From the IMG/VR virus record IMGVR_UViG_3300022723_000242, positions 1 to 57,394 of that record: a DNA stretch of 57,394 nucleotides, one strand, 5' to 3'. The notes under the pieces are model-generated. The model was not told where the DNA came from and did not search any database. It was given only the letters and a program-made list of their open reading frames with translations. Origin of the DNA: a virus. The first letter of the stretch is position 1; every line of letters begins with the position of its first letter. Both the position numbers and the translations under genes were made by a program. Below, piece by piece: positions 1 through 57,394 of the stretch.

Positions 1-796
1 CATCGATGCTCCCGAGTTCCAACGGGCATAGCTTCAAGTTGAAGAAGCCAGCCATAGTCCCAACAAGGCTGGTCTTACCTGTCCCCGGGGGTCCTTTGAG
101 GAGATACCCGCGTTGATGAGGGATATACAATCGATTGTACCATTCCTTCGAAGCGTAAAAATCTTCAACGTCGCGTAGTATCTCTTCCTTGAGCCCCTCG
201 CGAAGAACCAGAGAATCGACATCGCGTTTGCTCTGGACACCGCTGGATACCCAACTCCAGTACCCGAACTGATACGTCGGTACTCCGAATTTCACGTTCG
301 AACCGTACGAATCGATTACCTCGTCGAGAATAGAGACGAGCTTCTTTCTGTTCCAGACGAAACACGTCACCGTGATCATCTCCGGATTCATAAGCTGCGA
401 AAAGCTCATTCGATCAGCCTTCTTGTCGGCAACTGCTTCGTCGCGGTACCTTGATACGGTCAGCCAAAATCCATGCATCCGAAGTACATACCTCGATCTC
501 CCCATCTCTTGCCTTATGACCGGTGGATCAACGTGTTCATTCGTCGATACCATGACGTTACGCTTCTTGTAAATGAATTCTTGGTCATTCGTCCATTGTT
601 TAAAGAAATCAAAAAGTGGATCTCTACTCTCGAAGGTTACCGTCACCGTTAGTAAAAACTTTACCCACCGATAAACGAGCGCGGGCAAATGCCTCAAGTA
701 TACAATAGCGCTCCCGACGAGGCCCAAAATGAGGCCACCCTGAAGGAACTGATTGTCTTTCATCTGTTCCTTCAGGAACTGAAGGATATCCTGCAT
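1..796 (-). CDS. BCS1-like AAA ATPase, N-terminal part, cut by window edge
   Basis: The reading frame is open from an ATG at 796 to the left edge, giving about 265 residues without the C-terminus. Residues about 15-45 are hydrophobic and look like one membrane segment. A long middle region (about 50-215) matches the layout of the BCS1 N-terminal domain. It is followed by YLLKGPPGTGKTSL, a Walker A motif, and the start of an AAA core. BCS1 proteins are membrane-bound AAA translocases or chaperones in mitochondria, and bacterial and phage homologues have unknown roles. The Walker B, sensor and arginine-finger parts are outside the window, so activity cannot be judged. It could instead be another membrane-anchored AAA protein, but the order of TM, BCS1_N-like region and AAA core favours BCS1-like. 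Confidence 0.8.
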   Translation of the reverse strand, partial: MQDILQFLKEQMKDNQFLQGGLILGLVGSAIVYLRHLPALVYRWVKFLLTVTVTFESRDPLFDFFKQWTNDQEFIYKKRNVMVSTNEHVDPPVIRQEMGRSRYVLRMHGFWLTVSRYRDEAVADKKADRMSFSQLMNPEMITVTCFVWNRKKLVSILDEVIDSYGSNVKFGVPTYQFGYWSWVSSGVQSKRDVDSLVLREGLKEEILRDVEDFYASKEWYNRLYIPHQRGYLLKGPPGTGKTSLVGTMAGFFNLKLCPLELGSID

Positions 797-819
797 CCTG
801 TTCCTTTCGGTATTATAGT

Positions 820-1119
820 TTAGAACAGTGTAATATAACGCGTCAGCAGCTTCGAGTCTTCTTTAGGTCGACTCTCTAAACCTAGCGAGACGGATCTTCC
901 GTAGCATCTGACGCGAACTTCTTGATAGCCAGCTTCAAACGTTTCCGGGTGCAGACGCAGCTGTCCGGTGTAATAGACCTTACAGAATCCAGCGGATAAC
1001 AGGTCTTCGTTTTCAACGGTTCGAGGCACAAAGTCGACGTGTTTTGCGATCTCTGGAGCTACGACGAAAAAATCCAGATTCCCCTTATTATAGACGATAT
1101 ACTTGAGGACCCTACCCAT
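820..1119 (-). CDS. Small protein of unknown function (99 aa)
   Basis: I do not recognise this protein. It starts MGRVLKYIVY and is mostly alternating hydrophobic and charged residues, consistent with a small beta-rich fold. It has no membrane segment or signal peptide and two Cys (in GFCKVYY and VRCYGR). It is followed on the same strand by the AAA gene, with 23 nt between them, so the two are probably co-transcribed. Confidence 0.6.
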   Translation of the reverse strand: MGRVLKYIVYNKGNLDFFVVAPEIAKHVDFVPRTVENEDLLSAGFCKVYYTGQLRLHPETFEAGYQEVRVRCYGRSVSLGLESRPKEDSKLLTRYITLF

Positions 1120-1190
1120 CGGACTTATCTCGGGCCCTGAAAGCTAGTGATTGGTATGATTTTGTCTATAAGTCTATCCATGGGTTCCTT

Positions 1191-1466
1191 TCACTGGATG
1201 GTTGCGCCGAGGGCTTGTATATCCGAAAGCTCATTCGGCGTGATGAAGTTTTGCTGCGAGGTGGTCACAGTGAGCGTACTCGCAGCGGGATCGGAACTGG
1301 TCTGGAATTCATCAAAACGTACATCTTTCGTCTCGGTCCTATCTGGTGTGAGAGTAGCTTGATCGAGACCGTCCTCGACGATAGCTTTCGCATGGACTTC
1401 GTCAGCAGCGTCGACATCGAACTCTTCGATCTCAAGACGCGCTCTACGTACCGTAAATTGCGGCAT
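1191..1466 (-). CDS. Small acidic protein of unknown function (91 aa)
   Basis: Not recognised. It starts MPQFTVRRARLEIEEFDVDA and has an acidic first half with a repeated V/E/D pattern. The second half is rich in Thr and Ser (SSDPAASTLTVTTSQQ). There are no Cys and no membrane segment. The start is preceded by a purine-rich GAAAGGAATG region. The N-terminus resembles small phage proteins that carry a predicted beta-hairpin with a following helix, but no family can be named. Confidence 0.55.
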   Translation of the reverse strand: MPQFTVRRARLEIEEFDVDAADEVHAKAIVEDGLDQATLTPDRTETKDVRFDEFQTSSDPAASTLTVTTSQQNFITPNELSDIQALGATIQ

Positions 1467-1483
1467 AGTATCATTCCTTTCGG

Positions 1484-1969
1484 TTAGAGAGTTGGTATTC
1501 CACTAAGGCTTCTACTTTCGTCAATCTCTTTACAACATCTACTCAGGGTCTTGTGAGCGCGAGCTATATCTTCGCTAGTCCCATTAAGAAGCGTCCTTTT
1601 GTAATCACGGTAAATCATATAGTACCCCTCTTCAAGTGCTTCGGCTGCTGCTTGTTGCTTCTTACTCCGCTCCGCGAGCTTCTTCTCCAACCTTTGCGTA
1701 TATCCGTTATCATGCGGATACCTCACGCCGAAGCCATAGTGTCGAAGCTCTTGATGGACGTGCTGATAGAAGAATGCCACGCAGGTCAGTGACGTAACGA
1801 ACCCGAACATCACCATAAGTGTCGTGAAACTATCGTATTTGAATGCCATTAGCGCAGGCAGATATCCAAAAGTATAAAACACGAGCGCAGCGAATAGATA
1901 CTTGAACGACCCTTGAACCATAGACATACCGTCAAAGACGTCACCAAGAAAGCTAAAGAAGCGTGACAT
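1484..1969 (-). CDS. Membrane protein with two predicted TM helices (161 aa)
   Basis: Two hydrophobic segments stand close together: about residues 23-43 (FKYLFAALVFYTFGYLPALM) and 48-68 (FTTLMVMFGFVTSLTCVAFF). A long charged cytoplasmic-type tail follows, with a probable coiled coil (LEKKLAERSKKQQAAAEALEE). The family is unknown. The gene sits 14 nt upstream of the next minus-strand gene. A role at the host membrane is inferred from topology only. Confidence 0.65.
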   Translation of the reverse strand: MSRFFSFLGDVFDGMSMVQGSFKYLFAALVFYTFGYLPALMAFKYDSFTTLMVMFGFVTSLTCVAFFYQHVHQELRHYGFGVRYPHDNGYTQRLEKKLAERSKKQQAAAEALEEGYYMIYRDYKRTLLNGTSEDIARAHKTLSRCCKEIDESRSLSGIPTL

Positions 1970-2026
1970 GTACGCCCTCCGTTGAGATGTGCGTGTATCG
2001 GTTCTGATGCGGCTGAGTAAACGCGT

Positions 2027-2656
2027 CTAACCGTGTATCATATCTGCGCGGGTATCAGCCGTAATGTCATCATACCATTTTTTCAACGGCTCGAGAACGT
2101 ACTCGAGCTGTTTGATACCATTATCCGAGTACCGACTATGGAGACTGTTCCACGGGGCAGGCCAGAGAGCAGCCCCTCCTCGCCGTCGCCTGAATTTTTC
2201 GATATTACTTTCGCTATCGTCTATCAGAAACGTGTTTTCTGAAGCGGCTGCCCATTTAGCCGGGGTGAGCATGTAATCACGGAAATTTCTGGAATTGAAA
2301 AATCTTTGAAGCCATACTACCTTTCCCGCCGCAGAGTTTTCTGAAAGCGACGGTGCGGTGCATACGACGAGTTTCGCATCGAATCCGGACAGCGTCTCGA
2401 CGAGGTGTTTCGCCCACGGATACGTCGGCATCTCCGACCAGAATTCTATTCCTCGAGAATCGATCGCTCTCCACATTTCATTTACGGAATCGAATCCGAA
2501 CTCTTCCTCCAGAAGAGCTGGATCCTTCTCCCCGAACATCAACTTTGCCTCAAATGAGTTGTACACGTAATGCGGGTCGGGCGATACTCGAGATACGGCT
2601 GAAGCAAAATCCGATAATACACCGTCCATATCGAGAAGTATAACAGGATCGGTCAT
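2027..2656 (-). CDS. HAD-family 5'(3')-deoxyribonucleotidase-like phosphatase (209 aa)
   Basis: The N-terminus has the HAD motif I DMDGVLSDF, with both catalytic aspartates. VVCTAPS is a motif II-like Ser/Thr stretch. Near the C-terminus FLIDDSESNIEKF supplies the paired acidic motif IV that binds magnesium. Length and motif spacing fit the NT5C family, which removes phosphate from deoxyribonucleotides. In phages such enzymes are thought to adjust nucleotide pools during host DNA breakdown. Its start overlaps the stop of the upstream 60-residue gene by 4 nt, which suggests translational coupling. Substrate specificity cannot be read from the sequence. Confidence 0.82.
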   Translation of the reverse strand: MTDPVILLDMDGVLSDFASAVSRVSPDPHYVYNSFEAKLMFGEKDPALLEEEFGFDSVNEMWRAIDSRGIEFWSEMPTYPWAKHLVETLSGFDAKLVVCTAPSLSENSAAGKVVWLQRFFNSRNFRDYMLTPAKWAAASENTFLIDDSESNIEKFRRRRGGAALWPAPWNSLHSRYSDNGIKQLEYVLEPLKKWYDDITADTRADMIHG

Positions 2657-2835
2657 TTCTTATCCTTGTTTTCTTGTCGCTCCTTGCGAGCAAGATGCCC
2701 TTGTGCGACACCTTCCATATATGCTATGTAATCTTGCCGTGTCTCGATAGAAGGATCAGGGGAGCTGTCCAGCCCGGACAGCCCCCTCTGAAACCCTTTA
2801 TCGAACGGCGTACTGACACCGTACTTTTTCATCAC
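2653..2835 (-). CDS. Small hydrophilic protein of unknown function (60 aa)
   Basis: Not recognised. It starts MMKKYGVSTPFDKGFQRGL and ends in a lysine-rich tail (RKERQENKDKK). It overlaps the upstream vWA gene by 4 nt and the downstream nucleotidase by 4 nt, so all three genes look like one translation-coupled unit. That arrangement is the main support for it being a real gene. Confidence 0.6.
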   Translation of the reverse strand: MMKKYGVSTPFDKGFQRGLSGLDSSPDPSIETRQDYIAYMEGVAQGHLARKERQENKDKK

Positions 2836-3530
2836 TTCTGTTCTTCCTCCGCATAATGGATCTCATCCCCTTCAGGGGCGGCTGACTTTCTGTCTTCGGC
2901 CGTAAATGCGACCGAGTTCGATATCATAGCTCCATGAGCCATTCGAGCACGCCGGATAGATCCGGAAAAGCTGCGAATCGCCGACTGAGTCTTCTCTCCG
3001 CTATGACCATAGGTCATAGCCTTCGAAGGATGGATCCCGTAGGCCTGAGCGACATCGATCGCATTCTGATTGGCCCCCAGGTAGAGGAACTGCCAGTTAT
3101 ATTTCTTCTTCTGATGTTCGATCTTACTGTTCATATCTCTAATACTCGCGTGCTGCGAGTTGTTCTCGTGACCATCGGTCATGATTGCAAACACGATCTT
3201 TCCGGGGCGCTTCTCTTCGGGAAGAGACTCGAAATAGCGTCCTACGTCGTCTATCGTCTTGACTGTCGCATCCATGAGCGCAGTCAATCCAGAAGGCTCG
3301 TAGTCTTCCGAAGTCAAACGGCGGACACTCTTCATGTCGGACCATTCGTTTACTACTTGATAGTCCCCAGCGCTCGCGAACGAGACCATATAGAAGAGTG
3401 CGTCACCTTCCCCTTCCTTCTGATCTTCGATCATGTTATTGACGCCTTCGATGGTTTCGCCTCGAACCGCAAACATAGACGACGAACGGTCGAGGACGAG
3501 TATCACCGCTGTGAGGTTCTCGTTGGTCAT
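2832..3530 (-). CDS. von Willebrand factor A (vWA) domain protein (232 aa)
   Basis: Residues about 8-190 form a vWA domain. The metal site (MIDAS) is visible: DRSSSM (DxSxS) at about 14-19, a Thr in PSGLTALMDA, and the Asp in IMTDGHENNS. VILVLDRSS and KIVFAIMTDG are the central strands of the Rossmann-like fold. vWA domains bind partners through a divalent metal, and phage versions of this kind are common but mostly uncharacterised. No membrane segment or signal peptide is seen, so it is probably cytoplasmic. The C-terminal 40 residues are acidic and probably disordered. The gene is coupled to its downstream neighbour by overlap. Confidence 0.85.
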   Translation of the reverse strand: MTNENLTAVILVLDRSSSMFAVRGETIEGVNNMIEDQKEGEGDALFYMVSFASAGDYQVVNEWSDMKSVRRLTSEDYEPSGLTALMDATVKTIDDVGRYFESLPEEKRPGKIVFAIMTDGHENNSQHASIRDMNSKIEHQKKKYNWQFLYLGANQNAIDVAQAYGIHPSKAMTYGHSGEKTQSAIRSFSGSIRRARMAHGAMISNSVAFTAEDRKSAAPEGDEIHYAEEEQK

Positions 3531-3537
3531 TATATTC

Positions 3538-3885
3538 CTATTCCTTTTTCTGAGGTTCTGTGAAGAAGTCTTTCTCTTCTTCTGGTAAGTCTATCACGTA
3601 ACTATCTTCTCGTAGGTCATCTTCTATGAGGCAGATCTTTTCTATGAAATCACCGAGCTTCGGTACGTAACGTTCGCCGCCGGTCACATAGCTCATATAG
3701 CCAAGGCGCTCTTGTCTCAGCTCGTTTGCGAGGTCCGGATGCTCGACGACGAGCTCCTCCTCCGCCTCAGCTATATGACCGACAGCGTACCAAGCGTGAA
3801 GCGGATATCCCCGTTCGGCTTCCGAGACGAGGACTACCGCTTGCGCAAGGTGTTTACGTACACAATTGGAGCAACTTGGTCTCAT
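3538..3885 (-). CDS. Small CSNCVRKH-motif phage protein of unknown function (115 aa)
   Basis: The N-terminus reads MRPSCSNCVRKHLAQA, a CxxC followed by Arg-Lys-His. I recall this motif from small conserved phage proteins with a helical body that carry it at their start. The rest is helical and acidic, with EAEEELVVEHPDLANELRQE. A metal-binding role for the CxxC plus His is possible. The function is unknown. It lies 7 nt upstream of the vWA gene. Confidence 0.65.
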   Translation of the reverse strand: MRPSCSNCVRKHLAQAVVLVSEAERGYPLHAWYAVGHIAEAEEELVVEHPDLANELRQERLGYMSYVTGGERYVPKLGDFIEKICLIEDDLREDSYVIDLPEEEKDFFTEPQKKE

Positions 3886-3916
3886 TCGAGATCATTATTC
3901 GTAAATCGCTGGTTTG

Positions 3917-4552
3917 TCAAGGAAGTAACAGAAGCTTCCGAATGATACGTCGTTCACTCGCGAGCGCAGCCCGAGACATCTCAACGGCACAAGCAGGAGC
4001 CGCCCGTTGTTTCTGTGCTGCAGGAAGCTTCGCATATATATCCTGCGACGCTTTTGCGTGCTTCACGGACAACCTCGAATGGCGGTTCGCTCTCTGTACC
4101 AGGGACTTGCCCGCTATACTCGGATAGCGGGAACAGTAGATCCTCACCGAAGCCGGGTACATCCGGCGGAAGCCCACGTCGATATGATTGAGATAGCTCG
4201 CAACCTTCTGGATGACGGACTGCTTAATCTTGTAGACGATCTCCTTCACCTTGTGCCTGTCCTGCTCGAGTATGGTTTTGAACTTGTTTGCGGCGTCTCG
4301 TGCGAGCTTCGTGAAACCACCGTTGAAGGCGAGACTCATGATGACCGTTTTATCTTTCGAAGGGAGAAGGTTGAAGTCATACCACATCGCCTGGATAGCC
4401 TTGTACATATCCATGCATGTATCGAAAGTCATCGCTTTATCGGTACCGACCGGACCCTCACTCAGCTGAATCTGGTTCAGTGGAGGGACGCTCCGCGAGC
4501 CCGAAGACTGACTCGTTTTTGTTCTTGCCTTTGCTTTTGCTTTCTTAGCCAT
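3917..4552 (-). CDS. Basic protein of unknown function (211 aa)
   Basis: Not recognised. I chose the ATG at 4552, giving MAKKAKAKARTKT, because AAAGG lies just upstream; a GTG at 4558 is an alternative. The N-terminal 15 residues are Lys/Ala rich and disordered. The body is helical, with many Lys and Arg (KVKEIVYKIKQSVIQKVASYL) and a basic C-terminal end. This composition would suit a nucleic-acid-binding or virion DNA-packaging protein, but that is only composition. The upstream gene's stop overlaps the alternative start. Confidence 0.6.
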   Translation of the reverse strand: MAKKAKAKARTKTSQSSGSRSVPPLNQIQLSEGPVGTDKAMTFDTCMDMYKAIQAMWYDFNLLPSKDKTVIMSLAFNGGFTKLARDAANKFKTILEQDRHKVKEIVYKIKQSVIQKVASYLNHIDVGFRRMYPASVRIYCSRYPSIAGKSLVQRANRHSRLSVKHAKASQDIYAKLPAAQKQRAAPACAVEMSRAALASERRIIRKLLLLP

Positions 4553-4554
4553 TA

Positions 4555-5469
4555 TCACCTTTCGCCGGCTTTAAGTACTTCAAGAATATCGGGAGACCCT
4601 TGAGGCTTGTTCATCTCAGATTCGTATTCATCTGAGAGCTCTATGCTTAACCAGTCGCTCATTATGTTAATCGTCCTACGTGCCGTATCGTAATAATGTA
4701 CTAGCAATCTCAGCTTTTTATCGCTCTCGATATATCCACTTTTCTTTACATGCTCTATTAGCTCTTCAGCTATCTGAACCCGCTTCTTATGCTCTTCGAC
4801 TAGACTAGCCTCGATACTCTCTGGGGTATCTTCGCCCTCTTCAACGTCTATACCTTCCTTCTCGAGTCCCATGTCGAAAAGGCCCTCTCTTGAACCATTA
4901 TTAGGAGACTCGAGAGACTCGCTCAATACATCGCCGAACCAGTTCTTTTCGAAACACCCGTTCTTTTTCGCCCACTTAGCAGCCCCCTTTCTACTGAAAC
5001 CGGCCCTGTTCAAATAACTACGAACCGTTACGACGCTACGCTGGGCCCTATATGCAATTTCATTTATTAGCTTTTTATACCCATTTTTGACCCCTTGCGA
5101 GTAGCTGAAACCACCCTCCATCAAGAGCTCTTTAGCTAAAGTAATCCGATCTAAGCACACTTTAGATATAGGCGCCAAATGCTCACCTGTTTTCGATTGA
5201 GAAGCGCGTATAATAGGGATTTTCGAATCGCTATCGCCGTAAAATTTTACTAATGTATCCACGCCTAATGAGGACAATACTTTAAATATATACCCTAAAG
5301 ATTTTCGAGTTTCTTTCGCCGCCAGCTCATTAAGACTAGGTATCTCTTCTTTTGTGGACTTCCCATCATAGTTAAAAATGTAGCCTTTATATACGCACAT
5401 CTCTTTACTTAAAATATCGATTATTACTGGTGAATAGCTTCTTACTTTGCTCATACTGACGTAAGTCAT
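4555..5469 (-). CDS. Protein of unknown function (304 aa)
   Basis: Not recognised. Residues about 145-190 (LINEIAYRAQRSVVTVRSYL and onward) have a helix-turn-helix look, so DNA binding is possible but unproven. The C-terminal third is helical and charged. Its ATG overlaps the upstream stop in an ATGA arrangement, so it is translated together with the gene before it. The base composition is a little more AT-rich than in its neighbours. Confidence 0.6.
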   Translation of the reverse strand: MTYVSMSKVRSYSPVIIDILSKEMCVYKGYIFNYDGKSTKEEIPSLNELAAKETRKSLGYIFKVLSSLGVDTLVKFYGDSDSKIPIIRASQSKTGEHLAPISKVCLDRITLAKELLMEGGFSYSQGVKNGYKKLINEIAYRAQRSVVTVRSYLNRAGFSRKGAAKWAKKNGCFEKNWFGDVLSESLESPNNGSREGLFDMGLEKEGIDVEEGEDTPESIEASLVEEHKKRVQIAEELIEHVKKSGYIESDKKLRLLVHYYDTARRTINIMSDWLSIELSDEYESEMNKPQGSPDILEVLKAGER

Positions 5470-5912
5470 ATCTTCGCCGGGACTCTGTCTTTGGAGCCGG
5501 TGGTGCTCGGCGGCGACGGTCTATGCGTGAGCCTTTTTACATCTTCACCTGTAACATCTTTCTTCGTAATCTCTTTCTTTTCTTCGTCCTCGTCCTCGTC
5601 TTCAGCAGCTCTGGAGAGCATCCTGAAAGAATGATCCTTCCTCAAATGATTCTTTATGAGACCTATATTACCGATGAGGTCCATGAACTCGTCGATAACT
5701 GCCTCTGTCTGATCGGGGATCGTAAGGAACGGCTTCGGATCCTTCTCTTTCAGCTGCTTCTTATCAAACATATTAATCGTAATGGTACTCTCTTCGCCAG
5801 CCTCTTTCTCGACGAGTATAGAAAGCTTAAAACTCTCACTATAGAACTCGAATTGCTGCCCGCATCGAACAAAATTGCCTTTACCTTCAAGACTCGAGTT
5901 CGGTGTCTCCAT
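5466..5912 (-). CDS. Acidic protein of unknown function (148 aa)
   Basis: Not recognised. The first 70 residues look like a small beta domain (FEFYSESFKLSILVEKEAGE). A helical part follows, then a very acidic run (EDEDEDEEKKE) and a Pro/Ser tail, both probably disordered. The start overlaps the end of the upstream 404-residue gene by 26 nt in another frame. Confidence 0.55.
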   Translation of the reverse strand: METPNSSLEGKGNFVRCGQQFEFYSESFKLSILVEKEAGEESTITINMFDKKQLKEKDPKPFLTIPDQTEAVIDEFMDLIGNIGLIKNHLRKDHSFRMLSRAAEDEDEDEEKKEITKKDVTGEDVKRLTHRPSPPSTTGSKDRVPAKI

Positions 5913-7101
5913 TCGCAGACTCCTCTGCTGAGTTGATATGATCGAGTTCCCTCTGGAGGAACACCATAACTGCCTTCGCAGCCTCTGTAACGTCTGACTT
6001 ACCTACCATTTCGCTCGTAATCTCTTTCACTTTAGGGAAAGCTACTTCTACCTCCGTAACTATGCGCTGGATGTTATCCGAGTCCGGACCTTCGCCTTCC
6101 TTCGGGATCTCCGCGGCGAGCTTGTCAAGGAGCTGAACGACAAGCCCCCGCGCTGCATCTTCAGAACTCTTGATACGAAGCTGCGTTGCTTCGATGTCCC
6201 GTTTCACAGCGTCGTCTTCGAGCTTCAAGGAAAGAAACTCTCGCATCGCGAGAAAAAGCTCGACGATATTCGAATTTCTAAAATCGCTTCCAAGCTCCGG
6301 ATGCTCTTCTGAAACCTCATCGAGCTTCTTGTCAAGGCGTGGGACCCTGAGTCGCATCAGTTTCAGAGTAGTATCACGCATGAAGTCTTCAGTCTCATTA
6401 CGTTCTTTCTTATTTTTCGCTTTGGAATGCTTCGAGATATCTTCATCAAACGCATCAATCGCTTCCTGGATGAGCTCACGTTCCTTATCGGAAAGCGACA
6501 CTTCATCCGAAACGCGCTCGGTATCAATCTCTGCCGATTCGACCTCGAAAGGAGGCGCATACGGCAACATAAGCGCAAATGCGAAATCTCGTATCCAAAG
6601 CGTCTTCGATCCTTCGGTTCCGATATACTTTTCGCCGTCATCAAATCCGATCGGCTGATACGGGTTCGATCCGACCTTCGCGAAAACACCGTTACAACCT
6701 GCATCGACATGAAAACCGATACTATCCCACGGACGGTCATCGCCGGCGCGGGTCATGAGCGCAGCGCCTCTCGCGTAAACCCCGAATACGGAACGCAGAA
6801 CGTACCGCATCAAATTGAGCTGCTCATCGTCCGAAAGATCTTCGAGCGCCTTCTTCAACGCCCCGTGCTTCTGAGAGGAAGCGTACGCTTCTGCGGCGTT
6901 TGCAGCGATATTCGCCATGTCATCGTTCGCGAGATTTCGTACATCCCGATATGTCGAGTCCATCTGAACGAGCCATTCGAAAAGCTGCGCTCGCATTGCC
7001 TTCGCAGTATCGACCTCCGACTCGGGGAGTTCTCTGAACGCCTTCTCAGACGACTTTTTGATCGACTCTACACGAGAGTCATGATAGCTTTCATTTGTCA
7101 T
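5887..7101 (-). CDS. Large mostly helical protein of unknown function (404 aa)
   Basis: Not recognised. The protein is predicted to be mostly helical, with a central segment (about 100-180) that has more aromatic and glycine residues (DSIGFHVDAGCNGVFAKVG). The C-terminal half is charged with coiled-coil character. There are no catalytic motifs and no membrane segment. It follows ruvA with a 4-nt overlap, so it belongs to the RusA/RuvB/RuvA transcription unit, though nothing in its sequence ties it to recombination. Confidence 0.6.
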   Translation of the reverse strand: MTNESYHDSRVESIKKSSEKAFRELPESEVDTAKAMRAQLFEWLVQMDSTYRDVRNLANDDMANIAANAAEAYASSQKHGALKKALEDLSDDEQLNLMRYVLRSVFGVYARGAALMTRAGDDRPWDSIGFHVDAGCNGVFAKVGSNPYQPIGFDDGEKYIGTEGSKTLWIRDFAFALMLPYAPPFEVESAEIDTERVSDEVSLSDKERELIQEAIDAFDEDISKHSKAKNKKERNETEDFMRDTTLKLMRLRVPRLDKKLDEVSEEHPELGSDFRNSNIVELFLAMREFLSLKLEDDAVKRDIEATQLRIKSSEDAARGLVVQLLDKLAAEIPKEGEGPDSDNIQRIVTEVEVAFPKVKEITSEMVGKSDVTEAAKAVMVFLQRELDHINSAEESANGDTELES

Positions 7102-7730
7102 TTACGGCTCCGTTTCGTTGCACGAAAATAAAGTTCAAGACATTGAGACATCGGAAGACTCTTCTCAGCTGCCTCTTCGATTACTTGAGATACGACTTTC
7201 CTATCCACGTCTACGCCAATACCAGCTAAGGTCTCCGCCAATCGACTCGTCATCGGATGCTCCGGCTCGCCGTCGTGAGCCTCTAGAGTTTTCGGGAAGC
7301 TCCGCTGCAAGCCTTGTATTATGGCCTTTGCTTTCTGTTCTCCAAGGCCTGAACAGGTCTTCGCCATCGCCTTCGCATCACCCGCCCGTACAAGGCTCTT
7401 TATGTAATCTGTTCCGTGGGGTTGTACGAGTCTCGACGCGAGCGCTGGACCGACTTTCGGAGTTTTGCTGATGAGTTTCGCCGCGACCTTGTCCGCCGGA
7501 CTGAAAAACCCGTAAAGCGACGCTCCTCGTTCGGTCAGTACCGACCAGACCCATAGGGAGGCTACTATGATGCGGCCTGCCGCGTATTTTGGAGAATAGA
7601 CGTCAAAAAACGAAGAAGCATCTCGAAATTTTAGATCGTAACCGATTTCATCAGTTTCGCTCGTCGATATTGAAATAGTTACCGACTCGTCATCGACGTA
7701 TATAACCTTACCGTTCACATAACCTATCAT
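7098..7730 (-). CDS. ruvA: RuvA-like Holliday junction DNA-binding subunit (210 aa)
   Basis: The start MIGYVNGKVIYVDDESVTI is a typical RuvA N-terminal OB-fold beginning (bacterial RuvA starts MIGxLxGxV). The middle carries helix-hairpin-helix motifs, with KTPKVGPALASRLV at about 92 and CSGLGEQKAKAIIQGL at about 125, which bind the junction backbone. A short C-terminal domain, the part that contacts RuvB, follows. The length is close to bacterial RuvA (about 200 residues). The gene lies directly after ruvB with a 23-nt overlap. RuvA is rarely carried by phages. Recruitment of the adjacent RuvB is inferred from family knowledge. Confidence 0.82.
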   Translation of the reverse strand: MIGYVNGKVIYVDDESVTISISTSETDEIGYDLKFRDASSFFDVYSPKYAAGRIIVASLWVWSVLTERGASLYGFFSPADKVAAKLISKTPKVGPALASRLVQPHGTDYIKSLVRAGDAKAMAKTCSGLGEQKAKAIIQGLQRSFPKTLEAHDGEPEHPMTSRLAETLAGIGVDVDRKVVSQVIEEAAEKSLPMSQCLELYFRATKRSRK

Positions 7731-8673
7731 AAGCTTCTAATCCTTTCTCAGTGACGTGGCGGCCATGGCTCTCCTTCATGATATACCCTCTCTGAATAAG
7801 CCACGGTTCGTAGATATCTTCGATTGTACGCTCCGTCTCGTCGAGAAGGGTACTCAACGTCTTGATTCCTGCCCTCTTTTTGGGGGTCTCTACTATCGTC
7901 TCGAGATAACGCCACTCGTCGCGACTAAATTCTCCTCGATATCCGAGTCGCTCTAACGTAAGATCTACATTTTCGCTGTTTATGACGTTCTTTCCGTCTC
8001 TAGTTACATCTTCAGAACCAATGCCGAACAGCGTGTCGGCGCATGCCTCTACTAAGTTCACGCATCTACGCGCAGTCCCATGACATACGGGAACCAACTT
8101 CTCAGCCGCTCGATGATCAATCTTGAGAGCACGCTTGTCGACGGTCCAGCAAAGTACCTCTAGCATCTCGTCATCATTATAAAGCGATAGCCTCAGGTCG
8201 TGTGCGAATCTACTCAGGAGGGGTGCGGGAAGCACGCCTTGCCGTGTAGTCGCGCCTATGACCGTAAACGGGTCGAGCGACACCCTCATAACCTCTTCGC
8301 CGTTCCCCATCGGTACGTTGATGTACCGGTCCTCCATCACTGTAAGGAGATGCTCTCGCGCCGGCGGGATTAAACTATGGATCTCGTCGAGAAACAAAAC
8401 ACTGCCTTCCGGCACACTGGTAATCGTAGGGATGAACTCGGATACCTTCTCGATCGACGCGCAGTTGAGTGACGCTACTTCTGCGCCGAGCTCATGCGGT
8501 ATCACCGACGCTCCGAGCGTGGTTTTACCAATCCCAGCCATTCCGACGAGAAGGACATGTCCGAAAGGTTTCTTTTGCTTCAACGCTGATTTGATAGCTA
8601 CCTTGAGATACTCCACTGCGGGTTCTTGACCATGAAACTCCTCAAACGAAACGGGCCTAATCGTTGTCGTCAT
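7708..8673 (-). CDS. ruvB: RuvB-like branch migration ATPase (321 aa)
   Basis: The N-terminal AAA core begins with RPVSFEEFHGQEPAVEYL, equivalent to the RuvB 'F.GQ' region. It has Walker A VGMAGIGKTTLG, Walker B SVLFLDEIHSL, sensor 1 VIGATTRQG and the arginine-finger region LLSRFAHDLRL. The C-terminal winged helix contains KKRAGIKTLSTLLDETERTI and EPWLIQRGYIMKE, which closely follow the RuvB pattern. The length fits bacterial RuvB (about 335). RuvB drives branch migration of Holliday junctions with RuvA. The upstream neighbour is a RusA-like resolvase, overlapping by 17 nt, so this phage has the whole resolution machinery in one operon. Confidence 0.92.
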   Translation of the reverse strand: MTTTIRPVSFEEFHGQEPAVEYLKVAIKSALKQKKPFGHVLLVGMAGIGKTTLGASVIPHELGAEVASLNCASIEKVSEFIPTITSVPEGSVLFLDEIHSLIPPAREHLLTVMEDRYINVPMGNGEEVMRVSLDPFTVIGATTRQGVLPAPLLSRFAHDLRLSLYNDDEMLEVLCWTVDKRALKIDHRAAEKLVPVCHGTARRCVNLVEACADTLFGIGSEDVTRDGKNVINSENVDLTLERLGYRGEFSRDEWRYLETIVETPKKRAGIKTLSTLLDETERTIEDIYEPWLIQRGYIMKESHGRHVTEKGLEAYDRLCER

Positions 8674-9223
8674 AGGTTACCTCGACAAGGGTGAGAACGG
8701 TAACATTTCGGTCACCTTTATGCTGCTCGTATTCACAATGAAAGTACCGAGGACTATCGTCCTTGATAATCGAGCAATCCCGCAAGGAATCGATGAGAGG
8801 TTTCGCGCCCCCAACGATATTCGCGAAATCCATTTCGCGTTTCGGATGACAGTAAATGCGTTGAATCATCCATGAAGACCAGGGGAGTAGCAGTCCGCGC
8901 ATCTTCCCGAGCTTTATAGCGACTCGCCGCATCCAATCGGTCTTATCTTTACGCCCTCTCGACCAATGAGCGTAGTGTGATGAATTTTGACTTTCGATAT
9001 GCCGGTCGAATTCGACCGAAAATGGTAAGCTTGCCGGCTGAGAGGCCGGCAAGCTTACCCCGGTTTTCTGTATGTTAGGTATAGTATATTTTCTCCGCGT
9101 AGGAGATTTGCAGCAGTTTACTATTCTTTTCTTTAATGTTTCGAGCGAAGATTCTTCGTATTCGGTGCCACATATCGAGCACCTACTTCTCAACTTTCGA
9201 GAATTCTCTCCGCTTCTTCCCAT
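8657..9223 (-). CDS. RusA-like Holliday junction resolvase with an N-terminal zinc motif (188 aa)
   Basis: The C-terminal half contains MDFANIVGGAKPLIDSL followed by SIIKDDSPRYF. This matches the RusA-family pattern DxDNLVGGxKPLxDAL...DDSP that holds the catalytic acidic residues, although the first position is shifted here. The N-terminal 40 residues carry CSICGTEYEES and a later CC pair, a possible zinc site not found in short RusA proteins. RusA resolves Holliday junctions. The gene is first in a resolvase-RuvB-RuvA set, which supports this reading. A perfect 15-bp inverted repeat (9024-9059) lies inside the coding sequence and gives the repeated SLPASQPASLP peptide. Confidence 0.75.
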   Translation of the reverse strand: MGRSGENSRKLRSRCSICGTEYEESSLETLKKRIVNCCKSPTRRKYTIPNIQKTGVSLPASQPASLPFSVEFDRHIESQNSSHYAHWSRGRKDKTDWMRRVAIKLGKMRGLLLPWSSWMIQRIYCHPKREMDFANIVGGAKPLIDSLRDCSIIKDDSPRYFHCEYEQHKGDRNVTVLTLVEVTYDDND

Positions 9224-9657
9224 ATTGCCGCCAGTGAGTAAACAGATGAAACGAACGATACCGGTCTGGTATCAACTTCCTTCATGGTCTCCAAGCTCAG
9301 TATGATGTTACCGCTCTCCCGTTCTGAATCGGGCAAAACTATATACGCTCCGTTCATAATTGCAATCGCATCACCTTTGATCTCTTCTTCACTACGTTTG
9401 TTCAGATGACCGACCGTATACATGATAACCGGCATCGATATCTGCCCGAGGGTCATCAAAAGCGAAATAGTAGCTATCGTAATTTCTCGTATACCCGGCT
9501 CATCCGGCCTGTCAGAAATGGTCTTCAAAGTCATTCTGAAGATCGGCTCGTGTTCAGCGAGACCGACCCCCAGCAGAAACTTCGTGACCGAATCCTGCTG
9601 ATACCCTTGTGAGAACGCCGAATGCGCCGCTTCCTCGGGACTCGACATATCCTGCAT
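9190..9657 (-). CDS. Protein of unknown function (155 aa)
   Basis: Not recognised. The middle is hydrophobic (EITIATISLLMTLGQISMPVIMYTVGHL) and could be a membrane or amphipathic helix region, and the rest is mixed. It overlaps the RusA-like gene by 34 nt and ends with AAIWEEAERILES. It is probably part of the same transcription unit as the resolvase. No function can be assigned. Confidence 0.55.
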   Translation of the reverse strand: MQDMSSPEEAAHSAFSQGYQQDSVTKFLLGVGLAEHEPIFRMTLKTISDRPDEPGIREITIATISLLMTLGQISMPVIMYTVGHLNKRSEEEIKGDAIAIMNGAYIVLPDSERESGNIILSLETMKEVDTRPVSFVSSVYSLAAIWEEAERILES

Positions 9658-9956
9658 TAGATAGGCCTCGTCAGACGGAAGTCCTGCTCATACGCAATTA
9701 CCGGGGAATTGCGGTCGTTATCGACCGAATGTACCGGCCGAGGACCATTACGGATCTCGATACCGTATCCGGTCGCGTTCTTCCGCACCCAGTTGTTCAC
9801 GACGTCTTCCTTGAGCTGCTTCGAGCGCAGGTAATTCAGAACGCCCGACTGCTTGCCCTCCTCGGGAACAGGAACGTGAATAGTAATAGTGAAAGAATGA
9901 GATTCAGGGAATTCCTCCGGTGAATGAACCTCGAAATCGAACTGCTCAATAGCCAT
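9657..9956 (-). CDS. Small protein of unknown function (99 aa)
   Basis: Not recognised. The N-terminal half alternates hydrophobic and charged residues (SFTITIHVPVPE), typical of a small beta domain, and a helix follows (LNYLRSKQLKEDVVNNWVRK). It overlaps the next gene by one base at 9657, so translation is probably coupled. Confidence 0.55.
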   Translation of the reverse strand: MAIEQFDFEVHSPEEFPESHSFTITIHVPVPEEGKQSGVLNYLRSKQLKEDVVNNWVRKNATGYGIEIRNGPRPVHSVDNDRNSPVIAYEQDFRLTRPI

Positions 9957-10009
9957 AATGTCTCCGTTGCGATGGGACGCTAGTGTTCGTAGGTAGGTTT
10001 GTCAAGAGT

Positions 10010-10648
10010 CTATTCGTCGGGAGAAAGGAGCGTGTACCCATTCGGGAGACGCCAGTCTTTCTCGTCCTGAGACTCGAGGACTATGAATCCTTTCGTCTGT
10101 ACGTGACCGTTCGGATCGATCACCGACATATTTTTTTGAATGACATCCGAAGTAATATGCCGCTGACATTCATCGATCGTTTCATTGATAGAGTGTCTAA
10201 ACTCCTCGAGATAGTGGCTCACGTTAATCCCATAGGTCAATTCGAACTCAGGAAACGTCAATAGTCGCTCTCCGTTTGAAACAAACCTTACATTCGCTGA
10301 AGTAACAATGATCTCTTTAGCATGATCACTTCCGATCTCTACTCGATAGATCACATCGAAGTCTTCGATATGCCACCTATTATCGTTATTGATAAGCGAG
10401 GACCATTTTGTAGCCTTACTCCTGTACAGGTCCCATACGCTTCCTCCTATTCTTTTACATTCTTTTCTGAGCCGCTTTTTATCTGACGGCGTAAAACACC
10501 TCGCTACTTCAGCTACGAAATATTTGTCACCGGGTTCAGTCGCAAGGAGCGCGATCGCGAAATCCGGAGCAACAATGTCTGGAAGACGGAACGGCGGTGT
10601 CCCCCGTACGATAATTTCTCTATCTGCTGTAACTAAAATTTTACCCAT
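10010..10648 (-). CDS. Protein of unknown function (212 aa)
   Basis: Not recognised. It starts MGKILVTADREIIVRGTPPF, a beta-rich beginning. Further on are basic helices (SDKKRLRKECKRIGG) and a region with NVSHYLEEFRHSINETIDEC. There are no membrane segments. The spacing to both neighbours is short, so it fits the same leftward operon. Confidence 0.55.
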   Translation of the reverse strand: MGKILVTADREIIVRGTPPFRLPDIVAPDFAIALLATEPGDKYFVAEVARCFTPSDKKRLRKECKRIGGSVWDLYRSKATKWSSLINNDNRWHIEDFDVIYRVEIGSDHAKEIIVTSANVRFVSNGERLLTFPEFELTYGINVSHYLEEFRHSINETIDECQRHITSDVIQKNMSVIDPNGHVQTKGFIVLESQDEKDWRLPNGYTLLSPDE

Positions 10649-10671
10649 TTTGTCTGTTACCTTCCGGGATG

Positions 10672-11082
10672 CTACGTTTCTCGTTGCTTAGGGGTTTGCC
10701 CGTAGGTTAACAAAAATCTTGCCTCTTCGAGGCACGGGATTCTCGAATGCTTCAGATGCTCAAGAAGCATTACCGTGTCCTCCATAACATAACTGAGGCG
10801 CGCTATCTCGTCAGCCACTGCTTCGTCAGAAGCGTCGTTCACGATCTCTTTTAAACAGTTACGAAGCTGAAACCTTACGGTCACGAGGACGATATGCCTC
10901 TTTCTTCGTAATTTAGAGAGAACGCGCAGTGCGCGACGAATAGCGAGTTGTATTCTTTCTAGTTCCGTCTTAAGTTCTTTCGAAGTACGCGGAACGTACT
11001 CCACGTGCTCGTTACCGTCGACGTAACGTATCGGGATTTTCTTCGGACCAGCTTTCTTCTTTTTACGCCGTTTCGTGGTCAT
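10672..11082 (-). CDS. Basic helical protein of unknown function (136 aa)
   Basis: Not recognised. It starts MTTKRRKKKKAGPKKIP, an extremely basic and probably disordered tail that would bind nucleic acid. A helical Arg/Leu-rich stretch follows (AIRRALRVLSKLRRKRHIVL). It overlaps the upstream gene by 4 nt. DNA or RNA binding is suggested by charge only. Confidence 0.55.
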   Translation of the reverse strand: MTTKRRKKKKAGPKKIPIRYVDGNEHVEYVPRTSKELKTELERIQLAIRRALRVLSKLRRKRHIVLVTVRFQLRNCLKEIVNDASDEAVADEIARLSYVMEDTVMLLEHLKHSRIPCLEEARFLLTYGQTPKQRET

Positions 11083-11411
11083 ATATTCCTCGATACTATG
11101 ATTCTGTTTTCCATCCGATCACGCCCGTCCGATAACGAAACCACCGATTCGTGAGCAAAGTCGGCTCTCCGACCTTTCACGACCGATATAACCTCTTCGC
11201 TCCTGATTAGATTCGCAAGAGCTTCTAAACCGTCTCTATCGTAGTCGTATTCGAAAACTCGGGGTCTCGATCGCTCAGTAATCGCAAATGCAAAAACCTT
11301 CTCTTCTCGCTCGGAAACGAGACTACGAGAAAGGTATTCATCTGTACCAAAGCTATACCCTGCTTCCGTAGTTTTGAAAATAGTCGTAATTCTAAAGGGG
11401 ATCGAGCTCAT
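11079..11411 (-). CDS. Small protein of unknown function (110 aa)
   Basis: Not recognised. It starts MSSIPFRITTIFKTTEAGYS. The mixed alpha/beta pattern has no Cys and no membrane segment. It is coupled by 4-nt overlaps to both neighbours, which is the best evidence that it is translated. Confidence 0.55.
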   Translation of the reverse strand: MSSIPFRITTIFKTTEAGYSFGTDEYLSRSLVSEREEKVFAFAITERSRPRVFEYDYDRDGLEALANLIRSEEVISVVKGRRADFAHESVVSLSDGRDRMENRIIVSRNI

Positions 11412-12025
11412 TCAGGGCTCCCGACGATACCGAGTTCAGGTATCCCCAGGTGGAGTCCTGCTCCTTTTATAACGCACACTTTCCGTTTCGTGGTCATACA
11501 CTCCGGAAGAAATACTATAGCATCGATACCAGATCTCATCTCTCCATCGTGGAATGGATCTGCGATACGTAAAGGCGCTGCGTGAAGACACCACTCAACG
11601 TTATTGATGGTGTCGTTAAATTTATACGTTTTGATATACTCTGTGAACGCGCCTGCTATCGGAGTTTCAGCCCCCTGTACCGTGTGGAACCACGGATTCT
11701 TCGATATATCGACCCCCGAGAATGTTACTAGAGGCGAATCAGTTCTATACGAAACTACATCTATATCTTTATCAATCGCCCAAGAGTAGAGTTCGAAAAG
11801 CGACCGGTCCATCCGCATCATGCAGTAAGCAAGTGCAGGGATAAACCATGTTCGTTCACGGTCGAGATACTTCGGTGACGGTGCGATCTCTTCTACGTGC
11901 GACTTACGGAGCATCCCCAGGCGCTCGTGGCCCCTTGGAACGCCGCTCGGGCGAGCAAGTACCTCATGAGCCGACCGGGCCTCTTCATAGTCCTCGAACC
12001 CCGGTTTCCCGTCTGTCGACTCCAC
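11408..12025 (-). CDS. Protein of unknown function (205 aa)
   Basis: Not recognised. The start used is a GTG at 12025, which makes a 41-nt overlap with the upstream gene; an internal ATG (MLRKSHVEEIAP) is possible. The central part has WFIPALAYCMMRMDRSLFEL and ends with a beta-rich section (KVCVIKGAGLHLGIPELGIV). There are no catalytic motifs that I can identify. Confidence 0.5.
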   Translation of the reverse strand: MESTDGKPGFEDYEEARSAHEVLARPSGVPRGHERLGMLRKSHVEEIAPSPKYLDRERTWFIPALAYCMMRMDRSLFELYSWAIDKDIDVVSYRTDSPLVTFSGVDISKNPWFHTVQGAETPIAGAFTEYIKTYKFNDTINNVEWCLHAAPLRIADPFHDGEMRSGIDAIVFLPECMTTKRKVCVIKGAGLHLGIPELGIVGSPE

Positions 12026-12773
12026 GTGCTGCCCCGTCGTTAAGTACGTCGCGATTATACGATGCTACACAATCATTTACGTCTACTGAACATTCAGAAC
12101 AATAGTGCTCGAAATCAAAAGGGCAAGAGTGTTCTAACTTCCGACCTGTTTCACCGTCGTAGTCATCCAGGCCGAGATCGAGCCTGCTCCTACGTAAGAT
12201 TATGGTACGATTATACTTACGGAACTTTAAGCTAATATCCCACCTCTCGAATGTCAAGAGGCCAGACCCCTCGCTCTCCTCTGCCAGGAGGTAACCCCAG
12301 AACCGTAGCCCGATGAACATCTCGGGCTCATAGGTGTAAGGCACCTTCTTGCTGAATCCGATCTGATACGCCAGCCACGCCAGCCACGTCTCCGGAACTT
12401 TCTTCTGGAGCAAGTGGCCCGCCGGATGACCTGCGAGACAGAAGAGGTGAAGGATGTATCCTTCTTCGTCCTCTCTCCATACGCAAGGCTCCGTACGACT
12501 GACCTCCATAGGCACCCATTCGTCTCTTATCGGACGCTCGAACGGCTGGAGGGGGCCCTTTTTGAGATCGCTATCTCTTGCGGCGAGCTGGCGGGCCAGT
12601 ATCCGAGCACGCCTCCTCGAGAGCACTGCACCTTCGTATTGAAGTACCGTCTGCACGACGGTGTTCCTAACGCCTCGGAGAAACTCTATCGATTTACAAA
12701 TAAGATCGGCCAGCCGGTGACACGCATCGCGCGACAACGGCTGGCCGTAGTACTCACCGAACAGCTGCAGCAT
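11985..12773 (-). CDS. Protein of unknown function with C-terminal Cys cluster (262 aa)
   Basis: Not recognised. Near the C-terminus HSCPFDFEHYCSECSVDVNDC holds four Cys and His residues that could bind zinc. The middle is rich in Trp and Leu (ETWLAWLAYQIGF). The ATG at 12773 has no visible ribosome binding site. The frame stays open upstream, and GAGGAG lies six bases before an ATC codon near 12820, so a longer product with a rare start is possible. A 10-bp inverted repeat (12707-12716 with 12738-12747) lies within the gene. Confidence 0.5.
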   Translation of the reverse strand: MLQLFGEYYGQPLSRDACHRLADLICKSIEFLRGVRNTVVQTVLQYEGAVLSRRRARILARQLAARDSDLKKGPLQPFERPIRDEWVPMEVSRTEPCVWREDEEGYILHLFCLAGHPAGHLLQKKVPETWLAWLAYQIGFSKKVPYTYEPEMFIGLRFWGYLLAEESEGSGLLTFERWDISLKFRKYNRTIILRRSRLDLGLDDYDGETGRKLEHSCPFDFEHYCSECSVDVNDCVASYNRDVLNDGAARGVDRRETGVRGL

Positions 12774-12826
12774 GTTACTGTAGCGTATATCTATTTCTTT
12801 AATATTGAGTCGAGGGAGTCCGATGA

Positions 12827-13765
12827 CTAGCTCCTCGCGGGGAGACCGCCTACCTCCTCGTGGATCTGCTTCAGAAGAGAGTTGAGCAGCTCCGTGGCGT
12901 CGGTCAGCGAGTCGCGAAGTTCACCGATGGACTTGTTGTAGTTCTGCATAGCGCGGTCGCTATCGAATCCGATCGTGGAAGCCTCACGGATAACCGTGCA
13001 AACATCTCCTACCAAAGAGTGAGCCTTCGTAACCGTCTTATCCATCGCTCGGACAACCTTCAGAGGGTTCTGAACCGACCACTCCCTCGGCCTCACGGCC
13101 TGAGGAGGGTTACCTTCCTTCTTATCGGACCCTTCCTCTTCCTTTTCCCCCTCTCCCTGATCCGGAATTTCGATATCCCCGTCTCCAGCTTCGTCTCCCT
13201 TCGCTTCTTCTGCGACAGGAGTCTCTCCTTTCTTCGCTCTCTCGAGATCGTCGAGAGCTTCCTCAGCGTGACGGGTCAACATCTTCTTCTGTGTCTTCGT
13301 GATCAAATCGGGAAGCGATCGCGATGGGATAACCTTCCCATCGACGATCATGTTGTTCTCGACTTCTTCTCTGGTCTTATCATCGAGCGAAAAGAGCGGC
13401 TTCGCGTGCGCCAGGGTGAAGCCCTGGTCAGCGAGATTCTGGAGGCTCGTAAAATCGGTATAGGAATCATAGAGATTCTTCGCCCAATAGAGAGCTCTCC
13501 GGACATTCGTAACAGAGCCGTTTTCACTCGCCTGAAAAACACCTCTCTCAACGAGATCCTCAGCGAGGCGATCGACAGTGCGATCTCCGTACGGGTTGCG
13601 ATCAGCACCGTCTTCGCTGCTCACAGCTCTACAGAACCCGGTAAAGTGCTTCCCGAGATGATGATATCTCTTCAGATTGTTGACCTCAATCGACTTCACA
13701 TCTTCGCAGATCTTATCGATGAGAGCGTTATAGCGTCTATCCGCGGCAGTAAGAGTACCGGGCAT
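12827..13765 (-). CDS. Protein of unknown function with acidic disordered centre (312 aa)
   Basis: I start at the ATG at 13765 (MPGTLTAADRRYNALIDK) because AGGAAGG lies just upstream; the frame extends to 13819 without a good start. Residues 1-180 are helical and contain LKRYHHLGKHFTGFCRAV. Residues about 200-240 are acidic and disordered (GEGEKEEEGSDKKEG). The C-terminal part is a helical coiled-coil-like domain. The first domain resembles helical phage proteins annotated as DNA-binding, but I cannot name a family. The upstream region holds a tandem repeat and the end of the TnpB element. Confidence 0.6.
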   Translation of the reverse strand: MPGTLTAADRRYNALIDKICEDVKSIEVNNLKRYHHLGKHFTGFCRAVSSEDGADRNPYGDRTVDRLAEDLVERGVFQASENGSVTNVRRALYWAKNLYDSYTDFTSLQNLADQGFTLAHAKPLFSLDDKTREEVENNMIVDGKVIPSRSLPDLITKTQKKMLTRHAEEALDDLERAKKGETPVAEEAKGDEAGDGDIEIPDQGEGEKEEEGSDKKEGNPPQAVRPREWSVQNPLKVVRAMDKTVTKAHSLVGDVCTVIREASTIGFDSDRAMQNYNKSIGELRDSLTDATELLNSLLKQIHEEVGGLPARS

Positions 13766-13814
13766 AGTATCCTTCCTTCCTAAATGTGGCAACTTGTAGA
13801 AGCCGCCGGTGATT

Positions 13815-13870
13815 CTCACAATCCTCTCACAATCCTCTCACAGCCCTGCTCACGTCCTCTCACGTCCTGG
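13815..13870 (+). repeat. Degenerate tandem repeat, about 10-12 bp unit, five copies
   Basis: The plus strand reads as consecutive units of the type CTCACAATC-CT, CTCACAATC-CT, CTCACAGCC-CTG, CTCACGTC-CT and CTCACGTC-CTGG. The array sits between the tnpB 3' end and the start of the 12827-13765 gene. It could be an operator array for that gene or debris at the right end of the insertion. Confidence 0.7.
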
Positions 13871-13946
13871 GATAAGGCTCATGGAGAGACCTTATTTACC
13901 AAGTTCCTGCTTCGGCGAGTCGGTTGGTCCTGGAGGATACCGTTCC

Positions 13947-15035
13947 TCAAAGTATCCCATTACAGGACACGAGAGGTTTGCAACCGGCACCGTAGGGTCC
14001 GGTAAGGAATCGGGTGAGGATGTTCCGTGATGCCTGCACATCTGCGTTTGCCTCATAGCCACAACTGAGGCAACGGAACAACTCACCGTTTCGATTCCTC
14101 CTATCGGTGAAGCCACATTTGGAACACTGCTGCGAAGTGTAGCGTGGCGAGACAGACCGGAACGAAACACGGTTTCGTTCACAGACTTGCTGCAATCTCG
14201 TCAACCAGTATCGCACATTCCAACGACCGATAGAGCGCCGCATATTTTTACCCAAGCGGCGTTTGGTATTCTTCGTGATGTTCTTCAAGTTCTCGACAGC
14301 AACCAACGAGGCTTTTCCAACCACCTCTTTGGCGACTTCATCCATCCGCTGTCGCAACGCACGAACGGCTCGCTTCTGACCTTTGCTTCCGTGCTTACAG
14401 CGTTTGATTCGTTCGATACCAACCTTGATTTCAGTGCCTAACTGATCACCAGTGGACAAACTGGCTAAGGCGTTGATTCCAGTATCAACACCGACACAGC
14501 GATCCGGTTCCTGTTTCGGCCCAGTTTCGATCTCAAAGCAGAACTGCACTGAATCCCTGGTGATAATGTAAGACTCTTGCCTACGACCGGCAGTAGCCAG
14601 ATCGTTGAAGTGCCTGTGCCGTTTAATCGGCAGGTCGAGGATGATGCCATTGCCGATGGACGATAGGTGCAGCCAGCAGTCGAAGGTTGAATCCTTGGCA
14701 ACGTCCAGTCGAGCAATGGTGCTACTGACGCACATCCGTTGTCCACGGTGGGTCGGCTTTACGGCCTTCTCGCCCCAACGCTCTTTAGCGGCCTTCACCA
14801 TGTCGATGGCTTCACGAGCAGCAACCTTACGGAGACGGGCAGTGAACCAGCTATCAACCGAATCCACGATAGGTTTGAGTAGCCTGCTCTTGGCTGGGCA
14901 CTCAACCCAGAACAGGTCGATGAAGCGGTTGACCACCTGACCGTACTCGGTGAGCACGACATCCAGTTTCGACAGTTTTGATGCCGTCGTAAACTTGAGG
15001 GAGCACTTACTGCTTCTGCTGATCTTCATATTCAC
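13947..15035 (-). CDS. tnpB: TnpB RNA-guided nuclease of an IS200/IS605-type element (362 aa)
   Basis: The catalytic core is intact. RuvC-I is RCVGVDTGINALASL with its Asp, RuvC-II is SLVAVENLKNITKN with its Glu, and RuvC-III is ANADVQASRNIL with its Asp. Between the last two is the zinc finger CSKCGFTDRRN...FRCLSCGYEA. The length is typical for TnpB (about 350-450). TnpB is a small RNA-guided DNA nuclease that keeps the element in place, and is the ancestor of Cas12. Its guide RNA normally overlaps the gene's 3' end, here about 13870-14060 on the minus strand. The start overlaps the upstream RHH gene by 29 nt. Confidence 0.92.
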   Translation of the reverse strand: MNMKISRSSKCSLKFTTASKLSKLDVVLTEYGQVVNRFIDLFWVECPAKSRLLKPIVDSVDSWFTARLRKVAAREAIDMVKAAKERWGEKAVKPTHRGQRMCVSSTIARLDVAKDSTFDCWLHLSSIGNGIILDLPIKRHRHFNDLATAGRRQESYIITRDSVQFCFEIETGPKQEPDRCVGVDTGINALASLSTGDQLGTEIKVGIERIKRCKHGSKGQKRAVRALRQRMDEVAKEVVGKASLVAVENLKNITKNTKRRLGKNMRRSIGRWNVRYWLTRLQQVCERNRVSFRSVSPRYTSQQCSKCGFTDRRNRNGELFRCLSCGYEANADVQASRNILTRFLTGPYGAGCKPLVSCNGIL

Positions 15036-15150
15036 GATCCAAGACGCGGCGAATGAGTTCAGCGATGCTGATTCCTTTTCTTTCAGCTTCGGCTTTGAGC
15101 CAACCGAAGAGGACGGGCGGGAGGCTTATCTGTGTCCGGTGCATCTTCAT
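15007..15150 (-). CDS. Small ribbon-helix-helix-like protein (47 aa)
   Basis: Translating the minus strand from the ATG at 15150 gives MKMHRTQISLPPVLFGWLKA and then AEAERKGISIAELIRRVLDR. This is the layout of a ribbon-helix-helix DNA-binding protein, with one strand (RTQISLP) and two helices. It overlaps tnpB by 29 nt. Small RHH genes directly ahead of tnpB are known for some IS605-type elements and probably regulate them. An alternative in-frame ATG is two codons later. Confidence 0.75.
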   Translation of the reverse strand: MKMHRTQISLPPVLFGWLKAEAERKGISIAELIRRVLDREYEDQQKQ

Positions 15151-15278
15151 GATTGAAAACCTACATCACCTATGCACTGTGTCAACATTGAACCCATGCC
15201 ATAGAAAGATATAGAATGCCATATTTCAACGATCAGTTGTAAACCCGTCTACCTTTTCGATACCTAGGTCACGCCTCC

Positions 15279-15779
15279 TTAGTCTGTAATACTTCCAAAT
15301 TTGGATTTAAAAAATCCTTTGAAAGGGGTGATTGAATAACTGTAGTCTGATAATGGCACGTGGATGTGCGTATATAAAGATACGTCTATATTCGTAGCAA
15401 CCATGCGTCCAAGATCGTAGGCCTTAAAGACGAGACAGAATTCGTCTGCAGCCAAAACCTCCTGAGAGAAGATCGACTTCACGTGACGGGAAATCGGATG
15501 CTTCTCCGATTCGAAAAGAATATCTTTGAAGTTGAAATCGAAGATGCGCACCGACTCTACAGTCGGATAGATGAATCCTTCGTGGTTAAACCAGTCGAAC
15601 GTGAACCCTGCCCCGAAATCTCTTTGTAGTCCTTTGACCTTTTTTGCGGGGTATCCGAGCTGTCTGAGAACATACGCAAGCGTAGACTGCTCGAACGAGA
15701 TGTTTTTCGCAATCTTCTGGGCCCCCTCCTCATCGAGGAGGTCCTTAAGGTTATCAGCGTAATCTGTAACGTCTGTCAT
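15279..15779 (-). CDS. Protein of unknown function (166 aa)
   Basis: Not recognised. The first part is helical and acidic (MTDVTDYADNLKDLLDEEGA). The second part is rich in Phe and Tyr (FTFDWFNHEGFIYPTVESV), suggesting a compact beta domain. It overlaps the stop of the recombinase gene region by 4 nt and is the last gene of the replication block before the TnpB insertion. Confidence 0.6.
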   Translation of the reverse strand: MTDVTDYADNLKDLLDEEGAQKIAKNISFEQSTLAYVLRQLGYPAKKVKGLQRDFGAGFTFDWFNHEGFIYPTVESVRIFDFNFKDILFESEKHPISRHVKSIFSQEVLAADEFCLVFKAYDLGRMVATNIDVSLYTHIHVPLSDYSYSITPFKGFFKSKFGSITD

Positions 15780-17017
15780 CTCTTACTCGGAAGGTCGCCT
15801 GCAGAAAAGTCGATGTCAGCAGCCTGGATATCGGGGTACTCAGAGATCCCGAGAAACTTCATGAGCTCGTCGTAAACGTCCATATTGTCGTAAATAGCTC
15901 TTCCAAACTCAGTGTAGCTCACTTCCTTCAGATCAAGCCGCTTGCAGTTAACTCTATTGGTATTCGGCTCGGTGAAGTGAATGATATCGTTCAGCTCATC
16001 CTTCTCCGATTTGAACAACTTCGGACGCCACTTATCCGAGTACTTCATATAAATCAGCATACGACCGAGCGCGCCATGCCAGTCAAACCACATCGCCTGG
16101 CGCTTACGACCTTCTTCATCCTTGATGTACTGCCACAGGAGATCTACCGGAAGAACCCGGTTATCGGCGGGCCCGGTACATGCTCTAATTGTCTTCAGAT
16201 ACAACGTGTAACCCTCGACCGGAATGCTCGGATCGACCGCCGAGTCATGCTTCGCAACATGCAGTGACTTACCCTTTGCAATACGGATGTGAGTAGACGA
16301 CGAAAAAGCGGCGGACTGCGCCCCTTTCTCTTTAAGATCGGGGCCGCCGTACCCGCCGCTCTGCTCCATAGCCCTTTTCGAGTGCTGAACGAAGCCTATA
16401 GAGGCCGTCGTACCGAGAAGGTTCAGCGTCTCGAAATAGTTCGTAATCTGGAGCGACCCGATCGGATATCCTCGCTCTGCTGCTGCACCTTCTTTCCGGA
16501 GGTCCCGGTCGGCAGACTCGGTCCCGCGAGCCGCGAGCGAGTCTACCGAAACGAATACCGGGATTCTCGATCCTTTCTCCTGCTCCCCCTTGGATCTATT
16601 GAACTCGATAACTTTCGTCATCTGAGTCTGCCACTCTGATACTGATGTTGTTACCTTGAATATCCGCGAGTTTCTCGATGCGATCGTTTCATTATGCCAC
16701 GTCATCGCATCTAACATAGTCGGCGACGTCTTGTTCTCGTTATCGATGAGAACGTGAATGCCGCCACTCGCTATGAACCAATTGCCTATTTCCGTAATCA
16801 TAGTCGATTTGAATGTTTTCGGCTCTCCGCTTACTCCAAAGTATCGCTGGGCTGGTAATACATTTGACCCACCGATCAACCACTGGAACGGAAGCCACGG
16901 TATCTCAACGCCCCATGTATGTTGGGCATGATCTCCCTGAAGGTAAGCCTTCGAGCTCGTCGAGCTCTTGTTCATCACAGAAATCAGATCATCTACTAGC
17001 TCGTTATGTTCGCTCAT
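15776..17017 (-). CDS. uvsX: UvsX/RecA-like recombinase (413 aa)
   Basis: The protein has a RecA-type ATPase core. Walker A is GVSGEPKTFKST at about residue 62 (a variant of GxxxxGKT in which Phe precedes Lys-Ser). Walker B is PVFVSVDSLAARG. A motif resembling the RecA central region, TASIGFVQHSKRAMEQSGGYGG, matches the segment that in T4 UvsX precedes DNA-binding loop 2. UvsX coats single-stranded DNA and drives strand invasion for recombination-dependent replication. The neighbours are a probable SSB and the replisome genes, as expected. The C-terminus is acidic. The Walker A variation is typical of distant phage recombinases. Confidence 0.8.
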   Translation of the reverse strand: MSEHNELVDDLISVMNKSSTSSKAYLQGDHAQHTWGVEIPWLPFQWLIGGSNVLPAQRYFGVSGEPKTFKSTMITEIGNWFIASGGIHVLIDNENKTSPTMLDAMTWHNETIASRNSRIFKVTTSVSEWQTQMTKVIEFNRSKGEQEKGSRIPVFVSVDSLAARGTESADRDLRKEGAAAERGYPIGSLQITNYFETLNLLGTTASIGFVQHSKRAMEQSGGYGGPDLKEKGAQSAAFSSSTHIRIAKGKSLHVAKHDSAVDPSIPVEGYTLYLKTIRACTGPADNRVLPVDLLWQYIKDEEGRKRQAMWFDWHGALGRMLIYMKYSDKWRPKLFKSEKDELNDIIHFTEPNTNRVNCKRLDLKEVSYTEFGRAIYDNMDVYDELMKFLGISEYPDIQAADIDFSAGDLPSKR

Positions 17018-17051
17018 ATCCTACTCCTGATTGTGACCGCGCATTCACTGT

Positions 17052-18137
17052 CTAATCTTCGAGGTCTTCCATATCGAGCAACTTCTCATACTCACTCTTC
17101 ATCTCTTCAGGAGACTTAACGTCGAGATCATCAGAAGTCGGCTCAGTCGGCGAGTCGTCAGACGACCCCAGCGGCCCTCCTTCGACGTCAACATCGATCT
17201 CCATACCTCCCGACGATTCCGGCTTCTCAGAAACCCTCTCCGGAGAAGCCTCCGGAGTCGACGCCTTACCTTCGTGACGCGCTTCATACTGCGCAACCTC
17301 GTCGGGGAACGCGATGCGAATGATGTCACGTCCGAAACACTTGAAAGCCTGCTGAAGATGCTCGTCGTACGTATACCTCTTGATCACCTTGCTCCACGGC
17401 GTCCACAGCTTCTTGCACGTATCCTCAGGAATCGAGGTAGCCTCCCCCATTTCGGCGGAGAGAAGCATGAACCCTCCGATACGAGACCTCTCGGGCTTCA
17501 AAATGATCAGGCGACCCTCCTTCGGATCGAACAAATCGATGTTGTCCTCATGGGCCTTAACGAGCAGTTCTCCTACCGAAGACGACGTCGTCGGATTGAG
17601 AAAGATGCACTGCTTACCCTTCGGCTTCGGAAGACGTTCCCCGTTAAACACGTAAACGATTCCCTGCACCAGTGTCCATTCTGACGAATTCGGAAGAGGT
17701 GGAGGAAGCTCACGCCCGTCACGGGTGGGGCGCTCGAACAGGCTCTTCACCTTCTCGAGCTTATCTTCGGGAACCTTGTTGTTCTTCAGACGATTTTTCA
17801 GCCGGATGTAAAGGCCACTAAACACCTTATTCAGGTCCTTCGTGCCCTCTTCCTGGTCAGACGCCAGGGTGAAGCCGGTAAACTTTTCGTCAAGACCGAC
17901 GTTGATGGACATCGATTCGTTAAACCCGTTGCTGAACTCAGGTCCTTCTTCGGAATCGGCGATCACCATCGGAAGGCGTTCGCCATCTTTGTACTCTGGT
18001 ATCAAACGGATGACAGTCTCGCCTTCCTTCCCGGCAGGTTTTGCCGCCTGAAGCGTACCGGGGTTGAGACAGGTCTGAAACCAGTCCTCCCGACGCTGAC
18101 GCTGGTCGTCGCTATCCTTCTTGTGCTTCCATCCCAT
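17052..18137 (-). CDS. Probable single-stranded DNA-binding protein, gp32-like (361 aa)
   Basis: I assign this by layout and position rather than by a clear motif. The N-terminus is basic (MGWKHKKDSDDQRQRREDWF). The centre is a beta-rich domain starting GETVIRLIPEYKDG, a phrase of the kind seen in gp32-like SSBs. The last 90 residues are strongly acidic and disordered, like the partner-binding tail of phage SSBs. It lies between DNA polymerase and the UvsX-like recombinase, the usual place for an SSB. It has its own upstream spacer of 110 nt with possible control sequences. An unrelated replication accessory protein cannot be excluded. Confidence 0.55.
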   Translation of the reverse strand: MGWKHKKDSDDQRQRREDWFQTCLNPGTLQAAKPAGKEGETVIRLIPEYKDGERLPMVIADSEEGPEFSNGFNESMSINVGLDEKFTGFTLASDQEEGTKDLNKVFSGLYIRLKNRLKNNKVPEDKLEKVKSLFERPTRDGRELPPPLPNSSEWTLVQGIVYVFNGERLPKPKGKQCIFLNPTTSSSVGELLVKAHEDNIDLFDPKEGRLIILKPERSRIGGFMLLSAEMGEATSIPEDTCKKLWTPWSKVIKRYTYDEHLQQAFKCFGRDIIRIAFPDEVAQYEARHEGKASTPEASPERVSEKPESSGGMEIDVDVEGGPLGSSDDSPTEPTSDDLDVKSPEEMKSEYEKLLDMEDLED

Positions 18138-18247
18138 ATTAGTTCGTCCTTAATGTAAGCGGGTACGGCAGTATGCCGGTTCTCCGCAGGTTTCCATAGT
18201 GAAAACGTCTACTATATATTGTGGCTACTGGCCGAAACGGACTATAT
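18138..18247 (-). promoter_or_regulatory. Promoter/operator-like spacer before the SSB-like gene
   Basis: This is one of the few spacers in the replication block. On the minus strand it holds two related AT-rich elements, CACTAGATATAGTCCG and CACAATATATAGTAGACG, about 30 bp apart, and a small hairpin CGGCA-TAC-TGCCG near 18169-18181. The repeated ATATAGT core could be a phage promoter -10 element or a binding site. AAGGACG precedes the ATG at 18137 as ribosome binding site. Confidence 0.4.
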
Positions 18248-21200
18248 CTAGTGGTCACTCCACCTATGATCCATTACCTCTATATCAAGCTTTAGTCTGT
18301 AGTCCGTATTTGGAACTGGATTCATCTTTGACATGCACAGGTTTATCGCTTTCGATATTTCTTTGACCTGAGACTTCCGTGCCTCGAAAAGAAAAGCGTC
18401 ATGGATAGGGAGCAATATTTTGAAATCTAATTTATTTCCGACGTCTGTTTTATTCATTAATGTATAAAGATTTATTCCAGCGCGGGCAAGGAGGTCTGCG
18501 ACAGTTCCCTGGATCGGGCTATTTTTCGCCTCTCTTTTTACAGAGGCCTGGTCTCTTTCAGAAAGTTCCCGAACTCCTTGAAAGTACCGTCTTCTTCCAA
18601 AAGCATTCTCGATATATTCGTTTTCTACTGCGAACTCTGCGTTGTCATTCAGCCATTTCCAAGCTACTTTGAAGTTATTCGCAACACCGTTAATGATGCT
18701 TTCACAGTCGCTAATAGATACATCAACACCTTGGCGTATAATTTCACGAGCAAGCGCCGGAGCGCGTCGCCCGTACATCACACCGAAATTAACAGTTTTC
18801 GCAGCAACTCTCTGAGACTCGAATCTCGCTTTAAAGTCTTTATTCCACTCCTTATAGGGACCAATATCACCTGATTCCTCGAGTGTCCTAAGCACCCTAT
18901 TCAACTCCGGGAGCGGATCGAGATTAAACGATCTGCAAGCTACTTCCGAATGAAGATCTCTTCCGCTATCAACAACCCGTATCAGTTCCTTATCACCGCT
19001 GCAGTATGCCCATATAAAAATCTCTGCATTTTTGAAGTCGGCTTCGATAAGACAGTAGTCTTCAGGAGCTATGAAACATGATGCGAAAGGTATATAAGGT
19101 ACTCTTTCCTCTTCGGATATCTTATCGGGCCCGTCGTAATCGGGCTCTATCCGTCTATTATACTCCTCGACGCTTACACCAAAATAGTAGTCAACCAGTA
19201 CCTCGAACGCAGCAGCTTCCTGTTTCTTTGGCTTCGTCTGGAGATTCGCAGCTTTAGATGAATATCTACCCGTCTGAGTCAGTTGCGAAAGATGCGTACG
19301 TACACGCCCATCACTCCATATATTATTATGAAATCCATCCCCACCGGCTGGAACTCCGAACTCGTTCGGCACCTGCGGCTTTAGATACGCAGTAAGAAAC
19401 TTACCTATGACGCTCAGCTGTCTTATAGCTTTGATCTCTTTAACGTCAGGATAGACCGTCTGTAGAACCTCTAGCGTAGTAGATTTAATCGAAGGATTAT
19501 GGAACCGCTGTTCACCGCGCTCTTCGATCTCTTCCCAGCTCTTAGGATACTTATCCGTGTTATAAAGAGGTTTCAGACTTAATACCCTTGCCCCCGGAGG
19601 AGCATCTTTCTTATCAGAATATTCAGTATCGCTGTAGAGGAACGCTGACACGTCATATCTGCTGCGAGGATTAAACCCAGGCCAGTTGTTCTCTTCCTGG
19701 AATCTACTCAAAAGATCGTTATATATCGGTTCGTACGTGTCACGGATGAACTGACGCTGTTCTTCGTCTATCAATATCCCGTTACGCTCGATATCCATAA
19801 GATGTAGCGAAGTAGGAGCGCTTTGAGTCCAGTAGAGCTTCCAAAGTTTATTATTCTTCCTGAGCTCCTCCTCGAGGAATTCAGCTATCTCCCACGTAGC
19901 ATCGGCGTCCTTCAAAGCATAAGGTATCAGTATATCGAGGGGTATATCTCGATATCCAAACCTAAGCCTAGACTGTCTACTATTATTGCCTAACCATTCT
20001 TCTAGCTCTTGCCAGTACGCACCGTATTCGGGTACGTACTTACGGACGAGATGATCCAGGCCCTGATGCTCATCGCCGTAAAGAAGATGATGAACTAGCA
20101 TCGTATCGAACCCAGTTGTTACTTTCTCATCGAGAGGCCACCCGTTGATATAAAACTGGTTAACGTCAGCTCTCAAATGCTGTCCGTCGAGCCTAATGCC
20201 CTCGTCTGAAAGAAGGCCGTGTACCATCTCCCATATTTTCGATTCATCTTCTTTCGAAAACATAGGAACGCCTACACGATCAGGTGTATTCCTTTTCTCT
20301 ACCTTTGCTCTTCTCGTACCATCTTTCCTTCGCGTACCGTGAAACTTTACGAAATCGTGAGGAGGCCTTTTTATCTGGTCTCTCAATTTTATAAACGCAG
20401 CTTTTCCCTTAGCCCAACAAAGCTGTATCGATAGTGTGTACGTATATTCTTCTCTCGCATAATCATTTCCAAACTCGGTATCGACAGCTATATGCCTAGG
20501 GCTATCTTTCCTGATGTCTTCGATCAGTTCCTTAACGCTTTCTATGGTATCACAAACTCTGTAATCTTTCTCCTCTTCCTCAACTTTTGCTATGTCGATC
20601 GATTTACCTATATTCCGAGCTCTTATAAGCTCGCTTCTGAACACGCTGAGATTTGCGTAGCCTCCAAGAAACGCAAGATGACTGACCGTAGGAATTACTT
20701 TTATCTCCGTCTCCTCTTTTCCGAATTTATAGTTGAGTACGTTACCTCTATATGTATCAAGCTTCGCGTTCTTACCGTATAATGCTTTCAGTGAATCGCT
20801 TCCACATAGTATCATAACGTCCGGATTTATATGGTATATGTCGGCTAGGAGATACGGAAGGCATGCTTTCACATGTTTAGAGCGATATCGCTTCATACCT
20901 TGCGGAAGCGGAAATCTACATACGTGAGTAACGATTACCTCCGTAGGATTAAACCCAGCGAGTTCCAGCTCATTCCTAAGAAATGCGCCACCACGTGATT
21001 TAGGGTGTAATGCTATCTGGTCCATAAAGTCTATATCGTCTGGGGATGGAAGAACTAAAAGATACTTCCGATGACCCCATCCAAGCCTCTGACACTTGTA
21101 TACGGCTTCTTCTCTCTCTCTTCTCTCTGGCACGTAGCTCTGACTGAGCGGTCCATCAAGTTTACACGCCGGGAGATGAAAGGCATTTCCTACCTTCTCT

Positions 21201-21334
21201 TCCGGGAGGACCAGCCCCTGGTTACATACTTTCCAGATCAACGAGTATGGCGTGCTAGGTTCATCCTCGTTTATCCTTTCGAAAAAATCGAAATGGTCTT
21301 CGTTTACTGTCGAAGAAGTTACTACTGTAGGCAT
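18248..21334 (-). CDS. Family A DNA polymerase with N-terminal UDG-like and 3'-5' exonuclease domains (1028 aa)
   Basis: Three domains are visible. Residues about 75-245 look like a family 4 uracil-DNA glycosylase fold (VIVTHVCRFPLP, KACLPYL, VIPTVSHLAFL). Residues about 285-510 are a 3'-5' exonuclease, with HIAVDTEFGND (the DxE pair) and later Asp residues. The polymerase part has motif A IEADFKNAEIFIWA, motif B RVAAKTVNFGVMYGRR and motif C LLPIHDAFLF. This is the replicative polymerase. UDG-polymerase fusions are known in several large phages. The UDG-like domain may help the enzyme handle uracil or be structural; its catalytic residues are not clear. The primase gene lies 2 nt upstream. 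Confidence 0.93.
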   Translation of the reverse strand: MPTVVTSSTVNEDHFDFFERINEDEPSTPYSLIWKVCNQGLVLPEEKVGNAFHLPACKLDGPLSQSYVPERREREEAVYKCQRLGWGHRKYLLVLPSPDDIDFMDQIALHPKSRGGAFLRNELELAGFNPTEVIVTHVCRFPLPQGMKRYRSKHVKACLPYLLADIYHINPDVMILCGSDSLKALYGKNAKLDTYRGNVLNYKFGKEETEIKVIPTVSHLAFLGGYANLSVFRSELIRARNIGKSIDIAKVEEEEKDYRVCDTIESVKELIEDIRKDSPRHIAVDTEFGNDYAREEYTYTLSIQLCWAKGKAAFIKLRDQIKRPPHDFVKFHGTRRKDGTRRAKVEKRNTPDRVGVPMFSKEDESKIWEMVHGLLSDEGIRLDGQHLRADVNQFYINGWPLDEKVTTGFDTMLVHHLLYGDEHQGLDHLVRKYVPEYGAYWQELEEWLGNNSRQSRLRFGYRDIPLDILIPYALKDADATWEIAEFLEEELRKNNKLWKLYWTQSAPTSLHLMDIERNGILIDEEQRQFIRDTYEPIYNDLLSRFQEENNWPGFNPRSRYDVSAFLYSDTEYSDKKDAPPGARVLSLKPLYNTDKYPKSWEEIEERGEQRFHNPSIKSTTLEVLQTVYPDVKEIKAIRQLSVIGKFLTAYLKPQVPNEFGVPAGGDGFHNNIWSDGRVRTHLSQLTQTGRYSSKAANLQTKPKKQEAAAFEVLVDYYFGVSVEEYNRRIEPDYDGPDKISEEERVPYIPFASCFIAPEDYCLIEADFKNAEIFIWAYCSGDKELIRVVDSGRDLHSEVACRSFNLDPLPELNRVLRTLEESGDIGPYKEWNKDFKARFESQRVAAKTVNFGVMYGRRAPALAREIIRQGVDVSISDCESIINGVANNFKVAWKWLNDNAEFAVENEYIENAFGRRRYFQGVRELSERDQASVKREAKNSPIQGTVADLLARAGINLYTLMNKTDVGNKLDFKILLPIHDAFLFEARKSQVKEISKAINLCMSKMNPVPNTDYRLKLDIEVMDHRWSDH

Positions 21335-21336
21335 AT

Positions 21337-22392
21337 CTATCTCGCTTCTTCTATAAGTCGTTTCATAGCTTTCATCCCGATATCTGCCGGATCCGGGACG
21401 AAAATATCTTCCCCGTCTAACTTCCTTTTCGCTCGAGTAAGTATCTCACTCGGCCATCTTATCAGCCTGACATCGTTTATAAATCTTTCAAGATTACTCT
21501 TCGTATCGTACGCAGGTATTCTACCGCTTTTAGGGTCTTTCACGAACGTATCAGGGTCGGTAGCTACTATAGCGGACGTCCATTTATCAGAAAACTCCTT
21601 GCTTCTCATAAGGCTCAGCTTTTTACCAAATATACATATCCCCTTAGGACCACAAGCGATAGACGCTGGAATACCTTCGGTTATGACTGGCGTCTCGATA
21701 GGATCTACCATATCGCCGTTATAGAAGCATTTTACAAAGCCGGGAGGTAGGAACCATCGCATACTATTGTCGGCCTCTATAGTCCTCCCTTGCCAAGCAA
21801 CCAGCTCCCCGTCTTTACGTATCGGGAAGATGATTCTATTTTTCGAACATTTAAATTTTGGATCGGTATATCCACACCATTTCACTTCATAAAATTTGTC
21901 TATGAATCTTATGTTGAAATTGTACTTATGCTTTATGAATTGTATCGCCTCATGCTCTTCTGGAAGCGACCCTATAGGAACGCAGCCTTCAGGCATCGGT
22001 ATAGCATATTGCTGCACTTTCGGCGTTCCGGCCGGAATGTTATCGGCTTCGGGGAGCATCCCGAGGTCCGCAAGCTCCATCTTCTCGATAATGTCGAGAT
22101 AAAAGTCTTCAGACCTGATATCTTCGCAAGACTCGTTGTAACAGTTTATAAGATGCGTCATCAACTTTCCGCTGAACGGGTGCTTATCGAGCCATTTGTA
22201 CGAAATAGAAAGTCTATTTCTCGTATCTCCACAGTACGGACAGCATACGTTGTAGTGCTCTCCTCTCTCTATAACCTCTGGAAACCTCTCACCGGGTACT
22301 CTCGATTCTAGCCGCCGTTCATTCTCGTTAGTAACGTACACTTCTCCGAATTTATGCTTCAGAGCAGCGTAAAGGCTTGGATTTAATACCAT
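21337..22392 (-). CDS. DNA primase, zinc-finger plus TOPRIM type (351 aa)
   Basis: The N-terminus has a primase zinc site, CCPYCGD at about 50 followed later by CYNESC. A TOPRIM-type core follows, with RIIFPIRKDGELVAWQGR, PVITEGIPASIAC (the catalytic Glu) and AIVATDPDTFVKD (the acidic pair). This is the DnaG/T7 gp4-type primase fold, here as a separate protein and not fused to the helicase. It makes RNA primers for lagging-strand synthesis. It lies between the helicase and polymerase genes with almost no spacing, so the replisome genes form one operon. Confidence 0.87.
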   Translation of the reverse strand: MVLNPSLYAALKHKFGEVYVTNENERRLESRVPGERFPEVIERGEHYNVCCPYCGDTRNRLSISYKWLDKHPFSGKLMTHLINCYNESCEDIRSEDFYLDIIEKMELADLGMLPEADNIPAGTPKVQQYAIPMPEGCVPIGSLPEEHEAIQFIKHKYNFNIRFIDKFYEVKWCGYTDPKFKCSKNRIIFPIRKDGELVAWQGRTIEADNSMRWFLPPGFVKCFYNGDMVDPIETPVITEGIPASIACGPKGICIFGKKLSLMRSKEFSDKWTSAIVATDPDTFVKDPKSGRIPAYDTKSNLERFINDVRLIRWPSEILTRAKRKLDGEDIFVPDPADIGMKAMKRLIEEAR

Positions 22393-22393
22393 C

Positions 22394-23827
22394 TTACACC
22401 TCGCTCGGCACCCGATCCTTACTCAGACTCGAACGCTTGCTCACGAACCGCTTACCCTTCATAGAGAACTGATTACTCGCGTCTTCTATCACTGGGATCT
22501 CGCCCCTCAGCCGAATAGGAAACGGCTGACAGACTTTATCGTCCCGAGCTTTTGCCACGTTCATAAGGGAAAGTCTCGTTCGGCTATCTTGAGGGTTAAT
22601 AACCAACACGTATTTCATAGGCTCCGTAAAGCCTCTACAATCCGCAGCGCAGTAATGGTCGTTTATTGCGAAAGGCCCTCTAGCGGCGAACCTTCCAGCC
22701 ATCTGCTGGCTGATTGCTACGATACTATCCGTTCTCTGAGCATATCTTGAAAGCGTATAGCTAATAGTTTTCAGAGCCTCTTCCTTTGTGTTAAAGGTCC
22801 TCCCTTTTACCTTCGACCCTACCATCTTGTCTGCGATTACTCCCGCCCAATCTACGTATGTGTAAACTGGCGTCCGGTCTTGCCGCATAAGATGTTGTAA
22901 CTCATCTTGTATCGCTTCGAGATCATTTTCTTTATCCACCAAATCAAGTACGTTAAAATTCTTCTGCATCATTTCTATCTTCTTATCAGCAATTTCTTTC
23001 GGTATATCATTTTTCTTCAGTACTGCGTTCAAGTCGCCTTTAGTCTCTTCTAGTTCGGTGTACGAGAATCCGAGCGCTGCCGCCTGTATTTTATACCGCA
23101 TCGACCGCGAAAGACCTTCCTCCGCCAGAACCAGCAAAGCGCTACTACCGGCGAGCGCTTGACCTACTGCGAGCTGTATCCCAAGAGACGTTTTACCTGT
23201 ACCTTGCGGAGCTATGATTCCAATTGTAGACCCTTTTACGAGACCTCTTCCTCCTCCGAAGCGAGAATCCAGCCACGGTATATTAGTGGGTACACGCTCC
23301 CCGAAGGTATCATCGTCATCGAAAATACCGGTAAATGAACGTCCGCCACTTAGCGATCTCTTTCTATCCTCGAGGTTTGTAATGCGCTCACCAAGGCCTT
23401 CTATCACTTCGGACTCTTTTGCTTCGTCGAGAATATTGTGGAGCTCTGGCGTAAGTATACACTCATCTACTATGTAGGTGATCATATCTCGTGCCATCTC
23501 TTCACTGCGCTCGTCAGCTACCTTCGATATCTCTATAAATGCTCGTACATCTTTTAATATGTTATCTCTTACCTCAGTATCGTTATGCAAATGCTCTTTT
23601 ACAAACCTCCTTATTTCCGTGACTATAACTGCGAGATCTGGAAGACTATCGTATCTCTTTCTATAACTTCCAATTACTTTAAATACGAGTCCAAAAGACT
23701 TCCTTCCCGACATCTCAACGATGTGCCGAGGCTCGAGTCTATCGAGAGCTATGTCAGCGACTGTTTCGGACTGCATAATATGATACAGCATAATACAGTA
23801 CTGCAGTCGTGTGAAAGATTTAGTCAT
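22394..23827 (-). CDS. DnaB-type replicative helicase (477 aa)
   Basis: The RecA-like helicase domain (about 190-440) has Walker A GIIAPQGTGKTSLG at about 212 and a Walker B region with TYVDWAGVIAD. It also has the DnaB-like motif SIVAISQQMAGR and an arginine finger in the C-terminal part. The N-terminal 150 residues are helical, like the DnaB N-terminal domain. This hexameric helicase opens the fork and works with the primase next door. I use the ATG at 23827, which overlaps the upstream stop as TGATGACTAA. Confidence 0.88.
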   Translation of the reverse strand: MTKSFTRLQYCIMLYHIMQSETVADIALDRLEPRHIVEMSGRKSFGLVFKVIGSYRKRYDSLPDLAVIVTEIRRFVKEHLHNDTEVRDNILKDVRAFIEISKVADERSEEMARDMITYIVDECILTPELHNILDEAKESEVIEGLGERITNLEDRKRSLSGGRSFTGIFDDDDTFGERVPTNIPWLDSRFGGGRGLVKGSTIGIIAPQGTGKTSLGIQLAVGQALAGSSALLVLAEEGLSRSMRYKIQAAALGFSYTELEETKGDLNAVLKKNDIPKEIADKKIEMMQKNFNVLDLVDKENDLEAIQDELQHLMRQDRTPVYTYVDWAGVIADKMVGSKVKGRTFNTKEEALKTISYTLSRYAQRTDSIVAISQQMAGRFAARGPFAINDHYCAADCRGFTEPMKYVLVINPQDSRTRLSLMNVAKARDDKVCQPFPIRLRGEIPVIEDASNQFSMKGKRFVSKRSSLSKDRVPSEV

Positions 23828-24371
23828 CAAGCACCTTCGCTAACTCCTTAAATATCTCTTTCGCCACCGAAACAATCTTCAACTCTTCCTTCGCAGCCTC
23901 TTTGTACTGCTTAAAAACCTCCTCGTTCCCATAGGTATACGCGAGCATACAACGGAAAAGCGGAGTAAACGCGTTCGACCGATCCTCTACTGTGAGCTGA
24001 GAGCCGTAGATACTTGAGAGCCGGCGGAAAAGGTCAACCTGCGATTTATAGTGCCTAATATCTTCGATACACAATATGTTGTGGTCGGACTCCACCGTAC
24101 CGAATCTATCACAGGCGATCGCTGTTGCCCACTTCATACCAGAAGTTCTCATATCGTGCACTCGCGACCGTACGAAGTCGATCGGCGCCATTCCGTGTTC
24201 TTTACATATCGCAGCAGCTTTATAGAACTGCATCTTACTTTTACGGAGGATCGGTATCTCTGGGGCTATCTCTTTGAAAGCATCTAATATCTCGTTTGCA
24301 AGCTTTACGAGCTCTGGATCAGGAACTCGGTGATTCCCCTCCTCATCTATAATCTCATCGAAAGTTAACAT
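23820..24371 (-). CDS. Small protein between helicase genes, unknown; possible helicase loader (183 aa)
   Basis: Not recognised by motif. The ATG at 24371 (MLTFDEIIDEEGNH) overlaps the end of the upstream helicase; a GTG at 24392 is another choice. The protein is helical, with two Cys-containing stretches (IACDRFGTVESDHNILCIED). Its place directly before the DnaB-type gene, translationally coupled to it, is where phage helicase loaders or gp59-like proteins often sit. That role is inference from context only. Confidence 0.6.
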   Translation of the reverse strand: MLTFDEIIDEEGNHRVPDPELVKLANEILDAFKEIAPEIPILRKSKMQFYKAAAICKEHGMAPIDFVRSRVHDMRTSGMKWATAIACDRFGTVESDHNILCIEDIRHYKSQVDLFRRLSSIYGSQLTVEDRSNAFTPLFRCMLAYTYGNEEVFKQYKEAAKEELKIVSVAKEIFKELAKVLDD

Positions 24372-25831
24372 GTCTTGTTCTCGATACTCCACCCTTTGCT
24401 GCGATACACCTTGAATCTATTTAGTGAACGCGCGTACAAATTCCCACTAAACTTATCGAAGAAATCTATAAGTATGCCGTAATCTTTCTCTTTTTCTCGT
24501 CCGAGTCTACTAAGTCTTCCCGGGATCTGTGTAGACTGTATCGGAGTTGAAACGGCATCAGCGCGTACGAGAACCGAAAGGTCCTGAAAATCGACTCCCT
24601 GTTTCCACACCTTCGTTGCGATAACCTTTTTGAGTCTCCCGAGCTCGAACATACGTTTATAATATCCCCGCGACTTCTTAGTACATATCTTTTGCGCCCG
24701 TAACATCGACCCGTTTCGTCGCATTTGGGCAACTCGTCTCGGATCGGGTTCGGCTGAAACAACGGTGTAGTCGTCGAGATACTGCCCAAGAGCATAGGCG
24801 TGCTCGGTCTTATCGACCATAATCAGAATCTGCTCGTTGTCGCCAACATCCTTTTCTACTTTTCTTACTACACGCGCAATGAATTCGTTTCTTGTACGGT
24901 TCGTCCATATACCGAGGCGATCTGCCTTCGTATGATTCTCTATTGCTGAAACGTCAGGCCCGTCTTCTACGGTGTAAGCGTGTACTTTAATAGGAGCAAC
25001 GTTTCCGCTCTCTACGCACTCTTGATAGGAAACACGGACTAATACCTCCCCGAATAAAGCCTCTAAAAACCTGTCTGCCTTGTCGCTTCTACCTTCCGGA
25101 GAAGCGGTAAATCCGAAGAACTTTGCCCGATAGAATCTATGAAGCTTCTTTATGAAATTCGTCGTGAGAATCGCATGACACTCGTCTACAAGAACCAAAC
25201 TCGCGTGCCTATCGCACTTGTGTAACGACTGGCTTACCGCAACTGTAACCCTATCTGGTTTATTCTTTCCGTCGCCGACCATTCCCACCCCCGGTATATC
25301 GAAACGTAATCCATCGTAGATGTCATTTGCGATATCCACGGACGGAACAGTTACGATAATAGGGGACTCCGGATAAACTTTTGCGATCTGCTTAACTATA
25401 AAGGTTTTACCGAACGCCGTCGGGCAATCGATAGCACCCCCGTTGTAAGCCAGAATGGCGGCCACGACTTCTTTTTGCCGTGGCCGCCATTCTATATGTC
25501 TGATCGCTTCAAGATTTGGTTTCGGAAGACCGTGATCGACACGGTTCTCGGTGGTGTATGGAATCTTTCGTTGCTTTAGCGTCTTTTCGATATGAGCACC
25601 GTACCCTGAATAGGCACAGAAAACTTCTTTTCCATCGTCTTCGGCGTACCAGTACATCTCTACCTTTTTGCCTATCCGCTCGACTTTACGATACCGTCGA
25701 CCGGTCGACCTACTGGTTTTCCATACCTCTTCGCTAACTACTTTTTCTACCGTACAGTGCTCTTCGAAAAGCTCACCCAGTTTCGCTGGGTATAGCGCCA
25801 AAGCTCTACCGATATACGCGAGATACGCCAT
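24365..25831 (-). CDS. SF2 helicase, UvsW-like (488 aa)
   Basis: The superfamily 2 motifs are in order: Q/I region WRPRQKEVVAAIL, motif I CPTAFGKTFIV (Walker A), motif Ia TVPSVDIAND, motif II LVDECHA (a DECH box), motif III FGFTASPEGR, motif V KVWKQGVDF and motif VI IPGRLSRLGR. UvsW-type helicases unwind recombination intermediates and R-loops and move replication to the recombination-dependent mode. I start at the ATG at 25831 with ACGGAG upstream; a GTG at 25858 is possible. A perfect 15-bp inverted repeat lies within it (25452-25493). Confidence 0.87.
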   Translation of the reverse strand: MAYLAYIGRALALYPAKLGELFEEHCTVEKVVSEEVWKTSRSTGRRYRKVERIGKKVEMYWYAEDDGKEVFCAYSGYGAHIEKTLKQRKIPYTTENRVDHGLPKPNLEAIRHIEWRPRQKEVVAAILAYNGGAIDCPTAFGKTFIVKQIAKVYPESPIIVTVPSVDIANDIYDGLRFDIPGVGMVGDGKNKPDRVTVAVSQSLHKCDRHASLVLVDECHAILTTNFIKKLHRFYRAKFFGFTASPEGRSDKADRFLEALFGEVLVRVSYQECVESGNVAPIKVHAYTVEDGPDVSAIENHTKADRLGIWTNRTRNEFIARVVRKVEKDVGDNEQILIMVDKTEHAYALGQYLDDYTVVSAEPDPRRVAQMRRNGSMLRAQKICTKKSRGYYKRMFELGRLKKVIATKVWKQGVDFQDLSVLVRADAVSTPIQSTQIPGRLSRLGREKEKDYGILIDFFDKFSGNLYARSLNRFKVYRSKGWSIENKTC

Positions 25832-25832
25832 T

Positions 25833-26510
25833 TTACTCCGTTTCGAATAGCTCTCCACTCAGAAGATTAAGAATGAAGTCAGGCTTGATAATCATCTCCA
25901 TCTCTCTAACCCACTTTGCGAACTGCGCAACCATCAGTCCTGCGGCGATGTTCGCCGAATAGATAGTGCTTCTTGCAGTACACTCTCCCTCGAAAGCTTC
26001 ATCATCTGAAAAGAGTGTCTCTTCGTAGTCCTCGTAAGTCGAATCATCGTAGGCGGTCACGATTCTCAGCGTCTCAGCGGCCATCCTGCCGTCGACAAGG
26101 AACGGCTTCCGATCCATCAAAGATTCATAGATGAACCTTCGAGTCTCGATGCTATCGACGCACATGAAGACCGCATCACAATCGCCGTCTACAGGATTGT
26201 AACGTCGATCTACCGCCTCGATGCTGATCTCCGGGTTGTTCGATCGCGCCACGTCAGCTGTCGCTTCGACTTTCTTCTTCCCGATGTCCGACTCGTAATA
26301 GCCCTGAGGACCGAGATTCACCCTTTCGATATCGTCGTGATCTATCAGTTTCAGACGTCCGACACCTGAGGCGGCAAGCTGAAGTGCAGCTTGCCTCCCG
26401 ATAGCGCCGACACCGATCACGCATACCGTCAAAGTAGCGATTTTATCGGGAGGTATCAGAGATGCCTGTCGGCTATAGCGCTCTTCTACAGTGGTCTGCT
26501 CTTCGCTCAT
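25833..26510 (-). CDS. E1/ThiF-like ubiquitin-activating enzyme A (225 aa)
   Basis: This is the adenylation fold of E1, ThiF and MoeB. The nucleotide loop is VCVIGVGAIGRQAA at about 30. It is followed by LIDHDDIERVNLGPQGYY (the DxD..N..Q signature) and DIGKKKVEA, with its lysine, and the DAVFMCVDSIETRR strand. Near the C-terminus GECTARSTIYS has a Cys also present in the second E1 of this window (CGART), a candidate catalytic thioester Cys. It lacks the paired CxxC zinc sites of classic ThiF. It overlaps the JAMM protease gene by 4 nt, so the two are co-translated. It should activate the C-terminus of a ubiquitin-like protein with ATP. Confidence 0.9.
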   Translation of the reverse strand: MSEEQTTVEERYSRQASLIPPDKIATLTVCVIGVGAIGRQAALQLAASGVGRLKLIDHDDIERVNLGPQGYYESDIGKKKVEATADVARSNNPEISIEAVDRRYNPVDGDCDAVFMCVDSIETRRFIYESLMDRKPFLVDGRMAAETLRIVTAYDDSTYEDYEETLFSDDEAFEGECTARSTIYSANIAAGLMVAQFAKWVREMEMIIKPDFILNLLSGELFETE

Positions 26511-28471
26511 TCCTCTTCCTCCTTCTGGTCACTGATCATCACGGCTTTGAGAGCTTCTACGTCGTAACCCTTCAACCTCACCAGCTTATTCACCGCCTCG
26601 TAAGCTTCTCTCTCTACATCTGCTTTGGCTTCCATTTCGTACTTGAAGAGTCTCGTCTCGATGTCCTTCTCACTCGCTCCGAAATAGTTCGCTGCCTTAA
26701 GGTACGCTATTACGTTATCCCACGCTTCCGAGAAGAAGTGATCGAAACTGAGATTTATCTTACGCTTACCGTCCGCCAGCTCCTTCTCTTCCAAGAAGAA
26801 CCCGGTCTCCAAATCTTCGATTTCCTTATCCAAAAACTGTTCGTCACCCTTATCGTCCTCGCTGCCCACTGTCGTAAGCTCCTTCGTATCATCTTCCTCT
26901 TTATCGAGTGACTCTTCAAGCGAAGTAATACCGTCGTTTATCTCTTCCATCGTCACATACTCGTCCTCCGAAAGCCAGATCAGCCTCCTGTTCAGGCAGA
27001 ACCAAGGAACGATTACATGACACCGTTTACCGAAGATATCGGTAAAACCGTACATGTTCTCGTTCCTGCCATCCGCTATCTTCAGAAGCTTCTGTTCGGC
27101 TTCGTGACGCTCTTCCAAAATAGCTTTGAGGACGGGAACGGGGTGGTCGACCATCATAGTGAGTGCTCTCGAATCGACTGTATACTTCTTGCCATGACTC
27201 TTGATATAGCAGAGGAACTTAGCGGTCTCTTTGCCCTCGTGCTTCTTGTACGGAACCATCACCGCCCCGAGTTTCTCGAGAACCTTCTTATCCGAATGAA
27301 TGAAGAACGAATTCTTACGGGGCATCTTCAGCAGATTGATATAAAGCTGGTTCGGCATATCGTAGCAGACGTGTTCAGGATACAGGCGAATCTCCACCTT
27401 CCTCCCGTGCGTCGTACTATCGCGGGAATACCTTCTCTGACCGCCGTAACCGTCTCCGTAACCGTATCCACCGCCGTACCACTCATTATCTAAAATATAA
27501 TCATCATCGATGTAAGACTTCGTGGAGTTCGAGCTCGATCTCTTATCGCTTATCAGCGCGTTTACGCCGCGGCTTCTCGTACCAGGGAACCTCGTTACTT
27601 TTGCTGGAGTCGAATACGTTCTGATAGTGACCTTCTCACGGATCTCTTCGAGCCAGCTGTCGTGGTCCGAACCCTCGAAAGGTTTGGACCAGTCTATATC
27701 TACGTCGAGATGCTTGTTGATCGAAACGCCGTGCGCAGTATCAGCCCGCATACGCGCGTAGACCTCTCCTGATTTCGCAAGAATGAACATCACTGCCCAG
27801 TCTGCGCTTCCGAAAGCGTCTCTGAACGTATTTTCGTCCTGTCCCGAAGGCTTCGTGCATCTATGCGGATGCGTATGTATCCAGATCCTCATGCAGTTGA
27901 TCGGCTGACGATCGTGCTTTACGAACTGCTCGGTCATGAAATCGTTCAACGCCTCGTCATCGAAATCAACGAAAGCTGCACTCGCCTTCTGCTTGACGAT
28001 ACCTATATCCTCGATGAGAAACGGATTGTCTGCTGCCGTAAGTGCCATTCCGCCGATTTCGGTATCGACGGAGTGACACATGAACTGGAGCTTCGCCCAA
28101 GCATACGGCGTGAAATACAGGGCGTCGACTCCCTCGGAATACTCGAGTATAGGCCTCACGGGAGAGGCTGGAAGATCCTCTGCCTCTTTTCTCTTCTCTT
28201 CAGGCGCCGTCACCGGTATCGACGGCCTCGACGACTCCTGCTTCGCCTGCTCGGATTTCTTCTCGATCTTCGTCGGTTCTTTCTCTTCCGTCTTCTTCTC
28301 TTCCTTCTTCTTCTCTTCCTTCTTCATCTCTTGCGGCTCTTCTTCCGGAGAAGAAGTCTCTGAGCCGCCGGAGGGTTTCCTGGATCCTTTCTCTTTCTCT
28401 TTCGAGGACGCCTTCCGGCGCGTTACCGGCGCGCGTCGCGTCTTCTGTTCGGAATCTTTGGATTTCGTCAT
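26507..28471 (-). CDS. JAMM/JAB-domain protease A with long C-terminal extension (654 aa)
   Basis: Residues about 110-250 are a JAB/MPN domain. The metal site is complete: Glu in DTEIGGMALT at about 137 and WIHTHPHRCTKPSGQDENTF (HxH-x7-SxxD) at about 199. JAMM proteases remove or process ubiquitin-like proteins. The first 90 residues are Lys/Glu-rich and disordered, and their DNA also encodes the end of the upstream gene. A GTG near 28212 would avoid this overlap and keep the whole domain. A Gly/Tyr-rich linker (about 325-345) leads to a large unknown C-terminal part, which ends in helices. E1-A follows directly. Confidence 0.88.
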   Translation of the reverse strand: MTKSKDSEQKTRRAPVTRRKASSKEKEKGSRKPSGGSETSSPEEEPQEMKKEEKKKEEKKTEEKEPTKIEKKSEQAKQESSRPSIPVTAPEEKRKEAEDLPASPVRPILEYSEGVDALYFTPYAWAKLQFMCHSVDTEIGGMALTAADNPFLIEDIGIVKQKASAAFVDFDDEALNDFMTEQFVKHDRQPINCMRIWIHTHPHRCTKPSGQDENTFRDAFGSADWAVMFILAKSGEVYARMRADTAHGVSINKHLDVDIDWSKPFEGSDHDSWLEEIREKVTIRTYSTPAKVTRFPGTRSRGVNALISDKRSSSNSTKSYIDDDYILDNEWYGGGYGYGDGYGGQRRYSRDSTTHGRKVEIRLYPEHVCYDMPNQLYINLLKMPRKNSFFIHSDKKVLEKLGAVMVPYKKHEGKETAKFLCYIKSHGKKYTVDSRALTMMVDHPVPVLKAILEERHEAEQKLLKIADGRNENMYGFTDIFGKRCHVIVPWFCLNRRLIWLSEDEYVTMEEINDGITSLEESLDKEEDDTKELTTVGSEDDKGDEQFLDKEIEDLETGFFLEEKELADGKRKINLSFDHFFSEAWDNVIAYLKAANYFGASEKDIETRLFKYEMEAKADVEREAYEAVNKLVRLKGYDVEALKAVMISDQKEEEE

Positions 28472-30272
28472 GGATACGGATGCTTTCCTCGTCTGCGGTC
28501 AGGATGATGAAGCCGGTATCGGCTAAAACGGTTTCCCAGAATATGGCCTTCTCTCTCAGAGAGGTATGGCGATCGACGTAGCACATGGTTCTACTCAGGT
28601 TAATCTCCCAGCATCGCAATCTCTTGACCACGCTCGCAGCCCGTTCGGCAGAAACGTCTTCGCCGACGAAACTATAGAGGCGGCAATACTGCGTCGTCAT
28701 CTCACCTATATGCGTTCCGTAAAAGTTCCACAGCCACGCTTCCATGATAGGCACCTGCGCAAGGAACGACTGAGACATTCCGAGATTATCGGGGTCGCAT
28801 ACCTGGCAACAGTTGGACATTGCGAAATCGTCTCTTCTGATATTTTCTTCGGCTACTCTCGATCCGCAGCTGCAGACGACGATATTCGGAATACGCGGAA
28901 AAGAGCGGCGACTCCTCTGGGTTATCATGCGACTTGTAGTGACGCGACCTATTCCTTCTACTTCACAGGTGCCGACGCCGTCCTCGTTGGGCTCTCTGAC
29001 CCAGCTCACACATCTGGTACACGCGTAGTCCTTCTCTCCGAGCTCTATCTTATGATCGAACGCGTCTTCGCCTTCATGAACGTGATTACAGTTCGGGCAA
29101 GGGAACTTTCCTTCGTTGACGAGATTTTCGACTCGCGAAAGCTCCTCAATGCACAGAGGACATCCGACATTGCCTCCACGCGTAGTCCTGTCATCGAAAA
29201 CACCCTCGTTGAAACAGAAGGTACAAGTCTTGACGAAGCGATGTTCGTGAAAGTTCCCATCCTCGTCTTCATATGCGCACGACTTGTGAAGCGCTGCACC
29301 ATTCGAAGAACAATTGACCCTTTCGTCATCTTCACCGATAATCTCGCCACACCCCGCACACGACGGGCGAGGATCCCAGGCGCTGATCGCTCTGTAGGGA
29401 CCTGATCCGAGTGTATTCAGGATGCTGTTTACGAGTTGGAAAACCCCTGAAAGTACGCCCTGCTGGAGAAAGCTCAAGATACGGTAACCTGCCTCTCCTG
29501 TGCACATACCGTTACCGGATATGTGAGGGTGTATATTATCCCCGTCATCGTCTTTTGGGTAACGTGGAGACGGCGATGAGAGGCGCAAACCGCTATGAAT
29601 TGCAGCCGAGTTTCCAGACCGTAAAGCATCGTTCAACACCTGGAAAGAGTACGTGATAAAATAGTTTCCGAAGTCAATAATTCTCTTATTGTGCTTAATA
29701 GATGCCGGCTTTGTAAGTATTACGATCTTGTCATTAAAAACTTCCGCCTCTGGTTTACCTATAACTGCCAACTTTTTGTCTTTTTTGATATCTTCGTAGA
29801 AAATGGGGTAAACCCCTTCGTAAACGTCACCGACACTCATATGGTAGAAGTCTTTATAGATCGTCATAAAATCGAAAAGAGACGACTTCTCTACTCCACG
29901 GTCTACTATTTCTCCTATCGTCTTTTCCATAGCTTCCACGTATCCAGAAGTCTTCTGAACTTCCTTCATGAATTTCACGGAACTCTTTTGATTTAACTCT
30001 CCAACTGATCTTCGGAGATTATTGATCGATCGCGAGAATCCTTCAATCTCTGACTGTATCAACTGCCTGTTTCTATTGAGAGCCGTCTTACCTTCGTTCT
30101 CACAGAGAATACTATAGAATCTTGCAGCGAGCATCAAAAGCCTTAGGAACCTACGCTCTTCGAGCCCTTCGCACGGGTATATGGAGAGATCATCACCTAC
30201 GAACTTGTACTTCTGGATCTGATGAGGAGTAGGAACGAACGTTCCTTGCAGAGTATCCTCGATTGAGGCCAT
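28200..30272 (-). CDS. RING-like multi-zinc protein, candidate E3 ligase (690 aa)
   Basis: I start at the ATG at 30272 (MASIEDTLQGTF) with AAGGAG upstream. The N-terminal 300 residues are helical. At about 305-375 a treble-clef/RING-like pattern appears, with CAGC, a Cys twelve residues on, then H-x2-C (LHKSCA), CTFC and CPLC. Further zinc pairs follow: CPNC with CTRC (about 390-420) and CSCG with CCQVC (about 465-490). The last 100 residues are Arg/Glu-rich and disordered. In bacterial ubiquitin-like operons, RING proteins accompany E1, E2 and JAMM genes, so an E3 or adaptor role is a reasonable inference. It is not proven, because the Cys spacing is not a canonical RING. Confidence 0.7.
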   Translation of the reverse strand: MASIEDTLQGTFVPTPHQIQKYKFVGDDLSIYPCEGLEERRFLRLLMLAARFYSILCENEGKTALNRNRQLIQSEIEGFSRSINNLRRSVGELNQKSSVKFMKEVQKTSGYVEAMEKTIGEIVDRGVEKSSLFDFMTIYKDFYHMSVGDVYEGVYPIFYEDIKKDKKLAVIGKPEAEVFNDKIVILTKPASIKHNKRIIDFGNYFITYSFQVLNDALRSGNSAAIHSGLRLSSPSPRYPKDDDGDNIHPHISGNGMCTGEAGYRILSFLQQGVLSGVFQLVNSILNTLGSGPYRAISAWDPRPSCAGCGEIIGEDDERVNCSSNGAALHKSCAYEDEDGNFHEHRFVKTCTFCFNEGVFDDRTTRGGNVGCPLCIEELSRVENLVNEGKFPCPNCNHVHEGEDAFDHKIELGEKDYACTRCVSWVREPNEDGVGTCEVEGIGRVTTSRMITQRSRRSFPRIPNIVVCSCGSRVAEENIRRDDFAMSNCCQVCDPDNLGMSQSFLAQVPIMEAWLWNFYGTHIGEMTTQYCRLYSFVGEDVSAERAASVVKRLRCWEINLSRTMCYVDRHTSLREKAIFWETVLADTGFIILTADEESIRIHDEIQRFRTEDATRAGNAPEGVLERERERIQETLRRLRDFFSGRRAARDEEGREEEGREEDGRERTDEDREEIRAGEAGVVEAVDTGDGA

Positions 30273-30336
30273 AACGCTCCTTATGGTTTTCGATCTCTCG
30301 ATCTCTCGATCGTGGTGAGATGGGGTAAACAAAAAC

Positions 30337-30367
30337 GAGGGGAGGCAGACGAATGCTGCCTCCCCTC
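30337..30367 (-). terminator. Rho-independent terminator after the tri-Ubl gene
   Basis: A perfect 12-bp stem, GAGGGGAGGCAG with CTGCCTCCCCTC, has a 7-nt loop. On the minus strand it is followed by GTTTTTG. It lies directly after the stop of the tri-ubiquitin-like gene and before the RING-like gene, so the tri-Ubl can be made on its own short transcript and at higher level. Confidence 0.85.
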
Positions 30368-30374
30368 TAACTGC

Positions 30375-31112
30375 TCAGGCGCCTTTGACGTTCTTCGGAG
30401 AGATCGTCACCGAGTCGCCGTTCTCGAGAACCCGATCGCGGGTGGCGGTCTCACCGTTGAGCTTGATGATGTGAGTCCGCTCCGGATCGTCACCCTCGGT
30501 CTCCCGGTGAAACAGCTCGCCGAGCGTGGTCCCCTGGGGGATACGCCGACGAGCCGCATAACCGGCACCGGAACCCTTGATGAGGGTGATCTCGACATCC
30601 GACGCAGCCTTGATGTTGCGCGGAGTGACCGAGATATGGTTGTTCGCCCGGAGAACCTGCGAGGCCGGGGGACCCTGAACGCCATCGACGCTGATGACGT
30701 GATTGCGAACGTCGAAATGACGACCGAGACGCTCATAAACGAACTGCTCGAGAGTGGTACCAGGACGGATGTAGTACCAATCGGCGAAACCGGTGCCGTG
30801 CGGAGCGATGAAAGCGACGCGGTCGCCACCATCGCGGTCGACCGCACCATAACCACCGACGGTACCGCCGAGGCGCTGGCCGTAACCCGGGTAACGCGCC
30901 TCGTCGGTAGCGGCGATCATGGCGACACGATCGCCATCCGAGAGACGATCGTCACCGGTAGCGGAGCGACCGTTGAGAGTAAACCGGAAGTGCTCCGGAT
31001 TACCCGTCGGCCAGATCTCGCGGAAGAGACCGGCCATGGTGGTGCCGTAGGGGACCTCGCGCGGGGATCCGAATCCGGCGCCGTCGTCGTTGATGAAAGT
31101 GATTCTGGGCAT
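30375..31112 (-). CDS. Tandem ubiquitin-like (beta-grasp) polyprotein with three domains (245 aa)
   Basis: Three beta-grasp domains of about 70 residues stand in tandem (about 1-70, 96-170, 171-245), joined between 1 and 2 by a Gly/Tyr-rich linker (71-95). Each has the same skeleton: an opening strand ending near a Gly (DDGAGFG, PHGTGF, KGSGAGY), a turn before the helix (VPYGTTMAGLF, IRPGTTLEQFV, IPQGTTLGELF), a 'H...LNG' or 'H.ISVDG' strand and a final 'GD.V.I' strand. The C-terminus is SPKNVKGA, and domain 2 ends TPRNIKAA. A ubiquitin-like modifier with a short cleavable tail is the best reading, to be processed by one of the JAMM proteases. It has no terminal GG. A strong terminator follows. 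Confidence 0.85.
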   Translation of the reverse strand: MPRITFINDDGAGFGSPREVPYGTTMAGLFREIWPTGNPEHFRFTLNGRSATGDDRLSDGDRVAMIAATDEARYPGYGQRLGGTVGGYGAVDRDGGDRVAFIAPHGTGFADWYYIRPGTTLEQFVYERLGRHFDVRNHVISVDGVQGPPASQVLRANNHISVTPRNIKAASDVEITLIKGSGAGYAARRRIPQGTTLGELFHRETEGDDPERTHIIKLNGETATRDRVLENGDSVTISPKNVKGA

Positions 31113-31126
31113 TATGTGACCCTTTT

Positions 31127-33490
31127 TTACAGTCTGATGATGTTATCGAAGAAACCACTTAATGTCTCTTCGTGTGTAACCAAGAGGATCTGTTTACCGG
31201 TCGCGCCGGCCAGCTCCTTCAACTTCAGTAAAAGTCTCTGTAGATGTATGATGTTATCTTTGTCTAGATAGACTGATGGCTCATCTAAAACTAGCAATCC
31301 GACGCGTTTGGCGAACGTATCACCCATCGCGAGTCTAAAACTTGTACTCGCAATTATCCTTTGTCCACCCGACAACCTCTTCGCCGGATGTATTCTATCG
31401 TCGAATTTAGCTATAAATGACAGCTCTTCGTCGAGCTCCATAGTAAAATGAGCCTCCCACGTAGACAGATAGTAGTCGACACGCTTGTTCAGTACCGTCG
31501 CGTATTCTCTCATGGCGAGGGACGGAAGTGCACTTACATGAAACACGTCTCTTACTTTTTTACAGAATTTCACCCATTCTTGATCTTTCTTTTCCCTCTC
31601 ATATTTCTCATGAAGGCTCTTAAGCGAAGAAGAGTACTCCTTATATTTCACTTCCAGTCCAGTGAGGGCCTCTATGAGGCTCTTACGAAAATTTAGTCTC
31701 TCAGCAAGAACGTCCACTTTCTCCTTCGCCTCAGCTATTTCCTCATCACTAAAACTGACGGTATTACTTTCTATCTTTTCTTTCCTTTCATTAGCTCGCT
31801 GTAACGAGGATTCTATATTCTCTATTTTCTGTTCCTTTAACTTAAGTTCGCTCTCGAGATCACTCAATTTCGTAAGAACCTTATCGTATTTATCGACCGT
31901 GCTCTTAAGCTCGTCGATATCCACGTCATGAGACTCTACTACTTCGTTATTGGATATCTGCTCTTCTACTGCTGTTTTCTTTGCACGAAGCTCGCCGAGC
32001 GTTTCTTTCTCGGACCTGAGCATCTTCAAGTCATTCTCGAGCTCCTCTACTTCTTTTTCGATTTTCTTTCTTCTCGAGGATATTACCTCGCGGGCCGTCT
32101 TAATGTAATACTCTATTTTCTTTTCGAGACCAGAGAGATACTCGGTCAACTCGCGTACCTTCTCATCGCGTTCTGCGCGAAGAGCCTTTGAAACCTCCGA
32201 AATCGACCCTTCTAGCTCCTCTATTTCATTCTCAACAAAGGCCCTCTTAACGTCGTCTACAGGAGCTCCGCATGCGTAGCAGCTACCCTCGTCGATAGAC
32301 TCGAGCATGAGATTCCTACCCTCTAACTTCTTCTGAAGATCGTCCAGCTCTTCCGAAAACAGCTCCTTTTTCGTCAGATCATCGAGCTCAGCTGCGATGT
32401 TCTGATATTCTTCTTTATATTCTTTTTCCTCTTCTGTCTCCGGGTATGGGATCTTTTCCTTCTCGATGTCTACTAATTGATCGAGCTTGGAACGCTTCTT
32501 TCGTAAGAGATCTTCCTTAGACTCTATAATATCGAGAAGGTCATCTCGCGACTCTGTGAGATCCACTATCGCTTTATCTATCTTTACGAGTTTCTCTTTC
32601 AAAGATTCGACCGTTTTGATCTGTTTCTCTCTCGACCTGATGTCGAGAAGTTTCTCCTGAGCATCCTCTACGAGCGGTTTCTTCGAGTCACGAAGATACG
32701 CCATTGCCTCTATATGACTGGATATTTCAAGACGCTCATGATTAGATTTGTAGAGCTCTCGTTCGAGGCCGTCTATTTCCTTTTTGGTATCATCCAATAT
32801 GACCCTATTTTCTTGCGAAATCATGAACTCGTTGAGCTTATCTCTATAGGTTTCGAGACAATCTATCTCGTCATCTACTGAACTTTTATGTCGAGTGGCA
32901 TCTTTCAGCTCTTCGTCTACTTTTTCAAATTCTTCTTCGATTGCCTCTATCTGTGCGTCAAGACCTATCGTTAATATATAACTGTTAATCTCGTTACCGA
33001 GGGCTTTTTCAGCTTCCGCAGCTCTTTGGAGCCCTACGGTTTGCTGCATCTCTTTCAAACGTTGGGTACGCGTATCGAAAAGTATCTTATCTATATCTCC
33101 TTGTGGAGGAAAAATATTGTTCAAAAGCGCGTCAGCACTCGCGCCGAGAAGCTCTCTCAAATACTGCTCGATTTCAGTCTTTCGACGATAAGTGTCTTCC
33201 GGGGTGATCAGACGCTGAGAAGAACCAGCTCCAAGAGTACGTTTCAGCTGATAATCAGTGTCACCGTACGTGAACCAAATCTCTACACTACCGCGATCTT
33301 CGCCCCATGAAACATTATCGTCTTTATTCCCCGACATAGATACCTGACCAGTAAATCCGAATCTAATAGCTTCGAGTATCGTTGATTTACCGGAACCATT
33401 CGTACCAATGATCCCGTTTATACCTTTTTCTAACTCGATATCCATATACTTATGAACGCCGAAGTTCTTAATTTTTACTCTCGTAATCAT
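31127..33490 (-). CDS. Rad50/SbcC-like recombination ATPase, gp46 homologue (787 aa)
   Basis: An SMC-type ATPase with Walker A IGTNGSGKSTIL at about 33. Long coiled coils run from about 165-400 and 430-650 on both sides of a zinc hook CYACG at about 402. The signature motif is RLSGGQRIIAST and the Walker B motif is LLVLDEPSVYLD. With gp47 it forms the SbcCD/Mre11-Rad50 nuclease complex that trims DNA ends for recombination, in T4 gp46/gp47. Unusually, gp46 and gp47 are separated here by four ubiquitin-like pathway genes. Confidence 0.92.
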   Translation of the reverse strand: MITRVKIKNFGVHKYMDIELEKGINGIIGTNGSGKSTILEAIRFGFTGQVSMSGNKDDNVSWGEDRGSVEIWFTYGDTDYQLKRTLGAGSSQRLITPEDTYRRKTEIEQYLRELLGASADALLNNIFPPQGDIDKILFDTRTQRLKEMQQTVGLQRAAEAEKALGNEINSYILTIGLDAQIEAIEEEFEKVDEELKDATRHKSSVDDEIDCLETYRDKLNEFMISQENRVILDDTKKEIDGLERELYKSNHERLEISSHIEAMAYLRDSKKPLVEDAQEKLLDIRSREKQIKTVESLKEKLVKIDKAIVDLTESRDDLLDIIESKEDLLRKKRSKLDQLVDIEKEKIPYPETEEEKEYKEEYQNIAAELDDLTKKELFSEELDDLQKKLEGRNLMLESIDEGSCYACGAPVDDVKRAFVENEIEELEGSISEVSKALRAERDEKVRELTEYLSGLEKKIEYYIKTAREVISSRRKKIEKEVEELENDLKMLRSEKETLGELRAKKTAVEEQISNNEVVESHDVDIDELKSTVDKYDKVLTKLSDLESELKLKEQKIENIESSLQRANERKEKIESNTVSFSDEEIAEAKEKVDVLAERLNFRKSLIEALTGLEVKYKEYSSSLKSLHEKYEREKKDQEWVKFCKKVRDVFHVSALPSLAMREYATVLNKRVDYYLSTWEAHFTMELDEELSFIAKFDDRIHPAKRLSGGQRIIASTSFRLAMGDTFAKRVGLLVLDEPSVYLDKDNIIHLQRLLLKLKELAGATGKQILLVTHEETLSGFFDNIIRL

Positions 33491-33516
33491 GCTATCTCAC
33501 TTCCTCATAGATGACG

Positions 33517-33540
33517 CCGGGGAGAACGATTCCTCCCCGG
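33517..33540. terminator. Hairpin between Ubl-B and gp46 genes
   Basis: A perfect 8-bp GC-rich stem, CCGGGGAG with CTCCCCGG, has an 8-nt loop. It sits in the 63-nt gap between the single-domain ubiquitin-like gene and gp46. No T-run follows, so it may be an attenuator or an RNA processing site rather than a full terminator. Confidence 0.5.
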
Positions 33541-33553
33541 TATTTCTGGCCAT

Positions 33554-33805
33554 CTATCGTGTCTTGATGCGAATTTCGAACTCGTTCCCCTTCACCTGAG
33601 GGGCCAGGATCACCGTCATCCCCGGAGTGGCGCGTTCGCGCTCGGGGTGATCGATGTGGTTGCCGCCCGCCCGGATCTCGAAGTTCCGATACTCCGGGCC
33701 GTTGAGCCCAGCCGCTTCGATGGCATCCGCGACGGAAGCATCGTCGGGGACGGTGACGGTGCGCATGGGAGAGCGGGGAGGCGCTCCGATGGAAATGTCG
33801 ATCAT
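33554..33805 (-). CDS. Single-domain ubiquitin-like (beta-grasp) protein B (83 aa)
   Basis: A small beta-grasp-type protein. It has a first strand pair (MIDISIGAPPRSPMRTVTV), then a helix DDASVADAIEAAGL, strands EYRNFEIRAGG, and a GMTVILAPQVKG end followed by a tail NEFEIRIKTR. The VKG after the last strand matches the ends of the three-domain protein (NVKGA, NIKAA), so cleavage after this Gly is plausible. The adjacent genes are E1-B, JAMM-B and the E2-like gene, the usual company of a ubiquitin-like protein. MoaD/ThiS-like sulfur carriage is a less likely alternative. Confidence 0.75.
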   Translation of the reverse strand: MIDISIGAPPRSPMRTVTVPDDASVADAIEAAGLNGPEYRNFEIRAGGNHIDHPERERATPGMTVILAPQVKGNEFEIRIKTR

Positions 33806-33831
33806 AGTTTGTTCTTCCCTTTTGAAGTTGG

Positions 33832-34539
33832 TTAGACGAGCACCGGTTTCGGCGAGTTCGTCATAGTCATTGCCGGGCTGGCAAAAAACAGCATTTCTAC
33901 CTCTGGTCGCTCTTCTTTTCGTTCGAGATTATACTTATAGTACCTGAGAAAAGCCCACACAGCGTAGCCGCTCACCAACTCAGCGGTGGAGCCGACTACG
34001 GTCCGAGCACCGCACATGCTCTCCTCTGCTTCGTCATCGTCGCAGAACGTCTTTTCGTAAAATGAAACTTCCGCCGGTTCTGACGGAACTACGGAATAGA
34101 CTCTTCCTTCGCTGATTCCCATCCTCGTTTCTACGACGAGTTCTACGTGGGCTTTGTACTTCAAAGCACCTTTCCAAATCTCTTTTCTCGAAGCCATGGT
34201 ATCCGTGAGAAGGAACACATATGCTCCCAGATCGGACTCTTTCGTAGCAGCCTCTTCGTGAGGGGCGATACTAATCCCCGTCTGCTCGTGAATAAGCTCT
34301 TCCAACGCACGTACTTTCGGCTTACCGACATCTTTAAGTCCGTAAGCCTGATTAGCTATATTATGAGACTCTATCTTATCGAAATCCCACACGTGAAGAT
34401 TCGTGATCCCGAGCTTCGCCAACGCGAGCGCGATTCGGGAGCCGGTAGCTCCGGCCCCTATCACGTCGACCCGCTTGCTCGCGAACTCCTCGGCGTCGAA
34501 TACCTTGATATGCCGAAGAGTATCCACGGTATCGCTCAT
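33832..34539 (-). CDS. E1/ThiF-like ubiquitin-activating enzyme B (235 aa)
   Basis: The adenylation domain is clear: VDVIGAGATGSRIALALAKL (nucleotide loop), then VWDFDKIESHNIANQAYGL (DxD..N..Q), VGKPKVRAL with its lysine, and YVFLLTDTMASR. A Cys in MCGARTVVGST aligns with the Cys of E1-A and is the candidate active site. The two E1s are paralogues that differ through most of their length, so the phage may activate two different modifiers or use one enzyme per branch. It overlaps the JAMM-B gene by 1 nt and sits just after the single-domain Ubl gene. Confidence 0.9.
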   Translation of the reverse strand: MSDTVDTLRHIKVFDAEEFASKRVDVIGAGATGSRIALALAKLGITNLHVWDFDKIESHNIANQAYGLKDVGKPKVRALEELIHEQTGISIAPHEEAATKESDLGAYVFLLTDTMASRKEIWKGALKYKAHVELVVETRMGISEGRVYSVVPSEPAEVSFYEKTFCDDDEAEESMCGARTVVGSTAELVSGYAVWAFLRYYKYNLERKEERPEVEMLFFASPAMTMTNSPKPVLV

Positions 34540-35207
34540 TACTTACTCCACCGATCACTGAACTGACCACCCGTCCTACGAGGGGTATAGCTGCTGCCTT
34601 TGTGCTTGTTACTTCCGTAATACGAGCTCGACGAGAAAGTACTGACCTTATCACTGATTTCCTTCTCCCAGAATTCTCTTCTACCATCGTCGACGGTAGC
34701 CTCTATCGACCACGGGCAGTCTATGACCGCCAGATTCGCGTCGAAGAAAAATACAGTGAACTCTGCTCTCTTCTTCTTGTTGAAGATGCCGCGGATAAAC
34801 CACGGACATCCATCGCCTCTGAATATTTCGATCTGGGCATCGTCTTGCGACGAAGGAGACGTATCCATGTTTACGTGAGAATGGCCCCAGAAGAAAAGTT
34901 TGTTGGCCCTGTAGTCTGGCGACTCCGGATTGATTCCTTTCTCGGCGTCCTCCATCGCAAGACGCGTAACAGCATCTGCGTACCCCTCAGGGGACATCTC
35001 GGTAGTGGTCGAGTGGCACTGCTGCTTCAGCAAGAGAATTTCTTCGATGAAAAGATTGCCGTCGTCTCTACGGTGAGCTGTTCCCATCCACCCCACTTCG
35101 GTCGTAACTTTGTCGACGATGGTCCACATGTCGTAGTACGCCTGCTGAGAGATGATTATCTCGGGAACGCCCCCTACTTCTGTTTTGAAACTATGGGGGA
35201 GAAACAT
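34539..35207 (-). CDS. JAMM/JAB-domain protease B (222 aa)
   Basis: A compact JAB/MPN protein with a full zinc site: Glu in TTEVGWMGTAHR at about 36 and FFWGHSHVNMDTSPSSQDD (HxH-x7-SxxD) at about 107. A beta-rich core follows, and the C-terminal 50 residues are Ser/Tyr-rich and disordered. JAMM enzymes cleave isopeptide or peptide bonds after ubiquitin-like domains. The likely job is trimming the Ubl precursor or removing it from targets. Unlike JAMM-A it has no large extension. It is encoded between the E2-like and E1-B genes with very tight spacing. Confidence 0.92.
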   Translation of the reverse strand: MFLPHSFKTEVGGVPEIIISQQAYYDMWTIVDKVTTEVGWMGTAHRRDDGNLFIEEILLLKQQCHSTTTEMSPEGYADAVTRLAMEDAEKGINPESPDYRANKLFFWGHSHVNMDTSPSSQDDAQIEIFRGDGCPWFIRGIFNKKKRAEFTVFFFDANLAVIDCPWSIEATVDDGRREFWEKEISDKVSTFSSSSYYGSNKHKGSSYTPRRTGGQFSDRWSK

Positions 35208-35212
35208 CTATC

Positions 35213-36745
35213 TTATCCCTCTCTTTCTACGGTATCTGCTGCGTCTTCCGTCGCAGCAGCGGGTACGGTGTTTTCTGTAACCGGGACATCATGCCCTTCT
35301 GTTACAACCTCTGCGGCTTCAGCAACCTCTTCCACAGCTTCTCTACGTTCCTTACTCGGGTCAGTAGCTATCGGCCACATGTCGATATGGGCGCCGGCGG
35401 TATCGTCCACATTTACGTGCTCGATAAAACTCAACGCCATGTTGATAGCCGCGCTCCACTCATAACTCGAAATGAGCTGCGGAAACACCTTCGTCATGTT
35501 CCCGAGACACGCTCTCCCGTCGGGGAAGAGGTGGGGACCGTTCATTTGAGCTTTATACGCATTTATCTTTCTCGTTTTGTTATAGAAGTATACATCGCCT
35601 CTCAGCTCATCGATAACCAGCTTGAAAGCCCCGATTTCGTGTACCTTATCGGTCCTCGGGTCGGTACAGAAAAGAGTTTTCGTATGAACAGCGAGACTGT
35701 TACCACGGTACTCCACCCTCTCGATTTTCGGCATCTCGGTAAGCGCGTCGAACTCTTCCGAAAGCATCTTGTTAATGTCATCTGAATGCTTATCGAACGT
35801 TTCCACCCGTACTCGAGCTTCCTTATGTTCTCGCAGAGTACGCACCATCTCCTGCTGCAACTCTGTAGCTCTAGTTTCGAGATCCGTCATCTGCTTCTTA
35901 AGATTTTTCTTCTGCATCTCTACACGCTTACCACACTGCTTTATATAACTAGTCTTTACTTTATCGAGATCGTATTCGAGGCCATCACGAAGTTGCGTTG
36001 CGACACTTTCTGCGATCTTTTCGAGAATAGCAACCTCACTTTCACTGCCGGTCTCAACAGCGTCGAAATAGATGTAGAGATTATATTCATCGAAAGCAGC
36101 GACTTCATCACCTTCCTCTGTTATAACTGGATTACCGTCCGCCCATATCCCAAGGGAACTACCATCGACGCAAGGAACTGGTATTCCCCACATCTGCGGA
36201 GGAACAACATATCCATGGTCTGGCGCACTGACCGGAGAGGACCATACATGGACGATGAAAGTGTTTCCCTCAGTAACCGTGGACGCCTTTACGGCGTGAG
36301 GGACCGTAATGCCGATGTTCTTTCGAACTACCGGCATCAGCCTCTCCTCGAATATCTCCTTGATTCGACTCTTGAATTTTTCGGGCGCTGGGCTGTTCCA
36401 GCTATTGATATCGACCGTGAATCTTTCACGAGGATCTACATCGTGATGTGCGGGGGAATTGTCCGGATTCATCAGAGCCAAGAATTCGATCTTTCGCCCC
36501 TCCGGAATCTCTTCCCCAAGGTCTTCGTTAGTAGGAGTAGCGAGCGAGGTACAGTTGTACCCATAATCAATTAACTTACTCACCTCTTCTTTCGGGAAAC
36601 GCCAGCATTCGATAGTGAACTCTTCTTCATCGTCGGTAGCCGGAAAAGTCAACGAGTCCTCTTCAACCTCTATTTCCAGCTCTCTCAGCAGATCGCTCTT
36701 CAGCGAATCTCTTATCACGTATACCAGTTCGGCGGTGTCCGTCAT
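35213..36745 (-). CDS. E2-like (UBC/RWD-fold) protein with coiled coil, PRTRC-B-like (510 aa)
   Basis: The N-terminal 230 residues are mixed alpha/beta and unknown. A coiled coil follows (about 260-320). Then a C-terminal domain (about 330-445) contains the E2-type signature NGPHLFPDGRACLGN, with the putative catalytic Cys at about 413 in a Cys-Leu-Gly context. A helix follows (EWSAAINMALSFIEHV). Bacterial E2-like proteins, including protein B of the PRTRC cassette, share this pattern around the Cys. The last 60 residues are acidic and disordered. It would accept the activated modifier from an E1 by thioester transfer. An alternative is an inactive RWD-type scaffold, but the Cys is present. 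It overlaps gp47 by 4 nt. Confidence 0.75.
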   Translation of the reverse strand: MTDTAELVYVIRDSLKSDLLRELEIEVEEDSLTFPATDDEEEFTIECWRFPKEEVSKLIDYGYNCTSLATPTNEDLGEEIPEGRKIEFLALMNPDNSPAHHDVDPRERFTVDINSWNSPAPEKFKSRIKEIFEERLMPVVRKNIGITVPHAVKASTVTEGNTFIVHVWSSPVSAPDHGYVVPPQMWGIPVPCVDGSSLGIWADGNPVITEEGDEVAAFDEYNLYIYFDAVETGSESEVAILEKIAESVATQLRDGLEYDLDKVKTSYIKQCGKRVEMQKKNLKKQMTDLETRATELQQEMVRTLREHKEARVRVETFDKHSDDINKMLSEEFDALTEMPKIERVEYRGNSLAVHTKTLFCTDPRTDKVHEIGAFKLVIDELRGDVYFYNKTRKINAYKAQMNGPHLFPDGRACLGNMTKVFPQLISSYEWSAAINMALSFIEHVNVDDTAGAHIDMWPIATDPSKERREAVEEVAEAAEVVTEGHDVPVTENTVPAAATEDAADTVEREG

Positions 36746-37836
36746 GAACCTTCGGTCTCCTGATAGAATTGGTCCCTGCGTTCTCCTATTACGTCGAGAA
36801 CGCTCTTCGACTGACCGAGCAGGTCAGCCGCAAACGAATAACTCTTTGGTTCTTCATCTGGATCGAAGAATCTTGAAAGTAGCGCTTCTATACTTAAACA
36901 TTCCTCATCATCAACTATTGGATCTTCTATATCATCTTTAAATGTGAAAGGTTCGGTTATGATTATAACTGAGCCGTCCTCGAAGGATTCTCTGAACTCC
37001 AGTATATCGCTCTCTTTCTCCGGAGACGCCACAACCCAGGCGAACGGAGGAAGTTTCGGATTCGACTCGACAGCCTCGTTGACCCATGATCGCAGATCCT
37101 CTAGTTCTTTATCAGATCTCACATAGAGTTTCGTCATAGGCCTATAATCAATTGGAAGTCTCTCAACCGAAAGATCGTCATTTACGACGATACATGATTT
37201 CGAACCTATCTCCGGCGCTTCTCTCGGATGGCTCGAGCCGGTATAATACGCCTTCTGTCCTTCGCGTATTTTATGTTCCCATTCTTTATGTATATCACCC
37301 ATTATAGTGGCCGGGATGCCTTCCGGTATCCAATCGAGATCGCAATTCCACGCCCCTTCGAATGACAGCATCTGACGCACCGCTTGATGAAGAAACAGGA
37401 CGTCTGGCTTCGGCACGCAGTCTCTCAGGCTCATTATAGCGTCTTCTATTTTATCGCGCGTCATATTGTCGAAAGCAACGCATCCGATACCGTTTATATC
37501 TACTTCCTCACCGTCTCCGATATGAATAGGCCAGTCGTGGACTGCGGAGTACCAGGGTATCGGGCGTCGATCGTGATTCCCTTGAATCGCGTATACTTCA
37601 ACGTCGTTATCCCTGCATCTATCCATCTCTCTTCGAAAAAATCGTATAATAGCTGGGTCTGGCTCGACTGTATCGAATATGTCGCCTACGAGTACGACCG
37701 GAACGCCGAGAGCTATACCTCTATTTATCAAAGAGGTGAATCCTAGAAACGAATCGCCTTTTACTTGCTTGAATTTACGCCAAATATAGAAATCAAGATG
37801 AAGATCTCCGAGAGCTATAAATGCCGGATTAGCCAT
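36742..37836 (-). CDS. Mre11/SbcD-like nuclease, gp47 homologue (364 aa)
   Basis: A calcineurin-like phosphoesterase core holds all metal ligand motifs: LGDLHLD, LVGDIFDTV, IQGNHDRR, VLFLHQAVRQ and IMGDIHKEW. The C-terminal part is the capping and partner-binding region. It forms the nuclease half of the gp46/gp47 complex that resects DNA ends for recombination-dependent replication. I start at the ATG at 37836, which has AGGAGG upstream and overlaps the stop of the preceding gene (TGATG). The frame's earlier ATG at 37875 is inside that gene. Confidence 0.9.
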   Translation of the reverse strand: MANPAFIALGDLHLDFYIWRKFKQVKGDSFLGFTSLINRGIALGVPVVLVGDIFDTVEPDPAIIRFFRREMDRCRDNDVEVYAIQGNHDRRPIPWYSAVHDWPIHIGDGEEVDINGIGCVAFDNMTRDKIEDAIMSLRDCVPKPDVLFLHQAVRQMLSFEGAWNCDLDWIPEGIPATIMGDIHKEWEHKIREGQKAYYTGSSHPREAPEIGSKSCIVVNDDLSVERLPIDYRPMTKLYVRSDKELEDLRSWVNEAVESNPKLPPFAWVVASPEKESDILEFRESFEDGSVIIITEPFTFKDDIEDPIVDDEECLSIEALLSRFFDPDEEPKSYSFAADLLGQSKSVLDVIGERRDQFYQETEGS

Positions 37837-38525
37837 CAACGTCCTCCTCGGGGTACAATTCCGCGTTTCGCCCAACTTCGTTCAATACGAAACGTTTCAA
37901 ACCTACGAATATACTCGTTAAACCTCGAGTGCCTACGAAACTTATACGGGTGCTTCATAGTATCTTGCCAATCATGTATAAGACTCTCTTTATCGCTTCC
38001 TTCGTATTCGAGCTTTTCTACCGCTCCTATCACCTCCGACAAAGGATCATTCGCCTGCTCGTGTACATAAGACACTCCTGGTGTATCCTCATCGTGAACC
38101 TCTCTACTCGCGCTATATATGCCTGCTATTTTATACCCGATATCATCGATCACGCCTATAAGGTTATCAAAAGAAATACATTGAGCTATGAGTCTATATT
38201 TTCTACTTTTTAGTTTATCGAGATATCTTTTGTTAAGTGTATCTTCCCAGTGGACCTCGTCAGTTACTCTCAAAAATAATAAATCTGATCGAGCATCCAT
38301 GATGAAGCTAATAAGATGTTCTTGTTTACGGTGCCAACACGTCGGGCAAAATGGGTTCCCACAGTAATTTGACCCTCTATTCCGTAAACGCATGTATTCG
38401 AACCCTCTACACCTCGTTCGAGCTCTCTCGTTATAATCCTTTTGCATTCCTGAAAGGTATCTATACACGTTCTTATTACGTACTCGAAATTGCCTACCGT
38501 AATATGCTACCATCGCATCTATCAT
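37836..38525 (-). CDS. Zinc-binding protein of unknown function (229 aa)
   Basis: At about residues 54-66 it has YCGNPFCPTCWHRKQEHL, a CxxxxCxxCxH cluster of the type seen in replication-initiation or primer-binding proteins. The rest is mostly helical and basic with many Arg and Tyr. It is coupled to gp47 by a TGATG overlap and may be a DNA-processing accessory. I cannot name a family. Confidence 0.6.
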   Translation of the reverse strand: MIDAMVAYYGRQFRVRNKNVYRYLSGMQKDYNERARTRCRGFEYMRLRNRGSNYCGNPFCPTCWHRKQEHLISFIMDARSDLLFLRVTDEVHWEDTLNKRYLDKLKSRKYRLIAQCISFDNLIGVIDDIGYKIAGIYSASREVHDEDTPGVSYVHEQANDPLSEVIGAVEKLEYEGSDKESLIHDWQDTMKHPYKFRRHSRFNEYIRRFETFRIERSWAKRGIVPRGGR

Positions 38526-38612
38526 GACGTCCCCCCTTTATTACAGAAATACGCCTACCTTCGTTTTATTATACCCTATATCATCTATTTTCTGATTCAC
38601 TAGTTTTTTTTT

Positions 38613-38690
38613 ATCTCAGATACGGAGCTCTGAGCGAGCATAGTGAACGGGTCATAGTACCACTTCTGCAGGAACGGTAGCTCGACTCGA
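38613..38690 (-). repeat. Degenerate copy of the CRISPR repeat plus the fic 3' end
   Basis: From 38613 the plus strand reads ATCTCAGATACGGAGCTCTG, a one-base-shorter variant of the array repeat. It continues with about 45 bp that nearly match the 3' end of the fic gene (39230-39275): CATAGTACCACTTCTGCAGG is present in both. It looks like a duplicated fragment of the fic end that carries the repeat with it. On the minus strand a run of nine A follows the repeat, so this copy is probably not a functional guide. Confidence 0.8.
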
Positions 38691-38693
38691 TTT

Positions 38694-38721
38694 AAAAAGA
38701 GGGCGGGGGCTTGTCCCGCCC
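38694..38721 (-). terminator. Rho-independent terminator after the small membrane protein gene
   Basis: The stem GGGCGGG with CCCGCCC (38701-38707 with 38715-38721) has a 7-nt loop. On the minus strand it is followed by TCTTTTTAAAT. It ends transcription of the 38741-39052 gene before the repeat-bearing fragment. Confidence 0.85.
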
Positions 38722-38740
38722 GAACAATCACTCGGCGCTA

Positions 38741-39052
38741 TCAACTTTCTTTTTTTAATACTTGTTCTTTATGGTATTTAGCGACCTCCCTTTTTACTTC
38801 TCTCAGTCCGGGCCCTCCTACAAGCCAGTCATCCAGCCACTCAACTTTGTCGAATAGAGTATTCAGAACCCAGCAAAGGCTCCATAAAACTGACCACCAG
38901 AACGCGGCTGCGACTGCGTAGGGCCATATGTAATCAAAGGCTATTAGAACGATAGCGCCTAACGCTGACCACGCGAATACACTCCAAATGAATTTCTCAC
39001 CGGAGGTCGCGGCACTCTTGTTTCTCGCATGTTTCACTCTCGTATACTTCAC
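38741..39052 (-). CDS. Small membrane protein with two TM helices (103 aa)
   Basis: Two hydrophobic Trp-rich segments (about 22-40, FIWSVFAWSALGAIVLIAFD, and about 45-65, YAVAAAFWWSVLWSLCWVL) follow a basic start (MKYTRVKHARNKSA). It ends in a charged tail that is probably cytoplasmic. The basic N-terminus suggests both ends face inward. The function is unknown. It has its own terminator and lies just downstream of fic, with about 140 nt between them. Confidence 0.6.
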   Translation of the reverse strand: MKYTRVKHARNKSAATSGEKFIWSVFAWSALGAIVLIAFDYIWPYAVAAAFWWSVLWSLCWVLNTLFDKVEWLDDWLVGGPGLREVKREVAKYHKEQVLKKES

Positions 39053-39193
39053 TCTAGTATCCTCTTCTTTCTCGTACGTTAGTAGCTCGCTATTACTTCT
39101 CGTGCATTAGTAGCTCGCGATTACTTTCTCATATATACTCCTATACTCGGGTGTCTATCTGCCTCATATATGCCTACCTCGATGATCCATCTC

Positions 39194-39229
39194 GTCTCAG
39201 ATACGAGGCTCCTGAGCGAGCATAGAGAA
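39194..39229 (-). repeat. Solitary CRISPR-like repeat across the fic stop codon
   Basis: The plus strand from 39194 (GTCTCAGATACGAGGCTCCT and on to 39229) matches the array repeat with a few changes. Both arms of the hairpin (CTCAG/CTGAG) are kept. The stop codon of fic (39197-39199) lies inside it. On the minus strand the repeat would be transcribed as the end of the fic mRNA, with GAGATGGATCATCGAGG after it in the place of a spacer. Confidence 0.8.
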
Positions 39230-39742
39230 CGAGTCATAGTACCACTTCTGCAGGAACGGTAGCTCGAATCGATAACCCCACGGTATATCAGTACGCAACA
39301 TCTGCCATAGCCATACCGCCCGTCCTGAACGACCGTTCCCGTCGGTAAAAGGGTGAAGCTCTTCATAAAGAAGATGATTCGTATAAACGTTCTCCATCCT
39401 CTCGACTTTATCGAGCACGTCTTGTAGACGGGCCCTGATGAGCGGTCCACTCTCTGGAGGTTCGGACATAACGACTGTCTCGGTATGATGCCGACGCTGC
39501 ACCCTCGCTATCACGCAGACTCCCGGGATATCTTGATGATCCCTGAACTGAGCGTTCGGCTGCACTGTGTTCACGAGTCTTACGACGTCTCGAACCTCGA
39601 CCTTTTTGCACCGAAGCAGTCGCTCGTGAGCTTCTACCTCCTCCTTAAGTGTTTTCTCGTCTCTGACGATGCCTTCGACCGTATTTGATTCTATCACGAA
39701 ATCCCTAAGTTTCGTTACATCAAGGGGTAATGGCTTGGTCAT
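39197..39742 (-). CDS. Fic/DOC family protein with built-in inhibitory motif (181 aa)
   Basis: The Fic motif HPFTDGNGRSGR is complete, with catalytic His and the phosphate-binding Gly-Asn-Gly-Arg, at about residue 133. At about 14-19 is SNTVEG, fitting the [S/T]xxxE[G/N] inhibitory helix that class II Fic proteins use to hold themselves inactive. Fic enzymes transfer AMP or similar groups from nucleotides to target proteins. I start at the ATG at 39742 because AAGGAG precedes it. It could be a toxin-like modifier of host or rival proteins, or a defence enzyme. The 3' end carries a CRISPR-like repeat. The gene is divergent from the terminase. Confidence 0.92.
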   Translation of the reverse strand: MTKPLPLDVTKLRDFVIESNTVEGIVRDEKTLKEEVEAHERLLRCKKVEVRDVVRLVNTVQPNAQFRDHQDIPGVCVIARVQRRHHTETVVMSEPPESGPLIRARLQDVLDKVERMENVYTNHLLYEELHPFTDGNGRSGRAVWLWQMLRTDIPWGYRFELPFLQKWYYDSFSMLAQEPRI

Positions 39743-39791
39743 CGAAAAGCTCCTTGCATTTTCGCAATTGTGCAATAAAAGTTGCGGCATA
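39743..39791. promoter_or_regulatory. Divergent spacer between fic and terminase genes
   Basis: The spacer is 49 nt and must hold the ribosome binding site of fic (AAGGAG on the minus strand) and, most likely, promoters for both directions. It contains GCAATTGTGCAAT, which has partial dyad symmetry and could be an operator. I see no strong -35/-10 pair. The terminase ATG at 39792 has no clear ribosome binding site. Confidence 0.35.
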
Positions 39792-41510
39792 ATGACGGGG
39801 AGTCCCTTACAGGTCGCGGATCAGGTCGAGTCGTATCTCGAAAAATACGACCACTGCGATGATCGCCCACTTTCAAAGATGCTCCCGCTGTTATTTAGTT
39901 TAAGAGGAAAACCGTACTCTCTCGAGTGGTCTCATTTTCTCTTCGAACCGATGTTTCGCCTGAAAAATATGCCCAGACGTATGATTTTCCGTACCGGGCG
40001 CCAGACGTCGAAAAGTACAAATATGGCGGCGTCTCAGATACTGAGAGCATCTGCGCAACCGTTCTACAACATTCTCACAGTCATGCCTCTCTTCGAGCAG
40101 GTACGTAAATTCAGTCAGAACTACGTGAAACCGTTCCTCTCGACGTCTCCTGCGAAGCGGTTCATAATCGGAGATAAAAGCATCGATACTGTACTACAGA
40201 GAAGCATTGGTAACGAATCGAATCTTTACTACATGTACTCACACGGGGATCCGAACCGCATTCGAGGAGTTCCTGCAGACGAAGTAGATCTCGATGAAAC
40301 CCAGGATTTCGCTATCGAGGACATACCTATCATCGAAGCCTGTATGGGTGCGTCTCCGTTTAAAATCATGCGAATGACGGGTACGCCGAAAACATTTGAT
40401 AATCCGATACAGCTGTACTGGGAGGACTCTTCTCAAGGGATATGGCATATACCGTGTCAGGAAATCGGATGCAAACGTGTAAACCGATCGGCGGTCGATG
40501 GTGACTTGCTTCAGATGTTAGGGTCCAAGACGCTCGTATGCTCTAAGTGCGGTAAGCCGCTGAATAGTAAGCTCGGATTTTTCGTTCACGATTTTCCCGA
40601 GCGCCGGGCTAAATTCGCAGGATATCACGTCTCACAACCGACCCTTCCTATGCACTACGAATCTCCGAATTCGTGGCAGGAAATACTCGAAGTTCAGAAG
40701 AACAAGCCCGCATATGTCTTTCATAACGAGATTCTCGGAGAGTCGTACGACGTCGGTGCGAAAGTTATTACCGCCGAACAGATTCGCGAAGCATGTAAGG
40801 TCGAACCGTGTCACCCTGAGAACATGCCTCACGGTCAGTACATCATGCAGCTGGTGGGAGTTGACTGGGGCGGACGTGGTAAAGAGAAAACCACCGATAC
40901 GGAAGACTTCGTATCTAATACCGCAGTCGCCTTGATGGGCGTGCTCACGTCGGGTGTGATAGAAGTGAAATGGCTTCATAAGATCCCGTATGAGACAGAT
41001 CATGCACACGAAGCGGAACTCGTCGCAAACGTCGCACGTATGAGTCATTCCGAATATGTAGCTATCGATTACGGCGGACAAGGAAACGTTCAGGAGCAGA
41101 TGCTCAACGCCGCTGGGTGGCCGGCTGAAAGAGTAATTCCTTTTACTTATAGCGTTACCGCTACTACTAAACCGCTCGTCTTTTACAACAAGCCGGCGAA
41201 ACTAATCGGCGCTCGTTCGAGCTTTACACTCGACAAACCACGCTCGGTCCTCCTACTCTGTGAACTTATCAAGTCAGGACAGGTGCTCCTGCCGAAGAAC
41301 GATGAGTACCTCGATGACCATCTTCGTGACTTCCTTAACATCTACGAAGAGTCCATCGATAATCCGCGCGGATCTCCGAAGAGACTCGTTAAACGGATGA
41401 GTAGAAGAACCGACGACGTGGTACACGCCATTAATTTCGGGGTGATGGCCATCTATCACATGCTCAATAGATGGCCGAAGCTCGCTGAGGTATTCGTCGA
41501 GTCGATATGA
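39792..41510 (+). CDS. terL: Terminase large subunit (572 aa)
   Basis: The N-terminal ATPase has a Walker A-like FRTGRQTSKST, a Walker B VPADEVDLDETQDF with its acidic pair and the coupling motif MTGTPKTF. A CxxC pair follows (CSKCGK, about 290). The C-terminal RNase H-like nuclease starts at LVGVDWGGRGKEKT (catalytic Asp) and includes VAIDYGGQG and a late Asp in RRTDDVVHAI. TerL powers DNA packaging and cuts the concatemer. The start is chosen at the ATG at 39792, since the frame upstream overlaps fic antisense. It is the only plus-strand gene between 1 and 55 kb, and no small subunit or portal is seen next to it. Confidence 0.92.
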   Translation: MTGSPLQVADQVESYLEKYDHCDDRPLSKMLPLLFSLRGKPYSLEWSHFLFEPMFRLKNMPRRMIFRTGRQTSKSTNMAASQILRASAQPFYNILTVMPLFEQVRKFSQNYVKPFLSTSPAKRFIIGDKSIDTVLQRSIGNESNLYYMYSHGDPNRIRGVPADEVDLDETQDFAIEDIPIIEACMGASPFKIMRMTGTPKTFDNPIQLYWEDSSQGIWHIPCQEIGCKRVNRSAVDGDLLQMLGSKTLVCSKCGKPLNSKLGFFVHDFPERRAKFAGYHVSQPTLPMHYESPNSWQEILEVQKNKPAYVFHNEILGESYDVGAKVITAEQIREACKVEPCHPENMPHGQYIMQLVGVDWGGRGKEKTTDTEDFVSNTAVALMGVLTSGVIEVKWLHKIPYETDHAHEAELVANVARMSHSEYVAIDYGGQGNVQEQMLNAAGWPAERVIPFTYSVTATTKPLVFYNKPAKLIGARSSFTLDKPRSVLLLCELIKSGQVLLPKNDEYLDDHLRDFLNIYEESIDNPRGSPKRLVKRMSRRTDDVVHAINFGVMAIYHMLNRWPKLAEVFVESI

Positions 41511-42260
41511 CTACGTCAGGACCTCGAGTATGCGCTTATGAGCTGGCTTCCGCCTCTCGCGAAGCCAAATATCGTCGAGATGCCGCGGAGTGACGGTGTA
41601 GGTAACCGGAGCTTCGCCTCGCTTATCGGTGACTGACTTCACGTGCTCGTCGACTACTACATTGATGTAACTCTTCGAGACGAGATACACCTTTTCTTTC
41701 GACATGTATGTAAACGCGTAATAGTCCACAAGGTCACTATACTTACGGAAAGGCTCGATGTTAAGCGTAGCCCTCGCAGGCTCTGATTTCCGTTTCGGAC
41801 TTTCGGTAAACGCCGTACACCGAAGATTTTTACGCTTCCCATCGGTGACGAATTCCCAGATTTTAGGGTTACCGCCTCCGCCGTGGTCGTGCTTTTCCGC
41901 GTAAGTAAACCCGTGCTTAGCGAGTACCCCCTTCAAATAGGGGAGCCATGCCGTCGCCCTTAAACGCGTCTTATATGCGCTTCTTTTACTCTTCTTTTTA
42001 GGCTTATCTGTTTCGCGCGACTCATTAGGTGGAGGAGGCGCTGTCACCTCTGACGCACTCTCTTCCTGATCGCTATCGAGCCTTAGAGTTGTGTATGGGA
42101 CTTCCAACTCGACAAGGCCACCCTTGATATTTAGGGATACCTTGTCGTTCTCTTTAGAAGTTCGTGCCCATTCTGGTACATGATCGAAGTTCTCGGTGAG
42201 GATAATGAGAGCGTGCTTACTATCATCAACAGCGAGTGTGATATCTCCTAATTCTAGCAC
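41511..42260 (-). CDS. Protein of unknown function (249 aa)
   Basis: Not recognised. The N-terminal 75 residues look beta-rich (LGDITLAVDDSKHALIILTE). A disordered Pro/Lys linker follows (about 80-100), then a domain from about 110 on with YAEKHDHGGGGNPKIWEFVT. Its stop lies directly after the end of the convergent terminase gene. Confidence 0.55.
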   Translation of the reverse strand: MLELGDITLAVDDSKHALIILTENFDHVPEWARTSKENDKVSLNIKGGLVELEVPYTTLRLDSDQEESASEVTAPPPPNESRETDKPKKKSKRSAYKTRLRATAWLPYLKGVLAKHGFTYAEKHDHGGGGNPKIWEFVTDGKRKNLRCTAFTESPKRKSEPARATLNIEPFRKYSDLVDYYAFTYMSKEKVYLVSKSYINVVVDEHVKSVTDKRGEAPVTYTVTPRHLDDIWLRERRKPAHKRILEVLT

Positions 42261-42272
42261 GTTTGCTCCTTT

Positions 42273-42578
42273 CTAGCAAACAAAAGGAAATCTTTTTGTT
42301 AAACAGTCTCTGACCCTATATATAGGGTATCCACAAGCGTACTCTACGGTAGTGTCGAATTCGCCTTTCTTGATGTCACCATCGACTCTTATCTCGTCGA
42401 GCAGAGGTATTAATATCGACCTATTCTTCTTGTACACCTGCTTCGTTGATCCGGGAAACAACAGTAAATCGGCATCGCTATATATCAGCGTCAATTTCGA
42501 CGGGCTTCCCATCTCTCGATAGAGGCTCTTATCGAGTATCACCGCTTCGGCTAATATACGCGTTGTAACTGTTTTCAC
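42273..42578 (-). CDS. Small protein of unknown function (101 aa)
   Basis: Not recognised. It is mostly beta and basic (KQVYKKNRSILIPLLDEIRV), with two Cys near the C-terminus (ACGYPIYRVRDCLTKRFPFVC gives three in all). It is followed after 12 nt by the next gene on the same strand. The 140-nt spacer upstream (42579-42718) contains no clear motif. Confidence 0.5.
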   Translation of the reverse strand: MKTVTTRILAEAVILDKSLYREMGSPSKLTLIYSDADLLLFPGSTKQVYKKNRSILIPLLDEIRVDGDIKKGEFDTTVEYACGYPIYRVRDCLTKRFPFVC

Positions 42579-42718
42579 GACGGTCCCGACTGATAGCTAA
42601 AAAATAAGATAGATGGCATCGCGACCGTATAGGCCGTTGGTGCCTCCTCTCGTCCCGAGATCAATACTCCTCGACGCTGTTGGGTCAAGGGTAATGATTC
42701 ACGAAACGAAGAGGGGGC

Positions 42719-43414
42719 TCACGTAGGTTCATTCGAAACGATTGACAACCCTTCAGGCAAGATGTCCTGGAGGGCCTCTCTGATAGTGTCGCGTTTTGCA
42801 TTCTTCTCAATTCCAATTACCTCCAATATCGCTGCTCGGCGCTCGTACGACTCCTTCTCTTTTAACAACTTATGGTGCAGCTCTTTATATTTGGTGCCGT
42901 ATATCGGTCTATTAAACCGAAAGTACTTTGAGTAATGACGTTCAGGAAGCTCGTCGAGGACCGACGGATCATTGTGACGAAGCGTATCAATCATTTCTAA
43001 CAGCTGCGCGAAATCGTTATACCTGATCATCGCGTCGAGATACATAATCGCCGAACCAACTGTCTTATAGTACGCTTCCGACCTGCTCATCAACGTGTAA
43101 CCTTCAGCCGTCTTGCGGGGCGTATGTATACGTTTTGCTTTTCTCTCTACCGCATTTATAGCGAAATCAATCGTTGCCGTTCTCTTCAACTTCAACGAAT
43201 AAACGGCATTGTTATCAGGCCTCGCGGCATTTTCGATTAACACCTTCAACCATATGAGTCGCTCTCGTATGCGTGGTAAAGGGGTGTCCGCAGAAATACC
43301 GTTGAAGTGGATGGTCAACGGTTTGAACAGGCCGTGCCTGTTCAGGGACCGCTGACCATCCTGCTTCTCGGGTACCTCAACCTCGACACCTTCCGGTTGA
43401 GGTTCGTCATCCAC
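42719..43414 (-). CDS. Protein of unknown function (231 aa)
   Basis: Not recognised. It starts MDDEPQPEGVEVEVPEKQDG, a disordered acidic lead, and continues as a helical protein with many Arg and Lys (KRTATIDFAINAVERKAKRI). No motifs are seen. The gene is 15 nt downstream of the 43430-44002 gene and probably shares its transcript. Confidence 0.55.
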   Translation of the reverse strand: MDDEPQPEGVEVEVPEKQDGQRSLNRHGLFKPLTIHFNGISADTPLPRIRERLIWLKVLIENAARPDNNAVYSLKLKRTATIDFAINAVERKAKRIHTPRKTAEGYTLMSRSEAYYKTVGSAIMYLDAMIRYNDFAQLLEMIDTLRHNDPSVLDELPERHYSKYFRFNRPIYGTKYKELHHKLLKEKESYERRAAILEVIGIEKNAKRDTIREALQDILPEGLSIVSNEPT

Positions 43415-43429
43415 TAAAAGTGCCTCCTA

Positions 43430-44002
43430 CTACTCCTCCTCGAGTTCGAGTTCGGAGTACCATGTGCGGACTGCGTCCAGTGTCCCCGGACCCAAGAACA
43501 TCGTAAGACCGGTGGAGCCGAGCCTTTTGTGAGCGTCTTCGATGTTCTCCGCGATTGCTTCGACATGGTGGGGCTCCACCATCTCCCACTTCTTATCGAG
43601 AAATACCAGGGGCTGGATCAGCTTCGACGCACGAAGGAGCCGACTTCTCATCGACTTGAACTCTTCGAAGACTTCTTCTGAATTGTTTTTGTGTGCTTCC
43701 AGCTTTTCTCCCAGGAACTTGAACGACGTCGATATGTAGGCTCCGATCATGTTCGCAACGATCTTGATGACCATATGCGCCGACTTCTCTTTGCCTTCGA
43801 CTTCGGGGGTTACTTTCCCCTCTATCCAGTTCCCCGGTATGAGGGCTATCTCTTCGAGAACCGACGACAACGAGACGTCGGTTTTCCCGATGAGAAGCCG
43901 AAACTGGACGAGACGTCCTTCGCTGATGATCCCGCGATGCGAATACGCCGCCTTCACGAGATCTTTCGCGAGATCCGTCGCGTCCACTCTTATCATGGTC
44001 AT
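43430..44002 (-). CDS. Helical protein of unknown function (190 aa)
   Basis: I start at the ATG at 44002 (MTMIRVDATDLAKDLVKAAY) with GGAGG upstream; the frame opens at 44029. It is mostly helical, with GKTDVSLSSVLEEIAL and a middle that includes a possible amphipathic helix (MVIKIVANMIGAYISTSFKF). The general look is like phage virion structural or assembly proteins, but this is not firm. Confidence 0.55.
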   Translation of the reverse strand: MTMIRVDATDLAKDLVKAAYSHRGIISEGRLVQFRLLIGKTDVSLSSVLEEIALIPGNWIEGKVTPEVEGKEKSAHMVIKIVANMIGAYISTSFKFLGEKLEAHKNNSEEVFEEFKSMRSRLLRASKLIQPLVFLDKKWEMVEPHHVEAIAENIEDAHKRLGSTGLTMFLGPGTLDAVRTWYSELELEEE

Positions 44003-44065
44003 ACACGACCTCCTTTTTGTAGGGTACAACTACCCCGTGACGGGATTACGCCCGCCAAACTAAAG

Positions 44066-44105
44066 AAGAAAGAGGGGCCGGCCGTACAGCCGGCCCCTCT
44101 TTCTT
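44066..44105. terminator. Strong bidirectional hairpin terminator
   Basis: A perfect 17-bp inverted repeat (AAGAAAGAGGGGCCGGC, 44066-44082, with 44089-44105) has a 6-nt loop. The minus-strand transcript continues with CTTTCTTCTTTAG. The right arm touches the stop codon of the 44105-45220 gene. It separates two transcription units. Confidence 0.85.
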
Positions 44106-45220
44106 CACTCGACGACGTCGAGTGCAGCGCGGTGGATGCGGAAGTCCACCTGCATCATGTAGGTATCGGTACGATCGTAGTACCGGTATTTGAAGGCGAT
44201 CTCGATCGCGGCCATCCGCACCACCACGCCGTTCACGCGGCACTCGGGGTCGACCCACTTCCCGTGGTCGTTCTTGACCAGGAACCCGTTGTAGGTGGGT
44301 TTTACCTTTTCGCCGCCGAGCTGCTCGACGGGGTTTTCATCCGGGTTGAGCCAGATGGTGCACCGGCCGGCCTTCATGAGACGCTTGATGGCGCCGATGT
44401 CGAGGAAGCCGCCGTGACGATCGAGGACCTCGTCGGCGAGGAGGTACTCGGTACTCGGAGGAGTCAGCGAGCCGTAGAAGATGAAGTTGAACGCATCTTC
44501 ATCCGTGATCTCGTGACGACGATTGCGCGGGCGATGGTCACGCTTGCGGTCCGCGGGCTTCTCGGCCTCCTTGGCCTTGCCCTTGTCGTCGTCGCTGGCG
44601 GAGACACGCGCGAGGCTGCGCTCGATCGCCTTCTCCTGCTCCTCGTGGGGTTCGATGGCCTTGCTGACCTCGGTCTTCTCGATCTCGGTTTCGGTCTTAT
44701 CGATGTCGGACATTTCGTCCCTTTCCTCGGCACGTGAAATTGCTTTCTCAATCTCACTGAGTTGATGACGGTAGCGCGAACCCAACGCAGATTCAGCGCC
44801 TGTATTACTCTCGTTGGCCTCGACCACTCTCAAGCGGTCGAGAACTTTTTCTCTGCGCACCTGCAGAGACTCTTTTTTGTCCCTCACGTAGCTCTCCTCT
44901 TGGTAGCTGTTGCTCACGGTAACTCTCATGCGAGAAACGGTGATACCGTTCTCCATGGCTACCACGAGCGTCCCCTCACCGACATGGACTCTGGCTTTAC
45001 GCTTTGATTTGTATCCTCGTGCTTTTACGTACACGCAGGGAAATCGCGTAAAACCTCCTGAATCGAGGAATTCGGCGAGGGATTCTTCCGAGGCGAATTC
45101 CTTCGCCTCGGTTCTGCCGGGTCCTTTGGAGAAACGGATATAGTCGAACCCGATTCCGTCTTCTCCGCAGTACTCGGCAAGTTGGCGACCATTCGGCCGT
45201 AGCTCTTTCCAACCTTTCAT
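44105..45220 (-). CDS. Protein of unknown function, two-part (371 aa)
   Basis: I start at the ATG at 45220 (MKGWKELRPNGRQLAEYC) with CAGGTGA upstream; the open frame extends to 45556 but that part is the antisense-frame shadow of the neighbour. The N-terminal half (1-165) is basic and beta-rich. A central disordered, charged linker follows (about 169-230, starting MSDIDKTETEIEKTE). The C-terminal domain has EDAFNFIFYGSLTPPSTEYL and then WLNPDENPVEQLGG. An internal ATG at 44714 with GAGGAAAGG upstream could produce a shorter C-terminal protein. Confidence 0.55.
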   Translation of the reverse strand: MKGWKELRPNGRQLAEYCGEDGIGFDYIRFSKGPGRTEAKEFASEESLAEFLDSGGFTRFPCVYVKARGYKSKRKARVHVGEGTLVVAMENGITVSRMRVTVSNSYQEESYVRDKKESLQVRREKVLDRLRVVEANESNTGAESALGSRYRHQLSEIEKAISRAEERDEMSDIDKTETEIEKTEVSKAIEPHEEQEKAIERSLARVSASDDDKGKAKEAEKPADRKRDHRPRNRRHEITDEDAFNFIFYGSLTPPSTEYLLADEVLDRHGGFLDIGAIKRLMKAGRCTIWLNPDENPVEQLGGEKVKPTYNGFLVKNDHGKWVDPECRVNGVVVRMAAIEIAFKYRYYDRTDTYMMQVDFRIHRAALDVVE

Positions 45221-45222
45221 GA

Positions 45223-45867
45223 TCACCTGAAAATCACTGCACCGCGCAGTGCCTTGATCTCGTCGCGGATTGATTCGATCGCTTTCGCGATGAGATCCCT
45301 TCCACTCTTGTACGAACTCACCCAGGACTGCCGTCCGGGAGTCAGGATGTCGGGTTCGATCCATACCTCGTCCCGGTTCCAGCAGATGCTGAGGTTGAGC
45401 GCCCGACCGAAGTGGTACCGGAGAAATATGGACCACTTCGTTTCGGTTCTGCTCGGTTGCACCTTCTTCCACAGCTCCTTCTCGGAAAGCACCTCCTCGT
45501 CTTCGACGTGGAGGATTTTGCTCTCGAGCGGGACTGCGGCCTTGAAGGCCATCCACAGGGCACGACGGGCGATCAGCTCGTTTTTCTTGAGCCGCTTGCC
45601 GTCTTTGACCTTCAGCGATGCGGTCTTCTTTCTCAAGAAGAAGACCGCATCGCCGATGCCACCCGCGGTAATCGGAAACTCGTAGTGCATACGTTCCTCG
45701 GGAACGCTGACCACGACGGGGTCCTTGAATGGGCCGCCAGGGGGAACGACGACCTCGATATCCGGGCCGATGTAGGCCCGGACGTTATCGCCCTCCCTTA
45801 CCGATTCGAAATCGCCGTAGCAATCGCGAATCGTGTTGATGACTTCTTTTTGGCTCAGTCTTGCCAT
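45223..45867 (-). CDS. Protein of unknown function (214 aa)
   Basis: Not recognised. It starts MARLSQKEVINTIRDCYGDF with AGGA upstream. The pattern is mixed alpha/beta, with a Pro/Gly-rich turn (VVVPPGGPFKDPVVVSV) and a Trp-rich part near the end. A perfect 16-bp inverted repeat (45615-45630 with 45638-45653) lies in the middle of the gene and encodes the AVFFLRKKTAS region. Confidence 0.55.
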   Translation of the reverse strand: MARLSQKEVINTIRDCYGDFESVREGDNVRAYIGPDIEVVVPPGGPFKDPVVVSVPEERMHYEFPITAGGIGDAVFFLRKKTASLKVKDGKRLKKNELIARRALWMAFKAAVPLESKILHVEDEEVLSEKELWKKVQPSRTETKWSIFLRYHFGRALNLSICWNRDEVWIEPDILTPGRQSWVSSYKSGRDLIAKAIESIRDEIKALRGAVIFR

Positions 45868-45880
45868 AGGTAATCCTCCC

Positions 45881-45909
45881 GTAAAAAAGAAAAACGACCC
45901 AGTGGGTCG
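45881..45909 (-). terminator. Rho-independent terminator
   Basis: A short stem CGACC-CAGTG-GGTCG (45895-45909) is followed on the minus strand by TTTTTCTTTTTTAC. It ends the transcript from the 45974-46573 gene and sits only 14 nt after a solitary CRISPR-like repeat. Confidence 0.85.
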
Positions 45910-45923
45910 CTGTTGGTTGCTTT

Positions 45924-45959
45924 GTCTCAGATACGCAACTCCTAAGCGGGCATAATCAA
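45924..45959 (-). repeat. Solitary CRISPR-like repeat followed by a terminator
   Basis: The plus strand from 45924 (GTCTCAGATACGCAACTCCT and on) matches the array repeat for about 30 of 36 positions, including the GCGGGCATAA end. On the minus strand it would be followed by a 14-nt spacer-like stretch (AAAGCAACCAACAG) and then the terminator. The unit looks like a minimal crRNA-like gene downstream of the 45974-46573 gene. Confidence 0.75.
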
Positions 45960-45973
45960 CAAAAGAATACTGC

Positions 45974-46573
45974 TTACAATTCTTTTAAAGCTGTATCTAA
46001 GTAACCTACTATTATTCCCATGGTTTTAACTTCGACAGCTTCGCGGTTAATAATCTGTACCATAACGGTTATGGTCCTACGTACCTCGTCTGCGGTAGCT
46101 ATTCTGAGATAATAACTCTCTACTCCATCGAAAGAATCGGGAGGCCTATTTCCCAAACCAATAGTGCCGCTGTTTAATATACCTAACGACCAAGTATTAT
46201 CGATATTTGAACTTGCAAAAAACACGTGGCCAGTCGCATAATTATGATTATTCGGATTACACTTCGCTTTCACGTAAATCGGTGTACCAACGAGTACACT
46301 TGCCCCTATATCTAACTTACTATTACGGAAGGCTATATAGCCGGGATCTGATATAGGAAACTGCGCCAATTCTGCCATAGCATCGCAAATCGACTCCTTA
46401 GTAACAGGTTTCAGATCAGCTCTCGATAACGCCTCTATAGCTCTACGGAGACCGTCTGGAATACTGGGATCACCCGGTAACTTCCGTTCTTCTAATCTTT
46501 TGAGCGCAAGATCTTCCAAATCGAGAAGCGATGTATTTAAAACCTCAACCATTTTTCTACGCGTTTTCGTCAT
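45974..46573 (-). CDS. Protein of unknown function (199 aa)
   Basis: Not recognised. The second of two adjacent ATGs (46573) has better spacing from GGAGGA. The N-terminal 70 residues are helical and basic (MTKTRRKMVEVLNTSLLDLE). The C-terminal part is beta-rich, with repeated hydrophobic strands (DNTWSLGILNSGTIGLGN), like a jelly-roll or virion domain. The local sequence is more AT-rich than that of its neighbours. Confidence 0.55.
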   Translation of the reverse strand: MTKTRRKMVEVLNTSLLDLEDLALKRLEERKLPGDPSIPDGLRRAIEALSRADLKPVTKESICDAMAELAQFPISDPGYIAFRNSKLDIGASVLVGTPIYVKAKCNPNNHNYATGHVFFASSNIDNTWSLGILNSGTIGLGNRPPDSFDGVESYYLRIATADEVRRTITVMVQIINREAVEVKTMGIIVGYLDTALKEL

Positions 46574-46588
46574 CATTCCTCCGCGTAA

Positions 46589-47146
46589 TTAGACGACCGC
46601 CATGATCGTCTCGGTGAAATCGTCGGGATCTTCAGCACTTGCCGGATCCCACCACAACGGTTTTTCTCGACGTCTCCACTCGCGATCCGGAAACGTCTGG
46701 TAGTAGTTTCTGTAGGCGAACACGGCTGGATGCGCGTCACCTTTTGAAGCTGGATGAAGATCCGACTCTGAGAGCGGCATACGAAACTTTGCTGGTAACG
46801 GTGATTGAGGCCACGACGAAAGAGGAAGCGGTCTCTTCATCCCTTTCGATAGCTTTTCGTATTCCGTTCTGATGCTATCTAGCTTCAGAGAATTTTTATG
46901 ATCTTTATCTTTTAACACGAAGTACTCGATGCCGAGAAACCAACCGAGCCAATAAAGCCACATGAAGTTACGATACGTAAGACCGCACCACGATACGAAT
47001 GGAGACGAGTCATCATAATCGCGCCGAAGGCGGCGAAGGTACACGTTTTCGAGAACTTCTATAACGTCATTTACTCCTCTCGAAATATCTCTATCCGCGT
47101 AGCACTTCGCCGCCTTTCCTGGCGACTGATCCAGGATCAGGATCAT
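46589..47146 (-). CDS. Protein of unknown function (185 aa)
   Basis: Not recognised. It starts MILILDQSPGKAAKCYADRD and has a Trp-rich centre (YRNFMWLYWLGWFLGIEYF) that may be interfacial, with a Pro/Trp-rich end. The start overlaps the upstream secreted-protein gene in an ATGA. Its first 17 codons exist again at 47706-47795 as a broken copy. Confidence 0.6.
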   Translation of the reverse strand: MILILDQSPGKAAKCYADRDISRGVNDVIEVLENVYLRRLRRDYDDSSPFVSWCGLTYRNFMWLYWLGWFLGIEYFVLKDKDHKNSLKLDSIRTEYEKLSKGMKRPLPLSSWPQSPLPAKFRMPLSESDLHPASKGDAHPAVFAYRNYYQTFPDREWRRREKPLWWDPASAEDPDDFTETIMAVV

Positions 47147-47718
47147 TTGTCTTCCGAGATCACGTAAACGTCACCGTTCATGAAGGTGAGCCTCTGGTTT
47201 TCTGGATCTACCTCTGCTTCATGTGGGTTACCGCCGTTCTCGAAAACCATGTGGATAGTTCCGTCCTCAAAGGTCCATTCGCCGACGTTGTACCTGTGGC
47301 CCCAGTTCGTCGTCGTCAACGTTCCATCCTCCGAAAATGCGATATGGTAACCACCACCGCGCACATGGTTAAAAGTTCTACCAGCAAAAAACGGCTTCTT
47401 CGCGTTCCCGAGGAAATCCGTCGGTGCCTCAGCGATCTCTTCTTCTTGCTCCTCGAGCGCAGTGATCTTCTCCTTGATCGCAAGGGCCCCTTCGAGGTCG
47501 CCGCGACGGGTCGTCTTTTCCATGTCACGCTCGAGGTCGCGAAGGGTGTCTTCGCGGATTTCGGCGAGGTCGGACAGGTAGCGTTCTTTGAGGCGCTGCA
47601 CCTCGCGATCGTGCTGGGCCACGGTCCGTTTGGCAGACGCGGGCATCGGGTCCTGCTCCTCCTCGGAGGACAGGGAGAGGGTCGGCAACAAGAATAGCGT
47701 AGCCATCAGAATTCGCAC
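47143..47718 (-). CDS. Secreted protein, paralogue 2 (191 aa)
   Basis: I start at the GTG at 47718 because GAGGAAGAAC precedes it and the product then matches its paralogue. The N-terminus is a signal peptide (MRILMATLFLLPTLSLSSEE). Then comes a helical motif LKERYLSDLAEIREDTLRDL with RGDLEGALAIKEKITALEEQ. This is a heptad-like pattern I associate with Planctomycetes/Verrucomicrobia proteins. The C-terminal domain (about 100-190) is beta-rich, with repeated Gly/Trp strands. The protein is exported. The function is unknown. It is close to the next paralogue at both DNA and protein level, so the duplication is recent. Confidence 0.7.
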   Translation of the reverse strand: MRILMATLFLLPTLSLSSEEEQDPMPASAKRTVAQHDREVQRLKERYLSDLAEIREDTLRDLERDMEKTTRRGDLEGALAIKEKITALEEQEEEIAEAPTDFLGNAKKPFFAGRTFNHVRGGGYHIAFSEDGTLTTTNWGHRYNVGEWTFEDGTIHMVFENGGNPHEAEVDPENQRLTFMNGDVYVISEDK

Positions 47719-47795
47719 GGTTCTTCCTCCACGAGGTCGTTGTCTGCGTATGCCTTCGCCGCCTTTCCTGGCGACTGATCCAGGATCAGGATCAT
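47706..47795 (-). pseudogene. Truncated 5' copy of the MILILDQSPG gene
   Basis: From the ATG at 47795 the minus strand encodes MILILDQSPGKAAKAYADND and nine more residues before a stop at 47706. The first 14 residues equal those of the intact 46589-47146 gene, and about 35 bp of DNA are the same. It is the relic left where the gene pair was duplicated and the second paralogue's start replaced the rest of this gene. The ribosome binding site for paralogue 2 lies inside its end. Confidence 0.85.
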
Positions 47796-48352
47796 TCGTC
47801 CTCGTCCTTCTCCTCGAGGCGGAACAGCTGCGCCCCGTTAAAATCCAGATCTCCATCCTCGTTGATGAAGGCGCGGTTCACGTGCTCTTCCCCGTTGAAT
47901 TCGAGGACGATCTCTTCGCCTTCCATCCTCCATTCACCGTCTCTCAGGTCGCGGGAAGTCCAGTTTGTCTTCACCGACCCGTCCTTATCAAAGCGAACCC
48001 ACCATGAGCTGTATCGGTAGGTGTTTCCGACGAATTCAGGTTGCCTCTTACGTCCGAGGAAATCGGTCGGCGCTTCAGCGATCGCCTCCTCTTGCTCCTT
48101 GAGCGCGGTGATCTTCTCCTTGATCGCGAGGGCCCCTTCCAGGTCGCCGCGACGGGTCGTCTTCTTGAGTTCCCGCTCGAGGTCGTGGGTGACGTCTTCG
48201 CGCAAGTCGGCGACGTCGGCGAGGTATCGCTCACGCAGTTCGGCCAGCGCGTGATCGTGGCGATCGACGAGACGCTGGGCGGTGCTGGGGAGTTTGGAGG
48301 TTTCTTCGGCACAGAGGCCGAACACGAAAAGTAGAACACAGACTAAACGCAT
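47792..48352 (-). CDS. Secreted protein, paralogue 1 (186 aa)
   Basis: A signal peptide (MRLVCVLLFVFGLCAEE) is followed by a helical part with RERYLADVADLREDVTHDL and the RGDLEGALAIKEKITALKEQ motif. The C-terminal beta-rich domain contains WWVRFDKDGSVKTNWTSRDL. A strong AAGGAG precedes the ATG. Directly upstream on this strand lie the degenerate last repeat and the array. The stop overlaps the start of the truncated MILILDQSPG copy by 4 nt. The possible role is cell-envelope related. Confidence 0.72.
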   Translation of the reverse strand: MRLVCVLLFVFGLCAEETSKLPSTAQRLVDRHDHALAELRERYLADVADLREDVTHDLERELKKTTRRGDLEGALAIKEKITALKEQEEAIAEAPTDFLGRKRQPEFVGNTYRYSSWWVRFDKDGSVKTNWTSRDLRDGEWRMEGEEIVLEFNGEEHVNRAFINEDGDLDFNGAQLFRLEEKDEDE

Positions 48353-48371
48353 GGTTTTCTCCTTGGTTGGT

Positions 48372-48955
48372 GTCTCAGGTACGAGGCTTTGATGGATTGG
48401 CGTCTCAGATACGAAGCCTCTGAGCGGGCATCAGCGGGCGAAGCCGAGTTCGCGGAGACGGCAGGCGTGGTCGTCTCAGATACGAAGCCTCTGAGCGGGC
48501 ATAAGCGGGATATCAACGCCCCCGAAACGGGTGCTCGAGGCGGGTCTCAGATACGAAGCCTCTGAGCGGGCATAAGCGGCGCGGATACTCCAGGAGTTCG
48601 AGATCACGCGCCTAGTCTCAGATACGAAGCCTCTGAGCGGGCATCAGCGGGTACCTGGATGGATTGGCGTCTCAGATACGAAGCCTCTGAGCGGGCATAA
48701 GCGGGATACCACCAAAACGATCCGTCTCAGATACGAAGCCTCTGAGCGGGCATAAACGGTCGTGGCATCCCCGCCAGCCTTCACCTAGCGCTGTCTCAGA
48801 TACGAAGCCTCTGAGCGGGCATAAGCGGGCGTGGTTTGGCAGGCCCCAGTCTCAGATACGAAGCCTCTGAGCGGGCATAAGCGACGCGGATACTCCAGGA
48901 GTTCGAGATCACGCGCCTCGTCTCAGATACGAAGCCTCTGAGCGGGCATATCTAA
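48372..48955 (-). CRISPR. CRISPR array, nine repeats of 36 bp plus a degenerate tenth, eight spacers
   Basis: Repeat starts are at 48402, 48473, 48544, 48615, 48669, 48724, 48793, 48849 and 48920. The first 30 bases (plus strand GTCTCAGATACGAAGCCTCT...) are the same in all, with small changes in the last six. In crRNA orientation (minus) the repeat ends with the hairpin CTCAGA-N9-TCTGAG and AC, next to the spacer. Spacers in plus order are 35, 35, 35, 18, 19, 33, 20 and 35 nt. A shortened tenth copy is at 48372. The first repeat on the minus strand (48920-48955) has a changed 5' end. The AT-rich leader is 48956-49001. The whole 700-nt gap between genes is array and leader. The array is on the same strand as the effector. 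Confidence 0.97.
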
Positions 48956-49001
48956 CAGTACTGTCAAAATTTTTATATATAAACAATATCGCATAAAAGA
49001 C

Positions 49002-49044
49002 TTCGAGCGACTACGTCATCTTATCGACGACGTAGCCGCTCGAA
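49002..49044 (-). terminator. Hairpin terminator after the Cas12m-like gene
   Basis: A 16-bp inverted repeat (49002-49017 with 49029-49044) has one G-U pair in the minus-strand RNA and is followed by GTCTTTTATG. It lies between the effector stop (49052) and the array leader, so the array needs its own promoter or readthrough. Confidence 0.75.
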
Positions 49045-49051
49045 AACATTC

Positions 49052-50776
49052 TCAAGCGGCCGAAGCGTCTGGTGGCCCCAACTCTCGTGCGAGGAGGTTC
49101 TCGCAGGCGTTGAGATCTTGATCCTTCTCCGCCTGACAGTTCGGGCATTCGTGGTACAGATTCACGAAGTCGAACTCTCCGTCAACGAAACCGCACTCCG
49201 AACATTCTCTCGTCGTGTTCTTCGTCTTCTGTCTGGTGGAGTCTCGGAATCGACTCTCGAACTCCATTCGAAGCTCCCCTGGCGACGCGAGTTTCATGAT
49301 ATCCTTGATTGGATCCATGTCATCGCTGCTCACCGGTGAGTCCTTGGCCATATCGCTGATCTTCATATCTTCGAATATGACGCAGCGATAACGCCTCGCG
49401 AGCTTTGCCGCTTCCTCTCGGAAAAGCGCCTTCCGCTTTTCCCTGATGATCCTCGCCTGGAACTTGTGCCAGTCGAAGAGGTGCTTGTCCTTCTTCCGCC
49501 ACTTTTCGGCGGTTTTATACAGTTCGACGTCGCCGTCGAACTGGTGTTTCCTCCACTTGATGATGACCTTTGCCAAGCGGGACCTCGATCTCCAGATCGG
49601 CAGGGTCTTCGTCTCCTCCTTCAGCCACTCCGGAACCGAACTCTTGTGCTCGGTGATCCAGCCATGGAGGAGCTCCTTCATGGAGTCGAACTGTCGATCG
49701 TAGATCGACTGGAGTGACCGGTTCTTCCGGTCTCGGCTCAGGAGCTCCGGATCGAGAGCGATCTCACCCTGTTCTCCATCATCTCCGAGCCAGTAGGCGA
49801 CGCGGACCCGGTCGTCCTCGAACTTTCTCCAGCCAAGATCGACCGCGACATGGCCGCCATCGGCGACGTCGTCTCTCATGAACCCCTCGGGACGCGCCAC
49901 TTGCGTTTGAAAATACGTTTTCGTATGCGTCCCGACCTTTTTGAAAAGGATCCAGGCTGCTTTGATCTTGCAGCCTTCTGGAAGCGGTCGATGGAACTTG
50001 ACCATGAAGTCGAGCCACACCGGCTTGGCTTTCTCCGAACCGATCCTCATACGGACCGGACAGCGTTTCTTCTGACTTTTCTTGTACCTTGTGTTCAGAT
50101 CGGCGCCGACGAAATCATCGGGCATCTGGTCCACATCGAGCATCAGGAGAGTGTTCTCTCTCGTGAGCCGCTCCGGGGTCCACGGAGGAGCTCCTGACTG
50201 CTGTTGGAGCTGCACACCGATTCGACCGGTTCCGTCGAATCGCTTGAATGACGGAGGCGGCCCTTCTCCGTCATTCTCGTGGGCCTTCTCCACGAGACCA
50301 CCCGTCCCCCAGTAACAGTTCCTGTTGGCCCGCGCTTCTTTTTTATCCGCGGTTACCTTCTCATGTAGCTTCTTCAGGAGCTTCTTGACTTTGGGGCTCC
50401 TGTAGAGCTCCCGGCGGATCGGAAGCACCACGCTGTTTCGATGCTTCTCGAGTTGCCCTTCGACCTCCGTGTACTTTTCACGGAGCTCCTTCGGCGTCTT
50501 CTTTTCACGCTTCTTTTGGCGATATCGACCCAGCTCCTTGCCGATCGCTTGAAGGTGGTCGACGAGCGCGTCTTCCTTGGCGCGCGCGTCCGTGTAATCC
50601 TTCGAGCACTGTCGAAGTATTTTCTCGCACTCTTCGCGACGGTGGAGTTCGATCGCGACAAGCGCGTTTCCGAACCGGTTCGCATTGAACAGTATATCGC
50701 CGGTCCGCTCGTAATCCTCGCGGTATACGTATGCAGCGAAGCTGTAAATATTCGCTGGATCGCGTCCTCTTTGCAT
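49052..50776 (-). CDS. cas12m: Cas12m-like (type V-M, former V-U1) CRISPR effector (574 aa)
   Basis: The middle and end match Cas12m features I recall from the Mycolicibacterium protein: FDGTGRIGVQLQQQSGAPPW, VRMRIGSEKAKPVWLDFMV and HVAVDLGWRKF. The N-terminal 130 residues are a helical coiled coil. The C-terminal RuvC has Asp in AVDLGWR (about 326), Glu in CVIFEDMKIS and the final Asp in EKDQDLNACENL. A zinc ribbon CSECGF...CPNC sits before the last Asp. The three acidic residues look intact, although studied Cas12m proteins bind DNA and block transcription without cutting. The length (574) is right for the family. No cas1, cas2 or cas4 is present. AAGGAG precedes the ATG. Confidence 0.88.
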   Translation of the reverse strand: MQRGRDPANIYSFAAYVYREDYERTGDILFNANRFGNALVAIELHRREECEKILRQCSKDYTDARAKEDALVDHLQAIGKELGRYRQKKREKKTPKELREKYTEVEGQLEKHRNSVVLPIRRELYRSPKVKKLLKKLHEKVTADKKEARANRNCYWGTGGLVEKAHENDGEGPPPSFKRFDGTGRIGVQLQQQSGAPPWTPERLTRENTLLMLDVDQMPDDFVGADLNTRYKKSQKKRCPVRMRIGSEKAKPVWLDFMVKFHRPLPEGCKIKAAWILFKKVGTHTKTYFQTQVARPEGFMRDDVADGGHVAVDLGWRKFEDDRVRVAYWLGDDGEQGEIALDPELLSRDRKNRSLQSIYDRQFDSMKELLHGWITEHKSSVPEWLKEETKTLPIWRSRSRLAKVIIKWRKHQFDGDVELYKTAEKWRKKDKHLFDWHKFQARIIREKRKALFREEAAKLARRYRCVIFEDMKISDMAKDSPVSSDDMDPIKDIMKLASPGELRMEFESRFRDSTRQKTKNTTRECSECGFVDGEFDFVNLYHECPNCQAEKDQDLNACENLLARELGPPDASAA

Positions 50777-50823
50777 CTCGTTCTCCTTAGCGGTTGGTGG
50801 GACGAGGCTCCGATATCAGATGC

Positions 50824-50894
50824 GTCTCAGATACGGGGCCTCGACGGATTTCGCCCGAGTCTCAGATACAAAGCTCCTGAGCGAGCATAAACGA
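50824..50894 (-). repeat. CRISPR-like repeat pair in the 5' leader of the Cas12m-like gene
   Basis: A full variant repeat at 50859-50894 (plus strand GTCTCAGATACAAAGCTCCT and on) is followed on the minus strand by an 18-nt spacer-like stretch (50841-50858). Then comes a truncated repeat at 50824-50840. The effector ATG is 48 nt further on. The end of the truncated copy and what follows (CCACCAACCGCTAAGGAG) resemble the sequence after the array's degenerate tenth repeat (ACCAACCAAGGAG). It may be a mini-array or control element. Confidence 0.75.
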
Positions 50895-50933
50895 GGGCCG
50901 ACCGAACATCCAGAAATCACCGGCCGACCCTCG
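50892..50933 (-). terminator. Hairpin after the 3D-domain gene
   Basis: A 13-bp stem with two G-U pairs in minus-strand RNA (CGAGGG... at 50892-50904 with 50921-50933) and a 16-nt loop is followed by TTTATG. It ends the 3D-domain transcript just before the repeat pair. Part of the repeat lies at its foot. Confidence 0.6.
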
Positions 50934-50973
50934 CACTACGCAACACACGTAGTAGACTTACTCTTCCGCTGAG

Positions 50974-51492
50974 CTACCGAAGCGTATGGGCGAGGAGGGA
51001 CTCGATCTGGTCCCTCACGAGATTGACCGTCGAGACCTCTAAGATGACATCTCGTCGACCCCACTCGAGAGCCTCGTCGTGTGTCTTGAACCTGAGATCG
51101 ACGTGAGGGACCTCAGAATTACTCATCGCCGCTCCGGTATCGTCGACCTCGGCACGACCGTACCCGGGGACATCGATCTTCGCCCCGTACGGCAATACCA
51201 AAGGATCAGCGGCAATCCCATACGGATGCATCTCAACCGACCTTCCATTCGCCGTTATTCCATCGGCGAATCGACCGCAGCACTTCTCGCACGGACAGTA
51301 GCCCGTAGCGACCGCTTCGACCTTCACCGTCCTCGGCAGTTCCTCTGCCTTTTCTATCGCTGTTGACGACCTCTGTTCGTCCTGTGCTCCGGCTTCGAAA
51401 GCTGCAACCAGCACCGGAAGGACACCCTCGACAACGAGAAACGTTACTGCAGCAACTACGATAACAAACGTTACCGCTTTTACTTTGCTCAT
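50974..51492 (-). CDS. 3D-domain (double-psi beta-barrel) cell-wall protein (172 aa)
   Basis: A basic start and one hydrophobic segment (about 5-33, VTFVIVVAAVTFLVVEGVLP) form a signal anchor. The C-terminal domain (about 58-155) is of 3D type: ATGYCPCEKCCGRFADGITA, GIAADPLVLPYGAKIDVPGY and AEVDDTGAAMSNSEVPHVDL, which hold the three conserved Asp residues. 3D domains act on peptidoglycan, as in lytic transglycosylase-type enzymes. A role in host lysis or wall remodelling is likely. The C-terminal 20 residues are unremarkable. Confidence 0.88.
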   Translation of the reverse strand: MSKVKAVTFVIVVAAVTFLVVEGVLPVLVAAFEAGAQDEQRSSTAIEKAEELPRTVKVEAVATGYCPCEKCCGRFADGITANGRSVEMHPYGIAADPLVLPYGAKIDVPGYGRAEVDDTGAAMSNSEVPHVDLRFKTHDEALEWGRRDVILEVSTVNLVRDQIESLLAHTLR

Positions 51493-51518
51493 TTCTTCTC
51501 CTTATTAAACGAGATCTA

Positions 51519-51785
51519 TTATTTGCGTATCCTCATAGAGGTTTTTATTATGTCCACTATCTTCTCGCGAACCTTTTCCGATATATCTTCTTCGTGCTTG
51601 AGAAGCATACGAAGCTGTTCGTGAGCTTCAGATGCTCCTCCTAGTATTTTGTTAATACAAGATGCCACGATAAGTGCTTTTTCGTCATCCGGCAACTCGT
51701 ATTCGATAGTTGCTTTCATATCGTAACGCAGCGTTTTGCCCCTTCGTTCCGAACGAGAAATCTCCGAGATGGTAGATGCGATCAC
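51519..51785 (-). CDS. Small protein of unknown function (88 aa)
   Basis: Not recognised. The frame opens with a GTG at 51785; an ATG at 51719 (MKATIEYELPDDEKALIV) gives a 66-residue form that looks like a complete small alpha/beta protein. Neither has a clear ribosome binding site. The helical part includes NKILGGASEAHEQLRMLL. I prefer the shorter form for fold reasons but give the full frame. Confidence 0.5.
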   Translation of the reverse strand: MIASTISEISRSERRGKTLRYDMKATIEYELPDDEKALIVASCINKILGGASEAHEQLRMLLKHEEDISEKVREKIVDIIKTSMRIRK

Positions 51786-51857
51786 CTCGGCTCACGAGTT
51801 CATTCCAATTTTCAATGAGCGCCTCGTTCATTTCTTCGATACTCTCAAACGGGCGAT

Positions 51858-52127
51858 TCATATACGCGATAATGCCACCGCGTTGTTCGGTTCTTCGCGG
51901 CCGAAAGCGCTCGCGTATAAAAATGCTTGCTCATGTACATCTACGTCACCTATCTGATCGAATACTTCGCCCGCGAGAAATACAAGTCGCGCTTTATCGA
52001 AACTGCACGAGAGCTTCGTCATTTCTTCTTTGAGCTCCATGAGCTGTTTATTCGACGCCTTGATTCCATGACGCTGAGCCCAGGCCTCGATGACCTCCTG
52101 CTCAGGCCAGGTATTACCTCGATCCAC
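51858..52127 (-). CDS. Small protein of unknown function (89 aa)
   Basis: The GTG at 52127 with GGAAG upstream begins a protein whose body reads WPEQEVIEAWAQRHGIKASN and onward. The longer open frame to 52313 overlaps another gene and is not expected to be translated. The product is a helical protein of unknown role. A perfect palindrome lies in its 5' leader. Confidence 0.55.
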   Translation of the reverse strand: MDRGNTWPEQEVIEAWAQRHGIKASNKQLMELKEEMTKLSCSFDKARLVFLAGEVFDQIGDVDVHEQAFLYASAFGREEPNNAVALSRI

Positions 52128-52175
52128 GTTTCTTCCTTTCGGTCTTATGAGACGATCTTCAGGTCGCGGCGGATG

Positions 52176-52213
52176 TCCTCGCTGCAGCTCGTCTAGACGA
52201 GCTGCAGCGAGGA
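52176..52213. terminator. Perfect 38-bp palindrome
   Basis: The sequence reads the same on both strands with no loop (TCCTCGCTGCAGCTCGTC then TAGACGAGC...). In RNA it could fold as a 17-bp hairpin with a 4-nt loop on either strand. It lies 13 nt after the stop of the 52226-52672 gene. No T-run follows, so it may be an attenuator or protein site rather than a terminator. Confidence 0.6.
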
Positions 52214-52225
52214 TCAGTGGATCGA

Positions 52226-52672
52226 CTAGTCGATCCGGCGACGGATCTCGCCGAGCTCTTCTGCGACCTTGTCGGCCGGGAAGGTGACTTCGTAAACGCC
52301 GGGCAGACGGCAATCGAAGTCCGCGTGTTTCGGATGCTCGAGGTAGAACCCGTTCGGCGCGTAGATGATCGGCCCCTGGAGGGGACTGGGATTCTTGCGG
52401 AGGTAGATCTCCTCACCGCGGTCCATCCGCAGCGTGTGGCGGCTGCCGATGGAGGTACCGGGCACCAGCTGCGGGTTGTCTGTCTTCCTCAGGCCCTTGA
52501 CCAGCTTGCGGTCGCATGTCAGGCGCTTCAGGTACACGTCGCCCTGGCGGCCCCTCTTGCCGTAGTCGATCGTGGCGGTAATGCCATCGATCAAGCGGGT
52601 CTCGGGGTCGGCGCCCTTGCGGGCCGAGATATGCATGCGTTCGCTGACCTCGAGTATGCTGTCTTCGGACAT
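52226..52672 (-). CDS. Protein of unknown function (148 aa)
   Basis: Not recognised. AAGGAG lies before the ATG. It is mostly beta, with basic stretches (IDYGKRGRQGDVYLKRLTCD) and GFYLEHPKHADFDC. The base composition is GC-rich compared with the left part of the window. No motifs of known function are seen. Confidence 0.55.
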   Translation of the reverse strand: MSEDSILEVSERMHISARKGADPETRLIDGITATIDYGKRGRQGDVYLKRLTCDRKLVKGLRKTDNPQLVPGTSIGSRHTLRMDRGEEIYLRKNPSPLQGPIIYAPNGFYLEHPKHADFDCRLPGVYEVTFPADKVAEELGEIRRRID

Positions 52673-52746
52673 GTTGTTGCTCCTTCTCGGGTTCTTTGGT
52701 TGGCAAAAATTAAAACGGTGTGAAATGGAAAAGCAACCAGGGCCTG

Positions 52747-53688
52747 CTACGAGCTGACCTGGATATCACTGTCTGGGGTACCGCCGTTGATCGACATGTG
52801 CCCCTCCTCGCACGTGCTCGCCGAGTCATCGACGCGAATGTAGTACACTCGCGTGGTCGACGAATCAGCGCACATCAACCACTTCCTGCCGTACTTGTCG
52901 CGCAGGAGGCTTCGCATGATGGCCACGTCCTTGTAAGCCTTGTATACGTCCTCGTGAATCGAAACGGCACCGGTCTCCTTGAGAAAACGACCGCCACCCG
53001 AACCGACGTAATCGCCGGCATCATCGATCTCATTGTAGCACCACCTGTCTTGCAGGATGGTGCGGACATCCTCGTCGAGATCCGAATCCTCGATCTCCTC
53101 GAGCGTCATCTCCCAAGGAGTCATCACTGCCTTCTTGGCGATAGACCGCGGCAAACGCACGCCGTCGATAGCGTACATCTCGTGACCATCTGAATACCGT
53201 AGTGCGGGGCCCGTGTCACAGTGCACGAGCTCCCCATCGTTGTAGTGGGCCTCCACCGGCTTGTCCGTCATCAGGACATAATTGGTATAGAGCCAGCAGG
53301 GGCCGCAGCTCTTGCACAGTCGGTCCCAGGCGTCGAGCAGACGACTGTCCTCCTCCTTATACATGTCCGGCTTTAGTTCCTCGCCGAACTTGTAGAAGCA
53401 CCCCCATACCGCGTCCAGCGCGGCGCAGGGGCCGTTCATCGAAATATCGGTGTTTTCGGGATCTTTGTCCGAGGACTCGATGATCGTGTCCACGGCCGCG
53501 TAGGGGCTCTGGAACCAGACGATCTCCGGCTGATCCCAACCCTTGATCTCGTGCAACTCTCGCATGGCCTTCTCGGCCGCCTCCCGATCGGTCTCGTCCG
53601 TCGACCAGCCGATATCGAAGTATCGCTGGCGGTAAACGGGCACCAGAGCTTCTTGCTCTGGAGTCAGTTTTTCTATTTTGTCTGTCAT
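52747..53688 (-). CDS. DUF6745-like protein (313 aa)
   Basis: I start at the ATG at 53688 (MTDKIEKLTPEQEALVPVYR), since a purine-rich GGAGACC lies upstream; the frame extends to 53754. The centre has the pattern TDKPVEAHYNDGELVHCDTG followed by PALRYSDGHEMYAIDGVRLP. This resembles a domain I know from bacterial proteins of unknown function (DUF6745-type, 'DxP..I..D..G.LH...GPA..Y.DG...Y..GV.VP'). Five Cys are clustered at about 115-165. The function is unknown. Confidence 0.65.
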   Translation of the reverse strand: MTDKIEKLTPEQEALVPVYRQRYFDIGWSTDETDREAAEKAMRELHEIKGWDQPEIVWFQSPYAAVDTIIESSDKDPENTDISMNGPCAALDAVWGCFYKFGEELKPDMYKEEDSRLLDAWDRLCKSCGPCWLYTNYVLMTDKPVEAHYNDGELVHCDTGPALRYSDGHEMYAIDGVRLPRSIAKKAVMTPWEMTLEEIEDSDLDEDVRTILQDRWCYNEIDDAGDYVGSGGGRFLKETGAVSIHEDVYKAYKDVAIMRSLLRDKYGRKWLMCADSSTTRVYYIRVDDSASTCEEGHMSINGGTPDSDIQVSS

Positions 53689-53781
53689 AACATGAAGGTC
53701 TCCTGTGTGCCCCGAAGGGCCGGTGGTGATGACGCGTGGCCAGGGCGCGGGCACCGTGCGGAGACGGTGCCCTGGTCCGGG

Positions 53782-54186
53782 TCAGGCGTCTAGTAGGTCC
53801 TCAGTCTGCCGCAGAAGGTCGACATCCAACTGGTCAACGATGGCCGACAGCTGAGCCATGTCGAACTCCTGCATGCCCGGGACGTAGGCGTCCTGGACCC
53901 TCCATGTGCCTGAGCCCACGACGACTCCACCCTGGATCCGGTGCCCAGAGGACAGTCGGATCCAGACGTGGATGTCCCCGAATCCGGGGACATCCACTAC
54001 CCGCTCTTCGACGCGGTATCCCGTGGGCTCCCCGGCCCCTATCCCGGGGCCAGTGATGACCCCGACATCGCCGCGCGGGATGTCGGGGTCGCCGCCATCT
54101 TCGTAGTGCTGCGGCAGGTGCCGCAGCAGACGGCGGACGCGCCAGGCCCGCAGGTAGTCGATGGTGACGGTATGGTCGATGTTCAT
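53782..54186 (-). CDS. Protein of unknown function (134 aa)
   Basis: Not recognised. AGGAG precedes the ATG at 54186. It starts MNIDHTVTIDYLRAWRVRRL and is beta-rich in the middle (RVEERVVDVPGFGDIHVWIR). It lies directly downstream of the candidate structured RNA on the same strand, so it may share that transcript. Confidence 0.55.
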   Translation of the reverse strand: MNIDHTVTIDYLRAWRVRRLLRHLPQHYEDGGDPDIPRGDVGVITGPGIGAGEPTGYRVEERVVDVPGFGDIHVWIRLSSGHRIQGGVVVGSGTWRVQDAYVPGMQEFDMAQLSAIVDQLDVDLLRQTEDLLDA

Positions 54187-54239
54187 GATCGTGTCTCCTG
54201 TCCGGGTCAGCCGTGCAGCTCCTAGTCACCTGGCAACAA

Positions 54240-54880
54240 GCCAAGTGTCCATCCCGCACCGCGTGGAGGTGGCTGCTATCGCGGGACAAAACGCCTCCGA
54301 TATACTCCTACCAAAGGGCGGTGGTATACCTTAGACTTCCCGTTTATCGATAACGGGCATCGCCTGCTCCTCGCGGAACTTCCCCACTCAAGGGGTAACA
54401 TAGCAGGCCATCTTCTCAGGGACGTACCCTGTTAAGAAGATGGGATGTCGGAGCGCCATCTCCTAATCCTTTTTGTTTTGTTTTGTCCTTCTATTACGAG
54501 CGTGGACCAGCCCGAACCTTGGTCTTACGCGCTTTGTTTTCACGCTGCCCTGAGGGTCTGTCGTGGAGGAGTCACGACGGTTTCAGATGCCTCATGACGT
54601 AGGGCTTACTCCTAGACGGCCATTTCACTCCGGGTTTTGACCCTTGCGGGCTTTACACCCGGAGCTTATTACCGTCTCTCCAGGTGCCGGCGTACTTCGC
54701 CGAAAGGCGGCAGCGGGATCCCTTAGGATCCCGGTCCGCTGGACCGCAGTCCCACCAAGGGCAAAACGAAATCGCGACGAATCGCGATTCCGCCGCCGCA
54801 CGATTCTTCAGAACCGCGCGACCACCGTAAATTGCTTTACGGCTGCCAGCCACGCTATCTTGCGATAGCATAACTTTCCT
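54240..54880 (-). ncRNA. Candidate large structured non-coding RNA (ROOL/GOLLD-like class)
   Basis: This is the larger of the two gene-free gaps. On the minus strand it is packed with hairpins. Three have GNRA loops: GCTATC-GCAA-GATAGC (54855-54870), CGTAAA-GCAA-TTTACG (54826-54841) and CCC-GCAA-GGG near 54640-54650. Other helices are GGGATCC..GGATCCC (54715-54732), GTCGTG..CACGAC (54560-54578), a nested CATCTTCT..AGAAGATG with an inner AGGG..CCCT (54409-54442), GCCTGCT..AGCAGGC (54362-54408) and CCCGTT..AACGGG (54339-54355). TATATAAAT just upstream could be its promoter -10. The size and phage setting recall ROOL and GOLLD RNAs, but I cannot match either by eye. Confidence 0.7.
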
Positions 54881-54918
54881 CATTTATATATACGTAAATA
54901 AGGCTCTGAATTCACTAT

Positions 54919-55168
54919 GCCCCCCAGGGGGCTTTCGATTTTGTACGCGCGTTCACAGATAACGGAAAGCCCCTCGAGGGGGCACCACAAGGCTGTTGAC
55001 AACTGCCTCAAATAGGAATAGCGTTCGCGCGATGGCTCAACTCATGATCTGCTCCCCCCACCCGGGTGATCACTACCTTTTCGGGCGGTTTCTCAAAGAT
55101 ATGCTCCCCCTCTGGGGGCCTCGCTTCGAACGTATTCTCGTAGCCGTCAGGGCCCCCTACCAGGGGGC
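54919..55168. repeat. Cluster of four GCCCCC...GGGGGC inverted repeats
   Basis: Short GC palindromes lie at 54919-54932, 54969-54983, 55103-55119 and 55152-55168. Each is GCCCC(C), a 1-6-nt loop and GGGG(G)C. Two are in the spacer and two inside the start of the glycosyltransferase gene, with spacing of 49 to about 134 bp. They resemble a small mobile hairpin or repeated control site. Confidence 0.7.
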
Positions 55169-56258
55169 GTATCAGTTCGATCCCCCTGATAACGTAGAAG
55201 TCCTAAACGCCGTACCTGCTGAGAAAACGCTGGGTATTACGCATACACTCGATATAGGGACACTCGAAGATCTGGCAGATAATCTGGAAGTCCGCAATAG
55301 TCTTTCGATCGGTTACGGCCTTATCGATACTCCCTTTATCGACGGGAAGTATCTTAAAACGGTATCCAAATTCGACTTTTTCGTAACGCCTTCATATATG
55401 GCTCGAGCCGCCTATCGGGAAGCACTCATCGAAGCTACGCAGGAGAACAAGGTAGATATCGATACGTACGTGGCTGCGCGGAATATGTGGTATATCCCGC
55501 CTGCGGTAGATTCATCGATATTCCGTCCACTCAACGTACATGCGGGCGAATACGGGCCCGAGGAACTTCGTCAGCATCTCTTCAACGAAAAGGTCGATCC
55601 GAACGACTTCCTCATACTGGTTTCCGGGAATCCGACGATCAAGAAGGGGATCCCACTCGCGATTCAGACCATCGCGCATCTGAAGACTCTCAACGAAAAA
55701 GATCCGTTCATCGATGGAAAAGTGAGAGGCTACCTTCATATGTCACCATATCGACCCGCTAACACCGAGAACGAATGGCTCGATATCGAGTCACTCGTGA
55801 TCGGAAACGAGTTGGAACTCGAGGACGATATACTACTCGGATACGGATTCTTCGATCAGAAGACTAAAGCCCCAGGACTTTCGGATCAAGAGATGAACTA
55901 CCTCTACAACGCGTGCGATCTCGTACTCGACACTTCACTTAAAAATAGCTGGAACTTTACGGTAGCAGAAGCGATGTCGGCTGGAACTCTTGTCGCTGGA
56001 CCGAACGATTTCGTAACCGGTGAGATCATCGACGGACGAGGTATCGAGCTCGAGACTTCACGATTCGAATGGTACCCAGGACGGGAAACATCGCATACGC
56101 CTGACTCTTACGTCCGCACTATCGATCCCTACGAAGCTGCAAAAACAATTGCTACGAGGATCAGGGAACACCAAGAGAGGAACGTACAGCCCTCTACCAT
56201 TCAGTCGTCCGTAGAGGAAATAGCGAACGAATGGTTACGGTTGATGGGGATGATATGA
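55032..56258 (+). CDS. GT4-like glycosyltransferase (408 aa)
   Basis: The start is the ATG at 55032 (MAQLMICSPHPGDHYLFGRF); the frame also contains a TTG at 54996 and an ATG at 55044. Two Rossmann-like halves are seen. The C-terminal half has LILVSGNPTIKKGIPLAI and the GT4-type NDP-sugar motif YLYNACDLVLDTSLKNSWNF with TVAEAMSAGTLV (the E of the EX7E type region). It probably modifies a phage tail or host surface glycan. It is the first of three surface-sugar genes on the plus strand. Confidence 0.78.
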   Translation: MAQLMICSPHPGDHYLFGRFLKDMLPLWGPRFERILVAVRAPYQGAYQFDPPDNVEVLNAVPAEKTLGITHTLDIGTLEDLADNLEVRNSLSIGYGLIDTPFIDGKYLKTVSKFDFFVTPSYMARAAYREALIEATQENKVDIDTYVAARNMWYIPPAVDSSIFRPLNVHAGEYGPEELRQHLFNEKVDPNDFLILVSGNPTIKKGIPLAIQTIAHLKTLNEKDPFIDGKVRGYLHMSPYRPANTENEWLDIESLVIGNELELEDDILLGYGFFDQKTKAPGLSDQEMNYLYNACDLVLDTSLKNSWNFTVAEAMSAGTLVAGPNDFVTGEIIDGRGIELETSRFEWYPGRETSHTPDSYVRTIDPYEAAKTIATRIREHQERNVQPSTIQSSVEEIANEWLRLMGMI

Positions 56259-56620
56259 AACTTCTGGTAACTACATACCTGACTGACCGTAATCAAATAC
56301 CTAACTGGTTAATACAAAACAATTTAAAAGTAATATGCGAGGTAGGGGTGAGGACAGGGGTAAACCTGAGGAGACTTCTTACAAGTGATCCCAGTAAGAT
56401 ATATGCAATCGACATGTGGAGATCCGATGTAAACGTGTCACAGAACGATGAAGGGTTTACTCGTTCTCAACAAGAAAATGCTTATCAAAATGTAAAAGCC
56501 TTGGAAAAGATATATCCACAGTTAAAAATTATTAGAGCTAATTCTATCGAGGGTGCAAAACTGATAGATGACCGTAGTTTAGACTTCTGCTACATAGATT
56601 ATGAAAATTACCCTAGCTAG
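56255..56620 (+). CDS. Class I methyltransferase-like protein, short (121 aa)
   Basis: The ATG at 56255 overlaps the glycosyltransferase stop (ATGA). It has VICEVGVRTGVNLRRLL (the SAM-binding glycine-rich loop) and IYAIDMWRSD (the motif II acidic residue), with LDFCYIDYE near the end. This is the start of a Methyltransf_24-type fold, but it stops after 121 residues, whereas such enzymes usually have 170-220. It is probably a truncated or domain-only copy. The base composition is far more AT-rich than in the gene before it. Confidence 0.65.
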   Translation: MKLLVTTYLTDRNQIPNWLIQNNLKVICEVGVRTGVNLRRLLTSDPSKIYAIDMWRSDVNVSQNDEGFTRSQQENAYQNVKALEKIYPQLKIIRANSIEGAKLIDDRSLDFCYIDYENYPS

Positions 56621-56634
56621 TTTATAAGGAAACC

Positions 56635-57375
56635 ATGATACCTAGAAAATTTCACTTCGTATTTTTTACTGAGCCGGTGGGTAAATTAGAAGTAAAACCA
56701 TTTATTCTACACAATTATATATGTATAAAGTCGTGCTACTTAACTCAATCGCCAGACGAAATTAATATTTATATAAATGGAAACGAACCTAAAAACAATC
56801 CGTATTGGGACGAAATAAGACAATATATTAATGTTGTCAGATATAACTTCGACATAGAGGTAGGTGGTAAAGAGATTTCACCGGCCAACCATATATGTGA
56901 CTTAGCCAGAGCAGAGATAGTCTATAACAACGGGGGTATATATTACGATATAGACACGTTATTCATAAGTAAGATCCCCGATAGTATCTTAAATACCGAA
57001 AAGTGTATATTTGCTATAGAGCTGTTGAATACAGAGCCTGGTTACCGGTTAATGAGCGATACTATTATGGGGGTAAAGCATAATAAGTTCTTAAACTTCT
57101 ATATAAAAAATAAAGGACTTATTCACACAGGGTATGCATATTACTCAGGCGGATTCCCTACCTCCTTATGGAAAAACGGATGCCGTGATTTAGACGGAGT
57201 GCTACTTCATAACTTTGGAACAAATACTTGGGATGCGATCGGGTCGCCTAAATTCTATAGTGGACCTATAAAATCTCTAGAAGGATCATATTCGATAGCT
57301 ATGTGTCAAAGCGCAAACTGGGAGTACTTAAAAAATTTAACAGATAAAATATATGGAGACATGAATCAACCTTAG
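56635..57375 (+). CDS. GT32-like glycosyltransferase with DXD motif (246 aa)
   Basis: It starts MIPRKFHFVFFTEPVGKLEV, typical of the sugar-transferase DXD family (IPKxIHxxW-like start). The catalytic motif is NNGGIYYDIDTLF, with the DxD, after ICDLARAEIVY. The length fits the family. AAGGAAACC precedes the ATG. With the upstream genes it forms a small cassette for glycan modification. The AT-rich composition and foreign codon use suggest recent transfer, as for the methyltransferase before it. Confidence 0.8.
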   Translation: MIPRKFHFVFFTEPVGKLEVKPFILHNYICIKSCYLTQSPDEINIYINGNEPKNNPYWDEIRQYINVVRYNFDIEVGGKEISPANHICDLARAEIVYNNGGIYYDIDTLFISKIPDSILNTEKCIFAIELLNTEPGYRLMSDTIMGVKHNKFLNFYIKNKGLIHTGYAYYSGGFPTSLWKNGCRDLDGVLLHNFGTNTWDAIGSPKFYSGPIKSLEGSYSIAMCQSANWEYLKNLTDKIYGDMNQP

Positions 57376-57394
57376 CCGTTCATGCACGAAAGTT

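Follow-up and report, generated by a model that had tools for sequence, protein, structure and literature searches.

Described ubiquitin-like conjugation systems

Ubiquitin-like (Ubl) conjugation in bacteria is, on our reading of the field, mostly described as a defence against phages or from mobile elements (in part after PMC1779556; PMC11354881). In the portion of the Iyer 2006 survey used here, class 6d operons encode Ub-like, JAB, E1-like, E2-like and helical proteins, the E2 being without the usual His, and class 6e operons encode a polyUbl, a JAB-E1 fusion, an inactive E2-like protein and a metal-binding protein; the table rows considered list bacteria for both classes (PMC1779556). The Bil operon (BilA–D) has a Ubl with tandem domains, an E2, a JAMM and an E1; in the available sections of its description BilC trims BilA, and the E1, BilD, is made of an inactive and an active adenylation half plus a Cys domain (PMC11354881). 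The archaeal Caldiarchaeum operon comprises E1, E2, a di-Gly-ended ubiquitin and a separate small RING protein together with the JAMM Rpn11, which, according to the part of the source at hand, removes a 9-residue tail ahead of E1 activation (PMC5654768). On phages, a Ubl (TAPI) and a JAB-NlpC protein (TAPK) have been described from tail genes of lambda type, E1 and E2 being absent from the available description (PMC1779556).

The locus analysed here lies in a viral DNA stretch of 57,394 nucleotides (the window; IMG/VR record IMGVR_UViG_3300022723_000242). Its gene content is like that of classes 6d and 6e, and two to three tandem Ubl domains occur in the Iyer classes and the window alike. All four enzyme and Ubl types of 6d are present, with a His preceding the Cys of the E2-like proteins, whereas 6e differs by its JAB-E1 fusion and inactive E2, E1 and JAMM being separate and the Cys being kept in the window (PMC1779556, in part). 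The Bil gene types recur, but each window E1 (225 and 235 aa) has one ThiF stretch, unlike the two-halved BilD with its Cys domain (PMC11354881, in part). At the BilB CEHH spacing (+6, +8, +13), C413 is followed by K, F, S and C277 by Y, I, Q in the window E2-like proteins. Caldiarchaeum and the window share a complete set with JAMM and a RING (in the window, RING-like) finger and a precursor Ubl, predicted in the window, with a short tail, and differ in the archaeal origin, the di-Gly end and the separate RING protein of the former (PMC5654768, in part). The lambda-type genes share the presence of Ubl and JAMM on a phage and belong to a tail locus (PMC1779556, in part).

Profile comparison with PRTRC and Cap3, proposed in a sequence-only reading of the same DNA, gave scores far under the cut-offs: 29.5 and 28.3 bits for PRTRC_ThiF against 144.75, no match to PRTRC A, B or C listed at E 0.1, and 13.1 bits for Cap3 against 200 (NCBIfam). 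CBASS Cap2/Cap3 systems have an E2–E1 fusion next to a CD-NTase. In the window the E1 and E2-like genes are separate, and no CD-NTase was found in 30 window proteins scanned with Pfam.

Gene content and layout

Between 25,833 and 36,745 the minus strand encodes two E1s and two JAMMs, a triple Ubl (3xUbl) and a single Ubl (Ubl1), together with one E2-like and one zinc protein (ORF list), at the place and in the orientation claimed by the sequence-only reading (Table 1). That reading missed a second E2-like motif in the zinc protein and a Rad50-like gene that also lies inside the span. Since the zinc protein (here labelled E2/RING) carries this additional motif, two sets can be distinguished, set A with 3xUbl, E2/RING, JAMM1 and E1a, and set B with E2b, JAMM2, E1b and Ubl1.

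Table 1. Features of the locus, with positions in the window.
Feature	Position	Strand	Set	Description	Basis
DNA helicase gene	24365..25858	-		overlaps E1a end	phrog_16 1.7e-42
E1a	25833..26510	-	A	225 aa, E1/ThiF; Cys177 in CTARST	Pfam ThiF 5.5e-30
JAMM1	26507..28471	-	A	654 aa; H199, H201, S209, D212	PADLOC JAB 5e-6; motif
E2/RING	28200..30272	-	A	690 aa	E2-like motif HPHISGNGMCTG...GPY; Cys-rich region
Terminator-like hairpin	30337..30367	-		3xUbl–E2/RING gap; 12 pairs, 9 G-C, then GTTTTTGTTT	
3xUbl	30375..31112	-	A	245 aa; three ThiS-like repeats; C-terminus SPKNVKGA	Pfam ThiS 4.9e-10
Rad50/SbcC-like gene	31127..33490	-		between sets A and B	phrog_77 1.2e-40
Ubl1	33554..33805	-	B	83 aa, single Ubl-like; ...APQVKG then NEFEIRIKTR	weak RnfH matches
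E1b	33832..34539	-	B	235 aa, E1/ThiF; Cys176	Pfam ThiF 4.7e-21
JAMM2	34539..35207	-	B	222 aa; H109, H111, S119, D122	motif; homology to JAMM1
E2b	35213..36745	-	B	510 aa; Cys413 in PHLFPDGRACLGN	ORF; E2-like motif
Metallophosphatase gene	36742..37875	-			Pfam Metallophos 1.8e-7

Homology, motifs and gene order support a Ubl conjugation toolkit in this phage, and we consider it rather probable that the phage encodes two parallel Ubl conjugation pathways, placed with replication and repair genes. The JAMM1 and E2/RING ORFs overlap by 272 bases, and the metallophosphatase gene overlaps the E2b start by 4. Terminator-like sites (17 between 22 and 40 kb, 15.2 expected, sd 4.4) and sigma-70 sites (17, 19.0 expected) are at chance level in this region.

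E1 and JAMM proteins

The assignments to the E1/ThiF/MoeB superfamily and to the JAMMs are solid, and both pairs stand as first claimed. Besides the ThiF domain, E1a and E1b conserve the Arg finger, GxG, DxD, N, Q, K and D, including the adenylation-site residues Arg, Lys and Asp of that superfamily, and the Cys in E1 position (C177, C176), which in the alignment occurs in ThiF and MoeB rows as well. PDB matches of E1a include PaaA, UBA1, MccB, ThiF, MoeB and BubCD, an HMM of phage E1s matches it at 3.7e-31, and E1b shares about 33% identity with its counterpart in Xanthomonas phage PhiXhv-12. PADLOC E1-E2 defence models match both proteins (1.4e-16, 9.2e-16). In the tree, the phage E1s branch apart from five plasmid rows of ThiF/MoeB type, a separation that is starred but involves long branches. 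A recent E1 duplication is not favoured, as E1a and E1b are not sisters in the tree, though the fork there is open and long branches come together at it.

These proteins might alternatively be sulphur-transfer components, E1 and Ubl serving thiamine, molybdopterin or cysteine/tRNA sulphur transfer and JAMM releasing the carrier, as an auxiliary metabolic module. ThiF is the best NCBIfam model of both E1s, 3xUbl matches ThiS, and phage E1s are labelled thiamine biosynthesis protein in many records. Such a role is nevertheless quite unlikely, because every listed NCBIfam ThiF/MoeB match falls short of the cut-off (81 and 67 bits at best, with 159 required), a Pfam scan of 30 window proteins gave no ThiG, ThiH, MoaE or CysM, in contrast to the plasmid homologues with their surrounding thiamine operons, the long-branched phage E1 clade is separate from ThiF/MoeB, and E2-like and RING-like proteins are without known use there.

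Both JAMMs combine an intact HxH-x7-SxxD site with the JAB-family similarity that marks JAMM/MPN+ proteins. JAMM1 has a charged N-terminus, a JAMM domain, which as a fragment matches Prok-JAB (0.0031), and a long C-terminal part. The Pfam Prok-JAB match of JAMM2 is weak (0.2), its similarity being established through homology to JAMM1 (z 11 relative to shuffled sequences), and it is also homologous to the JAMM of the phage contig MT835544.1 (z 24; tblastn 1e-8). Six-frame translation of the window contains the motif twice, each time in a JAMM gene, and that of seven further pieces from the 180 kb contig contains none. Among 196 chosen ORFs, a list without JAMM2, apparently removed by an overlap filter, it was found in one, with 0.12 expected from shuffles. 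The JAMM Glu (E138; E37 or E10) is positioned from the alignment only.

Ubiquitin-like proteins

The significant ThiS match of 3xUbl, which covers two stretches, places it among beta-grasp Ubls. The three domains attributed to it were recovered in part: as fragments, domain 1 matched ThiS (0.00031) and domain 3 Ub-Mut7C (0.013), but domain 2 matched no family, so the middle repeat was assigned by eye. Of its nine PDB matches, eight are to coat or capsid proteins of plant-virus type (best 1.2e-5) and were taken as spurious.

The identity of Ubl1 is moderately supported. Its family matches are weak, the best being to the ubiquitin-like RnfH family in Pfam and NCBIfam (0.087, 0.077), and its best PDB match has E 1, but a small ORF beside the MT835544.1 set resembles it (z 6.3, 0 of 300 shuffles) and adjoins E2-like, JAMM and E1 ORFs there. 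Sequence comparison detected no likeness between Ubl1 and 3xUbl. An HMM of the three repeats scored -1.4 on Ubl1, reached by 753 of 1000 shuffles, and 2.1 on the PhiXhv-12 Ubl, reached by 44 of 1000. In crAss-like and Flavobacterium phages, [KR]SG[AG] ahead of a long tail, resembling the window Ubl ends, is present in 10 of 11 genes at the Ubl position; the one exception, the L023 ORF, was first taken as a Ubl and probably is not.

E2-like proteins and the RING-like finger

E2b, whose identity is likewise moderately supported, consists of an N-terminal region, a coiled coil and an E2-like domain with Cys413 in ACLGN, the feature on which it had been called E2-like. The pattern PH-x4..20-C[LTIVM]G occurs in 2 of the 196 ORFs, 0.24 being expected from shuffles. 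None of its family matches is convincing: NCBIfam CdsZ (0.00083) lies over the coiled coil, phrog_4770 (0.0021) at aa 144-205, and PADLOC PDC-M59B (0.0046) over the E2-like part. A low-confidence model of aa 318-476 (pLDDT 49.5) gave nothing significant in Foldseek (best E 0.71, unrelated), while its 13 best VIA rows were all ubiquitin E2s, with Z 4.3-4.9 and no proper negative control, Z <8 being a range that can reflect a common arrangement. No sequence similarity was detectable to the E2-like proteins of MT835544.1 (z 0.7) and PhiXhv-12 (z 1.2) or to E2/RING (z 1.3).

In E2/RING, the motif HPH-x7-CTG (H268, C277, numbered from the TTG start) stands just ahead of a Cys-rich stretch in which the first of six CxxC is RING-like. 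The start of this gene was revised, and is probably ATG 30272 behind AGGAG, not TTG 30332. The RING assignment of the sequence-only reading agrees with a fragment match to Prok-RING_1 (E 0.00023), but at 21.5 bits this is below the gathering score of 29.1, and the finger is therefore named RING-like only. There is no E2 family match, and with a model of the E2 part at pLDDT 35 VIA aligned 14 chains, 4 of them with Z >=2 and none of these 4 an E2. A second E2 is suggested by motif and gene order, and by our reading E2 would be duplicated in addition to E1 and JAMM. At the corresponding position crAss-like phages have a protein in which all 11 rows, that of FpV4 among them, contain HSH and C-x-G. 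A composite H.H-C.G-GPY motif, matched by 3 of 100,000 shuffles and by 7 of 11 crAss-like/Flavobacterium E2-like proteins, is illustrative only, since it was devised after the zinc and crAss-like proteins had been viewed. Comparisons of the E2-like domains by hhalign gave probabilities <=1%, and the E2 core alignment, used as a profile against PDB, found no match.

Alternatively, only E1, JAMM and Ubl might be real, the E2-like calls being chance motifs and E1 passing the Ubl directly to the target. Archaeal sampylation is an E2-free transfer of this kind, straight from E1. The fold evidence, weak for E2b and none for E2/RING, would fit, as would the lack of detected sequence similarity between the window E2-likes and their counterparts in PhiXhv-12, MT835544.1 and crAss-like phages. 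We regard this as very unlikely in view of the VIA rows of E2b, the conserved HSH and C-x-G protein of crAss-like phages and the location of E2b directly ahead of JAMM2 and E1b.

Related cassettes in other phages

Adjacent E1, E2-like, JAMM and Ubl genes are found in crAss001, other crAss-like phages, Flavobacterium phage FpV4 and MT835544.1. Such sets are thus not unique, and the claim that a phage with all parts is undescribed holds in so far as no published description was found in the literature and in full texts searched by term, subscription papers and bioRxiv being mostly outside that search. The genes of set A follow the same order as in crAss-like phages (crAss001 gp79-gp76), and the order Ubl-E2-JAMM-E1 is seen in these phages and MT835544.1, the Ubl of cr106 having gone unrecognised. 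The crAss-like and Flavobacterium Fipvunavirus cassettes share with the window this order, nearby replication genes and clearly homologous E1s, but have a single E1 and JAMM gene per phage and Ubls with a long C-terminal tail, and scans of two of their E2-like proteins gave no RING match. When HMMs built from the Ubl, E2 and JAB of crAss-like phages were run on the window proteins, nothing exceeded shuffles.

MT835544.1, an unannotated faecal phage contig, has Ubl, coiled-coil E2-like, JAMM and E1 ORFs, of which JAMM, E1 and Ubl are homologous to set B. It differs by having one set within the 14.7 kb that were read out of its 35 kb, by a Ubl ending in NALAA without C-terminal Gly and by a reverse-transcriptase-like ORF after the set. 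PhiXhv-12, one record representing four nearly identical ones, has no JAMM match. A profile search of 12 other phage records revealed no case of doubled E1 and JAMM, the duplication claimed for this phage.

In single-protein scans of viral contigs, the only close relative of E2b, E1b, E1a, JAMM1, the helicase and the zinc protein was IMGVR_UViG_3300023202_000336, which overlaps this window; the E2-like proteins of PhiXhv-12 and cr111 had no match there, nor had E2b and 3xUbl in genome contigs, these scans requiring shared 8-residue words and so detecting close relatives only. By tblastn against 50,697 phage records, E2b, 3xUbl and the zinc protein had no match, and JAMM1 only a weak one of 36 residues (E 0.2) in two Gordonia phage NadineRae records.

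Genomic context and proposed function

Replication and repair genes surround the sets, encoding the metallophosphatase, the Rad50-like protein, the helicase, a KaiC-like ATPase, DNA polymerase, UvsX-like protein and RuvB, with a weak DnaG match (0.0028). The metallophosphatase may be Mre11/SbcD-like, as a Rad50-like gene stands in the same row. Replication or repair genes are also named nearby in 11 of the 12 phage records, for example UDG, together with primase in crAss-like phages and with toprim in FpV4, and ligase and topoisomerases in PhiXhv-12.

This context bears on the idea of a Bil-like weapon acting on virion proteins of a competing phage, or of counter-defence in which JAMMs strip host-attached Ubls and E1 and E2 are decoys. 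Bil systems modify phage tails, according to the available part of one report (PMC12135933), and both window E1s match defence models. The recurrent replication and repair neighbours, the cassette's own Ubls and the lack of a CD-NTase among the scanned proteins make it unlikely.

In the preferred reading of two parallel conjugation pathways, the proteins of each set would pair with one another and may be co-expressed. JAMM would trim the Ubl precursor (3xUbl ...VKG|A; Ubl1 ...VKG|NEFEIRIKTR, with the bar marking the predicted cut), exposing a C-terminal Gly. E1 would adenylate the trimmed Ubl, hold it as a thioester on C177 or C176 and pass it to C413 of E2b in set B or C277 of E2/RING in set A, whose finger may help in target choice or positioning. 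The Ubl would be joined to amines of target proteins, from which JAMM could also remove it. Likely targets would be phage replication and repair proteins or host proteins encountered then, not tail proteins. A broader and more doubtful proposal is that tailed phages of at least four groups have Ubl cassettes tied to the replication/repair block, as a viral counterpart of SUMO/ubiquitin fork control, this phage having two simultaneous pathways, one with a fused E2-RING and a triple Ubl perhaps overproduced via the terminator just past its gene.

Recognisable single sets exist in cultured crAss-like phages, where cassette genes are annotated mostly as hypothetical or thiamine biosynthesis proteins, also as metalloprotease domain, and in one record (PQ006092.1) as 'E1 enzyme family protein'. 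As crAss001 has a cultured Bacteroides host, function is directly testable. How two Ubl pathways are kept separate within one cell could be studied simply with these small separate E1, E2, JAMM and Ubl proteins. Two near-complete sets in one phage, with single sets in others, would mean that phages themselves use protein tagging, possibly in genome replication.

Organization of the Gene Row

The genes for the ubiquitin-like (Ubl) proteins and the enzymes predicted to act on them lie in a row on the minus strand, where adjacent genes overlap or are separated by gaps of about 100 bases at most. Judging from gene order, the row probably holds two sets of paired parts: set A, with the triple Ubl protein 3xUbl, the zinc protein (E2/RING), the protease JAMM1 and E1a, and set B, with the E2-like protein E2b, JAMM2, E1b and the single Ubl protein Ubl1. 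For the zinc protein, the ATG at 30272, which has AGGAG ahead of it, is a likelier start than the listed TTG, which falls at a hairpin. A terminator-like hairpin (window 30337-30367) between the 3xUbl and E2/RING genes might give a high Ubl-to-enzyme ratio.

Genes of the Ubl region, in 5' to 3' order on the minus strand
Gene	Position	Strand	Remark
metallophosphatase	37875-36742	minus	ORF
E2b	36745-35213	minus	ORF
JAMM2	35207-34539	minus	ORF
E1b	34539-33832	minus	ORF
Ubl1	33805-33554	minus	ORF
Rad50-like	33490-31127	minus	ORF
3xUbl	31112-30375	minus	ORF
E2/RING	30272-28200	minus	ORF, start moved to ATG 30272
JAMM1	28471-26507	minus	ORF
E1a	26510-25833	minus	ORF
helicase	25858-24365	minus	ORF

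The window is an entire virus record (57,394 bases), overlapped by the 180,134-base contig IMGVR_UViG_3300023202_000336 with 98.5-99.97% identity in the pieces compared, which exclude window 3,590-24,335. Window 56,263-57,394 had no match in the corresponding piece of the contig. Among the stretches compared, the one at ~51.7-57.4 kb was where a noticeable difference from the contig appeared (98.5%, break near 51.8 kb), reflecting either strain variation or a contig-end difference. The phage is considered tailed because of a baseplate wedge match and a weak terminase-ATPase match (39669-41510). Its DNA polymerase matches phrog_17, several annotated relatives of the protein are named DNA polymerase I, and a UvsX-like recombinase, RuvB and a phage helicase are also encoded. 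Five of eight proteins scanned from the other part of the contig lacked any PHROGs match, and the lineage is thus divergent. Other features include two TnpB/Cas12f-like ORFs (window 13947-15035 and 49052-50776; Pfam TNB domain, 6.9e-18 and 9.3e-7) and plus-strand glycosyltransferase-like genes (window 54996-57375; Pfam, 1e-4 and 9.2e-6). The ORF at L013 13813-15687 matches phrog_25354 (7e-44; unknown function) and, weakly, an RNA polymerase beta subunit family (3.1e-7).

Components of the Putative Conjugation Sets

E1a and E1b both match Pfam ThiF strongly and each other at 32%, and an HMM from 11 E1s of crAss-like and Flavobacterium phages detects them at 3.7e-31 and 2.5e-24, respectively. 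The adenylation-site residues checked are retained in both, and a Cys occupies the E1 position in 18 of 19 alignment rows, ThiF and MoeB rows among them. In the tree of these 19 rows, phage E1s form a supported clade that leaves out the five ThiF/MoeB-type proteins from plasmids; E1a does not pair with E1b there, though branches are long.

The JAMM signature HxH-x7-SxxD occurs only twice in the six frames of the window and is absent from seven other pieces of the 180 kb contig. JAMM1 and JAMM2 are homologs (z 11), and JAMM2 has a clear relative in the faecal phage contig MT835544.1.

3xUbl is ThiS-like (Pfam, 4.9e-10) and ends in VKGA. Its first repeat is followed by RLGG (aa 80-83; gene at window 30375-31112), a possible internal cleavage site, and then by a Gly-rich linker. 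Family matches of Ubl1 are weak, with the ubiquitin-like family RnfH at the top in two libraries; Ubl1 resembles a small ORF that, in MT835544.1, adjoins those for the E2-like protein, JAMM and E1 (z 6.3; 0/300 shuffles). Ubl1 has ten further residues after VKG, and 10 of 11 Ubl-position proteins of crAss-like and Flavobacterium phages have [KR]SG[AG] with a long tail behind it. By analogy, JAMM would take off the Ubl tail. Precedents are trimming of the Caldiarchaeum Ubl precursor by Rpn11 (PMC5654768) and of BilA by BilC (PMC11354881, a review; on Bil see also PMC12135933). The Ubl1 relative in MT835544.1, which has no Gly at its end, speaks against tail removal.

E2b had no convincing match to any family. 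The model of its C-terminal domain, folded alone from single sequence, was of low confidence (pLDDT 49.5) and gave no significant Foldseek match. In VIA-align the 13 best rows were all ubiquitin E2s (UBE2L3, UBE2S, UBE2L6 and others; Z 4.3-4.9 over 103-110 residues), with polo-box domains just behind (≤4.1); such Z values prove little alone, and the weight of this result lies in the uniform top rows. The zinc protein, for whose E2 part structure modeling failed, carries HPHISGNGMCTG and then GPY. In this it resembles the proteins at the E2 position of crAss-like phages, where all 11 rows have HSH and C-x-G. The motif PH-x4..20-C[LTIVM]G, composed after both proteins had been seen, is found in two of 196 ORFs (expected 0.24), exactly E2b and the zinc protein. 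Since a finger resembling Prok-RING_1 (0.00023, under the curated score) follows the E2-like motif, the zinc protein is labeled, with moderate confidence, an E2/RING fusion.

The sequence-only reading had claimed all parts of a Ubl conjugation toolkit in one phage operon. At the level of homology, the toolkit is real for E1, JAMM and 3xUbl (ThiF matches, JAMM sites, ThiS match); Ubl1 and E2b are probable members, and the zinc protein is plausible as a second E2 with a RING-like finger.

Related Cassettes in Other Phages

In a set of 50,697 phage records, tblastn found relatives of E1a in 88 (at 88 places), of E1b in 42 (at 42 places), and of the E2-like protein of cr111 in 74. The genes gp79, gp78, gp77 and gp76 of crAss001 have the order of set A, and MT835544.1, which carries no annotation, has contiguous Ubl, E2-like, JAMM and E1 ORFs as the counterpart of set B, although its Ubl gene is positioned differently.

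Whole-record profile searches of 12 of these phage records, four of which had contributed to the E1 profile and three to the JAMM profile, gave one E1 match in every record and JAMM matches at a single gene in 11; the Xanthomonas phage PhiXhv-12 had no JAMM match. The window's phage, in contrast to the single E1 of all 12, has two E1s and two JAMMs. The duplication of E1 and JAMM proposed earlier is borne out by the profile search and the two HxH-x7-SxxD sites, and among the records searched the proposed novelty holds for the doubling, not for the cassette, which exists in well-known phages.

Replication or repair genes are named near the cassette in 11 of the 12 records: nine, which are crAss-like or similar, have primase and uracil-DNA glycosylase (UDG), Flavobacterium phage FpV4 has toprim and UDG, and PhiXhv-12 has DNA ligase and topoisomerases. 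All neighbors in the twelfth, DAC15, are annotated as hypothetical.

The crAss001 cassette of Ubl, E2-like, JAMM and E1 genes (gp79-gp76; L024 4214-8624) adjoins primase and UDG, as do, where these are named, equivalent cassettes in L007, L008, L021-L023 and L025-L028. The crAss-like cassettes have an extra gene between E1 and UDG (gp75 in crAss001), and their genes are mostly labeled hypothetical, metalloprotease or thiamine biosynthesis protein. After the four-gene cassette of MT835544.1 (L036 3257-8291) comes a reverse-transcriptase-like ORF, perhaps a diversity-generating element. Xanthomonas/Erwinia jumbo phages (PhiXhv-12, L005 6811-10687) encode E1 and an E2-like protein of 892 aa whose ends are rich in Cys, together with a Ubl-like protein with a GG end.

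Iyer 2006 (PMC1779556) describes operons of this content in bacteria, as well as the Ubl/JAB pair of the lambda tail. The terms JAB, Ubl, E2-like and ThiF are absent from the main text of a jumbo phage survey (PMC7824862), where ubiquitin comes up solely in connection with eukaryotic viruses and within a reference; the main text of two crAss papers (PMC7886860, PMC6235969) has none of the terms. Among the matches listed, which include few subscription papers and preprints, none describes a set of E1, E2, JAMM and Ubl in a phage, although such a description may exist in print. As judged from sequence, the toolkit of this phage is a variant of a cassette that well-known phages carry largely unrecognized; here it is doubled and has a RING-like part.
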